A DNA stretch of 64,000 nt. Origin: Asterella californica (Eukaryota > Streptophyta > Marchantiopsida > Marchantiales > Aytoniaceae). Under the pieces are notes generated by a model. The model was given only the letters and a program-made list of their open reading frames with translations, searched no databases and was not told the DNA's origin. Both the position numbers and the translations under genes were made by a program. Location of the stretch: NCBI GenBank assembly GCA_036924285.1, contig JAYKYS010000019.1, forward strand, positions 372,001 to 436,000, given 5' to 3'. Positions 1 through 64,000 of this stretch are shown here, in pieces (position 1 is the first letter of the stretch; each line of letters opens with the position of its first letter).

Positions 1-860
1 CTTGCTGCATGTAGACCTCCTCCTCAAGATCACCATTGAGGAAAGCATTCTTGAAGTCCATCTGGTGCATCTTCCAATCTTTCTGACTTGCAACTGCAAC
101 TGCTGTTCGAATAGTCACCATCTTCACAACAGGAGCAAAGGTCTCTTCAAAATCCACTCCATGTTGTTGTGCGTAGCCCTTAGCTACCAATCTGACCTTG
201 TACCGACACACGGTACCATCAGAGTTGCGCTTGGTCTTGAAGACCCAACTGCAACCAATCGCTTTCTTATCCTGAGGTAAGTCTACCAACTCCCAAGTCT
301 GTTGGTGATGAAGCGCAGCAAGTTCAGCTTCCATAGCACTTACCCATTGGGCCTTGTGCATCGCCTCCTCAAGCAAACTCGGTTCATGTTCATGAAGAAC
401 ATTGGCCATATATGCATGGTGCGTAGCAAGAAAACCTTCATGCATATACCTACTCACTGGATGTTTTGCCCGCTCAGATCTACGAGAGGTAATCGGTGCA
501 CTAGTCACCTCTCTTTGCAACTGATCTGACGTATCCAAGGTCTGGGACAAAGTATCCAGTGGATGTGGAAGATCCAAATATCTGGATGAGTCAAACATAC
601 GCTGCAATAGCACGCGCTCATCATGTGTAGAAGCTACACTAGTTTCACTAGGCTGTGTTACGTGGACTCCAGTGTTAACAACAGCTCTATGTGCAACAGA
701 TTTTGATCTGAAATCAGTGACTTTTCCAGATCCTCCACTCAACGTACTACTCTGATGTACTACAGTGGACTGACTCCTTGGTTCTACAGTAGGTACAGAG
801 ATGACTACGACAGGTGCAGGTGCAAACCAAGACTGTAGCTCATCAAAAACGATATCTCTA
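1..860 (-). pseudogene. copia A reverse transcriptase, N-terminal part
   Basis: Minus-strand translation gives the classic copia RT entry: EEAMHKAQWVSAMEAELAAL, then W.F..K...DG...RYK.RLVAKGYAQ..G.DFEETFAPV, ending at the window edge in QMDFKNAFLNGDLEEEVYMQ. These blocks precede the YVDD active site, which lies outside the window. The stretch 540-860 is the variable linker between integrase and RT. The RT part from about 530 to 1 is open in one frame, better preserved than the integrase. Confidence 0.85.
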
Positions 861-872
861 CATGCTTTTGAA

Positions 873-990
873 GAAATTCTGACTGTGCATTCTCCGGAGT
901 CGGGGCCTTAAGATTTTGATTGCAAAAAAAAAGAAAAAAACCTTATGTCAAAGTAAGGTCCTACATCTTCGGCCTCAACTAAATCAATGA
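873..990. repeat. about 118-bp insertion in copia A, absent from copia C
   Basis: Element C reads straight from its '...AATTCTATATCA' integrase end into '...GTAGAGATAT' (36590-36612). In A the same two flanks are separated by about 118 bp with a purine-rich A9-G-A7 tract near 925-941. It has no coding potential and I recognise no family. Confidence 0.5.
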
Positions 991-2289
991 TATAGAACTA
1001 CTTGGACGAAGGATTGTAGCACCTATATCCTTTCGTATCAGAAGCATAACCAAGGAAGATACATCTATCTTCTTTCGGATCTAGTTTCTTACGTCTTTCA
1101 TCAAGTATGTACACATAACAGATACATCCAAAAACTTTAAGGAAAGAGTAATCAGGCTTATTGCATGTGAAGACCTCCATCGGTGTCTTGTTGTGGACTG
1201 CCGCTGTAGGCGTCCGATTCATCAGATACATCCGCACATGAAACATCTTCTGCTCAGTAAGGTCTAGGCATGGTCTTCTCGTTCAACATCGCACGAGCAG
1301 CTTCTGCTATGTGTCGATTCTTGTGCTCCGCAACCCCGTTCTGCTGCGGATTGTAACTGTAGATCTTCTGGCGTCGAATGTCATGCTCACGCAGATATGC
1401 ACCGAACTCTCTAGAAAGAAACTCGCCTCCTCCATCAGATCTCAGACAGAGGATAGATGCTCCACACTGTTTCTCCACCAACTTGCGAAAAGTCTGAAAT
1501 GCTGACAGTACTTCGGCAGAGGAGTTGTTTCTCAACAAATAGATCCAAGTATAACGCAATGGTGATCAATGAACGACACAAATTACTAAAAATAGGTCAT
1601 ACTTGACTAAGAAGCAGTCCATACATCAGTGTGAACAAGCTCCAGAAGCTTGTTCGCTCTACTACCTGATCCCTTAAAGGGCTGTCTAGCTTGCTTGCCG
1701 AATTGACATGCTGCACAGATTCCAGTGAGCTCACTGGATTCGAATTTAGGCAAACTTGTAACCAGGTCAGAACTCGGAGACTTTTCAGCCTTTGAAAGTT
1801 CATGTGCCCAATTCGCTTGTGTCAAATGTCAATGTCAGACATTACTGGACCACTTTGTCCATACATGGCAACCTGTAACTTAGGCGCAGATGCATCTAGT
1901 TTAAACAGTCTACCACTCTTGATACCTCGAGCTACGACAGTGCTATTCGAATCTTCAATAAAGCATCCATCTTTATTGAAGCACACTTGCAGACCCTGCT
2001 CTATCAACTGTCCTACAGATAGTAGATTTCTAGTCAACGTGGGTACATGTAAGACATTCCGTATACCAATATATCAGTAAACGTTGAAGCAGGAATGTCA
2101 AGTGGAATGTTACCCTTGTGCTGGATCTTGTGCTTGGTGTCATCTCTTGTCACCATAAACTATGGAGTCTCCACAGGCTCGAGTGAACTAAACCACTCCC
2201 GATGGAGAGTCATGTGACTAGTGACGTCGGAGTCGATCACCCAGTCAGTCTGTGGCTCGGAAGCCGCATAACTCTGATGTGTAGTAATC
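960..2289 (-). pseudogene. copia A protease and integrase remnants
   Basis: The protease motif normally DSGATSHMT reads DSDVTSHMT near 2200-2250, so the Gly and Ala next to the catalytic Asp are changed. GAG-pre-integrase follows (LLSVGQLIEQGLQ..., 2037 downward), with a CAAC zinc-finger end, then integrase core segments and the typical C-terminal 'KVFGCICYV...RCIFLGYASDTKGYRCYNP' region at 998-1246. Multiple stops and short frame changes disrupt the core, so no active integrase can be made. Confidence 0.8.
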
Positions 2290-3209
2290 AGCAACTGATC
2301 CGAATAGACTTGCTCAGTGACTGCATAGCCTTGCTGATTGCTGTTACCTTGTTGAGGGTTGTTGTCGTGTTGCTGTCTTTGATCGGTCTGCTTCTTGTAG
2401 CACTGATTCGCATTGTGACCTTGCTTCTTGCAGTAGTTGCAGGAACCAGGCGCTCTTCTCTGGTTATTGTCAGAACCAGACTGTTGCTGGTTCTGCTGCT
2501 GCTGATTCTGCTACGATTGCTGTTGCTGTCCGCGACCTCGTCCACGTCCAACACCTTTGCCACGATCCCTATCTCGAGATCTTCCAAAACCTACAAAATA
2601 GACAGATTCTTGCTGACCCGTCGAAGTAGAACTCTCCAGGAGGCGCACCTCCTCTCCTAACATCATAGGAACAAGTTCATCAAACCGCGGAAGGGGTTCT
2701 TTGGTCGAAATCGATGTTATGAACTGTTTGTACTCTGCAGGCAGTCCTTGCAATGTGGCTCCGATCAAGACAGTGGAATCAATCTCGACTTTGACAGAAG
2801 ATAGTTGATCTGCGAGCTATTTGACATGGTTCACATAGACGTTGATGCACATCGATCCCTTCTTCACGGTGTTGAATTGCTACAGTAATTGCAGCTTCCG
2901 AGCCTCTATTCTGGATTGAAACAGACACGCGAGTGCATCCTAAGCTTTCTTGGACGTATCGCAATCTTAAATGTGATCGATGATCGATGCTGAGACTGTC
3001 AACGCGATGTAGTGAATAGCCTGATATGAGTGCTTCTTCCACTCCTTGAATTTCGGCTCAGAAATTGGCACTTCAAACACTTTCTCCTCTTCAGTGATAA
3101 GATCCCATAGATCTTGTCCCTGTAGGAAAGTCTTCATCCGGAACTTCCACACTTGGTAGTTGTTCTTGTCGAGATTTTCTCCAATGATCAAAGACACGGA
3201 CTCCGTCAT
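2290..3209 (-). pseudogene. copia A gag (capsid and nucleocapsid), degenerate
   Basis: The reading starts at an ATG at 3209 (MTESVSLIIGENLDKNNYQV...), the usual copia gag opening with a W-x-F-x-M capsid start, about 640 bp below the primer site. Stops near 2945, 2880 and 2820 break the frame between capsid segments. A CCHC zinc knuckle (CNYCKKQGHNANQC) is readable around 2398-2440 beside a Gln/Asn-rich stretch. Gag would form the virus-like particle that packages the element RNA. The matching gag of element C (34728 onward) confirms the reading. Confidence 0.8.
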
Positions 3210-3850
3210 AGATGCAATGTCGAAATTGCACTGTTCTGCACGCGGAAAACTTCACAGATCTTTCACGAAACTCGTCTCTCCACATCGCACGATCAAGAGT
3301 TGTCACAAGTCACAAGAAGTCGACTCCACGAACTCCTCCTGCAGCGAGAATGAAGAAAGAAACTGTCCGCGAACTGTAAGTGTACAAAACACGACAGAAA
3401 CGTCGAAAGAACACACACCAAGAAAGGTCGAAACTAGACCAAACGAGGTCAGAAATGGGTGTGCGACCCCTCAAAATTTTCTAAATTTTTCGAATCGCTA
3501 GGGGTAGGACCACTCATATTCGGAACAAGATTTGTTTTAGGGTCAAGTCCTAAAACTTTCGTTTTGGTCGAAAAAGATCCGATTGAAAATCTACCGCTGG
3601 AAACCTCCAAATCGACTAAAACTTGACCTAGTTTCAGCGAGAAAAAATTTTGGATTGGTCGACAAATTTCAGCGAGAAAAAATTATCTAGGCCTCCAAAA
3701 TCGCGTTCAAAGTTTCTGGTGGCAAAAGAAACGGTTTCGTCTCACCCGAACGCATCAGCAGGATAGTGCTCGACATCAAGCACAACTCCGGCTGCTCTCT
3801 CCTGTATTCCAATCTCCATCTTGCTCATCAGCAAGGGACACACGCTCTCA

Positions 3851-3865
3851 CCAGCTCTGATGCCA
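3851..3865 (-). other. Primer-binding site of copia A (initiator tRNA-Met type)
   Basis: Minus-strand TGGCATCAGAGCTGG directly follows the LTR end. The plant copia consensus complementary to the initiator tRNA-Met 3' end is TGGTATCAGAGC; this copy differs by one base (T to C). It fixes the LTR boundary and orientation. Confidence 0.85.
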
Positions 3866-4089
3866 TGTAGAAAGATCGATAATTCGAAGACACTCCAAGA
3901 AGAGAGAGCGAGTAGACAAGAAAGTAAAATAGGAATGAGATGAGAGAGGCTTTGCCTCTCTCTGTATATATAGTTGAGGTAAGTATAAGGAAAACTCTAA
4001 TGGTGGGTTAGCCCTCTAACTAACTCTAACAACCCAAACCACTCTAGCTAATGATAGTCGTCGATCTACTAGAGCTTAAGACTATATCA
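3866..4089 (-). repeat. 5' LTR of copia element A
   Basis: 224 bp starting TGATATAGTC (minus strand, 4089) and ending CTTTCTACA (3866). It aligns along its length with the plus-strand LTR at 38626-38850, including the shared purine/pyrimidine tract around the 'GCAAAGCCTCTCTC' block. A primer-binding site follows immediately, which marks this as the 5' LTR. Confidence 0.9.
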
Positions 4090-4161
4090 ATAACTCGCGC
4101 GTCTGTTTCAATCCCGAAAAGAGACACAGAAGCTGCAATTGTTGCAGCAGTTCAACACCGT
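4090..4161 (+). mobile_element. copia element C, gag scrap between two insertions
   Basis: These 72 bp read in frame as ...LARLFQSRKETQKLQLLQQFNT, the same gag segment as in element A (about 2870-2945, minus). The text resumes at 34728 with CCGTGAAGAAG..., so C is split by element B, and 4158-4161 and 34728-34731 (CCGT) are B's TSD. On its left side the scrap abuts the LTR of element A. Confidence 0.85.
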
Positions 4162-5679
4162 TGTCGAGTTGAGAGTTTTCCTGGGAAGGGCAGAACCTTC
4201 TAGCTGTGATTTAACCGTGAAGGCTGTGTTGTGCCTACTCAGAGAAGCGTTGGGCTTCTGGTTGTGGTGGATCACTCAAGGGATAGGCCTTTCAAGTTAC
4301 AACAGAGCACTATGAACACCCATACAGATCTGTATGAACCTCTAATTTACTTAGAAGGCAAAGTTTAGGTCTAACTGATAATAATAAGATCAGGCGGTGA
4401 ACTTTAACACTCAAGAAGAGAGAAACTATGATGGTTCAGACTCCTAAATTTCTCTTACATGTAAAAGAGGCCCATTGAGCACACACACTAAGTTTCAGCT
4501 TGAGATCAATTTCTGACACCAAGATATGGACAGAAAAGTTCTGGTCAAAGATATTGCGACAGTTTCTAGTACTCACACAGCTATTTCGACCTATAACAGA
4601 AAATTGGCTCGATCACTTTCAAAGATTCTTACAGGATTTAGAGTCTACAGGATGCTGAACACCCCTGTGAAGTTGGGACTCCTGATTGTACACAGAACTC
4701 CAGATCTCGTTCTCTGAAGTTGCTGCTCTAGATTGAGAGTTTTTAAGACTCCCTCTGCTTCAGAGGCCTTCCCGAATTACTCACTCATTCAATTGACTTG
4801 AAACTTTTTGGACAGTTGTAGCCCTGTTGACAATGAACGTAACCACGAAGGTTTGAAGTGATTTCCTCAATTCTGCTGCAATTGACACTGAAAACCCCAA
4901 ATCCAACAAAAGTGACGTAATTTTGACACAATCCGAACTTCAATTGGGCATAACTCCTTCTTTACTGCTCCAAATCGATCAAGAATTTCACTGAAAGTGC
5001 TTGGCACGACGAGCTCTATCTTCTTGTGCTCTCAGATTTTGCAGATTTCTCACCAAATGCTCGAACTCTCCTTTAGACCTCTGTTTCTGAATTTAAAGTT
5101 TTACTAAAGACAAAAAACTGACGAATAGGAGTTCATAGCTCCACTTGGTTGTCCTCTGGTACCCTAATCCACGTAACTTAACTTCATTCATAAGCTACCA
5201 CGTTAGCTCCCCTAAAATGCCAGCGTAAAGCTTAAACTACCTAAAATGACACGCAGCCTTGAAAGTAAACTTAAACCAGCTAAAAAGCGTGCATGGGCAA
5301 CACGTAAGTACAACCCATGAGCTTAAACCCTATCAACATGGTAAATCTAAGTTATGGACATTGAACATCATAGACAAGTAAGAAGTCACTTGCACAAGCG
5401 CACAAATGCTTGAACAAGATAACTAGCATACTATCAGTCTACTAGGACTTAAAACGTATAACAAAACGGTGTTAATATATGCATGAAGGACTAGGAGTAA
5501 CATCAAGCTAACTTCTACCGCTAATGACTCCCAAGTGTCGGAGTAGAAGCGTAACCCGTAGTCGTCAATGTCCACAGCCTCCAGAATCGACTTCTCTGAT
5601 GTCTTAAGTTCACTCATAGAGATTAACTCCTAGCAGAGAGATGAATCATTCACTATGTGAAAAGATTCACATCACGACA
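4162..5679 (-). repeat. 3' LTR of gypsy B
   Basis: 1518 bp. On the minus strand it starts TGTCGTGATG at 5679 and ends CTCGACA at 4162. It matches the other LTR (23928-25155 joined to 34428-34727) throughout, for example the blocks at 4520-4720 and 24294-24494 and at 5375-5679 and 34428-34727. The small plus-strand ORF at 4526-4717 is a chance frame inside the LTR, repeated at 24300-24491. Confidence 0.9.
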
Positions 5680-5692
5680 TCCACCCCCTCCA
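5680..5692 (-). other. Polypurine tract of gypsy B
   Basis: On the minus strand TGGAGGGGGTGGA lies directly against the LTR start TGTCGTG. This is the expected plus-strand primer position next to a 3' LTR. Confidence 0.75.
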
Positions 5693-5725
5693 AACCTATA
5701 CATCCTCCGGCATCTGCCAATCTCT

Positions 5726-7149
5726 TCATTCTTCTATCTGTTCTCCATCATCGTCACTCTCCTCCGCCTCAGCCTCTTTAAACACTGGGACGTCTCCGTC
5801 TCTCGTTGTCCTTTGCTCTGACTCCAGAAAATTGAACAACTCTACTGATCCTCCACGTCTTTTGAACAATTTCACACGTTTGCCAGCCACAGATAGCTTC
5901 AAAGGAGTACCATCCAACTCACGTAAACTATAAGTGGCATTCTCATACACATCTAGCACAACATAAGGCCATAACTATCTTCGAGAGAACTTACGAAGTG
6001 TAGAATGTTGATTCTCCAACGTGCTGTCATACACTAGAACCCAATCACCAACACGTATCGGCTTCAGTCATAGTCGGTGAGTCTTGTCAAAACGTTCCTT
6101 GTTTCTAACTCGAGCCACCTTCAGCCTCTCCTGTGCATCTGCAAGATCCTCTTTCTTCGCTCCAACTGCCTAATACGTAAAGCAAGGAGTGAAGTACGAT
6201 CTATACCTTCCTCCCATGGTAGCGTAGCCCACGTAGGAAAGTACTCCTCAGCATGCATGATTGGTTTCTGCCTCAACATAAGCTCAATCGGCATATAGCC
6301 AGTCGTGGTACAATGTGTAGTTCTATTAGCCCACAAAGCAAATGGAAATAGTCTCGGCCATTCTCTAGGCTTACCATCACATGCTTTCACTAAAGCGTGA
6401 ACAATAGAAGGGTGCCCTCGTTCACTCTTACCAATGTCCTCTGGATTCATGATAGAAGTAAGCCGAAGCTTTACACCATAACGAGTAAAGAACTCCTTCA
6501 CTTTTGCGCCTCTCAACTCATCTCTATCTGCACGTAATCTCCCAATAGATCCATAACGACAGATGATATCTTCAAGCACGAACCTGCATATGTTCTATGT
6601 AGTCTTCATCCGTAGTGCTCGTCCCTCCACATAGTTAGAAAGATCCTCTCGAGCCAACACCAAATAACGCATCCCCTATAGCCCCGATGGCATCATCACA
6701 AGATCAAGAACCCACTGAAAATGGATACTAGGTGGATAGGTAGGTATAAGCCCATCTCTGTAACGGACCTTAGAGTAGAATTGACAGTGCAGACACGACC
6801 CAACAAAGTCCATCACGTCTTGATACAAACCCTTCCATCAGTATCGCTCCTTCATCTTCGTGTAAGTGGTCCAAACTCCACGGTGTCCAGCCCACAACGT
6901 GTCATGAAACTCCTTAAGGAGATCCAACTTCGTCAGTTGATCATCCACCACTCTAGCAAGCATCCCATCTCTTCTCTTCGGACGTTTCCACAGATAACCT
7001 TCACGTAGAAGGTAACTGTAAGCCTTCCGTCTGATCTCCTTGAACTCTGCATCACTCCATCCTTCTCTTCTGCATAATGAACTCAGATAGAATCCAATAT
7101 CGCGGAAATTTTCTGAGTAGAACTCCTCGTTGAAAGACAGTGGTTCCAA
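5726..7149 (-). pseudogene. gypsy B integrase, degenerate
   Basis: The segment 7149-6838 carries the N-terminal zinc-finger portion (EFHDTLWAGHRG...TYTKMKERY, HHCC type). The segment 6579-6121 has the late catalytic core (RADRDEL...FFTRYGVKLRL... followed by an E-x-H-P-like region and NRT..TTGYMPIELM). A C-terminal piece at 5959-5726 resembles the post-core SH3-like region and ends in an acidic tail. Stops between segments, including about 6580-6837 where the first core Asp should lie, inactivate it. I see no chromodomain or PHD finger at the end. Confidence 0.75.
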
Positions 7150-7176
7150 GTCTGAAGTCTGCTGACCAACTTGGCA

Positions 7177-7803
7177 TCAAACGTCTTTCTTTTCTTCATT
7201 CTCCACCTCTGCAAACATCTCATCCTCATTTGTATAACGAGCCCTAGATAACATATCTGCAACTGGATTGTTCTTTCCTGCTATATGCTTTAGCTCAGGG
7301 TTCAGACTCCGGACATAAACAATCCATCGCAGCATTGCTATGTCTGGAGTATTGCAGTTTGCTATCATACCCAATAAAGGCAAACAATATGTTTCTAATA
7401 TCACACGGGCTCCTATCAAGAACTCTCGATCTACCTTCATAGCAGTAACAGCTCCCCACAACTCACGCTTCACCTGAGGATAGTTACGTTGTCTATCTGT
7501 TAAGATCCGAGCTCCAAACCTTGAAACAAACCGTACGCCTTCTACATCTTCTTGACCAACTGCCCATCCAATCGCCTTTGGACTCGTATCAACAGTCAGT
7601 ATCACATGTCTCCCGCTCTCGTAGTTAAGCCTCCTTAGTACAGGTGGAGACTTGAGAATCTTTTTCAGTTGCTCCATCGTCTCGTGATGTTCTTATCGCC
7701 AAGTAAACCTCTTCCCTTTTCTCAGAAGTGCATACAGAGGCTCGGCAATGTGTGCATAATGAGGTATACTCACACGAAAGAACACACAAGCTCCTAAGAA
7801 TCG
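7177..7803 (-). pseudogene. gypsy B RNase H domain, degenerate
   Basis: A 166-residue open stretch at 7677-7177 contains the RNase H-like fold (VILTVDTSPKAIGWAVGQ, then a Glu in the YPQVKRELWGAV helix and D in LNPELKHIAGKNNPVADMLSR). Upstream, 7803-7678 joins it to the RT connection but holds stops. It would degrade the RNA strand of the RNA/DNA hybrid during reverse transcription. Confidence 0.8.
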
Positions 7804-8540
7804 TCAAACGTCAGTGATGTTGATACAATCAGCTATCCTTGCTATAGCATCTACCTTCTCTGGGTTCGGACGCCTTCCAAAAGTACCACACAAATGACCC
7901 ACCACCACAATCTCTGACATTCCAAAGCGAGATTTGGTACTTGACAAAGTTAGGTGTACCTCCTCCAAACGCATTAGAATCTTTTCCACATCCCGAATGT
8001 GATCACAACGAACTTTCTGCATCCATCAAAAGTCACAGTTTCGTCTTTGTCTTCCACCGGACAGCCTTTCATGAGAATATCATCCAGAAACGGGATAGTG
8101 ACCTTAGGTACAAACTCTCGTAACACCTTATGCATCGCATTCTACATATGAGCTACTGAGTTTGTCGCACCCTGAGGAAGAGTGCACATCCGCATCAATC
8201 CCAAAGGTGTACGCATGGTAGTCAAGTCTCTACTCTCCAAAGCAAGCTGAAACTGATCATAACCTGAAAATAGATCTCCAATAGAATAGATTGACCTTCC
8301 AGCAAACGCCTCAGCTACTTCATCAACCACAAGTCATGTCCCGACGTTTCGAATCATGATGTTGTTGACAGGCTGTAAGTCTTGGATGAAGCGTAGAGCT
8401 CCTGTCTTCTTAGGTACTGTGAACCATCGGCTAGAGTACGGAGCCATAGATGGTTCAAGAATAGCCATCCGTATCCTTTCCTTCAGCAACTCAATGACAT
8501 TCGGTAGTAAGACACGAGGGACTGGAATCGACTTCAAGTC
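7804..8540 (-). pseudogene. gypsy B reverse transcriptase, degenerate
   Basis: The segments 8537-8334, 8330-8142 and 8022-7804 give, in order, the RT entry (WFTVPKKTGALRFIQDLQPVN), the palm start (SIGDLFSGYDQFQLALESRD...TPLGLMRMCTLPQGATNS), an FLDDIL active site around 8083-8094 (in place of the usual Y-x-DD), and the thumb side ending RPNPEKVDAIARI. Stops at about 8333, 8141 and 8023 separate them. Confidence 0.85.
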
Positions 8541-9254
8541 CTAAGGTACGTGAGGAACAGTGAAGATAACCATCGGAGCTATCACACTAGGATCCACATA
8601 ACCAATCTCCTCAGCTGAGAAAGAAAATGCCTTACCATGACTAACTATCATCTTATCGAAAGCCCGTTTCTCAACTTCAGTCAAGAAGCCACCCCCTCCT
8701 ATCTGGAGCTGCTCGAGTGTCTCTTGATTGAACTTGTATCCTACCTGTGTAGGATCTCTAAGCATAGGCTCAGCAGCTGTTAACTCCATCTGCAGTTGAG
8801 AATCAACAGGTAATTGGATCACCACAGGCTTCACCTTCCTCGCTACAGCTTTATACTTGGCGTGTACTTCCGCTTCCTGATGTAAGCCACACCAACAGAT
8901 TGCATCTTTCCATCCATTCTCCAGTCTCGGATGAGGACGATATTGCAAGTACGAGACAATCTCCTCATATACTTCACGAGAATGGATGGGGATCACCACC
9001 CTACCTCCCATCTGCTTCATCAACCTATCTACATCATCCAGCCGACGAACAAAAGACTGTATACCTGCAAACTCCTCATAAACACCAGAAATCGTCTCTT
9101 CTTCCTTCAAAACTCCTATACAGCGCAGATCTGCTGCATACTTCTCCATCTGTCTTCTATTTTTCTCAGTCAGATCCTCTACCCGCGTAAACTCACTCCA
9201 ATCATCAGAACTGAAAGTCATCAAACCAGATCTCCAACTATGTACAGTGTACAT
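8541..9254 (-). pseudogene. gypsy B protease-RT linker region
   Basis: About 230 open residues immediately downstream of the D1 insertion. B's frame reads ...DSES before D1 (21211 on the minus strand) and WRSGLMTFSSDDWSEF after it, so these belong to one interrupted gene. The first codons (about 9266-9297) are not B sequence but fold-back material at the D1 junction. The product would be the region between protease and RT; I recognise no domain until the 'EKRAFDKMIVSHGKAFSFS' block that precedes RT in many gypsy elements. Confidence 0.65.
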
Positions 9255-9265
9255 AGTTGGAGATC
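9229..9265. repeat. Perfect 37-bp palindrome at the D1 left junction
   Basis: Two 18-nt arms (GATCTCCAACTATGTACA and its exact reverse complement) around one central G at 9247. The left arm is the host gypsy B sequence read back on itself. It is followed by a second imperfect inverted repeat (9271-9316) that includes the D1 end sequence. Confidence 0.9.
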
Positions 9266-9297
9266 CAAACTGTCCAAACAGACGTGACAGTCCAAAC

Positions 9298-9587
9298 TGT
9301 CACGTCAGTTTGGACCCCTCGGCTAGGTTGACCGAGTGCGAAGTGGCGCATCCTGGTAAGGCCGTTAGTGCCGTTAGGGCGAGTTGGGGAGAGCCCACTA
9401 GGGGTAAACTTCGCAAGTAGGGCTTGGAGGCCTTAGTTCTTTGAGTTGAGCCTTCAAGCTCCAAGCTATGGTGGATAGTCTAGTTGAGTGTAACCCGGAT
9501 CCTCTTCGCGTTTAGAGTGGGTTTGGCTTGACCGTTTGTGAGTAATCCTTGTTGTGGTGTTGGAGATGGTAATCTCTCTATTCAGAT
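9298..9587 (+). repeat. 5' terminal repeat of D1 (R-like)
   Basis: About 290 bp nearly identical to 20905-21194, 25156-25447 and 34022-34314. It starts TGTCACGTCAG and ends ...ATTCAGAT. What follows (ACTCAAAGAACT...) differs from what follows the 3' copy. Confidence 0.85.
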
Positions 9588-9662
9588 TACTCAAAGAACT
9601 GAGTGCAGGTCGAGGCGGAGTTCAGTAAGAGCTCGCAGATCTGAAATCGGAAATCGTCCGCT

Positions 9663-10368
9663 GGTATCTTCGGGCGTTGCCGTTCGTGGTTGATTGTTTG
9701 GAGCTATGATCGAGGTGTGTGGGCGCCGTGCTACATTGCTGGTCGCAGATCGATTTGCTGTTGATTGGGGTCGAGTGGAGATTTCTGTCATGCGGAAGCG
9801 CTGCAGAAATTTTGCGGAATGTTCTTGAAGTGTGTTGTTGGAGCCGGATTGCGCGTTTGGACGTGACAGACGGAATACTTGTCAATGTCGGACCGGAGTG
9901 GGCTCTTTGGAAGCGCATTGGAGAGACGATTCTAGCGCACCAAGTCTCGTGGAGTTTGGCCAAGGATTGAAGAAGTTATGGCATGTTGAAGTTCGCTGCC
10001 GTGTCACCCGAAAGCACAAAAAGGCTAGTTACGTCAGATTTTGGCTCAATTTCGTGTGGAAACTCGAGTTTAGGAGTTGGTTTGTGTGTGTGTGCATTCG
10101 CGAAGTGTGTGTGGTGCATTTGCGAATCTGTTGTGGTGGTTTTTGGGTTGGCTTTGGGTGTTTTTGCTGTTTTACGTCAGATTTTGTGTTACCGGTGTGC
10201 ACCCGCAAGCTATTTTCGCTGTTTTGGAGGCTGTTTTGGTGCAATCTTCTGCAATTCGAGGTGGAGCCGAGTCTCTTTTGGTGTGTGTGCCCGTTGTACT
10301 CTACTTCAAGCGGAGCGGAGCGGAGAGTGAGCGGGAGTGTCGAGGTGTGGAGTGCGTGTTAGGAGGCT
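9663..10368. other. 706-bp leader segment present in D1 but not D2
   Basis: D2 joins ...AATCGTCCGCT directly to TCGAGGAGCAG (25505-25527). D1 has about 706 bp between the same words, with GCT at both joints. Microhomology suggests a deletion in D2 rather than an insertion in D1. The ORFs here on both strands look like chance frames in G+T-rich DNA. Confidence 0.6.
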
Positions 10369-10499
10369 TCGAGGAGCAGAGGTGCGTGAGTGCGGAGGCG
10401 TGAGAGCGGAGTGCGAGAGTGCGGAGGCGGAGCGGAGCTGAGCCTGAGCTCGAGCCCGCGCCCGCCGCAAGCCAGCTTGCTGACGTGCGTGAGAGAGGT

Positions 10500-10625
10500 A
10501 TCCAAGTTCTAGTGTGTGGGAAGTGTAAAACCAGCTGGTCACCCATCCCAACACTATTTCTGGACCTGGACTCCTGACTTTGTAGTCTTAGCTTTGGCTT
10601 TACCACTAGACCAATAGCTCTTGGT
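10500..10625 (-). repeat. SINE-like tRNA-derived sequence in the D1 leader
   Basis: On the minus strand: an A-box-like TTGGTCTAGTGGTAAAG (about 10620-10600), a B-box-like GGAGTCCAGGTCC about 45 bp later, then GGGATGGGTGACCAGCTGG, resembling the 3' half of 5S rRNA. D2 has the same block at 25670-25797, so it was captured before the two copies separated. tRNA-derived SINE is my inference. Confidence 0.45.
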
Positions 10626-10642
10626 GTCCTACAGGGATGCGT

Positions 10643-12664
10643 TATCGTGTCGGATATTTTGTGCGTGAAGGATGTCCAGGAAAACGCGAGGTTCCTGGCT
10701 GTGGAGATGCTGTGTGCCAAACAAAGACAAGACAGAGAAGAACAACCACGAAAAGAAATGCTGCGATATATACCACTCTGAAAGTATGTACACTATCGAT
10801 TCTTTCTCCAAACAGCACAAAACTGAGAAAAAGACCAGAGCGGTCTGTAACCTACTTCAGAAGCCCTAAAACAAACCCCTGAAACGCAACCCTAGTCTGA
10901 AATCGCCAAAGCGTAGCTCAAAGCAAGAGGAACTTCTCTTTGCTAACAACAAGAGCCACAACAGTATCATGCGATCCAAACCCAAGTCCAAACCACATAC
11001 ACACACTAGCTCTTGGCTAAAGCTAGCTACCACAAGCCATACACAACCAACTAAGTCCTTAACGAACTCAAAAGGACGAAACCTGTAGCGAAGGAACCGA
11101 AAAAAGACCTATCTGGGAACTTTCTCCTTTCGCCAAACGATCTTCAAATGTTGATAGGGTCTCCTTCCCTGACTCCGTTGACCCAAGAAACCTTCAGATC
11201 CGACTCCCGATAGTCGAGATATCGCCAATTTTTGGTCGCAGGTGACCGAACCTTCAAAAACTCCTCCCTGCGGCTTAAAACCGCTCACACCGCACAAACG
11301 GATCTTCTAAACTGATATCCGTCTTCGCTGGTAGGTAGATCTGGCTACCCTGAACCCAACAAGACTCCAAACAAGCCGTTTGGAGTTCCCCTTGCAAAAC
11401 TACTCGAGAAATTTGGTCGCAGGCTACAAAAAACTGACGTAAATCGGCTCCCTGCGGCTCAAATTTGCTCACCACACCCAAACCAACAATCCAATTCACT
11501 TACAGTCTTCTCCTATGCGTACATGAGGACTCCCTGATCGCGTAGGCACCAAGAACGAAGAGCTTGGCTCACCGATCGCGAAGAACAATCCAATCTCAGG
11601 TCGCAGGCGATGAAAACCTGACGCAAGCGCTTCCCTGCGAGCCAATTTCTCTCACAACTCTCAAACCGCCCGATAAAACTTTGTATCGTCTTCAATTTCC
11701 TGAAGAACTCGTTGTTCTGATCCCGATGGATCCAAGGACAGCAAGTTTGGACTCCGGAACGGCCCGAACAGTCCAACTCTCCTTCACAGGTAACTGAAAA
11801 TCCCAATTCTGCTCCATGCGTCTCAATTTCTCCCAGAACACAACCCCCTGATCCGTCTCTTCAAGAACCGTCTTAACCTGTGCGTAGCCTGCACAGATCT
11901 GAACCCGATGACACCTTGCGCGCGTGTATTGGACTTCCCAATTCTTCAAAACATCCACCGACAAGTCGCAGGAACAAGCAAGCCCCTTAAGCAGCCCCTT
12001 GCAACAGTCTGTACGTACGAAGTTCAACCCTCAATAATAAGAAGCATGCCCCTTGCGTCTTTGATATAACGCCTGAAGCCCTAAATACCCAATCAGCAAG
12101 TAACTAAGGGTCTAGCTTGATTTTGTCTTTTTTCGAATCGCATAACTTCTTCTCTGGATGTCCAAACGAAATGAACAAGATGCCCATGGAAAGCTTACAA
12201 CGAGCTCTATCCATCTATGCGATAAAAGTAAAGATCCGAAGTTGCGCCAAAAGCTCGTCAGCTGGGGCCTAGCTTGTTTTCTCCATCTTTCGAGTCCTGT
12301 AACTTCTTCACTATGCGTCCAAACGAAGTAGACAAAGTGCATATGGAATGCTGACAAGGAGCTCTATCCACTGGTGCGATAAAAACGAAGATCCGAAGTG
12401 GTGCCAAAAACCCGTAAGCTGGGGCCTAGCTTATTTTCTCCATCTTTCGAGTCCTGTAACTTCTCCACTAGGCGCCCAAATGAAGTAGACAAGATGCCTA
12501 TGGAAAGCTGACAAGGAGCTCTACCCATCTATGCGATGAAAATGGAGATCTGAGATTGTGCCAAAATCCGTAAGCTGGGGCCTAGCTTGTCTTCTCATGA
12601 GTGTCTTTGGAGCGACAAGCATCGAAGTTTGAATTTCAGGTAGGAGCCGGTCCACGTCACGACA
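10643..12664 (-). mobile_element. Solo LTR of a B-like gypsy family inside D1
   Basis: D2 reads GGGATGCGTGCAAG without a break (25806-25819). D1 has 2022 bp inserted with GCGT on both sides (10639-10642 and 12665-12668). On the minus strand it starts TGTCGTGACG, like gypsy B's LTR start TGTCGTGATG, and ends ...CACGATA, one base off the expected CACGACA. It has no coding content. It includes three 157-bp tandem units at its right end. LTR recombination after insertion is the simplest origin. Confidence 0.75.
12112..12588. repeat. 157-bp tandem repeat, three units, within the solo LTR
   Basis: The word CTAGCTT recurs at 12112, 12269, 12426 and 12582 (periods 157, 157, 156), and each unit carries the same TTCGA..C.TAACTTCTTC and GAGCTCTA(T/C)CCA words. 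The 'TAACT.CTTC...GAGCTCTAT' pattern also appears once in gypsy B's LTR (about 4950-5020), supporting a shared LTR ancestry. Confidence 0.85.
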
Positions 12665-12920
12665 GCGTGCAAGTACTTATGGACTTGTTTAAGGTAGTAG
12701 GAGACCTTCTCCCACGTTCCTAGAAGAGTGGTAGGGCGACCCCATAGTATTAGGGGCAAGCTATAGTTGTGGTAGTGTTTGTCTATACCGTAGAGACGCG
12801 TATGTAGGCAGTTGGTGGTAGTTGTCTTGGGTGAGCTAGTAGAGCTACCACGTGGATGTTTTTGGAGCTACTAGAGGTGTGGACATCTAGTTAGTGACCT
12901 CCAGTGTCAGTTACGACAGT

Positions 12921-12936
12921 TGGTGACCATATATTG
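12921..12936 (+). other. Candidate primer-binding site of D1
   Basis: TGGTGACCATATATTG begins 2 nt after a CGACA that would end U5 at 12918. D2 has the same block at 26066 after ACTACA. The 2-nt gap matches gypsy B's layout. I do not recognise the tRNA, and the site also forms an inverted repeat with TGGTCACC 20 bp downstream. Confidence 0.4.
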
Positions 12937-13438
12937 TGCATGTGGTCACCGACGAGGAGACGTCAGTCCGGGTGGGGCTGGGTTTCTCTTTATGTGAATG
13001 TTTGAGTGTGGAGGGTTATCGTTTGGACTTCTTGTGGTTGGAACCCCTCCATATTCTGCTTCTTGTTTGTGCGCCGCGTTTGCTTATGTTGGCGCTTGAT
13101 TTCCGGAGTGAGTTCACTCCAGTGTGCTGCCGGTAGTGAGGCTGGAGTTGCGGACCAGTCAGACTACCTTTGTCTCTCTCACGGTGCGGTTGGAGTGACG
13201 ACCAACAGACCGTGAGAGGCTGCCTGTGGTGATGGCAGGTACATGTTGCCCTTACCTTGACCGTCCTAGTAGGGGATAGGTGAGCTCAGTAGGAGCGGGG
13301 TTAGGCAAGTGGTGGTTACGGTGGTGACGGAGATTGCGACATTCCAGTTGGGGAGTGTGTTAGCGAGATTCTCTCATCACGGAGTTCTCGGGAGGTTCTG
13401 GTGAGGACTTCTCGGACAGTGGGTATACACGGAGTGGG

Positions 13439-16400
13439 GTGAGGTACCGACTACCTACACCATTGCCGTCGGTTGTTCCAGAGGACGAGTCAGACGCAGA
13501 CAGTGCGTTTTCTGGTGGTGAGTCTAGTGTCGCAACACCGTTGTTGTGGGACATGGACGAGATCTATGAGGCCACGAAGGGGCCTCGACGTTACTCGGGT
13601 ACAGTTGGTACCATTGAGCTGGATGACTTCATCCAGGAGTTCGACAGTTGGTGCGATCTGCAGCAGATGCGGAACCCACAGCTGTTTACACCCTTCATGG
13701 CGTGGAAGGGTTTGTTCCAGCACTTGGAGGGATCGCCGATGGACGATTATCATGAGTTCAGGCGAGATTACAGTATTGAGATCGAGTTGTGGAGACAACA
13801 TTGGTCTCCCAACTACGTTTCTATCACTACTGGTGCAGTTTCGAGAGGCGTAGCACCTGCGAGTTCGGGTGCCAGTAGCAGTGGTACAACCGCAGGTGGT
13901 GGAGTACCTACTACCAGCGGTGCGTCCACAGGTAGTGGAGCGGATGGTAGTGTGAGCGGGATACCACCAGGGTTTAACCTTGTGGTTCAGTTCTTCCAAT
14001 GTTTGAGGAAGAACTATCAGGGTGTGCGGACCGACAAGTTGAGGAGTCTGCAGGAGTTCCAGCGGAAGACTGGAGAGAGCCTACGCGAGGCGTTTACTCG
14101 CATGAGGCGGTTGATCAGCGTTACCCAAGGGGTGACGGAAGCACAGGCAGTCCAGATCTGGTATGGGATACTAGACCGGGAGCTGCGTAGGAGAGTTAGA
14201 GATGCTACTCTTCTTAGAGATACCGCTCCGACGTTGGCGGTTGTCTTCAGTCTGGCTGAGCGGATTGAGCTCAACATGGTGGAGGAGAGGGTGGTGGTTG
14301 TTGGGTTCAGCAAGGAGACACCACATGGAGCGACCACCTCTTCTCGAGGATCACAGGCTACGCAATAGCGTGGTGGTGGTGGTGGTAAGGATCGTGCAGA
14401 GCAGTCACGATCGCAGGGAGGTGTAGGAGGATCTGGTGGGCAGAAGCCCATGCCGTCCTTCGCTAGTCAGCAGCAAGCGGGTCCTTGCTGGACGTGTGAT
14501 GGTCCTCATCAGCAGAGGGACTGTCCACAGAGGAGAGGTTATGAGACGTCAGAGACATCAGGGACGTCTCCAGCAGTACCTAGGCAATGTGAGCATTGCG
14601 GACGACCTGGTCACAGTAGTGACCGTTGTTTTGATCTCCATCCCGAGTTGCGGCAAGAGAAGGCTGATCGTGGACGAGGCGGAGGAGCTCAGGGAGGCCG
14701 TGGTGGTCGAGCTGGAGGTAGAGGTCCAGCACCTGGGAGAGGACCGGTCAGTCCACCGCCTGCTACGACGTCAGAAGCAGGTATGGTTGCTCGGATTGAG
14801 CAGTTGGAGCAGAGGATAGCTAGTATGGCTGTGGCTCAGCGAAGGTCAGGTGGAACAGAGGCTTCCACGTCTTATGGAGGAGAAGGAGGTGACTTCGACT
14901 TCATGGCTGGTGTGGCGCAGATTGAGGCATCTACGGCAGTGACTAGAGGTGCAGTACGTGCCTCTGAGCCACGAGGGGCATCAGTGGAGTTGGATCCACA
15001 AAGCGGGGAGGCTGGTAGACAGGCTAGGCTTCCCCAGTCGTTCACGTTATCGGAGGCATTGAGGACCACATCTATGGTTCCTAAACGGCCTACTGATGGT
15101 GCAATAGAGTTGGAGACATCGACATCCAGGAGTGGGTGTGATGTGAGTCCACCTTCGACGTCTGTGGATGCGACGTCGAACCCGATGTTGAAGACGGCTA
15201 CAGCAGTTTTGCGAGCCTCACTATTCTCAGCCACGGATATGAGAGCATTGGGAGTCAACTTGGCTCCAGTGTTCCAGTTGGCGGCCACGCTCAGTGAGAG
15301 CGAGGATGTAGTTACCTCTAGTGCTGAAGTAGTTCAGCGAGAGGCGGTAGACGTGCCCATGGAGTCGAGGATCAGGACAGCTACCAGTGGTACTTGGCAA
15401 GCGGCGGCTGCTAGGTTAGATGAGTTACCAGCTAGGCCGGTGATTGACCGTGCTGGTTTGGCACCAGGTGTGGTGTTGTTGGACAACAGAAGTGGTATCT
15501 TCTGTTTGGTGGCACCTTCAGGGAAAGTGTATCGACCTCAGAAGGTCTTGTTAGACTCTGGAGCCCAACCGTTGATGTTAGGAAAGGCGGCGTGTATTGG
15601 TTTGGGTCTGAAGAAGTCCGAGATAGAGAGATGTCCATTCCAGTTGCAGACATCTCTAGGGGGATCAGGAGGTACGGCTCTACACATGACACGTGAGATG
15701 TTGACGGTGAGAGTTCGGCCAGATCACCCCACGGATGGCTCTATGGTGAAGGCCAAGGCCATCGTTACAGCCGCAGAGTCTTATGATGTATTGGTGGGAG
15801 GTGCTGTGTTGTACCCTATGGGGTTCGTGATTGACTATTGGGCAGAGACAGCATCTTACAGACCAGGTTGGCAGTCCGGTGAGGGACGAGTGAGCCGCTT
15901 ACCAGTGCGGTTCAATGCTAGAGTTGGGACGACGGAGCCTACATCAGGAACGATGGCATCCGTTGCAGGGTTCAGTTCGATCATCACTTGGCCGGACGAG
16001 TTGTTGGAGGGTAATGCCCATGCGGAGGATACTCCGATCTATGAGGAGGTGGAGGACATGCCTAGCATGTCTACGTTAGTACCATCTGCCTTGGATGTTC
16101 CACTCTGGAGTTCGAGTGGAGAGTTGCAGCAGTATGCTGATCAGTTGGTGCAGCAGGCTTGGAGTGAAGCTTTTGTACCACCAATAGAGGAACAAAGGGT
16201 TGTTCCTGCTACTGGCCTTGTGACCTTATCACCGTTGGATACGACTCCCATTGTGTGGCAGTAACCAGAGGAGGGTGTATGTGTGCTGGAGCTGTTTGGA
16301 GGGATCAGCACAGGTTTGATTGCGGTATTGCAGGCAGGTATACAAGTACAGCGATACTTGTATGTGGAGAGAGATGAGATTGCGAGACGCATCTCATTGC

Positions 16401-17476
16401 GACATGTGGCACGTTTGGTGCAGAGATATCCTGAGTTGTTGCCCATATCAGCTGTTAGAGGATACCAGCAAGCATTACCGTCGGATATTTCGCTACTGGG
16501 GGCGCAAGATCTTACGTTTGTGGGCACCATTCACTTGGTGATAGCCTGATGGCCATGTCAAGGTCACACGCGTGCAGGGAGAGGTCAGGTTTACATGACC
16601 CGCGGATCTAGGATGTTCTGAGAGATGTTACGGATCCTACGACGTCTCCAGATGCATCAGGTAAATTCTCCAGCGTACATCTTGGACAACGTTCCTTTGT
16701 TGGGTGATGCTCGTACACAGATGATGGCGAGTGTGCACCAAGTGCGGTCTTGGGTTGGACCAGCAGTGTTGTTGGATGCAGCGAGAGTGGGATCTCGTGC
16801 ACATCGTCCACGGTTGTGGTGGACGAACTTGTTACCGAGAGAGGTGCTTAAGCGCGCACACGATGGAGTGAGACGACCAGCGCACCTCACGGTTGATAGC
16901 ATCTTGGATGCAAGACGACGATCTCAAGTAGTGAGAGTCGTCGATAGGTCACCCATGGCAGTGGTGAACCTAGTGGGACGACCCATGATAGCATTACTCA
17001 CTTTGGTAAGCTTTCCAGCGTCACATGCTTACAGAGATGGAGGACATGGGCTTGTGTGGGATGCTCAATTACGGCAGTTGGTGGAGCCCAATGCCGATGA
17101 GAGAGAGCGAGCGATGGGTTTCACTACGGGTACGACGGCAGTAGCTTCGGTGTCGGAGGCTTCACGTCGTCAAGTATTGGGTCAAGCAATGGACTTGAAT
17201 TGCTTGACATGGATTGTTAGCCTTGGATTGGCTGAGCAGCGTCGGATGCGATCGACGGGTGTTACTGCTCGAGCACTCTTGAGCTCTTTGCCTACCGGGT
17301 CGATGGAGGCAAAGGCTGGGGGCGAGGCACGTGGAGTTCGTCATCCTTGGACATCATGGGATTTCATAGGAGAGAGTGTGGAGTTTGCAGCTAGAACTGC
17401 AGAAGTTTTACACACAGTAGCGGTGGAGGTTGTTGGTGGTGAGCAGAAGGAAACTGCTCCAGAGGCTGCAAGATAG
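13439..17476 (+). pseudogene. D1 gag-protease-methyltransferase polyprotein, broken
   Basis: Same frame and order as the open D2 copy: Gag, two CCHC-type knuckles (about 14486-14630), protease LLDSGAQPL (about 15550), C5-methyltransferase (16262-17240). Stops at 14366 (CAG in D2), 16262 (TAT in D2), 16547 (GGA in D2, inside the GWPC motif) and 16619 (TGG in D2) interrupt it. A one-base loss near 16589 is restored by a one-base gain near 16603. The methyltransferase is therefore cut just before its catalytic Pro-Cys. The frame ends at the natural TAG at 17474. Confidence 0.9.
16262..17240 (+). pseudogene. D1 cytosine-C5 DNA methyltransferase domain, inactivated
   Basis: Motif I (LELFGGISTG) at about 16285, a nonsense codon replacing the Gly of GWPC at 16547-16549 (the WPC that follows is intact), motif VI now DNV in place of ENV (about 16687), and HRPRLWW (about 16803). 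Besides the stops, the Glu-to-Asp change in ENV would itself damage catalysis, because that Glu contacts the target cytosine ring in this family. Confidence 0.85.
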
Positions 17477-17482
17477 CAGTCA
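17474..17482 (+). promoter_or_regulatory. Leaky-stop readthrough context in D1
   Basis: TAG CAG TCA matches the TMV-type readthrough consensus UAG CAR YYA. The same frame continues into pol. It is identical in D2 at 30612-30620, so the signal is shared by both copies. Confidence 0.7.
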
Positions 17483-20400
17483 ACGACTTCGTCTTCTACC
17501 TCTAGCATGGTGACAGAGGATACTTAGGAGCTGGAGATCGGACCCAAGCTTATAGGAGAGGAGAGACGAAGAGTCCAAAGATTCCTGAAGAGCTACAAGA
17601 ATTGTTTTGCTTTCAGTATGAAGGATTTGGGTACCTTGAAGGGACCTGGTATACGGATCGACTTGGCTAATGACACGCCAATCTTTCGACGTCCTTACAG
17701 ATACAGTGACATGGAGAGAGCCTTGATCTAGAGTCGGACTCAAGACTTGTTGGAAGCTGGGTTGGTGGAGATGTCGCATGGAGAATATGCATCTGCCACA
17801 GTTATGCCAGCCAAGAAGGATATGTATGGCAACTACACGGATAGGCGGATGTGTGGAGACTACCGTCTTATCAATCGGCAGACGAAGTCCGATAAGTATG
17901 CCATGCCGACACCTGAGGAGATCTTTGATGCAGTGGGGCATGTGAAGGTCTTCAGTACTTTGGATCTTCGAGCAGGGTATCATCAGTTGCCAGTGAGAGA
18001 AGAAGATAAGTCCAAGACAGCATTCTGGGGAATTGACTCTCACGGCAAGGATTGTTTGTATCAGTGGCGGTTCTTACCATTTGGGTTGAAGAACGCCCCT
18101 GCTGAGTTCCAAAGGGTGATGGACAGAATCCTAGCAGGATTGGATTTTGTCAGATGTTATATTGACGACATCTTAGTCTATAGTGCTGCAGTGGAAGAGC
18201 ACGAGAGACACTTACGGGATGTGTTTGAGCGGTTGAGAGCTCATGGGTTGAAGTTACACCCTGGGAAGTGTAAGTTCTTCCAGGAGTTGGTAGAGTATCT
18301 GGGCCACACCATCTATCCAGGTGGATTGGGTGTTCAACAGACGAAGGTTGAGGCTATTGCACGTATCCCACGCCCCACAGATGTGAGTCGAGTTCGAGCA
18401 TTTGTTGGTTTGGTGAACTTCTATCGTCGATACGTGAAAGGGTTTAGTGCAATTGCGAAGCCGTTGACCAAGTTGATGAAGGTGGACCAGGAGTGGCAGT
18501 GGGGAGATGAGCAGGAGCGAGCTTTCATAGAGCTCAAGGATAGGTTGACATCTGCTCCCATCTTGAGGAGACCCGTTAGGGGGCGTCCTTTCCAACTGCA
18601 TACCGATTGGAGTATGTTGGGACTTGGAGCAGTGCTGACTCAGCATGATGATGAGAAAAAGGAGTTCGTGGTGGCGTATGCCAGTCGCTCCAACAATTCA
18701 ACGGAGGCGAGGTATAGTTCGTATGAGGGAGAGTGTTTGGCGGCAGTGTGGGCTGTTGCACACTTTCGATGTTATCTGTTTGGGAACCCCTTTACTCTCA
18801 TCACTGATCACCAGCCGCTCAAGTGGTTGATGGAGTCCGACAAGCTTACAGGGAAGCTTGCACGATGGGCTCTGATCTTACAGGAGTATGACTTCTAGGT
18901 AGTACATAGACCTGGAGTTGCAAACCTAGATGCCGACGGGTTGAGTCGCAACCCGTGCACGAGTCAGCAGGATCAGACTGGGGCTTGTTGGCATGACGAG
19001 GTTGATGAGGAGATAGTGCCAGGGTGGCATGCATCTGCCTTTCTTTGTGTGTTGGCCATGAACTCTAGTATGGAGGGCCAAGTCGTATCTTTCTCTGGTC
19101 AGAGAGTAGATGATGAGTCTCCAGATCCTGAGGATGGAGATGGTGTTTCAGACCAGCGAGATATCCATGATGATGTTACCGTGATGGAGTATCTACGTAC
19201 TGGTGTGATAGTAGGCACAGTAAGTGCCAAGGAGCGAGATCGTGTCCTTCAACGAGCGAAGAGATTTCGACGAGAAGGACGACATGTACTTCGAGTGTGG
19301 GGTGATGGGAGCGTACGGATAGTGCCACATCCATCCCAAAGGGCACAGTTAGTACGACATGCCCATGAGGAGTTGGGACATTTTGGAGTGAAGCGTACGC
19401 ATAGCTTACTCCAAGGACAGTATTGGTGGCGTGGTATGCACATCGATGTGCAACAGTTTGTCGCACGATGTGTGGTTTGTGATCGAGTACGAGCATCGTT
19501 TAATGCTCCTACTCCACAGTTACACCCCTTACCGATTATGGGGTTGGGTTACCGTTGGAGTTTGGATTTTGCGGGACCCTTACCGTTGACCGTACGTCAC
19601 CACCGGTATGTGTTGGTGATGGTGGAGCACTTCTCCAAGTGGATTGAGTTGGTGGCATTACCAGACAAGGCGAGTGAAGGGACAGCGTACGCGTTCTTAG
19701 ATCGAGTGCTGAGTCGTTTCGGAGCACCAGCTGAAGTGCTGACAGACCAAGGTACAGAGTTCCTTGGTGAGTTTCAGGCCTTGTGTGATCAGGCGCTGAT
19801 TGATCATCGGACTACATCTCGAGATCATCCTGAGGCGGATGGTTTGGCGGAGAGGGTAGTTCAGACGATGAAGAGAGGATTGCGCAAGTATGGCTTGGAG
19901 AAGCGCCACTTGGGAGACTGGGATGTGCAGTTACCATGGTTGGCTATGGGCTACCGTTTTAGCCGACAAGCGTCTTTGGCTTCCTTCTCACCGTATTTCT
20001 TATTGTATGGCCGAGATCCAGATCTACCTTCGGCCATTCGTCGTGATTCTGCTGAGGTGTTGGACCTTGATGACCCGGATATGTGGGTGAGAGCATGTTC
20101 TCAACGAGCAGAGACATTTCGGAGAGTTATGCCTATGGCTTTTGAGAACCTAGCGATTGCCCAGCATAGAGACATGTTGCGGTATGCGACTATCCGAGGA
20201 GGAGGTTATCGGCCGTCGATTCGCAGGTTTCATCCTGACGATTATATCTATCTACAGCAGACTGCACCGACGACGTTGGACGTGACCGCAAGGCGCACTA
20301 TTTTACGAGTGCGTGAGGTGTTACCTTCTGGAGTACTCATGTTAGAGGGCCGTGATGGTGTTGTGTGGAAGGACCATGTGCGTAATTGCGCGCCATGTCA

Positions 20401-20602
20401 TCTTCCCAACATTGATGGTACCGTTGACCCAAGCTTAGCAGTTGTACGCGCGGGCTTGAGGTGTATGTTGTGTGGGTCTGCTGGTGGAGCAGCCCGTATG
20501 TTGGTGTGTGATGGTTGTTCGAGAGGTTGGCACATGTCATGTTTGACTCCACCTCTCAGTGTAGTTCCTACTGGACGGTGGGTTTGTCCTCGATGTATAT
20601 AG
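17477..20602 (+). pseudogene. D1 pol (RT, RNase H, integrase, PHD), broken
   Basis: RT with YIDDIL (about 18158-18175), RNase H, integrase HHCC and D,D-35-E core, and a terminal PHD finger. Stops at 17525 (TGG in D2), 17731 (CAG in D2) and 18896 (CAG in D2) break it. From 18941 to 20602 the integrase-PHD part is open, and codon 19279 is GGA where D2 has a TGA. Confidence 0.9.
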
Positions 20603-20669
20603 CGGAGATAGTCGATTAGATCTTTGCGTGGTATGGATTGCAGACAGGCGACTAACGATGGGACAATGT

Positions 20670-20904
20670 AGCACCCGGCCTCCTGATCCGTGCACCCATG
20701 AAGGTGTGTATCACGTAGTTGGGATATGGAGCTATCTGGAGTTAGAGGGACCTAACCGCCAGTTAGAGGGACCTAACCGCCAGTTAGGGGAGCGATTGTG
20801 GTACACTTGTGTATGTGTATGACATCGTCCATGTGTTATGTGTATGTGTGGTGTACCTCTGACAGCGATGTATGTTGTGTAGCGATGTGTATGCGCACGA
20901 CAGC
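20670..20904 (+). repeat. U3-like segment of D1
   Basis: TGTAGCACCCGG, a start typical of gypsy LTRs (many begin TGTAACACCC), lies after a purine-rich GATGGGACAA. A 22-bp tandem duplication of the GTTAGAGGGACCTAACCGCC word (about 20740-20784) is present twice here and once in D2 (33877-33898). The segment ends GCGCACGACAGC against the 3' terminal repeat. Confidence 0.65.
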
Positions 20905-21210
20905 TGTCACGTCAGTTTGGACCCCTCGGCTAGGTTGACCGAGTGCAAAGTGGCGCATCCCGGTAAGACCGTTAGTGCCTTTAGGGCGAGTTGGGGAGAG
21001 CCCACTAGGGGTAAACTTCGCAGGTAGGGCTTGGAGGCCTTAGTTCTTTGAGTTGAGTCTTCAAGCTCCAGGCTATGGTGGATAGTCTAGTTGAGTGTAA
21101 CCCGGATCCTCTTCGTGTTTAGAGTGGGTTTGGCTTGACCGTTTGTGGGTAATCCTTGTTGTGGTGTTGGAGATGGTAATCTCTGTATTCAGATATGTAT
21201 GCGCACGACA
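20905..21210 (+). repeat. 3' terminal repeat of D1
   Basis: About 290 bp matching 9298-9587, then only the last 15 bp (TGTATGCGCACGACA) of the 108-bp tail that D2 carries after this repeat. An internal deletion in the tail explains the difference. Confidence 0.8.
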
Positions 21211-23858
21211 ACTCTCTGAATCTTGAGCAGCCTTATCACCACCAGCCTCCTGTGATCCTTCAGGATGCTCAAGCGAGATCATAGTAGCAATAGATCCTTC
21301 ACTCTTGCTATCTCGTCCTACAAGAGTGGTTTCAGAAAACCCTTACTCCTACAGATAGAAGAATCTCTCAAAGTTCGTCGGTTTCGTTCGTGGTTTGTAC
21401 GCACAGAACGTCTATCATTTGGACTACGGATTCTAGCATAATGAGATCCGTCATCCATCACCTTGGTCTCCATTCTAACCGCAGTGATATAAGGCTGACC
21501 AAGAATCACATGATACGAAGCAGAAGACTGCACGAAGAAGTGCTGATCTACATCTACATCACTTATCTTCACCTTCACGTTAGGACAAGCGCCGTATAGC
21601 TCACCTTTCTGATTGTTTGCAGCACGTAACACCCAACCATGGTTCAGCTCGATAGGCCACTGACCTCTCTCATACACCTCCCGTGACATGATGTTGATCT
21701 CAGATCCGTGATCAACCAAGGCAGCAACAGGTTCAGGTAAAATCTCAAGGCGAACTCTTATAGCAGTCGTAGCACGAGCCCAATGTCTTTTCTTGAAGTC
21801 ACTATCACTAGCTAGACTCTCCTCGCCAGCTTCCTCATCATCGAACTCAATAGTGTTGGTATCAGCAACTAACGCTTCTTGCTGGTAGCCTTGGTCATCA
21901 GCTTCCTGAAAATGCACCTTTCCAAACTCTACATCATTCACAGAAGCTCCTACCACATCTATCATTTGGCTTTCTACATGTTCAGACATCACTTGTCTCT
22001 TGCGCTTGATGATGTCGATGATCAGTTTGTGAAACTCCCTCTTTGCAATACCAAGAACTTCCCGAAGAGAAAACTCGATTCGTGCATCCAGTATCCTCTG
22101 CTCCAGGATGCTCTTCAGATCAGTAGAAGTTTCAATATCAACCGCCAACTTGTAGGTCGGTCCCTTCTCCTTCTCTTGAGCAGTAAACCTCTTTCCAGCC
22201 ACCGTTGGCTCCTGCTGGGATCTCTGCACGTCCTCCATCAGACCTGGTGCAAGTGGAGGAGCTTGAGAAGTAGAGGGGATGTCCTCTGGCGGAGCTGCTC
22301 GCTTCCTTGTGACCCTCCGTCTATCTCTAGTCTCCTCAAGAACTCCAGTATCAAGTTCAGAGGCCTCTCGTCGTCTCTTTTTCTCCACAGAAGCATCCTG
22401 CCAATGAACATGTCTATCTACATCCAAGAATGCTCTGATAGAAGTAGCGTCTACAGGATCTCCCCATCTTGTGACCTTACGAATAGACTCGGCTCCTCTC
22501 TTCAATATCTTAGAAGGAACTGGAGCCACACTCTTCTCAGCAATCTTATCTAGCAATGCAGGATTAGAAGAGACTTCAATATGCCCAACATATACATCAG
22601 AATTTACCAGCGGTGCCATCAACGCAGTTGCTGTTGCAGCCGCAGCAATCTGAGATAGACTTCTCATGCCTCCTCGTCCAAACTGCGTGCTCAACGGCTC
22701 TCCAGTAGAAGAAAGGTGCAGCCTACCGTTCTGATAGCGAACCACACCATCTCGCAAAGCAGCTGTGAGCTCTTGACAGTCTCCTCGGAAATGATCAAGA
22801 CTATCACACCATATACATTTACGAACAGGAGCACCTCCTGGACGTGCACCAGCAGACGCCGGTGACTGCTCCTTCTGCAAGCCAGCTAGCTCCACCTTCA
22901 GCTCTCACATCTGCCGAATCATATCTTCGATCTGGTTCTGTTGACCATGGTTCTCTGCATGTCTCTCAACAGGTGCCCTTTGTGCAAGAACTGACACAAC
23001 TGGCATCAAAGGAACTGCAGTTGGGGCAACATGTCTGGGAGCAGGAGCCAAAGGCTGCTGTACTTGAGGAGCAGCATAAGGTTGAGTGACCACTTCTGCA
23101 AGCGGACGTTCTCTCATAGTCACTCTTCCCCTCCTCTGCCTCGTCAGTACAGCCACAACATCCTCGACTCTCTCCCAATCAGCGGTAACACCTCTCTCAG
23201 CAGATCGATCGGCCAACATAAAATATAACCGATCTGCCGTAGCATCAACGGTAGCTTGGAGAAAAAGCTCTGTTCTCCTAACATCTAAGGTTATTCGCTC
23301 TAGAGTTGAAAGTTGTCGGTATCTCCGATCAAACTCTCTCAGCAACTCATTCAAGCTCATCATACGACCAGGTTGCTGCTCAACCCAGTCTAGAAACGTC
23401 CTCCTAGTAACTCTCTCTGAATCTTCTTCAAGAAACTCCTCTCGAAGAGATCGCTCAAAACTCATCCAGATTCTAAGATTTATTCTCTATACATCCCTAA
23501 CTTGGTCACGCAACTCAAGAATGACAACTAACTCAAAACTTGCTATCATCTCAGCATAAGTAACTCTAACCAATTCCATCTCTCCTCTATACTCACGCAA
23601 ATATCTAGAAATATCTCTACCTTCAAACCTTCCACATCTGTTCACAATAGCTTGCAAACCCTTGGTGGACTTTAACTCACCCCCTCCAAAGATCAGATGT
23701 TGTTGGACCAAGGCCGCAAGCGTCTTCAAGATCTCAGCCGTGTACAGACCAGATGCAGATGTTGCTGTAGAAGACGCAGGTGCAGTTGACGGTGCCGCAG
23801 TAGACGTTGATGCTCCAGACCCAGAGGTAGCAGCAACAGCTCCGCTCTTGCGATCCAT
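21211..23858 (-). pseudogene. gypsy B gag-protease, interrupted by D1 and stops
   Basis: The gag ATG is best placed at 23858 (MDRKSGAVAATSG...), 70 bp after the LTR. An Ala/Ser/Thr-rich start leads into a capsid-like helical region (23800-22900), then one CCHC knuckle (CIWCDSLDHFRGDC, about 22829-22788) and a retropepsin core with ALVDHGSEIN at about 21703-21717, where Asp-His-Gly replaces Asp-Ser-Gly. The region 22895-21318 is open for 525 codons. Stops near 23485, 22903 and 21316 break the rest. The frame would continue across D1 into 9254-5726. Confidence 0.85.
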
Positions 23859-23911
23859 CTCTTCTCCTTGTAGCAAACTCAACTTTCTCAATCAATCACC
23901 CCAAGAGCTAT

Positions 23912-23925
23912 CAGTGGAAGCACCA
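23912..23925 (-). other. Candidate primer-binding site of gypsy B
   Basis: Minus-strand TGGTGCTTCCACTG starts 2 nt after the 5' LTR end (GGACA at 23928). Position and TGG start fit a primer site; the tRNA is not identified. Confidence 0.5.
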
Positions 23926-23927
23926 GG

Positions 23928-25155
23928 TGTCCAGTTGAGAGTTTTCCTGAGAAGGGCGGAACCTTCTGGCTGTGATTTAACCGTGAAGGTTGTGTTGTGT
24001 CTACTCAGAGAAGCGTTGGGCTTCTGGTTGTGATGGATCACTCAAGAGATAGGACTTTCAGGTTACAACAGAGCACTCTAAACACTCATATAGATCTGTA
24101 TGAGTGTTCATAGTGCTCATAGTGCTCAGAAGGCAAAGTTCAGGTCTAACTAATAGTAATAGGATCAGACGGTGATTTAACACTCAAGAAGAGAGAAACT
24201 ATGATGGTTCAGACTCCTAAATTTCTCTTACATGTAAAAGAGGCCCCACTGAGCACACACACGAAGTTTCAGCTTGAGATCAATTTCTGACACCAAGATA
24301 TGGACAGAAAAGTTCGGGTCAAAGATATTGCGGTAGTTTCTAGTACTCAGACAGCTATTTCAACCTATAACAGAAAATTGGCTCGACCACTTTCAAAGAT
24401 TCTTACAGGATTTAGAGTCTACAGGATGCTGAACACCCCTGTGAAGTTGGGACTCCTGATTGTACACAGAACTCCAGATCTCGTTCTCTGAAGTTGCTGC
24501 TCTAGATTGAGAGCTTTTAAGACCCCCTCTGCTTCAGCGGCCGCCCTGAATTACTCACTCACTCAATTGACTTGAAACTTTTTGGACAGTCATAGCCCTG
24601 TTGACAATGAACGCAACCACGAAGGTTTGAAGTGATCTCCTCAATTCTGCTGCAATTGACACTGAAAACCCCAAATCCAACAAAAGTGGCGCAATTTTGG
24701 CACAATCCGAACTTCAATTGGGCATAACTCCTTCATTATTGCTCCAAATCGATCAAGAATTTCACTGAAAGTGCTTGGCACGACGAGCTCTATCTTCTTG
24801 TGCTCTCATATTTCGCAGATTCCTCACCAAATGCTCGAACTCTCCTTTAGACCTCTGTTTCTAAATTTAGAATTTTACAAAAGACAAAAACTGACCAATA
24901 GGAGTTCATAGCTCCACTTGGTTGTCCTCTAGTACCCTAATCCATGTGGTAACTTAACTTCACTCATAAGCTACCACGTTAGCTCCCCTAAAATGCCAGC
25001 GTAAAGCTTAAACTACCTAAAATGACACGCAACCCTGAAAGTAAACTTAAACCAGCTAAAAAGAGTGCATGGGCAACACGTAAGTACAACCCATGAGCTT
25101 AAACCCTATTAACATGGTAAATCTAAGTTATGTACATTGAACATCATAGACAAGT
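23928..25155 (-). repeat. 5' LTR of gypsy B, part 1 (left of D2)
   Basis: Begins (plus strand) TGTCCAGTTGAGAG and matches 4162-5380. It is cut at 25155 by D2 and resumes at 34428. The last four bases AAGT (25152-25155) are the D2 TSD. Confidence 0.9.
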
Positions 25156-25447
25156 TGTCACGTCAGTTTGGGCACCTCGACTAGGTTGACCGAGTGCGAA
25201 GTGGCGCATCCCGGTAAGGCCGTTAGTGCCGTTAGGGCGAGTTGGGGAGAGAGCCCACTAGGGGTAAACTTCGCAGGTAGGGCTTGGAGGCCTTAGTTCT
25301 TTGAGTTGAGCCTTCAAGCTCCAGGCTATGGTGGATAGTCTAGTTGAGTGTAACCCGGATTCTCTTCGTGTTTAGAGTGGGTTTGGCTTGACCGTTTGTG
25401 AGTGATCTTTGTTGTAGTGTTGGAGATAGTAATCTCTGTATTCAGAT
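25156..25447 (+). repeat. 5' terminal repeat of D2 (R-like)
   Basis: 292 bp matching 34022-34314 almost base for base. The upstream U3-like sequence that precedes the 3' copy (33805-34021) is absent here, since the AAGT target duplication directly abuts TGTCAC. Confidence 0.88.
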
Positions 25448-26063
25448 TACTCAAAGAACTAAGTGCAGGTCGAGGCGGAGTTCAGTAAGAGCTCGCTGAT
25501 CTGAAATCTGAAATCGTCCGCTTCGAGGAGCAGAGGTGCGTGAGTGCGGAGGCGTGAGAGCGGAGTGCGAGAGTGCGGAGGCGGAGCGGAGCGGAGCGGA
25601 GCTGAGCCTGAGCCTGAGCCCGAGCCCGCGCCCGCCGCAAGCCAGCTTGCTGGCGTGCGTGAGAGAGGTATCCAAGCTTCAGGTGTGTGGGAAGGGTAAA
25701 ACCAGCTGGTCACCCATCCCAACACTATTCCTGGACCTGGACTCCTGACTTTTTAGTCTTAGCTTTGGCTTTACCACTAGACCAATAGCTCTTGGTGTCC
25801 TACAGGGATGCGTGCAAGTACTTATGGACTTGTTTAAGGTAGTAGGAGACCTTCTCGCACGTTCCTAGAGGAGTGGTAGGGCGACCCCATAGTATTAGGG
25901 GCAAGCTATAGTTGTGATAGTGTTTGTCTATACCGTAGAGACGCGTATGTAGGCAGTTGGTGGCAGTTGTCGTGGGTGAGCTAGTAGAGCTACCACGTGG
26001 ATGTTTTTGGAGCTACTAGAGGTGTGGACATCTAGTTAGTGACCTCCAGTGTCAGTTACTACA
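25448..26063 (+). other. U5-like leader of D2
   Basis: About 616 bp between the terminal repeat and the candidate primer site. It holds a G+C-rich GGAGC-repeat stretch at 25575-25640 and the SINE-like block below. It is not repeated after the 3' terminal repeat, which a normal LTR would require. Confidence 0.55.
25670..25797 (-). repeat. SINE-like tRNA-derived sequence in the D2 leader
   Basis: Same block as D1 10500-10625: A-box-like TTGGTCTAGTGGTAAAG, B-box-like GGAGTCCAGGTCC and a 5S-like GGGATGGGTGACC on the minus strand. Confidence 0.45.
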
Positions 26064-26065
26064 GT

Positions 26066-26081
26066 TGGTGACCATATATTG
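26066..26081 (+). other. Candidate primer-binding site of D2
   Basis: TGGTGACCATATATTG, 2 nt after ACTACA (CGACA in D1) and about 520 bp above gag. The tRNA is not identified. Confidence 0.4.
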
Positions 26082-26582
26082 TGCATGTGGTCACCGACGA
26101 GGAGACGTCAGTCCGGGTGGGGCTGGATTTCTCTTTATGTGAATGTTTGAGTGTGGAGGGTTATCGTTTGGACTTCTTGTGGTTGGAACCCCTCCATATT
26201 CTGCTTCCTGTTTGTGCGCCGCGTTTGCTTGTGTTGGCGCTTGATTTCCGGAGTGAGTTCACTCCAGTGTGCTGTCGATAGTGAGGCTGGAGTTGCGGAC
26301 CAGTCAGACTACCTTTGTCTCTCTCACGGTGCGGTTGGAGTGACGACCAACAGACCGTGAGAGGCTGCCTGTGGTGATGGCAGGTACAGGTTGCCCTTAC
26401 CTTGACCGTCCTAGTAGGGGATAGGTGAGCTCAGTAGGAGCGGGGTTAGGCAAGTGGTGGTTACGGTGGTGACGGAGATTGCGACTTCCGGTTGGAGAGT
26501 GTGCTAGCGGGATTCTCTCATCACGGAGTTCTCGGGAGGTTCTGGTGGGGACTTCTCCGACAGTGGGTATACACGGAGTGGG

Positions 26583-29500
26583 GTGAGGTACCGACTACCT
26601 ACACCATTACCGTCGGTTGTTCCAGAGGACGAGTCAGACGCAGACAGCGCGTTTTCTGGTGGTGAGTCTAGTGTCACCACATCGTTGTTGTGGGACATGG
26701 ACGAGATCTATGGGGCCACGAAGGGGCCTCGACGTTACTCGGGTACAGTTGGTACCATTGAGCTGGATGACTTCATCCAGGAGTTCGACAGTTGGTGCGA
26801 TCTGCAGCAGATGCGGAACCCACAGCTGTTTACACCCTTCATGGCGTGGAAGGGTTTGTTCCAGCACTTGGAGGGACCGCCGATGGACGATTATCATGAG
26901 TTCAGGCGAGATTACAGTGTTGAGATCGAGTTGTGGAGACAACATTGGTCTCCCAACTACGTTTCTATCACTACTGGCGCAGTTTCGGGAGGCGTAGCAC
27001 CTGCGAGTTCGGGTGCCAGTAGCAGTGGTGCAGCCACAGGTGGCGGAGTACCTACTACCGGTGCATCCACAAGTAGTGGAGCAGGTGGTAGTGTGAGCGG
27101 GATACCACCAGGGTTTAACCCTGTGGTTCAGTTCTTCCAATGTTTGAGGAAGAACTATCAGGGTGTGCGGACCGACAAGTTGAGGAGTCTGCAGGAGTTC
27201 CAGCGGAAGACTGGAGAGAGCCTACGCGAGGCATTTACTCGCATGAGGCGGTTGATCAGCGTTACCCAAGGGGTGACGGAAGCACAGGCAGTCCAGTTCT
27301 GGTATGGGATACTAGACCGGGAACTGCGTAGGAGAGTTAGAGATGCTACTCTTCTTAGAGATACCGCTCCGACGTTGGCGGTTGTCTTTAGTCTGGCTGA
27401 GCGGATTGAGCTCAACATGGTGGAGGAGAGGGTGGTGGTTGCTGGGTTCAGCAAGGAGACACCACATGGAGCGACCACCTCTTCTCGAGGATCACAGGCT
27501 ACGCAACAGCGTGGTGGTGGTGGTAAAGATCGTGCAGAGCAGTCACGATCGCAGGGAGGTGTAGGAGGATCTGGTGGGCAGAAGCCCATGCCGTCCTTCT
27601 CTAGTCAGCAGCAAGCGGGTCCTTGCTGGACGTGTGATGGTCCTCATCAGCAGAGGGACTGTCCACAGAGGAGAGGTTATGAGACGTCAGGGACATCAGG
27701 GACGTCTCCAGCAGTACCTAGGCAATGTGAGCATTGCGGACGACCTGGTCACAGTAGTGACCGTTGTTTTGATCTCCATCCCGAGTTGCGGCAAGGGAAG
27801 GCTGATCGTGGACGAGGCGGAGGAGCTCAGGGAGGCCGTGGTGGTCGAGCTGGAGGTAGAGGTCCAGCACCTGGGAGAGGACCGGTCGGTCCACCGCCTG
27901 CTACGACGTCAGAAGCAGGTATGGCTGCTCGGATTGAGCAGTTGGAACAGAGGATAGCTAGTATGGCTATGGCTCAGCGGAGATCAGGTGGAACAGAGGC
28001 TTCCACGTCTTATGGAGGAGAAGGAGGCGACTTCGACTTCATGGCTGGTGTGGCGCAGATTGAGGCATCTGCGGCAGTGACTAGAGGTGCAGTACGTGCC
28101 TCTGAGCCACGAGGTGCGTCAGTGGAGTTGGATCCACAACGCGGGGAGGCTGGTAGACAAGCCAGGCTTCCTCAGTCGTTCACGCTATCGGAGGCGTTGA
28201 GGACCACATCTATGGTTCCTAAACGACCTACCGATGGTGCAGTAGAGTTGGAGGCATCGACATCCAGGAGTGGGTGTGATGTGAGTCCACCTTCGACGTC
28301 TGTGGATGCGACGTCGAACCCGATGTTGGGGGCGGCTACAGCAGTTTTGCGAGCCCCACTATTCTCAGCCACGGATATGAAGGCATTGGGAGTCAACTTG
28401 GCTCCAGTGTTCCAGTTGGCGGCCAGGCTCAGTGAGAGCGAGGATGTAGTTACCTCTAGTGCTGAGGTAGTTCAGCGAGAGGCGGTAGACGTGTCCATGG
28501 AGTCGAGGATCAGGACAGCTACCAGTGGTACTTGGCAAGCGGCGGCTGCTAGATTAGATGAGTTACCAGCTAGGCCGGCGATTGACCGTGCTAGTTTGGC
28601 ACCAGGTGTGGTGTTGCTGGACAACAGAAGTGGTATCTTCTGTTTGGTGGCACCTTCTGGGAAAGTGTATCGACCCCAGAAGGTCTTGTTAGACTCTGGA
28701 GCCCAACCGTTGATGTTGGGAAAGGCGGCGTGTATTGATTTGGGTCTGAAGAAGTCCGAGATAGAGAGATGTCCATTCCAGTTGCAGACATCTCTAGGGG
28801 GATCAGGAGGTACGGCTCTACACATGACACGGGAGATGTTGACGGTGAGAGTTCGACCAGATCACCGTACGGATGGCTCTATGGTGAAGGCCAAGGCCAT
28901 TGTTACAGCCGCAGAGTCTTATGATGTATTGGTGGGAGGTGCTGTGTTGTACCCTATGGGGTTCGTGATTGACTATTGGGCAGAGACAGCATCTTACAGA
29001 CCAGGTTGGCAGTCCGGTGAGGGACGAGTGAGCCGCTTACCAGTGCGGTTCAGTGCTAGAGTTGGGACGACGGAGCCTACATCAGGGACGATGGCATCTG
29101 TTGCAGGGTTCAGTTCGGTCATCACTTGGCCGGGCGAGTTGTTGGAGGGCAATGCCCATGCGGAGGATACTCCGATCTATGAGGAGGTGGAGGACATGCC
29201 TAGCATGTCTACGTTAGTACCATCTGCCTTGGATGTTCCACTCTGGAGTTCGAGTGGAGAGTTGCAGCAGTATGCTGATCAGTTGGTGCAGCAGGCTTGG
29301 AGTGAAGCTTTTGTACCACCAGTAGAGGAACAAAGGGTTGTTCTTGCTACTGGCCCTGTGACCTTATCACCGTTGGATACGACTCCCATTGTGTGGCAGT
29401 ATCCAGAGGAAGGTGTATGTGTGCTGGAGCTGTTTGGAGGGATCAGCACAGGTTTGGCTGCGGTATTGCAAGCAGGTATACAAGTACAGCGATACTTGTA

Positions 29501-30614
29501 TGTGGAGAGAGATGAGATTGCGAGACGCATCTCATTGCGACATGTGGCACGTTTGGTGCAGAGATATCCTGAGTTGTTGCCCATATCAGCTGTTAGAGGA
29601 TACCAGCAAGCATTACCGTCGGATATTTCGCTGCTGGGGGCGCAGGATCTCACGTTTGTGGGCACCATTCACTTGGTGATAGCCGGATGGCCATGTCAAG
29701 GTCACACGCGTGCAGGGAGAGGTCAGGGTTTACATGACCCGCGATCTAGGATGTTCTGGGAGATGTTACGGATCTTACGACATCTCCAGATGCATCAGGT
29801 GGATTCTCCAGCGTACATCTTGGAGAATGTTCCTTTGTTGGGTGATGCTCGTACACAGATGATGACGAGTGTGCACCAAGTGCGGTCTTGGGTTGGACCA
29901 GCAGTGTTGTTGGATGCAGTGAGAGTGGGATCTCGTGCACATCGTCCACGGTTGTGGTGGACGAACTTGTTACCGAGAGAGGTGCTTAAGCGCGCACACG
30001 ATGGAGTGAGACGACCAGCGCACCTCACGGTTGATAGCATCTTGGATACAGGACGACGATCTCAAGTAGTGAGAGTCGTCGATAGGTCACCCATGGCAGT
30101 GGTGAACCTAGTGGGACGGCCCATGGTAGCATTACCCACATTGGTAAGCTTTCCAGCGTCACATGCTTACAGAGATGGAGGACCTGGGCTTGTGTGGGAT
30201 GCTCAATTACGGCAGTTGGTGGAGCCCAATGCCGATGAGAGAGAGCGAGCGATGGGTTTCACTACGGGTACGACGGCAGTAGCTTCGGTGTCGGAGGCTT
30301 CACGTCGTCAAGTATTGGGTCAAGCAATGGACTTGAATTGCTTGACATGGATTGTTAGCCTTGGATTGGCTGAGCAGCGTCGGATGCGATCGACGGGTGT
30401 TACTGCTCGAGCACTCTTGAGCTCTTTGCCTACCGGGTCGGTGGAGGCAAAGGCTGGGGGCGAGGCACGTGGAGTTCGTCATCCTTGGACATCATGGGAT
30501 GTCATAGGAGAGAGTGTGGAGTTTGCAGCTAGAACTGCAGAAGTTTTACACACAGTAGCGGTGGAGGTTGTTGGTGGTGAGCAGAAGGAAACTGCTCCAG
30601 AGGCTGCAAGATAG
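26583..30614 (+). CDS. D2 Gag-protease-DNA methyltransferase polyprotein
   Basis: 1343 open codons ending at TAG 30612. Gag capsid-like helices occupy about residues 45-300, with a Ser/Thr/Gly-rich spacer. Two knuckles follow: CWTCDGPHQQRDC (about 347) and CEHCGRPGHSSDRC (about 381). An Arg/Gly-rich patch lies at about 405-435. The retropepsin motif LLDSGAQP is near 700. The cytosine-C5 methyltransferase fills about 940-1270. The frame is open only back to a TAG at 26505, with no in-frame ATG before the one at 26697, so the true start is unsure: 26697, a non-AUG codon, or a spliced leader. Gag would package RNA, protease would process the precursor, and the methyltransferase could modify element or host DNA. 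Confidence 0.92.
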   Translation: MRYRLPTPLPSVVPEDESDADSAFSGGESSVTTSLLWDMDEIYGATKGPRRYSGTVGTIELDDFIQEFDSWCDLQQMRNPQLFTPFMAWKGLFQHLEGPPMDDYHEFRRDYSVEIELWRQHWSPNYVSITTGAVSGGVAPASSGASSSGAATGGGVPTTGASTSSGAGGSVSGIPPGFNPVVQFFQCLRKNYQGVRTDKLRSLQEFQRKTGESLREAFTRMRRLISVTQGVTEAQAVQFWYGILDRELRRRVRDATLLRDTAPTLAVVFSLAERIELNMVEERVVVAGFSKETPHGATTSSRGSQATQQRGGGGKDRAEQSRSQGGVGGSGGQKPMPSFSSQQQAGPCWTCDGPHQQRDCPQRRGYETSGTSGTSPAVPRQCEHCGRPGHSSDRCFDLHPELRQGKADRGRGGGAQGGRGGRAGGRGPAPGRGPVGPPPATTSEAGMAARIEQLEQRIASMAMAQRRSGGTEASTSYGGEGGDFDFMAGVAQIEASAAVTRGAVRASEPRGASVELDPQRGEAGRQARLPQSFTLSEALRTTSMVPKRPTDGAVELEASTSRSGCDVSPPSTSVDATSNPMLGAATAVLRAPLFSATDMKALGVNLAPVFQLAARLSESEDVVTSSAEVVQREAVDVSMESRIRTATSGTWQAAAARLDELPARPAIDRASLAPGVVLLDNRSGIFCLVAPSGKVYRPQKVLLDSGAQPLMLGKAACIDLGLKKSEIERCPFQLQTSLGGSGGTALHMTREMLTVRVRPDHRTDGSMVKAKAIVTAAESYDVLVGGAVLYPMGFVIDYWAETASYRPGWQSGEGRVSRLPVRFSARVGTTEPTSGTMASVAGFSSVITWPGELLEGNAHAEDTPIYEEVEDMPSMSTLVPSALDVPLWSSSGELQQYADQLVQQAWSEAFVPPVEEQRVVLATGPVTLSPLDTTPIVWQYPEEGVCVLELFGGISTGLAAVLQAGIQVQRYLYVERDEIARRISLRHVARLVQRYPELLPISAVRGYQQALPSDISLLGAQDLTFVGTIHLVIAGWPCQGHTRAGRGQGLHDPRSRMFWEMLRILRHLQMHQVDSPAYILENVPLLGDARTQMMTSVHQVRSWVGPAVLLDAVRVGSRAHRPRLWWTNLLPREVLKRAHDGVRRPAHLTVDSILDTGRRSQVVRVVDRSPMAVVNLVGRPMVALPTLVSFPASHAYRDGGPGLVWDAQLRQLVEPNADERERAMGFTTGTTAVASVSEASRRQVLGQAMDLNCLTWIVSLGLAEQRRMRSTGVTARALLSSLPTGSVEAKAGGEARGVRHPWTSWDVIGESVEFAARTAEVLHTVAVEVVGGEQKETAPEAAR
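29400..30375 (+). other. C5-cytosine DNA methyltransferase domain of D2
   Basis: Motif I LELFGGISTG (29423; SAM site). Motif IV IAGWPCQGHTRAGRGQGL (29678), with the catalytic Cys after Pro. Motif VI ENV (29824). Motif VIII SRAHRPRLWW (29932). A target-recognition stretch follows, then NADERERAMGF (30223) and SEASRRQVLGQAMD (30289) as motifs IX/X. Order I to X is not permuted, unlike plant DRM enzymes. Motif I plus the GIQVQRYLYVERDE stretch resembles DNMT3 more than MET1/CMT (inference). All key residues are present. No BAH, CXXC, PWWP or UBA domain is visible beside it. Confidence 0.9.
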
Positions 30615-30620
30615 CAGTCA
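30612..30620 (+). promoter_or_regulatory. Programmed leaky stop between D2 gag-pro-MTase and pol
   Basis: TAG CAG TCA fits the tobacco mosaic virus readthrough consensus UAG CAR YYA exactly. Pol continues in the same frame with no further stop for 600 codons and no need of its own ATG. Gypsy elements commonly fuse Gag and Pol or use a frameshift; a TMV-type leaky stop would make Pol a minor fusion product. It is conserved in D1 although that copy has decayed. Confidence 0.75.
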
Positions 30621-33600
30621 ACGACTTCGTCTTCTACCTCTAGCATGGTGACAGAGGATACTTGGGAGCCGGAGATCGGACCCAAGCTTATAGGAGAGGA
30701 GAGACGAAGAGTCCAAAGATTCCTGAAGAGCTACAGGAATTGTTTTGCCTTCAGTATGAAGGATTTGGGTACCTTGAAGGGACCTGGTATACGGATCGAC
30801 TTGGCTAATGACACGCCAATCTTTCGACGTCCTTACAGGTACAGTGACATGGAGAGAGCCTTGATCCAGAGTCGGACTCAAGATTTGTTGGAGGCTGGGT
30901 TGGTGGAGATGTCGCATGGAGAGTATGCATCTGCCACAGTTATGCCAGCCAAGAAGGATATGTATGGCAACTACACGGATAGGCGGATGTGTGGAGACTA
31001 CCGTCCTATCAATCGGCAGACGAAGTCCGATAAGTATGCCATGCCGACACCTGAGGAGATCTTTGATGCAGTGGGGCATGTGAAGGTCTTCAGTACTTTG
31101 GATCTTCGAGCAGGGTATCATCAGTTGCCAGTGAGAGAAGAAGATAAGTCCAAGACAGCATTTTGGGGAATTGACTCTCACGGCAAGGATTGTTTGTATC
31201 AGTGGCGGTTCTTACCATTTGGGTTGAAGAACGCCCCTGCTGAGTTCCAAAGGGTGATGGACAGAATCCTAGCAGGATTGGATTTTGTCAGATGTTATAT
31301 TGACGACATCTTAGTCTATAGTGCTACAGTGGAGGAGCACGAGAGACACTTACGAGATGTGTTTGAGCGGTTGAGAGCTCATGGGTTGAAGTTACACCCT
31401 GGGAAGTGTAAGTTCTTCCAGGAGTTGGTAGAGTATCTGGGCCACACCATCTATCCAGGTGGATTGGGTGTTCAACAGACGAAGGTTGAGGCTATTGTAC
31501 GTATTCCACGCCCCACAGATGTGAGTCGAGTTCGAGCATTTGTTGGTTTGGCGAACTTCTATCGTCGATACGTGAAAGGGTTTAGTGCAATTGCGAAGCC
31601 GTTGACCAAGCTGATGAAGGTGGACCAGGAGTGGCAGTGGGGAGATGAGCAGGAGCGAGCTTTTGTAGAGCTCAAGGATAAGTTGACATCTGCTCCCATC
31701 TTGAGGAGACCCGTTAGAGGGCGTCCTTTCCAACTGCACACCGATTGGAGTATGTTGGGACTTGGAGCAGTGCTGACTCAGCATGATGATGAGAAAAAGG
31801 AGTTCGTGGTGGCATATGCCAGTCGCTCCAACAATTTAGCGGAGGCGAGGTATAGTTCGTATGAGGGAGAGTGTTTGGCGGCAGTGTGGGCTGTTGCACA
31901 CTTTCGATGTTATCTGTTTGGGAACCCCTTTACTCTCATCACTGATCACCAGCCGCTCAAGTGGTTGATGGAGTCCGATAAGCTTACAGGGAAGCTTGCA
32001 CGATGGGCTCTGATCTTACAGGAGTATGACTTCCAGGTAGTACATAGACCTGGAGTTGCAAACCTAGATGCCGATGGGTTGAGTCGCAACCCGTGCACGA
32101 GTCAGCAGGATCAGACTGGGGCTCGATGGCATGACGAGGTTGATGAGGAGATAGTGCCAGGGTGGCATGCATCTGCCTTTCTTTGTGTGTTGGCCATGAA
32201 CTCTAGTATGGAGGGCCAAGTCGTATCTTTCTCTGGTCAGAGAGTAGATGATGAGTCTCCAGATCCTGAAGGTGGAGATGGTGTTTCAGACCAGCGAGAT
32301 ATCCATGATGATGTGACCGTGATGGAGTATCTACGTACTGGTGTGGTAGTAAGCACAGTAAGTGCCAAGGAGCGAGATCGTGTCCTTCAACGAGCGAAGA
32401 GATTTCGACGAGAATGACGACATGTACTTCGAGTGTGGGGTGATGGGAGGGTACGGATAGTGCCACATCCATCCCAGAGGGCACAGTTAGTACGACATGC
32501 CCATGAGGAGTTGGGACATTTTGGAGTGAAGCGTACGCATAGCTTACTCCAAGGACAGTATTGGTGGCGTGGTATGCACATCGATGTGCAACAGTTTGTC
32601 GCACGATGTGTGGTTTGTGATCGAGTACGAGCATCGTTTAATGCTCCTACTCCACAGTTACACCCCTTACCGATTATGGGGTTGGGTTACCGTTGGAGTT
32701 TGGATTTTGCGGGACCCTTACCGTTGACCGTACGTCATCACCGGTATGTGTTGGTGATGGTGGAGCACTTCTCCAAGTGGATTGAGTTGGTGGCATTACC
32801 AGACAAGGCGAGTGAAGGGACAGCGTATGCGTTCTTAGATCGAGTGCTGAGTCGTTTTGGAGCACCAGCTGAAGTGCTGACAGACCAAGGTACAGAGTTC
32901 CTTGGTGAGTTTCAGGCCTTGTGTGATCAGGCGCTGATTGATCATCGGACTACATCTCGAGATCATCCTGAGGCGGATGGTTTGGCGGAGAGGGTAGTTC
33001 AGACGGTGAAGAGAGGATTGCGCAAGTATGGCTTGCAGAAGGGCCACTTGGGAGACTGGGATGTGCAGTTACCATGGTTGGCTATGGGCTACCGTTTTAG
33101 CCGACAAGCGTCTTTGGCTTCCTTCTCACCGTATTTCTTATTGTATGGCCGAGATCCAGATCTACCTTCGGCCATTCGTCGTGATTCTGCTGAGGTGCTG
33201 AACCTTGATGACCCGGATATGTGGGTGAGAGCATGTTCTCAACGAGCAGAGACATTTCGGAGAGTTATGCCTATGGCTTTTGAGAACCTAGCGATTGCTC
33301 AGCATAGAGACACGTTGCGATATGCGACTATCCGAGGAGGAGGTTATCGGCCATCGATTCGCAGGTTTCATCCTGGCGATTATATCTATCTACAGCAGAC
33401 TGCACCGACGACGTTGGACGTGACCGCAGGGCGCACTATTTTACGAGTGCGAGAGGTGTTACCTTCTGGAGTACTCATGTTAGAGGGCCGTGATGGTGTT
33501 GTGTGGAAGGACCATGTGCGTAATTGCACGCCATGTCATCTTCCCAACATTGATGGTACCGTTGACCCAAGCTTAGCAGTTGTACGCGCGGGCTTGAGGT

Positions 33601-33740
33601 GTATGTTGTGTGGGTCTGCTGGTGGAGCAGCCCGTATGTTAGTGTGTGATGGTTGTTCGAGAGGTTGGCATATGTCATGTTTGACTCCACCTCTCAGTGT
33701 CGTTCCTACTGGACGGTGGGTTTGTCCTCGATGTATATAG
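30615..33740 (+). pseudogene. D2 Pol: RT, RNase H, integrase and PHD finger (one nonsense codon)
   Basis: In frame with the preceding ORF. RT has VKVFSTLDLRAGYHQ, FLPFGLKNAP and YIDDIL (about 31296). RNase H starts FQLHTDWSMLGLGAVL, then a Glu in the YEGECLAAV helix and TDHQPLKW. Integrase has an HHCC zinc site (H-x3-H at about 32497 and C-x2-C at about 32607) and a catalytic core (LDFAGPL, LTDQGTEFLG, HPEADGLAER: D, D-35-E). A PHD finger ends the protein. A TGA at 32415 (GGA in D1) lies between RNase H and integrase, so an active integrase needs complementation or suppression. The open parts are 30645-32417 and 32433-33740. Confidence 0.92.
33595..33740 (+). other. PHD finger at the D2 integrase C terminus
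   Basis: The last about 47 residues show the C4-H-C3 ligand order: CMLC, CDGC, HMSC and CPRC, with the PHD-typical W in GRWVCPRC and the LVCDGC core. PHD fingers read histone H3 tails. At this place many plant gypsy elements carry a chromodomain; none is visible here. D1 has the same finger at 20457-20602. Confidence 0.88.
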
Positions 33741-33804
33741 CGGAGATAGTCGATTAGATCTTTGCGTGATATGGATTGCAGACAGGCGACTAACGATGGG
33801 GCGA

Positions 33805-34021
33805 TGTAGCACCCGGCCTCCTGATCCTTGCACCCATGAAGGTGTGTATCACGTAGTTGAGATATGGAGCTATCTGGAGTTAGAGGGACCTAACCGCCAG
33901 TTAGGGGGGCGATTGTGGTACACTTGTGTATGTGTATGACATCGTCCATGTGTTATGTGTATGTGTGGTGTACCTCTGACAGCGATGTATGTTGTGTAGC
34001 GATGTGTATGCGCACGACAGC
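33805..34021 (+). repeat. U3-like segment of D2
   Basis: TGTAGCACCCGG start after the purine-rich GATGGGGCGA (33795-33804, probable polypurine tract) and 65 bp after the pol stop. It ends with a 108-bp (T/G/A)-rich tail (33912-34019, ATTGTGG...CGACA) and GC. It is absent from the 5' end of the element. Confidence 0.65.
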
Positions 34022-34423
34022 TGTCACGTCAGTTTGGGCACCTCGACTAGGTTGACCGAGTGCGAAGTGGCGCATCCCGGTAAGGCCGTTAGTGCCGTTA
34101 GGGCGAGTTGGGGAGAGAGCCCACTAGGGGTAAACTTCGCAGGTAGGGCTTGGAGGCCTTAGTTCTTTGAGTTGAGCCTTCAAGCTCCAGGCTATGGTGG
34201 ATAGTCTAGTTGAGTGTAACCCGGATTCTCTTCGTGTTTAGAGTGGGTTTGGCTTGACCGTTTGTGAGTGATCTTTGTTGTAGTGTTGGAGATAGTAATC
34301 TCTGTATTCAGATTTATTGTGGTACACTTGTGTATGTGTATGACATCGTCCATGTGTTATGTGTATGTGTGGTGTACCTCTGACAGCGATGTATGTTGTG
34401 TAGCGATGTGTATGCGCACGACA
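34022..34423 (+). repeat. 3' terminal repeat of D2 with extra U3 tail
   Basis: 34022-34314 repeats the 5' terminal sequence. 34315-34423 is a second copy of the 108-bp U3 tail (33912-34019). The AAGT target duplication follows at 34424-34427. Confidence 0.85.
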
Positions 34424-34427
34424 AAGT

Positions 34428-34727
34428 AAGAAGTCACTTGCACAAGCGCACAAATGCTTGAATAAGATAACTAGCATACTATCAATCTACTAGGACTTAA
34501 AATGTATAACACAACGGTGTTAATATATGCATGAAGGACTAGGAGTAACATCAAGCTAACTTCTACCACTAATGACTCCCAAGTGTCGGAGTAGAAGCGT
34601 CACCCGTAGTCACCAATGTCCATAGTCTCTAGAATCGACTTCTTTGATGTCTTAACTTCACTCAGAGAGATTAACTCCTAGCAGAGAGGTGAATCATTCA
34701 CTATGTGAAATGATTCACATCATGACA
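34428..34727 (-). repeat. 5' LTR of gypsy B, part 2 (right of D2)
   Basis: Continues the LTR cut at 25155 and matches 5374-5679, ending (plus strand) TTCACATCATGACA. CCGT (34728-34731) is the gypsy B TSD. Confidence 0.9.
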
Positions 34728-34731
34728 CCGT

Positions 34732-35330
34732 GAAGAAGAGATCGATGTGATCAACGACTACGTGAACCATGTCAAGCAACTCACGAATCAGCTATCTTCT
34801 GTCAAAGTTGAGATTGATCTCACTGTCTTGATCGAGACCACATTGCAGGGATTGCATGTAGAGTATAAACAGTTCATAACATCGATTTCAACCAGAGAAC
34901 CTCTTTTGCGGTTTGATGAACTAGTTCTTATGATGTGAGGAGAGGAGGTGCGCCTACTAGAGAGCTCTACTTCAACGAATCAACAAGAATCTATTTATTT
35001 TGCAGGTTCTGGAGGATTCTGAGGTAGGGGTCGTGGCAAAGGTGCTGGATGTGGACGAGGTCGCGGACAGTAGTCGCAATAGAATCAGCAGAACCAGCAA
35101 CAGTCTGGTTCTTTCAACAACAACCAAAGACGTGCGCATGGTTCTTGCAACTACTGCAAGAAGCAAGGCCACAATGCGAATCAGTGCTACAAGAAGCAGA
35201 ACAATCAAAGACAGCAATACGACAACAAACCTCAGCAAGGTAACAGCAACCAGCAAGGCTATGCAGTCATTGAGCAAGTCTATTCGGAACAATTGCTGAT
35301 TACAACGCATCAAAGTTATGCGGCTTTTGA
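34732..35330 (+). pseudogene. copia C gag C-terminal part
   Basis: Capsid end (DYVNHVKQLTNQLSSVKVEIDLTVLIE...) and the nucleocapsid CNYCKKQGHNANQC knuckle at about 35145-35190, with Gln/Asn-rich flanks. Stops at 34936 and 35071 break it. Confidence 0.85.
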
Positions 35331-36835
35331 ACCACTAATTGACTGGGTGATCGACTCCGGTGCCACCAGTCACATGACTCCTCATCGAGAGTGATTTAGT
35401 TCACTCGAGCATGTGAAGACTCCACAGTTTATGATGACAGGAGATGACACTAAGCACAAGATCCAAAACAAGGATAACATTCCAATTGACATTCCTGGTT
35501 CAATATTTATTGGTATATGGAATGTCTTACGTGTACTCTCGTTGACTAGAAATCTGCTATCTGTAAGACAGTTGATAGAGCAGGGTCTGCAAGTGCACTT
35601 CAATAAAGATGGATGCTTTATTGAAGATTCGAATAGCACTGTCATAGCTCGAGATAGCAAGAGTGGTAGGTTGTTTAAACTAGATGTCTATGCGCCTAAG
35701 TTACAGGCTGCCATGTACGAACAGAGTGGTCCAATAGTGTCTGATATTGACATCTGACACAAGCAAATTAGGCACATGAACTTCAAGAGGTTGAAAAGCC
35801 TTCCGAGTTCTGACCAGGTTACATGTCTGCCCAAATTCGAATCCAGTGAGCCCACTGGAGTCTGTGCAGCATGTCATTTCCGCAAGCAAGCTAGACAGCC
35901 CTTTAAGAGATAAGATAGTAGAGCGGACAAGGTTCTGAAGCTTGTTCACACTGATGTATGGACTACTTCTCAGCCAGGTATGATTGGTTTCCAGTACTTT
36001 GTATCGTTCAAAGTACTGGAAACCAATCATTCGCGTTATACTTGGATCTATTTGTTGAGAAACAAGTCCTCTGCCGAAGTATTGTCAGCATTCTAGACTT
36101 TCCACAAGTTGGTGGAAAAACAGTCTGGAGCATCTATCCTCTGTTCAGATCAGACGGAGGAGGCGAGTTTCTTTCTGGAGAGTTCGATGCATATTTGCAT
36201 AAGCACGACATTCGACGCCAAAAGACTTGCAGTTATAGCTCGTAGCAGAACGGGATTGCGGAGCGCAAGAATCTACACATAACAGAAGTTGCTCGTGCGA
36301 TGTTGAACGAGAAGACCATGCCTAGAACTTACTGGACAGAAGCTGTTTCGTGTGCGGTGTATCTGATGAACCAGACACCTACAGCGACAGTCCACAACCA
36401 AACACCGATGGAGGTCTTCACATGCAATAAGCCTGATTACTCTTTTCTTAAAGTTTTTGGATGTATCTGTTATGTGCACATACCTGATGAAAGACGTAAG
36501 AAACTAGATCTGAAAGCTCATATATGTATCTTCTTTGGCTATGCTTCTGATACGAACAGATATAGATGTTACAATCTTTCGTCCAAGCAATTCTATATCA
36601 GTAGAGATATTGTTTTTTATGAGCTACAGTCTTGGTTTGCACCTGCACCTGTCGTAGCCATCCCTGTACCTACTGTAGAATTAAGGAGTCAATCCATTAT
36701 AGTACCTCAAAGTAGTACGTTAAGTGGAGGATCTAGAGAAGTCACTGATTCCATATCAGAATCTGTTGCACATAGAGCTATTGTTAACACTACACGTAAC
36801 ATAGCATAGTGGAACTAGTGTAGTTTTTACACATG
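35331..36835 (+). pseudogene. copia C protease and integrase
   Basis: The protease catalytic motif DSGATSHMTPHRE is intact at about 35356-35393. GAG-pre-integrase runs 35413-35757, then the HHCC end with CAAC. The core start HTDVW at 35948 is followed by a 51-bp palindrome (35980-36030) that replaces the usual sequence before HSRYTW. Frame changes and stops occur at about 35910, 36095 and 36241. The C-terminal integrase region (ARAMLNEKTMPRTYW... to GYASDTNRYRCYNLSSKQF) is open at 36300-36809. Confidence 0.85.
35980..36030. repeat. Perfect inverted repeat inside the copia C integrase
   Basis: 22-nt arms (35980-36001 and 36009-36030) exactly complementary around TATCGTT. Element A has ordinary sequence here, so the second arm is a templated replacement. 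Confidence 0.9.
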
Positions 36836-38590
36836 ATGAGCGCGTGCTCTTGCAGCGTATGTTTGACTCATCTAGATATGTGGATCTTCCACATCCATTG
36901 GATACTTTGTCTCAGATCTTGACGTCTACGTCAGATCAGATGCAAGAGGAGGTTACCTCTCGCAGATCTGAACGGGCAAAACATCCAGTGAGTAGGTATA
37001 TGCATGAAGGTTTTCTTGTTGCGCACCATGCATATATGACCAATGTTCTTCTGGAACAAGAACCGAGTTCACTTGAGGAGGCGATGCACAAAGTTCAATG
37101 GATGAGTGCTATGAAAACTGAACTTGCTGCTCTTCATCACCAACAGACTTGAGAGTTGGTGGACTTATATGAGAATAAGAAAGTGATTGGTTGCAGGTGG
37201 GGCTTCAAGGTCAAGCGCAACTCGGATGATACCGTGTGTCGATACAAGGTCAGATTGGTAGCCAAGGGCTATGCACAGCAACATGGAGTCTATTTTGAGG
37301 AGACCTTTGCTCCAGTTGCGAAGATGGTGACTATTCGAACCGCTTTGCAGTTGCAACTCAGAAAGATTGGAAGATGCACCAGATGGACTTCAAGAACGTC
37401 TTTCTCAACGGCGATCTTGAGGAGGAGGTCTACATGCAGCAGCCTCCATGGTATGAGGATCCTAAGTTTCCTTCTCGTGTATATAAGTTACGGAAGGCCC
37501 TCTATGGTCTGAAACATGCACAAAGAGCATGGTATGCAAAAATCAATTCCTACTTGTAGTCTTTTGGTTTCCACTTTTGTAGTTCAGACTCCACCTTGTA
37601 TTCATTAAGAATACGAGATCGGATTGTTGTGATCAGCATCTTTGTTGTGATCAACATCTTTGTTGTGATCAGCATCTATGTTGATGACTTGATCATTACC
37701 GGTAACTATGAAGAGCTTATTTTCCAGATCAAGGATCACTTGAAATCCGAGTTCGAGATGATGGACTTAAGAGAACTCAAGTACTTCTTTGCTGTGGAGT
37801 TCATTAGAGATGGGAAGTACAAAGACAGTATACTCTCAGTATGCTTGAGAGATTTGGTATGCTTAACTGCAAACCCATTGCTACGTCATTGGAGCAAGGG
37901 GTAAAGCTAGGAGCAGAGAATGATGAGTTACTGGATGATCCACACATGTACAGACAGATGGCTAGGAGTCTTATCATTTTGACAATCATCATACCAGACT
38001 TGAGCTATGCCGTCGGTCTGATTAGTCAGTTCATGCAGTCACCACGGAGACCACATTTGGAGGCTGTCAAGCGGATCTTCCGCTACGTGAAGTTCTCGAT
38101 GCAGTACGGGATTCACTATCCATATGGTGAACCATTGTTGTTACATGGCTACACATATGCTGATTGGGCAGGAAGTGCCGACATGAGATTCACGTAAGAT
38201 TACGCTTTTGGACTTGGAAGCACTGCTATAAGCTGGGCTTTTAAGAAGCAACCTACAGGTGCTTTGTCATCTACAGAAGCATAGTACCGAGGAGCAACGA
38301 ACGTAGCATGAGAATCAATTGGACTCTGATGTCTACTATCTGATATTGGTGTGGAGTGTACATACCATGTTGTTGTATATACAGACAACATTAGCAGCAT
38401 GAAGTTAACTACTAATCATGTTTACCATGCTAGGACGAAGCACATTGAGGTGCACTATCATTTCATTAGAGAGAAGGTCCTTGCAAGAGAGATTGAGCAA
38501 AGTTATATGAGCACATGAGATCATGTTGCCGATAACTTCACTAAGACATTGCCTAGAGATAAGTTTGATGCTTTCAAACATTTTCTAATA
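36836..38590 (+). pseudogene. copia C reverse transcriptase and RNase H
   Basis: RT blocks EEAMHKVQWMSAMKTELAAL, VCRYKVRLVAKGYAQQHGVYFEETFAPV, MDFKNVFLNGDLEEEVYMQ, YGLKHAQRAWY and YVDDLIITGN (37677-37706) are in order, over several frames. RNase H follows (YTYADWAGSADMR, STEA.Y, TDNISS, KHIEVHYHFIREKV, DNFTKTLPRDKF). Stops occur at about 37150, 37557 and 38197. An 18-bp triplication lies just before YVDD. Confidence 0.9.
37624..37677 (+). repeat. 18-bp unit repeated three times before the RT active site
   Basis: The unit TTGTTGTGATCA(G/A)CATCT is present three times in tandem, adding hydrophobic repeats (VVISIF-like) directly ahead of YVDD. Confidence 0.85.
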
Positions 38591-38625
38591 GTACAAGATG
38601 TAAAGTCAAGCTTGAAAAGGAGCGT

Positions 38626-38850
38626 TGATATAGTCCCAAGCTCTAGTATATCGACGGCTAACATTAGCCGAAGTGCTTAGGATAGTTATAGTTAGTTAGA
38701 GGGCTCACCCACCATTAGGGTTTCCTTTGTACTCACCTCTATTATATATACATGGAGAGGCAAAGCCTCTCTCATCTCATTCTTATTTTACTTTCCTTGT
38801 CTACTCACTCTCTCTTCTTGGAGTGTCCTCGAAGTATCGTTCTTTCTACA
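38626..38850 (+). repeat. 3' LTR of copia C
   Basis: 225 bp, TGATATAGTC to CTTTCTACA, homologous to 3866-4089. A polypurine tract GAAAAGGAG (38614-38622) lies just before it. Confidence 0.9.
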
Positions 38851-41800
38851 AAACTTACTTCGATCAACACGTGAATAGTCTATTATATCCATCTCGTACA
38901 ATAACATTGGTGATTATTTTTGTAAACAAAATTGAATCGAGACCATCTCATCTTTCCCAACTTACGTGGAAACAAGTTATTTTTTGAATCCTTACTTAGA
39001 ATTAGGTTCATACTTTCATGTTTCATCAAACCCAATTCAGTTTCTAACTCAAACATGTATGATGTAAATTGGTTTTAAGTACTTAGTTATTTCTTGTGTC
39101 TAAGTAAATGGATTTTTGGTTCCAGTTTCCATCATTACTTAGAAACTAGTTAGTGTAAACGTGTTGGTTCAGAAACATGTTTACAGTTACATGTTATTTT
39201 TATTTCGGACTCATTTCAAAATGGAACTAGAGTAAAGTGATTCTAAGTACATTTTCCAATTTTCATGTTTATACTTAGAGACAAGTTTGCATGGACTTGT
39301 GTTTCAACTTGATTCAGTAAACAAATTCTAGGTATTGTCTTTTCCTCTTGGTTCACTTTGAATCAAGTTCACTGATATTGATCTGTATTTAATAACACCA
39401 ACAACTTCTATCGATCAGAAACTGATATGCCCAAAATTTCTTTTAACACTTGGACATCCGAAGGTATATCCATCTCGAAAAAACCTAGAACTGTAAATGT
39501 TCTTTGTATTCCAAACTGTAAATATTATAAATATCAGGTGAGGGTCCTTCTGGGGAGAGCTGAACCCCTTTCATTGCACCAATTGCAGCAGAAGGTTGTC
39601 ACCCCTTGCCAGTGACACCTACTGTCAATGATTCACTGGGGTGAAGAGGGCTAGTGCCAACAAAGTTACATAGAAATCTCAAAAAATCAAACCATAAAAC
39701 TCACGTGGATTTCACCTGGTGTTTTCCACGTAGATTGAACAACACCTTCTAAATAGATGAGAAGGGAGTCTTTTCTACAAATCCAACAACACGGACGAGT
39801 TGTTTATAAACTACATATTGCTGTCTCTTGGATTCATACTCAGAAAAGTTGTATGCTGCACACAAAATCAACCCCTCTGATTTATCCATGCTCAACTCTG
39901 CTGCTAAACCACATGCGGCACAATACCGTAGAAATTGCTCTCTCAACTTACTCACACTACAAAATCAGTTCTTGCGCTTTGGACCTCCTGAAACCACACA
40001 TGCAGACCAAGACATCTTGAAAATATCCTCGAGTATCAACTCGAGAGAAAATATCATCATGGGTCTGAAAAAGATCACCGGCTTGACTAAAAGAGTCCAT
40101 GAAGAAAACATTTGAAACACGACAATGTGAAAGGAGGACAAAACAATTCGCAATAGAGCCGTCATTGGTGATCCCAAGATGAAGAGACAAAGGACAAAAA
40201 TGTTGTGTGGTAGAACAAGAAGCTGACAGCGATCAAGAAACGATATTCTTTACAGAGGTCCGCTAAGCTCAAAACTCAAAGGAAGAGTCACCAGTTCAAG
40301 TGAAAAGCCAAAAGATGGGAATCGAACTGTGAAAGATAATGAACTAGCAGAAACTGGATGCCGCTGATGTGCAAAAAGCTGGCAGTAAGAATGAGAACGT
40401 GGTCTGTCACTAATGTGCTATCTCGTCAGAGCATCTGCAAGGCAAAAAAAAAGCGAGAAGATACAATGTGAGCTTGAGAAAAAAACAACCGTTTGAGTTG
40501 AAAACAGTGCGAACATCAGAGTAAACTTAATATGAAAAAAAATAAACTAATCTTGGGATCCAGCTGCATAGCACAGTGTGCATAGTTATCTTGTACTAGA
40601 GCACGCTGTAAGAATATCAAACAACCACTCCATAGACAGCGATGACGATCAAAGTGGATAATGCGATGAGAGTGCTCGAGTGCAAAGAGTTCAGTATGAT
40701 CGAAAGTGGAGAGCAAAGTAACGAGATACTGCACAAGATGGAAGCCGAGCCATAACACGTTGCTGTGGCGAGAAATAGCTCCGGCTTGTCTTATGGGTTA
40801 GCTACAAGAGCGAGAACAAAATGACATGGCAGGGAGGTTTCTATACTGCCAGCTATGGTTTAAAAAGAAAATTACCATAGTGGCGTAAACGACAAAGTCC
40901 ATCAAGGAGTATCTAAGTCGTATGTCAGTCTTAATTGACTTGCACGCTTCTAGTCGGACCCAATATTTTGGAAAAAAAATCTTTTTCCGTCTCATCCTTT
41001 GTTCGTGATCTTTTGGTCATGAAATAAGAGAGATGTGAAGAACACATTTACATTCAGAAAATGTTTAACATACCAGTTGTTTGATATTAGTTTCAGCTGT
41101 AAATTTATTGTCTTCTAGTGATTGCAGTACATCAATAGTAAATACCTTCATACACTATGTGAGTCGAGTAAGAAAGACAGACTCAAAGAATAATAGTTTG
41201 AGGAAAGAGAGTATTTATGAAACTCAAAAAAGAGAAAAGAAAGAGTTTAGATCCGGATAAATCACTAACATAGTTTTTTTCCAAAATCTTTCTAGTGTGA
41301 TGTATTTCCTTAATGAGTATTTTTCGATCGGCTTTCATCCCCAAGAAAATGAGGAGTTTGTCTCTATCTGCTGTTCATGATCTGAACTTTGCTTGCCAAG
41401 AAAGGTTTCCTCGCCCCTCGCTCAAGGAGGAGCGAGATATTCCCATCAAGTTAACCATTTACTAATCGAATATTGGGTATATCTGTTTGTTGTTCATGTT
41501 CTCATAGCTTATCTGAGGTTTTTTGTAAAAGTAAAATTTAAATTTAAAGTTGCATCAGATAATGGGTATATCTGTTTGTTTGTTCCTTTTGGTTTTTTCT
41601 CTTTTTTTTCGGCTTGATGGGTAAAGCAAAAGTAAAAGAAAGATTTAGATACATATTTTAAAGGAGAAATCCTCCTTAATTATTCTTGAACAGTGTGTAT
41701 ATTTATAATTCATATATCTCTCAAGGAAATCAAATAGTATTGTGAATTATGCCATGTCCATCCCCAACGCCAACTGAGAGAAATCTGTTTTCAAAGAGCG

Positions 41801-42984
41801 ATGTGAAATACGACATAATTGTTGTGAACTCCCATATAACTTCACCTTGTTTGTAGAAAAAGCATGCTCAACCACCTCTCTTTCTGTTATAAAAAACAAA
41901 TTAAGTGTTAAAGTGGAACTTGTATACTAAATTGTGAAGAAAACTGAATTAATGTATAAAGAGTGATAGCTAGAGTTACAGTTGAGAGACGGTCTAAACA
42001 CAACCCATAAGTGAATATGGACCGACGCCTCTCATAGACTACAAATGTTGTAGTTTAGTAATAAAAAAACTAATTAATTTAACATACTAATTTATTACTT
42101 GACCTTTCTTGACATAATGGTTAGGTACTAGAGCTTGCTTCGCTCTTCCATCTTGAGAGGGGAGAGGTGAATAAATAAACAAGTATATTACCAAAGTTAT
42201 ATCCTCAACTGCAAGCGAAGCAAACGCAGATCCCCACAACAACATTGCATGTTTAACCACCCTCCCCTTTAAGCATGTCTCCATGAGAAAGGTTCAACTT
42301 TGTACATTAACGATTCCAATCATAAAGTACTCTAAAACGAGGAGTAGGATATCCTCAACATTCAAGTACTAAAAGAGTTAATAGATCGACAAACTTGAAA
42401 ATCATAAATATACATTAGATATGCTACCATAAGGTAACATGAACTGCATAATACTTACCATTTAAGTTTATGTCTTTTCTTGGAGGAGGCATAAAGGGTC
42501 ATCAGTGAATATATATATGCCCGATAGAAATGCAGACTTAAAAAGGTTTTAATTTATAATTGCTCAATATCAAAACTTTGACATAGACGTCTCGCTTTTA
42601 AGACAGTTTCAATAGTTGTCGGAACGTACAGATATTAGAATGTTTCTTGTTGGGTTTCTAAAACCGTATTTAGGTATTTAGGTGAAAGGGAAGTGAAGCC
42701 ATATCGCAGAAACAAAAGATCAAATGTTATCAAAATAGTTATCGTAGGCGCAAGTATCTGTATTGAGCTGATCTACAACCATAAGTGGCGTATACTTATT
42801 AAACTGCACACACAATGAGATAGTTTTACTTAGAATGGAAGCTAGATTTAGTGAAATGATCACTAATAGATCAACTTGAGTTCAACATTACTTATTACAA
42901 TCCCTGGGAGTCCAAATTCAACTAGGTGAAGTAGCAGGTCAACTAACTTAAGTAGTACTACATTATGAATCTTCATCTAACCAC
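38851..42984. other. AT-rich intergenic DNA, no gene recognised
   Basis: No protein family, intron-exon pattern or RNA gene is recognisable. Small ORFs (for example minus 40758-40516, plus 41393-41617) have no similarity I know and low-complexity composition. The two near-repeats of GGGTATATCTGTTTG at 41475 and 41565 are the only internal structure I noticed. The tract 42040-42180 includes a worn copy of the hairpin family described at 46795. Confidence 0.6.
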
Positions 42985-42989
42985 TCAAG

Positions 42990-43225
42990 TAAGTTTCCAG
43001 TTCTCCTGTCTTGTAAATAAATGGTAAATGGTGTTATCTGTCCTTTGGGATCTTCGAGGACCATGAGACTGTTCATGTGAGTCCATCACAGCCGGACTCG
43101 AACAATAAGCTTCATTAACAGTTTGCAGCAACATGCATCTCAAAACGTGTCCACAAAAGATTGAACCCATGATTTTTCTCTTAGCGGACTGTGGGCTAAA
43201 CCACTTGAGACACCGATCTTCGATT
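42990..43225 (-). repeat. tRNA-derived SINE-like element
   Basis: On the minus strand an A-box-like TCTCAAGTGGTTTAGCC (about 43210-43194) and a B-box-like GGGTTCAATC (43169-43160) are spaced as in a tRNA-Ser-like head, with an anticodon-arm-like stretch between. A non-tRNA tail runs to about 42990. The ends are not defined. Confidence 0.55.
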
Positions 43226-44380
43226 TAACTTCGGTGTCACTAACACGGGGAGCTACAAGCTACCGCAGCATTCAGGGAATAAGAACTGTCTTGAAAGGGT
43301 GGTCTTGAACGGGAGTGCAGGAGAAGCTATTGTCACTCATACTAACTCTTATAAATGACATTATTTGTTGGGAGTGATATTAATTAAAGATTGTAGTTCT
43401 CTTCAATCCAACAAGGATCACTAAGTCAAGACACAACACCAACTTTACAAAGTATTTATTTGATCTGATTTAACTTCTACTCTGTATTCCTAAATATTAT
43501 ATTTGTTCAGTGCGAAATCAATTAGAACAAAAACACTTGATGTGAAATTCTAGTACTCTATTCGTGAGTAAATGTAAATGAATGATAAATAAATATTCAT
43601 TAATATTCATCACCAAGTAGAGTACTCAATAAATGAGTACTCTACTTGGTGAAGTTTATTGACTAATCTTATTATCTAGAAACAATCGAATTTTAAAATT
43701 ATTTTATATTTTATGTTTAATACTTAGAATTTTATTGTTTATAATTCATAAATGCTCATTAATCTAACATTGATTAGTAGGTGCAAAAGTTTGATAAAAG
43801 TGTACTGTCGTCTAATTGCGCTATTAGATTTGCAGTCTCTTCATGTTCTACTTTTCTTCTCTCGAGGCGAAAGTTAATATTGCATGATACGTATTCGTCT
43901 CATAAGCTGTTAGGAAGAACAATGAGGGAATAATTGAAGAGAGAATTCCAGATTCAGATAATGTCAAGGATGAAATGTTAGAATATCAACTATGGAGAAT
44001 AATATCCTTCTTCACGGCCTTGCACAGTGAATTCTGTTTTTTTTTATCAGAAAATGTATACGTATTATACAAACACTATTATAAAAAATCAAATCAAATC
44101 ATATATTATATATATTAACTAGTCAACTGGTTAACATATATCTGAGTAGTCGACTGATACAAATATAAATCATAAATGGAGATCTGATGCGTTACTGAAG
44201 ATATAAATTAGAGATAATAATTCTTAAAATATGTCATTCGGAGAAAAAATTAATTTATGTTCTAACCCTTCCCACTAACAAGATCACAACCTACACTAAT
44301 GTACATTTCTGAATTTATATGAGGTGAGTATATGGAGAGAATGTTAGCTAGTCTGACGACCGAGACCTTAAGTAATCACG
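43226..44380. other. AT-rich intergenic DNA with a long hairpin and a repeat fragment
   Basis: No gene seen. It contains the perfect hairpin at 43611-43651 and, at about 44000-44110, a reverse-strand fragment of the 48.7/49.1-kb repeat family (shared CAGTGAATT and GGCCTTG words). Confidence 0.6.
43611..43651. repeat. Perfect hairpin with 18-bp arms
   Basis: Arms at 43611-43628 and 43634-43651 (CACCAAGTAGAGTACTCA and complement) around ATAAA. It is not T-rich after the stem, so it does not look like a terminator. Confidence 0.9.
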
Positions 44381-44384
44381 TGAT

Positions 44385-44580
44385 TGACTCCCAGCTAGTC
44401 TCGCGGTCACGCACCAAGTTCCAGCAAGCGCTATTTCCCATTCTTGGGTTCGATTCCGGCAAGCCGGCCAGAGTCGGCTAACTCATGCTAACTGCGACCA
44501 CTCGCGGGCATGTAAACTGCAAACCGTTGTATAACCCAGTCGGGTTGCAAACATCGTAAATAGGATCTTTTACTATTGAT
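44385..44580 (+). repeat. tRNA-derived SINE-like element
   Basis: A-box-like TAGTCTCGCGGTCACGCACC (about 44396-44415) and a B-box GGGTTCGATTCC (44446-44457), then a G+C-richer body unlike the surrounding AT-rich DNA, ending near 44580. No intact tRNA cloverleaf can be drawn. Confidence 0.55.
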
Positions 44581-44600
44581 CTTCTCGAGGTCTTTCATAG

Positions 44601-46794
44601 CTCCATGCGTAATACACTATCTGATCTCAGATAATGTAACTCACTAACATATATTATTAGTAGTATATATCTATTAAACTTAGTGAACCATCGTCTTTTC
44701 CAGTATACCTCTCACCCTTCAACTATGTACGAATACTAACATTATCTGAAAATTCGTTTCACCTAATTGGAACCGAATAGCGCTACAAACTTTTTCAAAA
44801 GAATCAAACAGAAAGCAAACTTTAGGAAAACAGACAGAAAGTAACTATCTTGCTAGATCTAAACATACAGACATTAACTATATTCACCTCATGTATATTT
44901 AGAAAATATAAGGACTTCTATTAATTTATGCCCTAACCCTTCTCACGAGAAAGGTTATGCTATAAAGTAATGTATAAATAAAATTACAAGGTTTTCTGAA
45001 CCCGGTCCCAGACTTATAGCACGAGAGTCAGCGTTACACTTATGGGTTTGTCTTGATTTGTTTGTAACTCTCGGGTTATTTGAAATTTATTTATTATAAA
45101 AAGTATTGTAAAATAAAATAAAATAAAATATTTATATAATTATATAATTACCGATAACATAAAACGCAGTTTGATGTACAAGGGCGTATTAACTACTTCG
45201 AGAATCTAGCTTTTTCCTTCTTTTTCTTCCCCCGCAAGCAGCCAGATCTAACCAAAGTTTCATTTGCCAATCACCGCCAAAAGTGATGATATTTTGCCGA
45301 CTTCCCGGGAAAGTCGACAGTAATAGTTATGCTATAAACTAGTTGATGTGTTTGGTTCATCGTGTAGATGTATCATATCTATCAGAATCAGTTAACTCAG
45401 TAGCAACAACAACCATCAGGCATTAGGTTAACATTCTTTTCTATTAATATTCATCATATTATATAGATAGTGCATACCGGAACATCCAAAGAAAACCTAT
45501 AACGAATGTAAGTTGAAGTCACTCTAACAACTATAAAATATTATAAACATTTTATAATATTATAATATTATAATATTTATTTTATTATAAGTTTAATTTA
45601 TCACCTAACTCTTTTTAGTTTAAGATTATATGATAAATTAAATTGCTTTGCATTATTCTCTTCTTCAGAAGAGGTGATAATACAGAAAAGTATGAATATA
45701 TATATATTTGAAAATAAGTAACTACGTTTGTAATATAATTATAGAGCTATGTTTTATCAATTAATCCAGACGTAATTTAGTATTTTTTCACTTAACTGCC
45801 CGTTATTATGACAAAAAATAATCATATTAACAGACAGTTAAATGAAAATAAAAATATACAAAATATGTTACACGACATAAATCTTCTTCCTGTCCTTCCT
45901 TCAAGATCGGACGTATAGCTATGCTAACGCACACCTACAAGAGACACCAACTACATGGAAATAGTGGGGAGAGATTACGACGATGAACTCCGATGATTGT
46001 ATTTTGACGTTTAACTCTCGTCTAAGTTATTGACATTTTTTAATATATCGTTATGTAGTAATTCCTTTGTTCTTGACAGTTCTTCCCAAATGTCTTCCCC
46101 CCTTCGCTAGATATAGGACTGGCTAGTTATGTAAGTGCTAAAAGCTTCTAGTTTCTTCTAGATACGGTTTCAAGATTTATTTCTGGGGGGATTTTCATTT
46201 TCTCACTTCTAGTTGACTATTCGCAAAAGAATATGAAAATTAGTGATTTTTAAAAGTAAAACTTTATAGTCTTTAATACGACGCGATTATGACGCTTATG
46301 GACAGACAGTTCGTCCATAAGATATACTATAACCCAACCCGAACTAAATGTACGTACAGAGATAGAAAGCTTTTTAGTTTGCAGATGTGATAGTTCAGTT
46401 ATACTTACCTGGCACTTAGATGATGCTGATGTGTAGTACTTAACTGGGTCTTCAAAATCAGTTACCAAGTTAACTGAACTAAACGTTTTTCACTATTTTG
46501 TTCACTTCACCTAAGCGTGTCTTTAAATGAACTTGAACAAATATGCATGCTGGATGAACTCCGGGGGAACTTTTGCTCGCTTCATGTTATCGGGAATATA
46601 CATAGGTGTTATATAAAAAACATATACTAAGTAAATATAAAAGATTAAAATATTTTATAAGTGTTATATGTTACCTATGCCTGGAAACCCGGGGAAGGTA
46701 GAAGATAACCCATAAGTCTGGAGTTGACTGTTGCGCTTCACAAGGTATATGACCGGGACCTCATAGTCGTTAATTCATTAAAATACAGTGATGT
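44601..46794. other. AT-rich intergenic DNA, no gene recognised
   Basis: Long A/T runs (45090-45140, 45530-45600) with no convincing ORF. The ORF at 46468-46250 (minus, 72 codons) is unsupported. Worn partial arms of the TACCTAACCCTTC hairpin family occur near 44930 and 45600. Confidence 0.6.
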
Positions 46795-46844
46795 TTAATT
46801 TAATACCTAACCCTTCCTGCCGGAAGGGTTAGGTACTAAATTAA
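46795..46844. repeat. Long hairpin, CCTAACCCTTCC family
   Basis: 23-nt arms with one mismatch (46795-46817 and 46822-46844) around TGCC. The arms are the same as in the hairpin at 48438-48485. Confidence 0.9.
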
Positions 46845-46845
46845 C

Positions 46846-46899
46846 CACCTGTATATTTGCCTCCTCCATCGAAAGATGGAGGAGGTGAATATGCAGGTG
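46846..46899. repeat. Long hairpin, GGAGG-TGAATATGCA family
   Basis: 25-nt arms with three mismatches (46846-46870 and 46875-46899) around a GAAA tetraloop, immediately adjacent to the previous hairpin. Related arms occur at 49424-49467. Confidence 0.88.
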
Positions 46900-48437
46900 C
46901 TCTGAACGGAAGAAACTCATCGCTTTCATTTTTTATTGCTACGTGTTTCACGCAGTGTAATGCACTGCGTGTTAATGTGTTAACAGGTAACATAACCATG
47001 CCCTCGGACAATGGTCTACGTAAACCGCCCATTGGGCAGTGTGGGTACTCTCCGTAAGCCCACTGCCGGCAGTCATTATTATCATATACATAACATTCCA
47101 TTATTTAATTTTACATGCATTTGGGAGAACATTATTGCTTACATTGTGCCGATTTTTGACTGTGTTTGCTTGATTCTACGTTTCGTTTACCTGACGTTTA
47201 GGTGGATGAATTCATTCTCGCGCTAAAAGAAAATATTACTTCCGAGCATGGATTGGGATAGTTTTTACTGACAAATATAAATTTAGCTTGAAATGTTCAC
47301 TTTTTATATTATTAATGTTTTTTCTAATTCAATGATATTAGAATGGCATATATATATATATATATAGTCAATTAATTCATTTTCACGCCGTTCATTTTCG
47401 TCCTAGAGAATGAGTTTGGTCCCTGAATATCTGAGACTTCCCATTCGGGTATAGGAGGCCTCTTTTAGACTTCTTAAAATACCTTATTCTCACTTTGGCT
47501 GGGTCAAGCTCCAGTCCAATCTGGTGTGTGCCATGGCAACCCATGGGTCAATTTAATTCAGGTAAAGATGCACTAAGATGACTTTTCACAATATGAAACA
47601 AGCGATTAATTTTACTTTCTAAATTGTTAGAGCTATGAGGTAGCCATTCTTGCAAGAACATTCCTTGTGACAAAAGAAATTCCAGTCTTCACTCTTCATC
47701 TAAAGGCTAGATCTCCTCTAAATAAATATGCATACAAAGTGCTTTAGCGAAAGTAGATAGGGAAAAATACTAGCTTGCTAATAGATAAATTGAGATGGAT
47801 TGGCTTTTGGTGGGGTGGGTTTAGGGAGTATTTTCAGAGGTGTTTTCTTATTTTAAGCTTGATTATGTTTATTCTTCTTTATTGTTCTTTTTGTTGTAAA
47901 GTTTCAATTATAATCTGTAACTTTTACATAAAAATTCATGTGTTTTATAAATGTTAAATAATAGATACACCAAAAAGTGACACGAACGCACGTCAGACAA
48001 TACAAGACCGAGGTCTTAGTATCAAAAAGCAAAAAAACTATGGTAAGCTAAATTATTAGCTAACCCATCCCGACTGAAGAGTTAGGTAATAAGTTAATTA
48101 GCATGCCATGCATAGCCACGTAGAGGGTGAATAATATTATATGCATGCATGCATATCCACGAAATGAGCAATCTAATGACGACCAAACGATCGTTTTCTG
48201 AGACAAAGTCTCCAACTCTCACACACCAAGCAGATATAAAGTTTAACTCTTGTTAGGTAAACTCGTGTTTCAAACTTCTGGTGTCTTCTCTTGGAATCTG
48301 TCACGTGAATTCCGTTCGATTTGGAACTTTCAAAGTTCGGACTGAACGATGACACGGCCGGTGTAACAAGCTTATGAAGACTCGTATGAAGACTGAGGTT
48401 GCTTATTATTCACCAAGATGGAAGAGTGCTGCAACCT
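46900..48437. other. AT-rich intergenic DNA, no gene recognised
   Basis: Holds an imperfect inverted repeat near 47028-47072 (GCCCA.TGGGCAGTG against CCCACTGCCGG), a (TA)n run at about 47349-47366 and a GCATGCATGCAT stretch near 48141. No coding signal is seen. Confidence 0.55.
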
Positions 48438-48485
48438 TAATTTACTACCTAACCCTTCCGAGGAGAAGGGTTAGGTAGTAAATTA
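48438..48485. repeat. Perfect hairpin, CCTAACCCTT family
   Basis: 20-nt arms, exactly complementary, around CCGAGGAG. A second member of the family seen at 46795-46844. Confidence 0.92.
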
Positions 48486-48739
48486 GTGTATTAATGTATT
48501 TATGAATTTAATGTAGCATCTTTCCTCACTTGTACCCTGTGAAGCGCAAAATACCACACTCCACTTATGGATTTTCTAAGAAGGTCTACAACGTTATTGG
48601 AACAAGTAATAATTAATATTTAAATATTATTTTAATTTTAATTTTTACTTGATCTAGAATATTTATATAACAATTATATCATTTTTGATATCTTAAAGAG
48701 AGCAAAAGTACGAAAGTTGATAGAGCATGCTTGTGTACG

Positions 48740-49040
48740 AAAGGTTAGAATATTAGTTAACATCATCGACAAATGACACGATATAACAATTAGGGCTCCG
48801 GACTTATACCTCAGGAACGCACCAGCCCGCTCTTCACTTATGGGTTCTCTCCGGATGAGTTGGCTACTCCGGTACAGGTTAACATTATATCATTTATGAA
48901 ATTATTTAATTTTTTATAATAACTTATAAGATAGAATAGCTTTTTATAATAATTTAGAATAAATTTTTATAACACTTACACATATTCTGATAAGAGAAAA
49001 CGAAATTCACTGTACAAGGCCGTGGGGAAGGATATTCATC
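48740..49040. repeat. Dispersed repeat, copy 1
   Basis: Aligns with 49083-49351 from AGGGCTCC.GACTTATAC through CTCTCCGGATGAGTTGGCTACTCCGG to the end block TTCACTGTACAAG.CCGTGG. On the minus strand TAGCCAACTCATCCGG resembles a pol III A-box. Its mobility class is unknown. Confidence 0.75.
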
Positions 49041-49082
49041 CATGTACACTAAAGTGTACATGGGTGTTTCTAACCCTTCTGG

Positions 49083-49351
49083 CGGGAAAGATTAGAACAT
49101 TAATTAATTTCTTCAGGTAAACGGCACGATTTGACATTTAGGGCTCCAGACTTATACACCAGGAACGCAATAGCCTGCTCTTCACTTGTGCGTTCTCTCC
49201 GGATGAGTTGGCTACTCCGGGAGTAGTTAACATATAACATTTATAGAAACATTTAATTTTTTATAATAGCTTATTAGACTAAATTTTTATAACACTTACA
49301 CGTATTCTGATAAGAGAAAACAAAATTCACTGTACAAGACCGTGGGGGAAG
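49083..49351. repeat. Dispersed repeat, copy 2
   Basis: Second copy of the previous repeat, diverged by substitutions and a roughly 40-bp deletion in its AT-rich middle. A fragment on the other strand lies at about 44000-44110. Confidence 0.75.
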
Positions 49352-49423
49352 ATATTCAGTTGTGTTTCCCTTCAAGTAACCACCATAAACTAAACTGTCT
49401 GCCTTTTAAGCCATGATTCAAGC

Positions 49424-49467
49424 TTGCATACTCATCTCTTCCAAGTTCGGAAGAGAGGAATATGCAA
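49424..49467. repeat. Long hairpin with 19-nt arms
   Basis: TTGCATACTCATCTCTTCC (49424-49442) pairs with 49449-49467 with two mismatches around AAGTTC. It belongs to the same arm family as 46846-46899. Confidence 0.85.
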
Positions 49468-50130
49468 ACAGTTTTAATTTATGTCTTAATTCTTTTTTGG
49501 AAGGGTAAGGATAAATATTAAATTTTACCAAGTAATATATTTTTATTTCTGGGAGAGATAGATTTTTATATCAAATAATGGTTTTGTTCGCAAGAGTAAC
49601 TTAAGGGTTTTACATTTTCTCATGACTGTAAAATTTTCACTACAATTTTCACTCAATTATTTATGAAAGTTATTGTTGTTCAATTACCGATGATTATTTT
49701 AGTTATCTGTTAAACGTTTATCTTTTCCTCCTTCTTACTAGGAGTGCAGTTTGGATGTATATTTATTAGACTGACGTTTTCTGTCTTCCTTGGTTGGGCA
49801 GATCGGTCGACGGAATTAAAAAGAGAACTAAAGAGTAAAACCTTTTTATCGGGTTCTGCATGCATTTTCCTTTCCTCATTCGGTTACTTGCGGAGCCGTC
49901 AAGCACCTCGGTAGGTAATTCTGAACGGTAATTCTCTTCTGGATTCGGCCGGATACCGGAAATGTCGAGTTGAAAGGGCGTCAGGAACGCGGAAAGATTT
50001 TGCTGTATATGCATCCAACGGGAGGGAAGGAAAAGAACAAGCAAGGAAACAGGAGAAATATATAGAAAGTGGATGGGCTCTAGGTAGTATTTTCGGTGGT
50101 GTAGAGTGAAGTCGAGGAATGTTTTGCGAT

Positions 50131-50430
50131 TTTATTGTATTTTTATCTATTAAAATGTATCATAAAAAACTCTAATACTAAGTTGATATTTATTTATATT
50201 TGTAAATGATAAATGTTAGAGGAACGAAGATTTTATTTTACTTTTATCTATTAAAATTTATCATAAAAATCGAATACTAAGTTGATATTTATTTATATTT
50301 GTAAATGATAAATGTTAGACGAACGAAGATTTTATTTTACTTTTATCTATTAAAATTTATCATAAAAATCGAATACTAAGTTGATATTTATTTATATTTT
50401 TAAATGATAAATGTTAGACGAACGAAGAAT
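50131..50430. repeat. 99-bp tandem repeat, three units
   Basis: The word AGTTGATATTTATTTATATTT starts at 50181, 50280 and 50379 (period 99). Flanking TTTTATCTATTAAAA and GAACGAAGA words recur with it. AT-rich, non-coding. Confidence 0.9.
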
Positions 50431-50809
50431 CATGATAACTAGAAAAATTCATAAGTGAAATGAATGAACACTTGTTTCCGAGAGTACAAAAGCCAAAAAA
50501 TCATTAATTTATAGTAATTATTAATTAATTACGTAACCCTTCTGTCGGCGAAAAATAGGTGATAAATTAGTCCCTTTCCGGAAGATAGAGAGGTGAATAA
50601 TATGCCTGCTTTCTAAAATAAAATTACAGCAACTCGGCAAAACGATCAAACTCATCCGGCCCATTTCTAACTGAAGTTAGTATCCACTGGCCAAGAGGTT
50701 CACATTTATCTTGGAGGTGGCGACACTTAATTGATATCCAAAATCAAATTACAAAGTCAAGTTGGAAGGAGTTGACATGGTAAATGTAAATATTTTTATC
50801 TTGTCCGTT
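50431..50809. other. AT-rich spacer
   Basis: No gene. A degraded hairpin-family arm (ACGTAACCCTTCTGTCGG) lies near 50531 and GAGAGGTGAATAATATGCC near 50588. Confidence 0.5.
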
Positions 50810-50975
50810 TATCTCTTCAAAGAGCATCGGACTGTCTTTTGTGGGTAACCACAGCGTACTTGAACCAATTTTACACTACAGTGGCTTTTGTTGCACCTCC
50901 AACCGAGAGCAAGAGGGTTGAACCCCAGACCTTTCGCTTATAAGTCTGGGACTCAACCATCTCAGCTATGTATGT
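50810..50975 (-). repeat. tRNA-derived SINE-like element
   Basis: Minus-strand A-box TAGCTGAGATGGTTGAGT (50968-50951) and B-box GGGGTTCAACCC (50925-50914) with an anticodon-stem-like CCAGACTTATAAG between. The acceptor ends do not pair, so it is not an intact tRNA gene. Confidence 0.6.
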
Positions 50976-51758
50976 AAAGAGTGATATGTAAAGAGTGAAA
51001 CTTTGAAGGCCAAAGTCCAACAGAATTTCTCCTGCTATCAGCGAAGGTCATAGCATCTCCACCGCAGGTCTTTAAAGGATCCCCTACACCTTCATGCCAT
51101 GTAATTTTATAAGAACGTTTGATTTAAAATAGTTCTAAAAATTATTGACCTTTTTCATTTAAAGATACCAATAAATACTTTCTTTCCCAAAATCAAACCG
51201 TTGAAAAACAGACTGTAGAACGTTTTAACAGTTCGAGTTTTGATGCTCTTTAAGGGCTCAATTAAAGTCTACGGTGGGAAAATTGCACCGTTAAAAATAA
51301 AAATCTTCTACTCGTAATGTTTAATATAGAGAATGTACATTAACTTTCGATAAGAGGCAAGGAAGGGGATAAGCAAAGAAATGGAGAAGAAATTACAGAT
51401 ACAGATTGGCTCTAGTCATGGCGAGAAGAGTCAGACATGGTTCACACACGAGAAATATAATTTTTGTTTTGGGTTTAAAAATAGAAAACAAAAAATAAAT
51501 AGAAAATAGAAAAATAAATTCTATGTAAATCAAAATAAAAAACACATAGATTAATGATAAGTGTTAACAAAGAGGAGAGCTTATGGTTCTCCATACATAA
51601 ACTAGCATACTAAATTGCGTTTCAGAAACTATAAGTCCGGGACTCTATCATCAACGGTTAGGTAATAAACATAAGTAGGTTAAAGAGGTAAGCGATAAAA
51701 AGTAATCGATAAAGAGATTTTTATCGATATACTGGTAGAGATGCTCTCACTACATTTA
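50976..51758. other. Intergenic DNA, no gene recognised
   Basis: A-rich stretch at 51480-51545. No coding or structural signal that I can support. Confidence 0.5.
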
Positions 51759-51765
51759 TAATAAA

Positions 51766-52423
51766 GGGTGTCAAAGTCAAGAACCTTTCTGAAAGTTTTT
51801 ACACTTGCGAGAAGGAGTTACGACCTCTACTAGACCTTGGTGAATATTTCCTGCGGACATATCCGGAGATACTTGTAAGAAAATACCCATGGACGTTTTT
51901 TTAACGATTATTCACTCATATTGTTTAGGTTTTTTGCAGAGAAATATTTATTTATGTTGAAAAATTATCTTGAGTGTTAAAACTGAAAAAAAATCATTGA
52001 AAAATCATGATATCAAATCACAAACGCTATCTAGACTCAATCTCGCCTGGATACAAATTTAACTACTATGATTTTACGACTATTTACTCTTTGCTGTGAA
52101 AGAACATTCTCCTCGTAACTTGGACACCCCTGATTGATCTGTGACTGAACATCATTATTTTACTTCCCAACTCTTGGTTAGTTTAATCTAAATTAATTAT
52201 ATTATTGGTTTTTTTTTTTTTTTTACATTCAAGATAATTACTTAGAGCAGTGAAGAATCTATTATAAAACAAACGAACGAAACGCGTGAAAAATCGTTAA
52301 AGAAAAACCCGTTGTGTTTTCTTGCGGTAACTCCGGAGGTGGCCGCATGAAACATTGGACGAAGTCGTAACTCACGAACGCGGGTCTCGAATCTTTCGTA
52401 AAGTTACTAACTTTGACACCCCC
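51766..52423. mobile_element. Non-autonomous TIR transposon (MITE-like)
   Basis: Starts GGGTGTCAAAG and ends CTTTGACACCCCC; the two ends remain similar as inverted repeats for about 60 bp (both carry GAGTTACGAC about 55 bp in). TAATAAA flanks it on both sides (51759-51765, 52424-52430). It encodes no transposase. A T19 run sits at about 52207-52225. Confidence 0.7.
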
Positions 52424-52430
52424 TAATAAA

Positions 52431-53263
52431 CACAGTCTAATAAACACAGTCTGTACTCCGTAAATGAAGTCGCGAAAGATGTCAGCACTCGAACTCCAAA
52501 TAACTAAACTCCGTGAAGTCCAAGTCTCTCCAATACGCAGACACCACGAAGAGCAGACGGCGGCCCAAGGAGAGGAAATGAACGGAAAGGAGTCCTAGCG
52601 TACGAGTGACAGAAAGTGAGGCAGCGGCAGGAGGGAAGGAGCAGAACTACTTACTTACTTAGCATGTAGACACCTGGTCCAAGTTTCTGCATGTTTGGAC
52701 GAACCGCGGAACCGCGGAACAGTGAAGAGCCGCAAAAGAGATGGAGTAGAGTGCAGTCCGGAGAAGCAAAAAGGAAAAGAGAGTTTAGGGAGAGGAAGTC
52801 AGTGCTCTGCTGGCAGCACATGTAGGAAAAGGAGAATTTTAAAATGTCAACAGACTCTGTGTCTCTCTGGGAACAACTCTCCTTTCTTTGTTTTCTCCTG
52901 CCTTTCGGATTCTCTCGTTCGTCTTCTGACTGAGACGTTATTCTTGTGTGCTCTTGTGGCTGTACGATTGTACGAAGGCCTGTAAATGTGTCGGTCTAAA
53001 TTGTCTGTTATTGAGTCATGTTGTTGATCTTGTCGTTGTCGTCCGTAATGAGAAGATAATGTTGTTCGGATTCTCATCAGAACCTTCCTCCTCCACGTTG
53101 AATCGAACTCGGGATCGCTTTACGGAGTGGTGGAGTTGGAGAGGTACATCCCTTTTGTTGTAATGCGAAAGGCGAGGTTGCTCCCCTAGTAGTGTAGTGT
53201 ACTCGGTTTGAGATTGTAGGCAGTCTTGCTTTGGGAACGGTGTTGCTGGCAGTCAAGTGGTAC

Positions 53264-53308
<45 letters not shown>

Positions 53309-53622
53309 CAAGAATCTGCGATGAAAAAATGGTCAGGATGAGGAGGAGATCGAGGAGAAGCTGCGGAAGCGTTGAGCTAGGAAGAGTAAACTGGTCAAGC
53401 AGAAGAGAGCTGCCCTAATTAACGGGAGTTTGTGGGTGCAGGGGGAGCCGTGTCCAGTCGAGGAGGATGGCGTTAGCTTTAGTGGATGTACGTGAAATTC
53501 GCCAACGGGATTGTGATGGAGGAGCTGCACATAGTAGACGCAGGTTGAAGGGACGAGCCGAACGAGGGAATTTTTCAGGCCATGCATGCTGATTGCTGTC
53601 CCACTTCCGGGCCCTGTTCGGC
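52431..53622 (+). promoter_or_regulatory. Promoter and 5' leader region of the BLISTER-like gene
   Basis: Composition turns less AT-rich after about 52450. It contains a tandem AATAAACACAGTCT duplication (about 52425-52452), C/T-rich stretches and the (GA)n run at 53268-53305. Short ORFs here (for example 52695-52985) have no recognisable product. The transcription start cannot be fixed from sequence. Confidence 0.45.
53268..53305 (+). repeat. (GA)19 microsatellite
   Basis: An uninterrupted AG run about 320 bp above the predicted ATG. GAGA tracts are common in plant 5' leaders and bind BPC-type GAGA factors; that role here is inference. Confidence 0.9.
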
Positions 53623-56600
53623 ATGGCTGCCGCTGCGTCCTCTCCTTATCGATCTCCGCCACCTTCCTCTGACCCTTCCAATGCAGGAGCTTCATCTTCT
53701 TCTCCCGCCCCTGCTGTCTCTTCCAGAAGGAGCCAAGATATGGCTGCTGGACGTCGTCGGGTATACTCTCCTTTCTTCCTTCTCCACACGTACTTAGTTG
53801 ATTGATTGGGAACGATTTCATCTATTTTCACGATGTCCTTTGGATATCGAAGATGTCTCCTAGGCGCACCTTGGATCCGCATCGATGGAATTGCCAAGTT
53901 CGTTTCTGCTTGGATCTATCCTGTTCCACGAAGACGTGAGAAGAGTGAAGCTGGAGAGTAATGCACATTACTGCACGGCCATAGTTCTGCGTCATTTCAA
54001 GTGGCAGCGATAACGGAAATTGGTCTGGGGATCGGATCTTAGCATACTTCATGTCCGATCGTAAATTTTGTGGATAAAATCTATATATCCCTTCGCCCAT
54101 TAGCTCGCCTTATCGTTCTCCTTTGCCGCTACCTTACCTCCTGTACTTGTCGCACACCCATCCTAGCTCAGGGACTGCTACAATTTGAAGGAGTGGTCCT
54201 CAGATAGGTCTTTGTACTTGCTCATGGCCGCAATTTGTGATCGATACTCCCCCCCATTCTCAGCTTTTATAGGGGCTTAGAATTTTTAGCCCTGGGTCAA
54301 ACCAGTTATTTCCTTGGACTAGGTCAAACCATTGTGCTATGGAAATTCAGGATTCAGTTGTTGGCGTTTCCTTACTTTTTGGAGAGTGTCTCCGCAACCG
54401 AATGGACAATCGAGAAAGGACGTCTGGTTGCGTGTGAACCTGTACCAATGTTTCGTAGTACGTATTGGGAATAACAATGTCATTTCGACTGGGTGCGGGA
54501 CAATGATGAGTGCAGTTTCAGTCTACATAGAATTTAGCAATTGCAGCTTCAGAGAAAATTGAATCAGAAGCATTTGGTAGAAAGCTTGCAGAGCTTGTCG
54601 ACACCGTGCAAGCGTAGATACCATTGTTTTTTAGTCGCCAAATGCAGAACACGGCATTCAACCGAACTTTCGTTTGCCTCAGCCAATGGATAGATTGATG
54701 GTGATGATGACCAATCATGGACTCTCGCTTCAGCGATTAGCCAGTTACTGTAATCACCATTGCTTATATTGCAGTTGTTGTCCAGAGCCGTCAAACCTCT
54801 TTGGTTCGTCATTATGTTGAAAAAGGAGTTTCCTGAAACGTTGGAAACCCTTGCGGGTTAGGAGCAGAATGAAGCATTGAGCCAGTTTACATCTTGGGTG
54901 ATGCTGGTTCAAATCTTTGAACTGTATAGAATCAGCCCATTTTTAGAAACATTGATTTACATGTTTTTGAGAGTTCATAGCCGTGTGGCTTTATCTGTCT
55001 AGATGTGAAAGCTTTACCTGCTACATAAATATTCTATTCTTCAAACTTGGCTATGATGCAGACTTTGGCTTCGGAGCCTTCTTCAAGGTTTCATGATACT
55101 AACTGTTCGTTTATACAATCTTCAGTGGGAGGAGTTCAAAAAAAAGAAGGCACAGTCATCGGCTGGACCACCCCCTAAGGAATCAACTTCAAATGAACAG
55201 CAGTCAGCAGCGGGTAGTACTTCAGGGAAACCAAGCACATCGGCGGCTGCTAATGGGCATGTCCAGAAAGACAGTCGTCAAGATGGTATTATTACCAGCT
55301 CCAGTAACGGCCCAACGATCGCAGAGAAGGACGTGGCCACAGACTCTAATAGGCAGCATTTAGAAAATATAGCTTCTTCAAATGCCGAAACTCGAGTTCG
55401 TGAGGCAGAACAGGATTTTGACTCAAAAGTGTTTTCAAGTGGTAGTAGTAGCAGTGGTGTTGATACAATTAGAGGAGCCTCGGTGCATACTACTGATGAC
55501 CCAAGTATTAGCTCATCAGGACCACCTTTTGGGAGAGCAGAAATAACTGGAGGCTTCCAGGCTTCCGTGCCAACTACTTCTGTCAACACAGACACATCCT
55601 ACGAAAACAGGTTTGGCACGACAACAGCTCCAGTGGTTGCTGGTGGTTCAATAGTTATTCCTGCAGCCGTAACTGCTACTTCAGCTGTCCCCTCGTATAT
55701 CGGAGCGCCCATCGCTGGACATGTTGGGCAGGGGAAGGGAGTACGTCTTTCTCCTTTCACTCCATTCCCTGCAAGTCAGGCAGTGCCAAGTAGTACACCC
55801 CAGAGGCAGGCAGGTGGAAATCTGGTTCATACAAATGACAGGCTCTTTTCAAGCAGAGGTCCACGTGAAGAAGCTCATCCTCCAAGCTCAATGGAGCCAG
55901 AGCAGGAGTTGGTTTCTTCTGCAGTGTCGGTGGGGTTCCCAGCATCTGTGCCGCCGAGTGAGTTGATGTGGCCTGACAGGCATTCTGGTGAGCCTGAACA
56001 TATTTTGAACTGGTAGTTTAGATACCTCAAACTAAGGATACTGCGGGAACTTTGCTCAAGGAAGGCTGTACACGATTTGTATATGAGAGGTTCCGATATT
56101 TCTTGGACGTATCGTGCTTACGTCGTCTCATTCGCACGTCTTTGTGTCACAGGCGGAACCACGTCAAACGCAGGAACAAGTGCTTTTTTCCCCAGTAATA
56201 ATAACCAGATTTGGAGAATGCCGGACTCGCAAATGGGAAAAGGCTCAGTCTCTTCAGCTGTTAATAGTCCTTTCAGAACAGTACCTCCTACTGGGACTTC
56301 AGAAAGTTTTGCTCCGGTGGATTCAAAAAATCCCATGTACCTTCCATTTCCTCCTCCCAGGTCTCATCACCCATGGAGTTCCAGTTTCTCTCATTCTAGT
56401 ACTTCAGAACCTTCTCTGCCAGCGAGTATGAGCAATGGTTCAGACTTTAGTTCCTCCTTGAGCCCATCAGCACAAACTTCGTCTTTTAGTGCAGCTGCTG
56501 CTGTCAGTGTCCCTCTGCGATCCGCTGAATCTTCTAATTCTCTTTTGTCTGGGACTAAGTCATCTGTGTCCACCCTCTACGAGAATGGTGTCGTCGAGCC

Positions 56601-59600
56601 TACAACCAGACCCTTTTCAAGATCATCCTCTTCTGTCTTACAACCTCCAACCCAAATGAAAAATTCAGGGGAACCTGTCGATCCGCCATGGCAAATGCCA
56701 CCGACCAAATCTGCAGTAGATGACTTTTCTATACTGGAGCAGGTACTTAACATGACTTCAGATACTTTTAAGCAGTTTATGTATTGCTTGAATCATGGAT
56801 ACGGTGTTATGGGAGATAGTTATGATCGGTCAGTTTCCAAGAACAATTTGATGACGAGCTTGTGTTATTTGACTGCAGCATATTGAGGATGTGACTCAAG
56901 AAAAATTCTCATTGCAACGGGGTCTTGATGCTGCCAGAGCACTAGCAGAAACGTTAGCACAGGAGCACTCTACTCTTACTGAAGATTACAACAAGCAGGT
57001 AACAGATCTGTATTGCTTCAAGTTCGCAACTGGATGGATCACCCCATTTAGCGTTGGGGAATTGGGGTTGGAGCGAGGGTCATGCTTTTCTGTTAGAAGC
57101 CAGTAACTCTTTACGGGTCAGCTGTTTGAATAGTGGTGGCTGGTGAAAGTTACATGCTTTTGATGCCTTTACTTTAAGATAAGTATTGCAGCTTGTGAAG
57201 AAATTATGACGAGGTGTGTGGAAGGAAGTTCGGTCGTCGAGCAAGCAGATGTTGAATCGACTCAAATGGTAATTTGGCAGGGAGCATTGGTCAACGAGCT
57301 CAAAGAGGAGACGGAAAGACTGAGTGAAGAGATTCGTGCACAAGCTGTATGTCTTCCCTCCCTTGTACCCCGTCTTCGTGCGCTTAGTACCGAGAATTTC
57401 GGTACTTAAAGAATAGATTGATACTCTGACCTCTTCACTCATAACTGTTATCTCCTGGACAGACACATATAGGCCTGTGTATCAAAGAGACGTTTGTTCT
57501 ATGGATAGATGTCAGGCATGTCGTATTGCTGGAAGCACCCATCGTATGAATAAGCCAACGACTGTAAGGTTCTGGGTGGCTGTAATTTGTAATGACGTGA
57601 ATCTATCTTGATTAGTACTTTGGCTGGACGTCACCTTAATTCAGGTGGTGGTAAAAAATCTGAGATCTGAAAAAGACAAAGCACTTCAAGAAAGTAAAGC
57701 AGCTGTTGGACGCGCACAAGCTCTTGCAGCCGAAGTCATCGCCCTTGAAGAAAGGGTATGGTCTCATCTTCGTTGTTTCCGTTCTAGTTGGAGAACGTGG
57801 AGAAGGTGCATTGGTTAGGCCAGTAAATCGTTCAGTTGTATTTTCCTGCGGTGAGGAGGGACGATACTTGGAACTGACATCATCGTGGATAGCTACATAC
57901 CGGTCCATCAGCTCCGCAGGCAGTGTTCGACCGGAAAACAGCCGGAGAACTAGTTCTCTATTTGCTGAACTTATCTAGTCCTGGACAGGTTCCTATGATG
58001 GGAATAAACCGTAGTCTACCTGTCAGAAAAGACTGGCTTAGGTATCTCCATCTGCAGTTGGGTTCACGAGGAGAATATCTAGTTTTGTTTTCAGAGCGTT
58101 GACATAATAATGTCTTCATTCTGTTTCGTCAACACATTCTGTTTTTCTTAGCGTATGTGGTTGTTCAAAGTTGATGTATAAATCTTGTGTATTCAGGTTC
58201 TTAAATCGCGATCTCAAGAATTGAGGCTGCAACGGGAGATGGAGTCGCTAGCCGCTGACACTGAGTCTCAAAAGTACTGTTAACAACCCTTTTGATTTGG
58301 TTTGTACGTTATATGAATAAGAGGAGACTGTGGTATGCTTACACATGTTCGAGGTCCAAATGATGTGTCCTGACGTGAGGCTGAGATTTGGGGATCACAT
58401 TTTCTTGTAGTTTTTACTTTGCCAACACTAGTTAAGTAGCATTCAGTTAATAATTTTGGAACAACCCTTGACCAGCGAACATTGCTCGTGTGCAACAAAG
58501 TTGAGGGTGGCTTGCACGCAACTTCTGTCCCTTCTTAAGTGATGAAACATTTACTATACTTGCAGACGACAGATTGCTTCTCTAGAGAAGGATCGGGCGA
58601 ACTTGCGATCCCTTGTTGAAGCCTTACAAGAAGGTAAAGTCTGCATTTGAGATATTATGTCTCCTGTGCGGAGTTGTCGATCGGTGTTCTACGTATGTAA
58701 ACAGTTGCTTCTGATTTTAAGCTGTCACCCTTACCTAAAAAAGCTTTGTATTTCCAGCATCATTACTATAACCTACATTCCCCTTGGTCCGACCTGGGTT
58801 ATACCCATTTCGCTAACTTCTCAGACCAAGTTAGCGCACATTCGCAGCACTCTTTGTTACTTACCTTCTAGTTCCATGGGTTCAAAACTATTTGGGGGTT
58901 ACCTAAGTATGCGGGGGAAGTTATTGTTTCTCCGGAAACTGCTTCACCCGCGTACCATGATATAACCTAGTTCAGATCAGAGCAGTCACTTAGCTTTCTG
59001 ATAGCGGAGAACATGATGCAAAGCTGCTTTCCAGTTCTTTTTATCGTCGAGACAGTAATGAAGACATTGTACTTTTGAGGTTTAAGTTTAGCAGTGCATA
59101 GCGTCTCTCGAATAAGCATAGTAATCAGTGTTTCTGCGATTGTAGTTGAGAGTGGACCTTACGGAGAAGCTGATACGTATGGATTCAACCAAAATTTCAG
59201 TCGTGAGGTGGGACTCCAAGTAAACCTCAGTTACGGAGCACTTATCTGTTTGAAAATTTTATTATGTTTTCTGTTGCCAGAGAAAACTCTTCTGCAAACA
59301 CGTCTACGAAAGGCGGTGAGTGTAGAGGACGTACGTCTTGCTGCGAACGATGCTGCGACGTCAGCAAGGAATAACAACAGGAAAATGGACGTTTCCACAT
59401 CCACTGAAGATTTGGGTATGTTTTGTACATTCAATAACTCATCCCTAGAAGTCACCAGTGAATAATACCGTTTCCGTTATCTCAAGTACACGACATTCAT
59501 GAGCCGTGAAACCGTCCGGTTCTTAGGTGTTCAAGATGGTCTCATTACCGTTCTGGCTGAGCACATGACCAAGATGCTGTGGATGAGTGTCTTGCCAGTG

Positions 59601-61181
59601 TGATTGAGAATGATATCCAGTATCCTGTGTTGGAGACCATTATTTACTTACTGTTTGCTCTCGGTGGCCGCTAGAACGTTTGTAACATGAAGTTTACAGA
59701 GGTTGTTTTAAATACCCGGTTGATGAAAGAAATGTGACCGTAGTCAGAGCTGGTAATCTACTTCGAGGATTGGATGTGTGGCACCGTAGCGTCCTAGTGC
59801 ATACTGATCAGTGGTAGCATTGGTCTCAGAACTTCAAATCTTCTTTAGTTGCTCCGTCTTGGCGAAAACTAATCATATCTTGGAATCTTCGGGATAAAAA
59901 CGTGCAGAGTTGGAAGCCTTTTTGACGGCAGGTACTGCAGTGTTACCTTCCTCGTCGCAGCTTCCCCTCGAGCTTCCCCTCGAGCAAGCTCAAATATCTG
60001 GATTTCCGTCTTTGGACCAACAACACGGGCAACCTGCTATCATGCTTTCAGTTCAGACAACACCAATTTTGCCTGCCACTCATTCGAGTCAACGCTCGGA
60101 GTCCTCCTCATCGCTTACTACAAGGGATTCTACCCAGCCTTCTACAGCGTCAGCGGGCACTCGACTGGGTGAACGTAGCCTTCACTTGGGGCCGGGGTCT
60201 TCAATCATCCCTCAAGATCATATGGCCATCGTCGAGAATATTGATACTCTCATTTCGGAGGTGATTCACACTGCCCTGTCCACTATTTATCGTCTATCGC
60301 TTAGAAGCAGATAACTTATTGAATTTATAGTTATTGGGGTTATGCAACGGTTTTTCTCTTTGACGTGTCGTTCGAACATGTGGAACTTCTACGTTAGCAG
60401 TCATTGTTTGGTGCAAGGTTGTCCTATGTCTGCCGAGTTTGTTATCTAATGTGGTTCTTTACCTTTCCATCCCATCCGAAACAGTTAGGTGAAGAGAAAG
60501 AGGCTCTTTTGAAAGCACTAAGAGCGGAGTCAGTGGGAGCCTCTGAGCTGAGGGTAAGACTATTTTACTTTACTAGATATGGTCGCCTTAGAGACGGCCA
60601 AGTCCTACTGTGATATGTTTGGGAGGCTTATGAAGCAATCTTTATGCTTGTTACTTGCAAGGCAGAATCACGACGCTTCTTGTTTGTGAGAACAGCTTAA
60701 TGTGATTTGTGGTTCTGCTTAAGTTTCTCCGCTGTAAACTGTTCTTGCTTGCGTCTCATACACGCCTGTGTTTGGATCTTGGTACAGGCCTTGAATGCCG
60801 AGTTGTCACATAAATTGGAAGTGCAGACGCAGCGTTTAGAGCTGGCAGTCGCGCAAAGCATGGCACATGGGTCTACCCCAACATTAGAAAATGCATTTCA
60901 AACGTCTCGCTTGGGACCTGTGTATGTCGATGAAGGAGATGAGGTACGCTTTAGATCTGTCGCACTAAAGGATGAAAGACGACTTGGTTTTTACTTTTTG
61001 ACTTACTTGAAAATCACGTTAAAGCTGCAAACAGCTTACGAGGTATTTGTGGGATGGAGTAGAACGAAAATCATCACTCGTCTTCTAACATGCGGTTTTG
61101 TTGGCGCAGGTGGTGGATAGAGTATTAGGATGGATTATGCAGCTATTTCCGAGTGGTTCATCACGGCGTAAGCGTCTGTGA
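53623..61181 (+). CDS. BLI: BLISTER-like coiled-coil protein (13 exons, 938 aa model)
   Basis: Exons by GT-AG rule and phase: 53623-53760, 55126-55987, 56153-56742, 56879-56998, 57281-57346, 57645-57755, 58197-58273, 58566-58633, 59281-59415, 59908-60260, 60485-60553, 60788-60943, 61110-61181; they sum to 939 codons with every phase consistent. Hallmarks: basic GRRRWEEFKKKKA at residues 43-55; a Ser/Thr/Pro-rich disordered stretch 60-520; a coiled coil from HIEDVTQEKFSLQRGLDAAR (531) through about 690; KMDVSTSTEDL near 715; ENIDTLISE...LSHKLEVQTQRLELAVAQ (about 830-890); and the family C-terminus DEGDEVVDRVLGWIMQLFP (911 on). Arabidopsis BLISTER interacts with CURLY LEAF (PRC2), affects Polycomb target expression and is linked to stress responses. 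The Ser-rich middle is longer than I remember for Arabidopsis. Confidence 0.9.
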
Positions 61182-62428
61182 GGAGAAAGAAATTATTTAC
61201 AACCTTACAAGGAATATCAAGCTTTTCTCAGAACTCTGACTCTGGTGAACTACATATGTTGACGTCCATTTGTTAGAGGTGTCAAACAGATATAGTAGCT
61301 CTTGCGGAGCCAGTTCATTCAGGTCACCTCGTGTAATATGTTAGATTAAATTTAGGTTCACCGCCCAAAATTCTTTGAAATGGAGTCACGCCCAAAAGTT
61401 GGCTGTCCTCCCTGCTCTCCTCTCAATCCAGAGCCGGGGACTTACCTGGTCACCCTCTCTCAAGTGCAACCATTTTGATTTCGTGATGAATAAATATCTG
61501 GTGTTCATGGTTTTCGTTCCCAGCTCTTCAACCTGCACGTGAGCACGTGTCCTTGTAAGGGATGCCTGCCGCGTGTGCGTCGAAAGGGGATGAAGTTCGC
61601 AGCCTCTTGGAACGTATTATCGATGATGTCTGTGACTGGGTGGTGGTTTGGCACACACTACACATTTTCGACGACTAACGAACCTGAGCGACAGTTAAGG
61701 TATCCTTGTCGGAAAGCGGGCGAATGTCCGTTAATTTAATCCTTAAGAAGAAGACGGGGCAGACTCATGGTGACGGTCTTTTCTAGTTCTTCGCAAGGCC
61801 GCAGCCGAGTTGATGCTCTGCAAATGTGTAAAAGCGCAGTTTAAAACTTGGAGCACCTTTGGCTGAACTTGAACAGGAAGGTGTCGGAATGAGTCCCGAT
61901 TCTCCTGGTAGAGAACAAAGGAACAACCAGCAAGGACTTGAATGAGCCTACGAAGTGGACCGTACAGTGGGACCGCCCCGGATCGAGGCGAGGGATTTAT
62001 GGGATACTTGGATACTGTGGAGTATTCCTGGAGCGCCATTGGAACGATACAGTTCGGAGTCTTCGAACCATACGCACACAGTTGCGGTTCAGCACCGGGT
62101 AGTGCAAAACGTTAGTACCGCAAGCCAGAGCAGTCGACTGTCTTCCACTAAGCCACTGTTCTTCTGCTACGCGGTTAGCCGAAACGGTCAGTAGACTATG
62201 GTCCTAAGGCATTGATGGTAGAACAATGGTAGGAACGAATTCGTACAAGAGGCAAGCTTACAGTACAGACACGTATGCGAGGTAGAGCAGAGTGATCATT
62301 TCTTTCTTTTTGCTATGCGTTAGCATTCCTTGCCTGTTGTGAAAACAGGCAAGGAAGTGGACTGTGGAGGAATCTTTTATCGTAATGGCAAGACGGTTAA
62401 ATGACGGACGGGGCGGACGGAGCGTAGC
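61182..62428. other. 3' flank of the BLISTER-like gene
   Basis: A possible poly(A) signal AATAAA lies at 61489-61494. Beyond it are short unsupported ORFs on both strands (61539-61739 plus, 62039-61743 minus) and no recognised gene. Confidence 0.5.
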
Positions 62429-63206
62429 TTCAAGCTACGCTCACATGGCCTTTTATCGGAGGAATTTTTGCGGAATGCGGACATCTACGGACAGTTCCGT
62501 AACCGAAAGTGTCCGGAGAACTGATCACCCGTCTCCGTAGAAATGATTTTATGTCCGTGGAGAAAACCGGAAAAATTCTGCATGAAGCTACACTCACATG
62601 GTCTTTTATCGGCGGAATTTTTGCGGAATGCGGACACCTACGGACAGTTCCGTAACCGAAAGTGTCCGGAGAACTGATCACCCGTCTCCATAGAAACGAT
62701 TTTATGTCCGTGAGGAAAACCGGAGAAATTCTGCGGAATAGGAAAACGTGGCAAAAACGTCGGTTCATCTCCCTGTATACAGAGTCGTCAACGCGTAATT
62801 GCATGTTGGCGGGTTATCTTTTGAATTTATGTACCTGTTACATTCGGTTCATAATCAAATATTAACCGACACAATCCGGTAACTTTAAAAACACAACGTT
62901 CTGCGGACATCCATCGTTTTTTTCCGTAGCTCTCCGGATTCCTGAGAACGTACCCCATGTGAGTGCAGCCTGAGACAACGTGGCAAAAACGCCGGTTCAT
63001 CTCCCTGTATACAGAGTCGTCAACGCGCAATTGTATGTTGGTGGGTCATCTTTTGAATTTATGTACCTGTTACACTCGGTTCATACTCAAATATTAACCG
63101 ACACAATCCAGTAACTCTAAAAACACAACGTTCTGCGGACATCCATCGTTTTTTTCCGTAGCTCTCCGGATTCCGGAGAACGTACACCATGTGAGTGCAG
63201 CCTGAA
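62429..63206. mobile_element. Non-autonomous TIR element with tandemly duplicated halves
   Basis: The left end TTCAAGCTACGCTCACATGG (62429-62448) is an inverted copy of the right end CCATGTGAGTGCAGCCTGAA (63187-63206), with three mismatches in 20. The left half is duplicated with a 153-bp period (second end at 62583-62601). The right half is duplicated with a 232-bp period (first right end at 62955-62973). No transposase; no clear TSD. Confidence 0.7.
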
Positions 63207-64000
63207 ACCCGGAAAGGAACCAACTTAAATCCGTATATCGTTAACGCAGGGCCACGCAATTCCATTGCAAGCGGAGTCATATATAGTATGCACTGCATCT
63301 TAAGTTGAGGAGGCAAAGATGTTTTGATCAGCCATAGTTCAATTGGATATGTCAACTGCCAGAAACGTATCCAGTTGATCACTAGGGATAGAGGGCATAG
63401 GTTTGTAGCAGTAATTCCTCTATAAGCAGAGCACATCAATAGAGTTCTTTTATACAGAGTACGGACTTCTTCTGGATTTCCTGTTAACAGTCTCTTCTCG
63501 GTGACAATTTAAACCTTTCCAACCATACATCCAGTTCTCTCCCTGCATGCTTTGACAGTCATTCCGCTTCCCTGCGAATTGCACTAAGGGTTTAGGGTTC
63601 AGCCTACATTTCTTTCTTCAACTGTGTCCTCAGCCTCGAGCCAGAGGGAGGTTTATCTTCGAGACAGAGTGCCTCTCTCTAGTCCTTGATTGGTTATTTT
63701 AATATCTACGACGCACATCCAAGACTACTAAATTGCAATATATTTAGAAACGAGTCACAAAATGTAACTTCTTGGTAGTGGAGGCAGTGAGGCTGTGACC
63801 ATTAGTGGAAACACGGTCAGGGTCCTGGACACGAGTCGGTCCAAATTAAGTCTCAAACCGGATCGCAGAGGTCGGAATCGTTTTTCAAACCGTTTCTTAA
63901 CGGTTTGGTTCTGAATTTTGTAACTGATTCAATTTGAATAGACGGTTCAATCTTTCAAATGAATTTGCTTTAAACATGCAAGAGTTTAAATGGTACGAAT
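63207..64000. other. Intergenic DNA, no gene recognised
   Basis: Only a short hairpin (CAAACCGTT, TCTT, AACGGTTTG, near 63886) stands out. The minus-strand ORF 63439-63059 overlaps the TIR element and is not credible. Confidence 0.5.

What the first reader, a model, noticed from the sequence alone, without database searches (positions are those of the whole stretch)
29400..30375. A Ty3/gypsy retrotransposon carries its own DNA cytosine methyltransferase
Seen: one frame runs Gag, knuckles, protease, then a C5-methyltransferase with motifs I, IV (Pro-Cys), VI (ENV), VIII and IX/X in order. The same layout is in D1, so it is a property of the family and not a chance fusion. Known: retrotransposon-borne DNMTs were described in dinoflagellates and a charophyte alga (de Mendoza et al. 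2018, Nature Communications), where de novo CG methylation was shown. Inference: the domain is nearer DNMT3 than MET1/CMT/DRM. A land-plant element writing host-type silencing marks on itself would be a notable extension, or the same lineage inherited from a streptophyte ancestor.
Basis: partly seen in the sequence, partly recalled or inferred. Interest (0 to 1): 0.93.

Follow-up and report, generated by a model that had tools for sequence, protein, structure and literature searches.

The report
Bryophyte retrotransposon carrying DNA methyltransferase
A jumping gene in what is probably a moss or liverwort genome carries its own DNA-methylating enzyme, plus a second domain of a kind that reads histone marks, so a genomic parasite may be writing the silencing marks its host normally uses against it; the closest published case is in a green alga.

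Summary
ORF 26583-30614 is Gag-CCHC-protease-DNMT; the DNMT (29400-30377) is a DNMT3-type C5-methyltransferase by sequence and predicted fold, with its motifs intact. It belongs to a complete Ty3/gypsy element (25156-34423) with identical repeats, a 4-bp target duplication, and a PHD finger on its integrase. A second, decayed copy lies at 9298-21210. Close relatives occur in Marchantia polymorpha (14 proteins) and Sphagnum (1).

The kind is known: KnitGypsy-Dnmt3 of the alga Klebsormidium (de Mendoza 2018). Its domain order (PR-DNMT-RT-RH-INT) and its odd repeat layout (A-coding-B-A-B) are the same here.

New here: an apparent land-plant extension; one DNMT lineage that tracks the RT over two architectures; the PHD finger; a leaky-type stop that puts the DNMT on the Gag side; a self-priming site; and termini implying that a DDE integrase inserts a circularised cDNA. 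Self-methylation itself is not shown: CpG depletion is no stronger than in a neighbouring element. The host was not identified directly.

The parts
25156..34423 (+). Complete element (el2), TG...CA termini
   Evidence: empty site at 5345-5410 compared with both flanks; repeats
25152..25155 (+). Target-site duplication AAGT, left
34424..34427 (+). Target-site duplication AAGT, right
25156..25448 (+). Repeat A1 (left end); identical to A2
   Evidence: 0 of 293 differences
25292..25306 (+). Predicted start of R (transcript 5' end) and self-primer
   Evidence: perfect 15-nt complement of 25449-25463
25449..25463 (+). Self-priming primer-binding site directly after A1
   Evidence: the second copy keeps 12 nt
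26583..30614 (+). ORF1: Gag - CCHC knuckles - protease - DNMT
29400..30377 (+). DNMT3-type C5-cytosine methyltransferase domain; motif IV Cys codon at 29694
30612..30620 (+). In-frame stop TAG-CAG-TCA (fits leaky UAG-CARYYA pattern, recalled), same in both copies
30645..32417 (+). ORF2: reverse transcriptase (YIDD at 31296) - RNase H; ends at a stop that interrupts the frame in this copy
32433..33740 (+). ORF3: integrase (H2C2; D91, D151, E186 of ORF3) with C-terminal PHD finger
33600..33737 (+). PHD finger
   Evidence: PF00628 E 5.6e-11; PDB matches; position
33900..33911 (+). G-rich, polypurine-like tract just before B1
   Evidence: by eye
33912..34019 (+). Repeat B1
34020..34021 (+). GC spacer of the B1|A2 junction CGACA-GC-TGTCACG (contains palindrome GACAGCTGTC)
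34022..34314 (+). Repeat A2
34316..34423 (+). Repeat B2 (right end); one extra T at 34315 between A2 and B2
9298..21210 (+). Second, decayed copy (el1), interrupted between its left part and 12665; its B2 is only the last 19 nt
5345..5410 (+). Paralogous empty site of the el2 insertion

Best explanation
This is a young Ty3/gypsy-class retrotransposon of the KnitGypsy-Dnmt3 kind. Shown by sequence: it encodes a DNMT3-type methyltransferase between protease and RT and a PHD finger after the integrase. Inferred mechanism: ORF1 is translated at Gag level, so DNMT is made and packaged in Gag amounts; a leaky UAG yields the longer product with RT-RH-INT-PHD. The transcript primes its own reverse transcription by folding its 5' end onto the site next to A1. 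Plus-strand synthesis from the tract before B1 gives a cDNA whose true LTR is B+A. The double-stranded cDNA is methylated by the co-packaged DNMT, its ends are joined into a circle, and the DDE integrase cuts at the palindromic B|A junction and inserts it with a 4-bp duplication, leaving A-coding-B-A-B. The PHD finger probably steers insertion to chromatin with unmodified H3K4. The new copy would be born methylated, which could hide it from foreign-DNA sensing or limit harm to the host. My confidence that it is a DNMT3-bearing element of this kind is about 0.95; the figure below is for the mechanism as a whole.
For: DNMT identity. Over 111 DNMT rows (window included) the motif IV Cys is kept in 108, the motif VI Glu in 110, the motif VIII Arg in 111. 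DNMT identity to six Marchantia proteins is 72-78%, between protease (63-69%) and RT (85-86%, three proteins). One split separates DNMT-before-RT from DNMT-after-RNase H in both the RT tree (97/92, 57 rows) and the DNMT tree without outgroup (100/97, 57 rows), so DNMT and RT have travelled together. Recent activity: A1=A2 over 293 nt, B1=B2 over 108 nt. TG..CA ends, TSD AAGT, empty site. Self-priming complement of 15 nt at the exact repeat edge; 12 of 20000 shuffles reach even 10 nt. The A2|B2 seams differ between the two copies (one extra T; 89 nt of B missing with GAT shared), as end-joined circles would. Stop shared by both copies. The PHD lacks the aromatic residue of H3K4me3 readers: the position is G 56, P 4, A 2 in the 62 of 67 family PHDs that fit the pattern (the rule is recalled).
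Against: No activity data. The Klebsormidium relative gave no methylation in yeast, inconclusive. CpG observed/expected is 0.735 in el2, not below the copia-like neighbour (0.643). C/T differences between the copies are densest at CHG (5.9%), then CG (3.9%) and CHH (3.0%), which fits ordinary host silencing as well. Ka/Ks between the two copies is higher in DNMT (0.40; 10 synonymous, 12 nonsynonymous) than in RT-RH (0.175; 16 and 10), with few changes and one decayed copy. With a DNMT3A fragment as outgroup the DNMT-before-RT rows are not one clade. No TSD was found for el1. The circle model rests on two copies, and the circle could also be cut at B1|A2; no copy of that form is in the window. 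Several homologs, among them four Marchantia gene models, run on from DNMT into RT. The integrase-PHD model has mean pLDDT only 69.4.
Confidence: 0.5

Rival explanations
1. The DNMT is active but acts mainly on host chromatin or on competing elements (or as a brake on its own copy number), and not on its own cDNA.
For: A PHD finger on the integrase gives a route to chromatin; the copies look methylated in the genome by their transition excess, 160 to 29.
Against: In the window the DNMT sits on the Gag side, apart from integrase and PHD, which favours action inside particles. In the other architecture it lies next to the integrase, so this argument does not hold for the whole family.
Confidence: 0.25
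2. The DNMT domain is retained as an RNA-binding, structural or RNA-methylating part and methylates no DNA.
For: The Klebsormidium domain was inactive in yeast.
Against: Catalytic Cys, Glu and Arg kept in 108, 110 and 111 of 111 rows; DNMT2 chains match far more weakly than DNMT3 and the Foldseek rows shown are DNMT3; the authors call the negative inconclusive because DNMT3B also failed.
Confidence: 0.15
3. The B-A-B ending is a product of local rearrangement or recombination of an ordinary LTR element and no special integration route exists.
For: Only two copies in the window; el1 also has odd inverted sequence at its left flank, and its short B2 could be a later deletion.
Against: Both copies, in different flanks, begin at TGTCACG and end at CGACA; el2 has a TSD and an empty site; de Mendoza et al. 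report the same DIRS-like repeat layout for KnitGypsy-Dnmt3.
Confidence: 0.15
4. A host DNMT gene fragment or assembly chimera joined to a retroelement at this one locus.
For: None found.
Against: Same fusion in the second copy and in Marchantia, Sphagnum, Klebsormidium, Closterium and unnamed proteins.
Confidence: 0.01

Closest known systems
KnitGypsy-Dnmt3 of Klebsormidium nitens (de Mendoza et al. 2018, PMC5890265; that P0117 KFL_009030040 and P0177 KFL_007970030 are copies of it is my inference)
   Same: Gypsy domain set; DNMT3-type domain; P0117 has the order PR-DNMT-RT-RH-INT; DIRS-like repeat layout; RTs on one side of a branch with 97/92
   Different: DNMT 41%, RT 47%, INT 59% identical to the window (P0117); no stop between DNMT and RT in the P0117 gene model; PHD not testable because P0117 is partial; host an alga
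SymbioDIRS-Dnmt3 of dinoflagellates (same paper)
   Same: DNMT3-type domain; A-coding-B-A-B repeats; DNMT shown to methylate CG in yeast
   Different: Tyrosine recombinase and a DIRS RT; the authors regard the acquisition as independent
RT-RH-DNMT-INT-PHD elements from unnamed, mostly metagenomic sources (P0034, P0040, P0043 and others)
   Same: Related RT, INT, DNMT and PHD
   Different: DNMT lies between RNase H and integrase; hosts unnamed; I saw no description of them in the papers listed or read
Chromoviruses (Ty3/gypsy with chromodomain; recalled, and abstracts)
   Same: A chromatin-reading module after the integrase
   Different: PHD finger instead of chromodomain; DNMT; split repeats
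Tf1/sushi self-priming retrotransposons (recalled)
   Same: 5' end of the transcript complementary to the site just after the repeat
   Different: 15 nt instead of about 11; split repeats; DNMT

Membership tests
KnitGypsy-Dnmt3-like retrotransposons | Gypsy pol (RT, RNase H, DDE integrase) | tested here: met
   DDE residues (34 residues between D and E); Foldseek matches to foamy virus and Ty3 integrase
KnitGypsy-Dnmt3-like retrotransposons | DNMT3-type DNMT within the coding region, between protease and RT as in P0117 | tested here: met
KnitGypsy-Dnmt3-like retrotransposons | DIRS-like repeats, A-coding-B-A-B | tested here: met
   definition
KnitGypsy-Dnmt3-like retrotransposons | RT groups with the Klebsormidium RT | tested here: met
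   10 rows incl. window, Marchantia P0013 and P0117 against 47, 97/92; unrooted, no other Gypsy clade included
KnitGypsy-Dnmt3-like retrotransposons | Purifying selection on DNMT (Ka/Ks < 0.2) | tested here: inconclusive
   only two copies, one decayed: 0.40 from 22 changes
DNMT3 methyltransferases | Catalytic motifs I, IV, VI, VIII, X in unrearranged order | tested here: met
DNMT3 methyltransferases | Closest to DNMT3 among C5-MTases by sequence and fold | tested here: met
   only solved structures were compared
DNMT3 methyltransferases | Groups with host DNMT3 genes in a tree with DRM, CMT, MET1 and bacterial enzymes | not tested
   no plant host DNMT3 was recognised among the proteins found
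DNMT3 methyltransferases | De novo methyltransferase activity | not testable with these tools
   -
DIRS order | Tyrosine recombinase | tested here: not met
   DDE integrase instead
Self-priming (Tf1-like) elements | Transcript 5' end complementary to the site adjacent to the repeat | tested here: met
   for the complement; the transcript start is predicted, not observed

The most novel reading that the evidence does not exclude
A streptophyte retroelement lineage that is at once writer and reader of host chromatin marks (DNMT3 domain plus integrase PHD finger for unmodified H3K4), primes itself, and has given up linear LTR integration: its cDNA is closed into a circle by end joining and a DDE integrase opens it at a palindromic internal LTR junction, so every insertion carries a permuted A-coding-B-A-B structure with a private seam, and arrives pre-methylated.
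Probability: 0.3. Interest if true: 0.88.

Novelty: new variant of a known kind. Interest (0 to 1): 0.66.

Why it matters
A 2019 paper states that methylase-encoding transposons are not present in land plants such as tracheophytes (PMC6338049, passages read). Members in Marchantia and Sphagnum would put the system in tractable plants, where one can test directly whether a transposon marks its own DNA and why that pays. The termini also give a concrete, testable explanation for how DIRS-like repeats can coexist with a DDE integrase.

Tried and rejected
Host gene fragment or chimera: rejected. Bacterial or viral origin of the DNMT: not favoured; the viral-contig scan gave 12 loci, identity of the best segment 26-43% and at most 145 query residues matched, which I did not use further. 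CpG depletion as a sign of self-methylation: looked for, not found. Ka/Ks from the two copies: too few changes and one decayed copy. A TSD for el1: none found. A tRNA-type primer site: no TGG near the repeat edge by eye; the self-complement was found instead. A DNMT tree rooted on a DNMT3A fragment put DNMT-before-RT rows at the base and P0033 with the other architecture (97/90); the outgroup branch is 4.07 long, so I rely on the tree without it and state both. A regex motif count was badly written (0 of 111 for one motif) and is replaced by alignment columns.

Literature: ten searches. In the titles and abstract starts listed, and in the passages that I read, I saw no description of DNMT-bearing retrotransposons in bryophytes, of a PHD finger on a Gypsy integrase beside a DNMT, or of circle integration of such elements. 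The lists are capped, I opened few of the papers, most subscription papers are not held, and supplements could not be read. PMC12344493 (passages) calls the DNMT3-bearing LTR elements Copia, not Gypsy.

Row selection: the RT tree used 57 rows (56 of 184 proteins with an RT stretch of 200 aa or more, plus the window); Marchantia is one row there. The DNMT set had 111 rows of at least 290 aa including the window, thinned by similarity to 57, plus the DNMT3A fragment. P0117, P0177, P0153 and the Sphagnum P0031 were too short in the DNMT for that tree; P0037 (77% identical to P0117 over 40% of its length) stands for Klebsormidium.
Full report
What is there. The window holds two related retroelements on the + strand. 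The younger one (el2) runs from 25156 to 34423. ORF1, 26583-30614, encodes Gag, two CCHC knuckles, a protease and a C5-cytosine methyltransferase domain at 29400-30377. ORF2 (30645-32417) encodes RT and RNase H, ORF3 (32433-33740) integrase and a C-terminal PHD finger (PF00628 E 5.6e-11). All three lie in one reading frame, broken by stops at 30612 and 32415. The first stop is present in both copies; the second is in el2 and not in el1. The older copy (el1, 9298-21210) is 97% identical over 8.5 kb but decayed: 4 stops over ORF1 and 3 over ORF2, two nearby 1-nt gaps and an ENV-to-DNV change within the DNMT.

The domain is a DNMT3-type enzyme. Pfam DNA_methylase scores E 1.5e-8. Among solved structures the best sequence matches are DNMT3A (1.5e-11), DNMT3B and 3C; then come a plant 'DNA methyltransferase' (4onj, 8e-5; recalled as a DRM), M.HaeIII (6e-4), DRM2 (0.003), M.HhaI (0.012) and DNMT2 (0.14). 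None of the 52 matches at E up to 1 is named DNMT1 or CMT. A profile of 15 family proteins ranks DNMT3A first among methyltransferases in the best 60 of 289 rows (1.4e-21; 4onj 7e-11). The AlphaFold model (pLDDT 89.2, pTM 0.90) matches DNMT3A best (Foldseek E 5.8e-20, TM 0.74 by query length), and the 50 rows shown are all chains of DNMT3 entries. Over 111 aligned DNMT rows, the window included, the motif IV Cys is kept in 108 and its Pro in 102, the motif VI Glu in 110 and Asn in 98, and the motif VIII Arg in 111. Motif numbers are recalled.

It is a family trait. One search gave 65 proteins: 14 named Marchantia polymorpha, 1 Sphagnum fallax, 50 without an organism name. One search gave 64 proteins, none with an organism name. 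One search gave 72, including three of Klebsormidium nitens and one of Closterium. Together these are 184 distinct proteins, each with a DNMT match; 58 show the DNMT alone. Two architectures occur. In Marchantia, Sphagnum, Klebsormidium, Closterium and the window the DNMT precedes RT. In a large set of unnamed proteins it lies between RNase H and integrase: 39 read RT-RH-DNMT-INT-PHD and 5 more also show PR. The RT tree (57 rows) separates the two types with 97/92 support, 10 rows against 47. The DNMT tree without outgroup separates the same two types with 100/97 support, 21 rows against 36. With a single long DNMT3A branch as outgroup the DNMT-before-RT rows are not one clade. The simplest reading is one capture followed by one relocation; two captures from related sources are not excluded. 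One DNMT-before-RT protein, P0063, also carries the PHD finger, as the window does, so the PHD occurs in both architectures.

Relation to published work. De Mendoza et al. 2018 (PMC5890265; parts 1-2 of 7 and sections 9, 10 and 11 read; passages) described KnitGypsy-Dnmt3: Gypsy domains, a Dnmt3-type DNMT in the Pol ORF, and repeats arranged as in DIRS elements, A-coding-B-A-B. The window element has this layout: A1 25156-25448, B1 33912-34019, A2 34022-34314, B2 34316-34423. The Klebsormidium protein P0117 has the order PR-DNMT-RT-RH-INT. I therefore file the element in that kind. The paper's main text has no occurrence of Marchantia, PHD or Sphagnum. PMC6338049 (passages) says methylase-encoding transposons are not present in land plants such as tracheophytes. 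PMC12344493 (passages) cites the streptophyte and dinoflagellate cases and calls the LTR elements Copia.

Termini. An empty paralogous site (5345-5410) set beside the flanks gives ...GACAAGT|TGTCACG... on the left and ...GCGCACGACA|AAGTAAG... on the right: TG..CA ends and a 4-bp duplication AAGT. el1, in other flanks, starts at the same TGTCACG and ends at the same CGACA, but no duplication was found. A1 and A2 of el2 are identical over 293 nt and B1 and B2 over 108 nt; in el1 A1 and A2 differ at 10 positions plus one gap in 292 columns. So el2 is a recent insertion with the ends expected of a DDE-type integrase, although the repeats are DIRS-like.

Priming and the circle model. The 15 nt right after A1 (25449-25463) are the exact complement of 25292-25306 inside A1; in el1 12 nt pair, and by eye one further position becomes G-U. 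Only 12 of 20000 shuffles of A give even 10 nt. This is the signature of self-priming as recalled for Tf1, and it predicts a transcript start at 25292. A G-rich tract, TTAGGGGGGCG, ends at B1. These two sites define an ordinary LTR of B+A, but the inserted copies are permuted by B. Joining the ends of a B+A - coding - B+A cDNA and cutting at a B|A junction gives exactly A-coding-B-A-B. Under this model B2 is not carried over in the replicated part of the RNA, so the A2|B2 seam is made anew each time. The two seams do differ: el2 has one extra T; el1 lacks 89 nt of B and shares GAT across the seam. This is inference from two copies, and a later deletion in el1 is possible.

Expression. The stop at 30612 is TAG-CAG-TCA in both copies. 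This fits the leaky UAG-CARYYA pattern (recalled, tobacco mosaic virus type), which six random bases would fit about once in 512 by my arithmetic. Of the homologs with DNMT after Gag or protease, 18 end 75-168 residues after the DNMT without RT, as the window ORF1 does; others end sooner or are cut; Marchantia models P0004, P0005, P0010 and P0013, Sphagnum P0031, P0027, P0030, P0033, P0063, Closterium P0153 and the Klebsormidium-like proteins run on into RT. Gene models cannot tell readthrough from splicing. If the stop is real and leaky, the DNMT is made at Gag level and RT-INT-PHD at a lower level.

The PHD finger. Top PDB matches are PHDs of the MLL3 homolog, CHD4, DPF2, KDM5B, PHF12 and KMT2D, with PHF21A, ATXR5, BAZ2B, AIRE and UHRF1 further down (best 60 of 97); many of these read unmodified H3K4 (recalled). 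In 62 of 67 family PHDs that fit the pattern, the position where H3K4me3 readers have Trp (recalled) holds G (56), P (4) or A (2); 5 domains did not fit. The window has G there. I infer a reader of unmodified H3K4, as the ADD domain of animal DNMT3 is (recalled). The integrase-PHD model is of low confidence (pLDDT 69.4); its best Foldseek matches are foamy virus and Ty3 integrases.

Against self-methylation. CpG observed/expected is 0.735 for el2, against 0.643 for a neighbouring copia-like element and 0.815 for 37442-64000, so there is no special depletion. Transitions exceed transversions 160 to 29 between the copies, densest at CHG, which fits ordinary plant silencing. Ka/Ks between the copies is 0.40 for DNMT and 0.175 for RT-RH, on few changes.

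Limits. The host is inferred to be a bryophyte from element similarity: RT 85-86% to Marchantia and 88% to Sphagnum over 81 residues. Such closeness across the liverwort-moss divide hints at horizontal transfer. No plant host DNMT3 gene was recognised among the proteins found, so the origin of the domain within DNMT3 is untested.

Verdict. A real DNMT-bearing Gypsy element, a relative of KnitGypsy-Dnmt3 and apparently a land-plant extension of it, with several features that I did not find described: the PHD finger, the leaky-type stop, the self-priming site, and DDE-type termini on split repeats.

Noticed in passing
window 9230-9310: A palindrome (9230-9264) and an inverted copy of the start of repeat A (9271-9290) lie at the left edge of el1; an aberrant insertion or nested event.
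   Followed up: partly
window 23921-25155, 34420-34727, 4156-5679: el2 sits inside a duplicated repeat whose other copy supplies the empty site; adjacent copia-like remains (Pol_BBD at 35413-35754, below the curated cut-off) have an inverted copy at 3-2872.
   Followed up: partly
window 7177-7677, - strand: Remains of another retroelement pol with RNase H domains; neighbouring ORFs at 6121-6579 and 8541-9254 had no Pfam match.
   Followed up: no
window 12108-12596, 50166-50462, 62427-63205: Tandem arrays with units of about 157, 99, 153 and 232 nt.
   Followed up: no
window 55093-56886: Two long Ser/Pro-rich ORFs without Pfam match, perhaps exons of a host gene.
   Followed up: no
P0031 (Sphagnum) and Marchantia proteins against the window: RT identity of 85-88% between the window and moss and liverwort elements is high for vertical descent; possible horizontal transfer among bryophytes.
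   Followed up: partly
P0034, P0040, P0043 and relatives: A large group of RT-RH-DNMT-INT-PHD elements of unnamed hosts; the largest cluster listed has 196 member sequences (P0069).
   Followed up: partly
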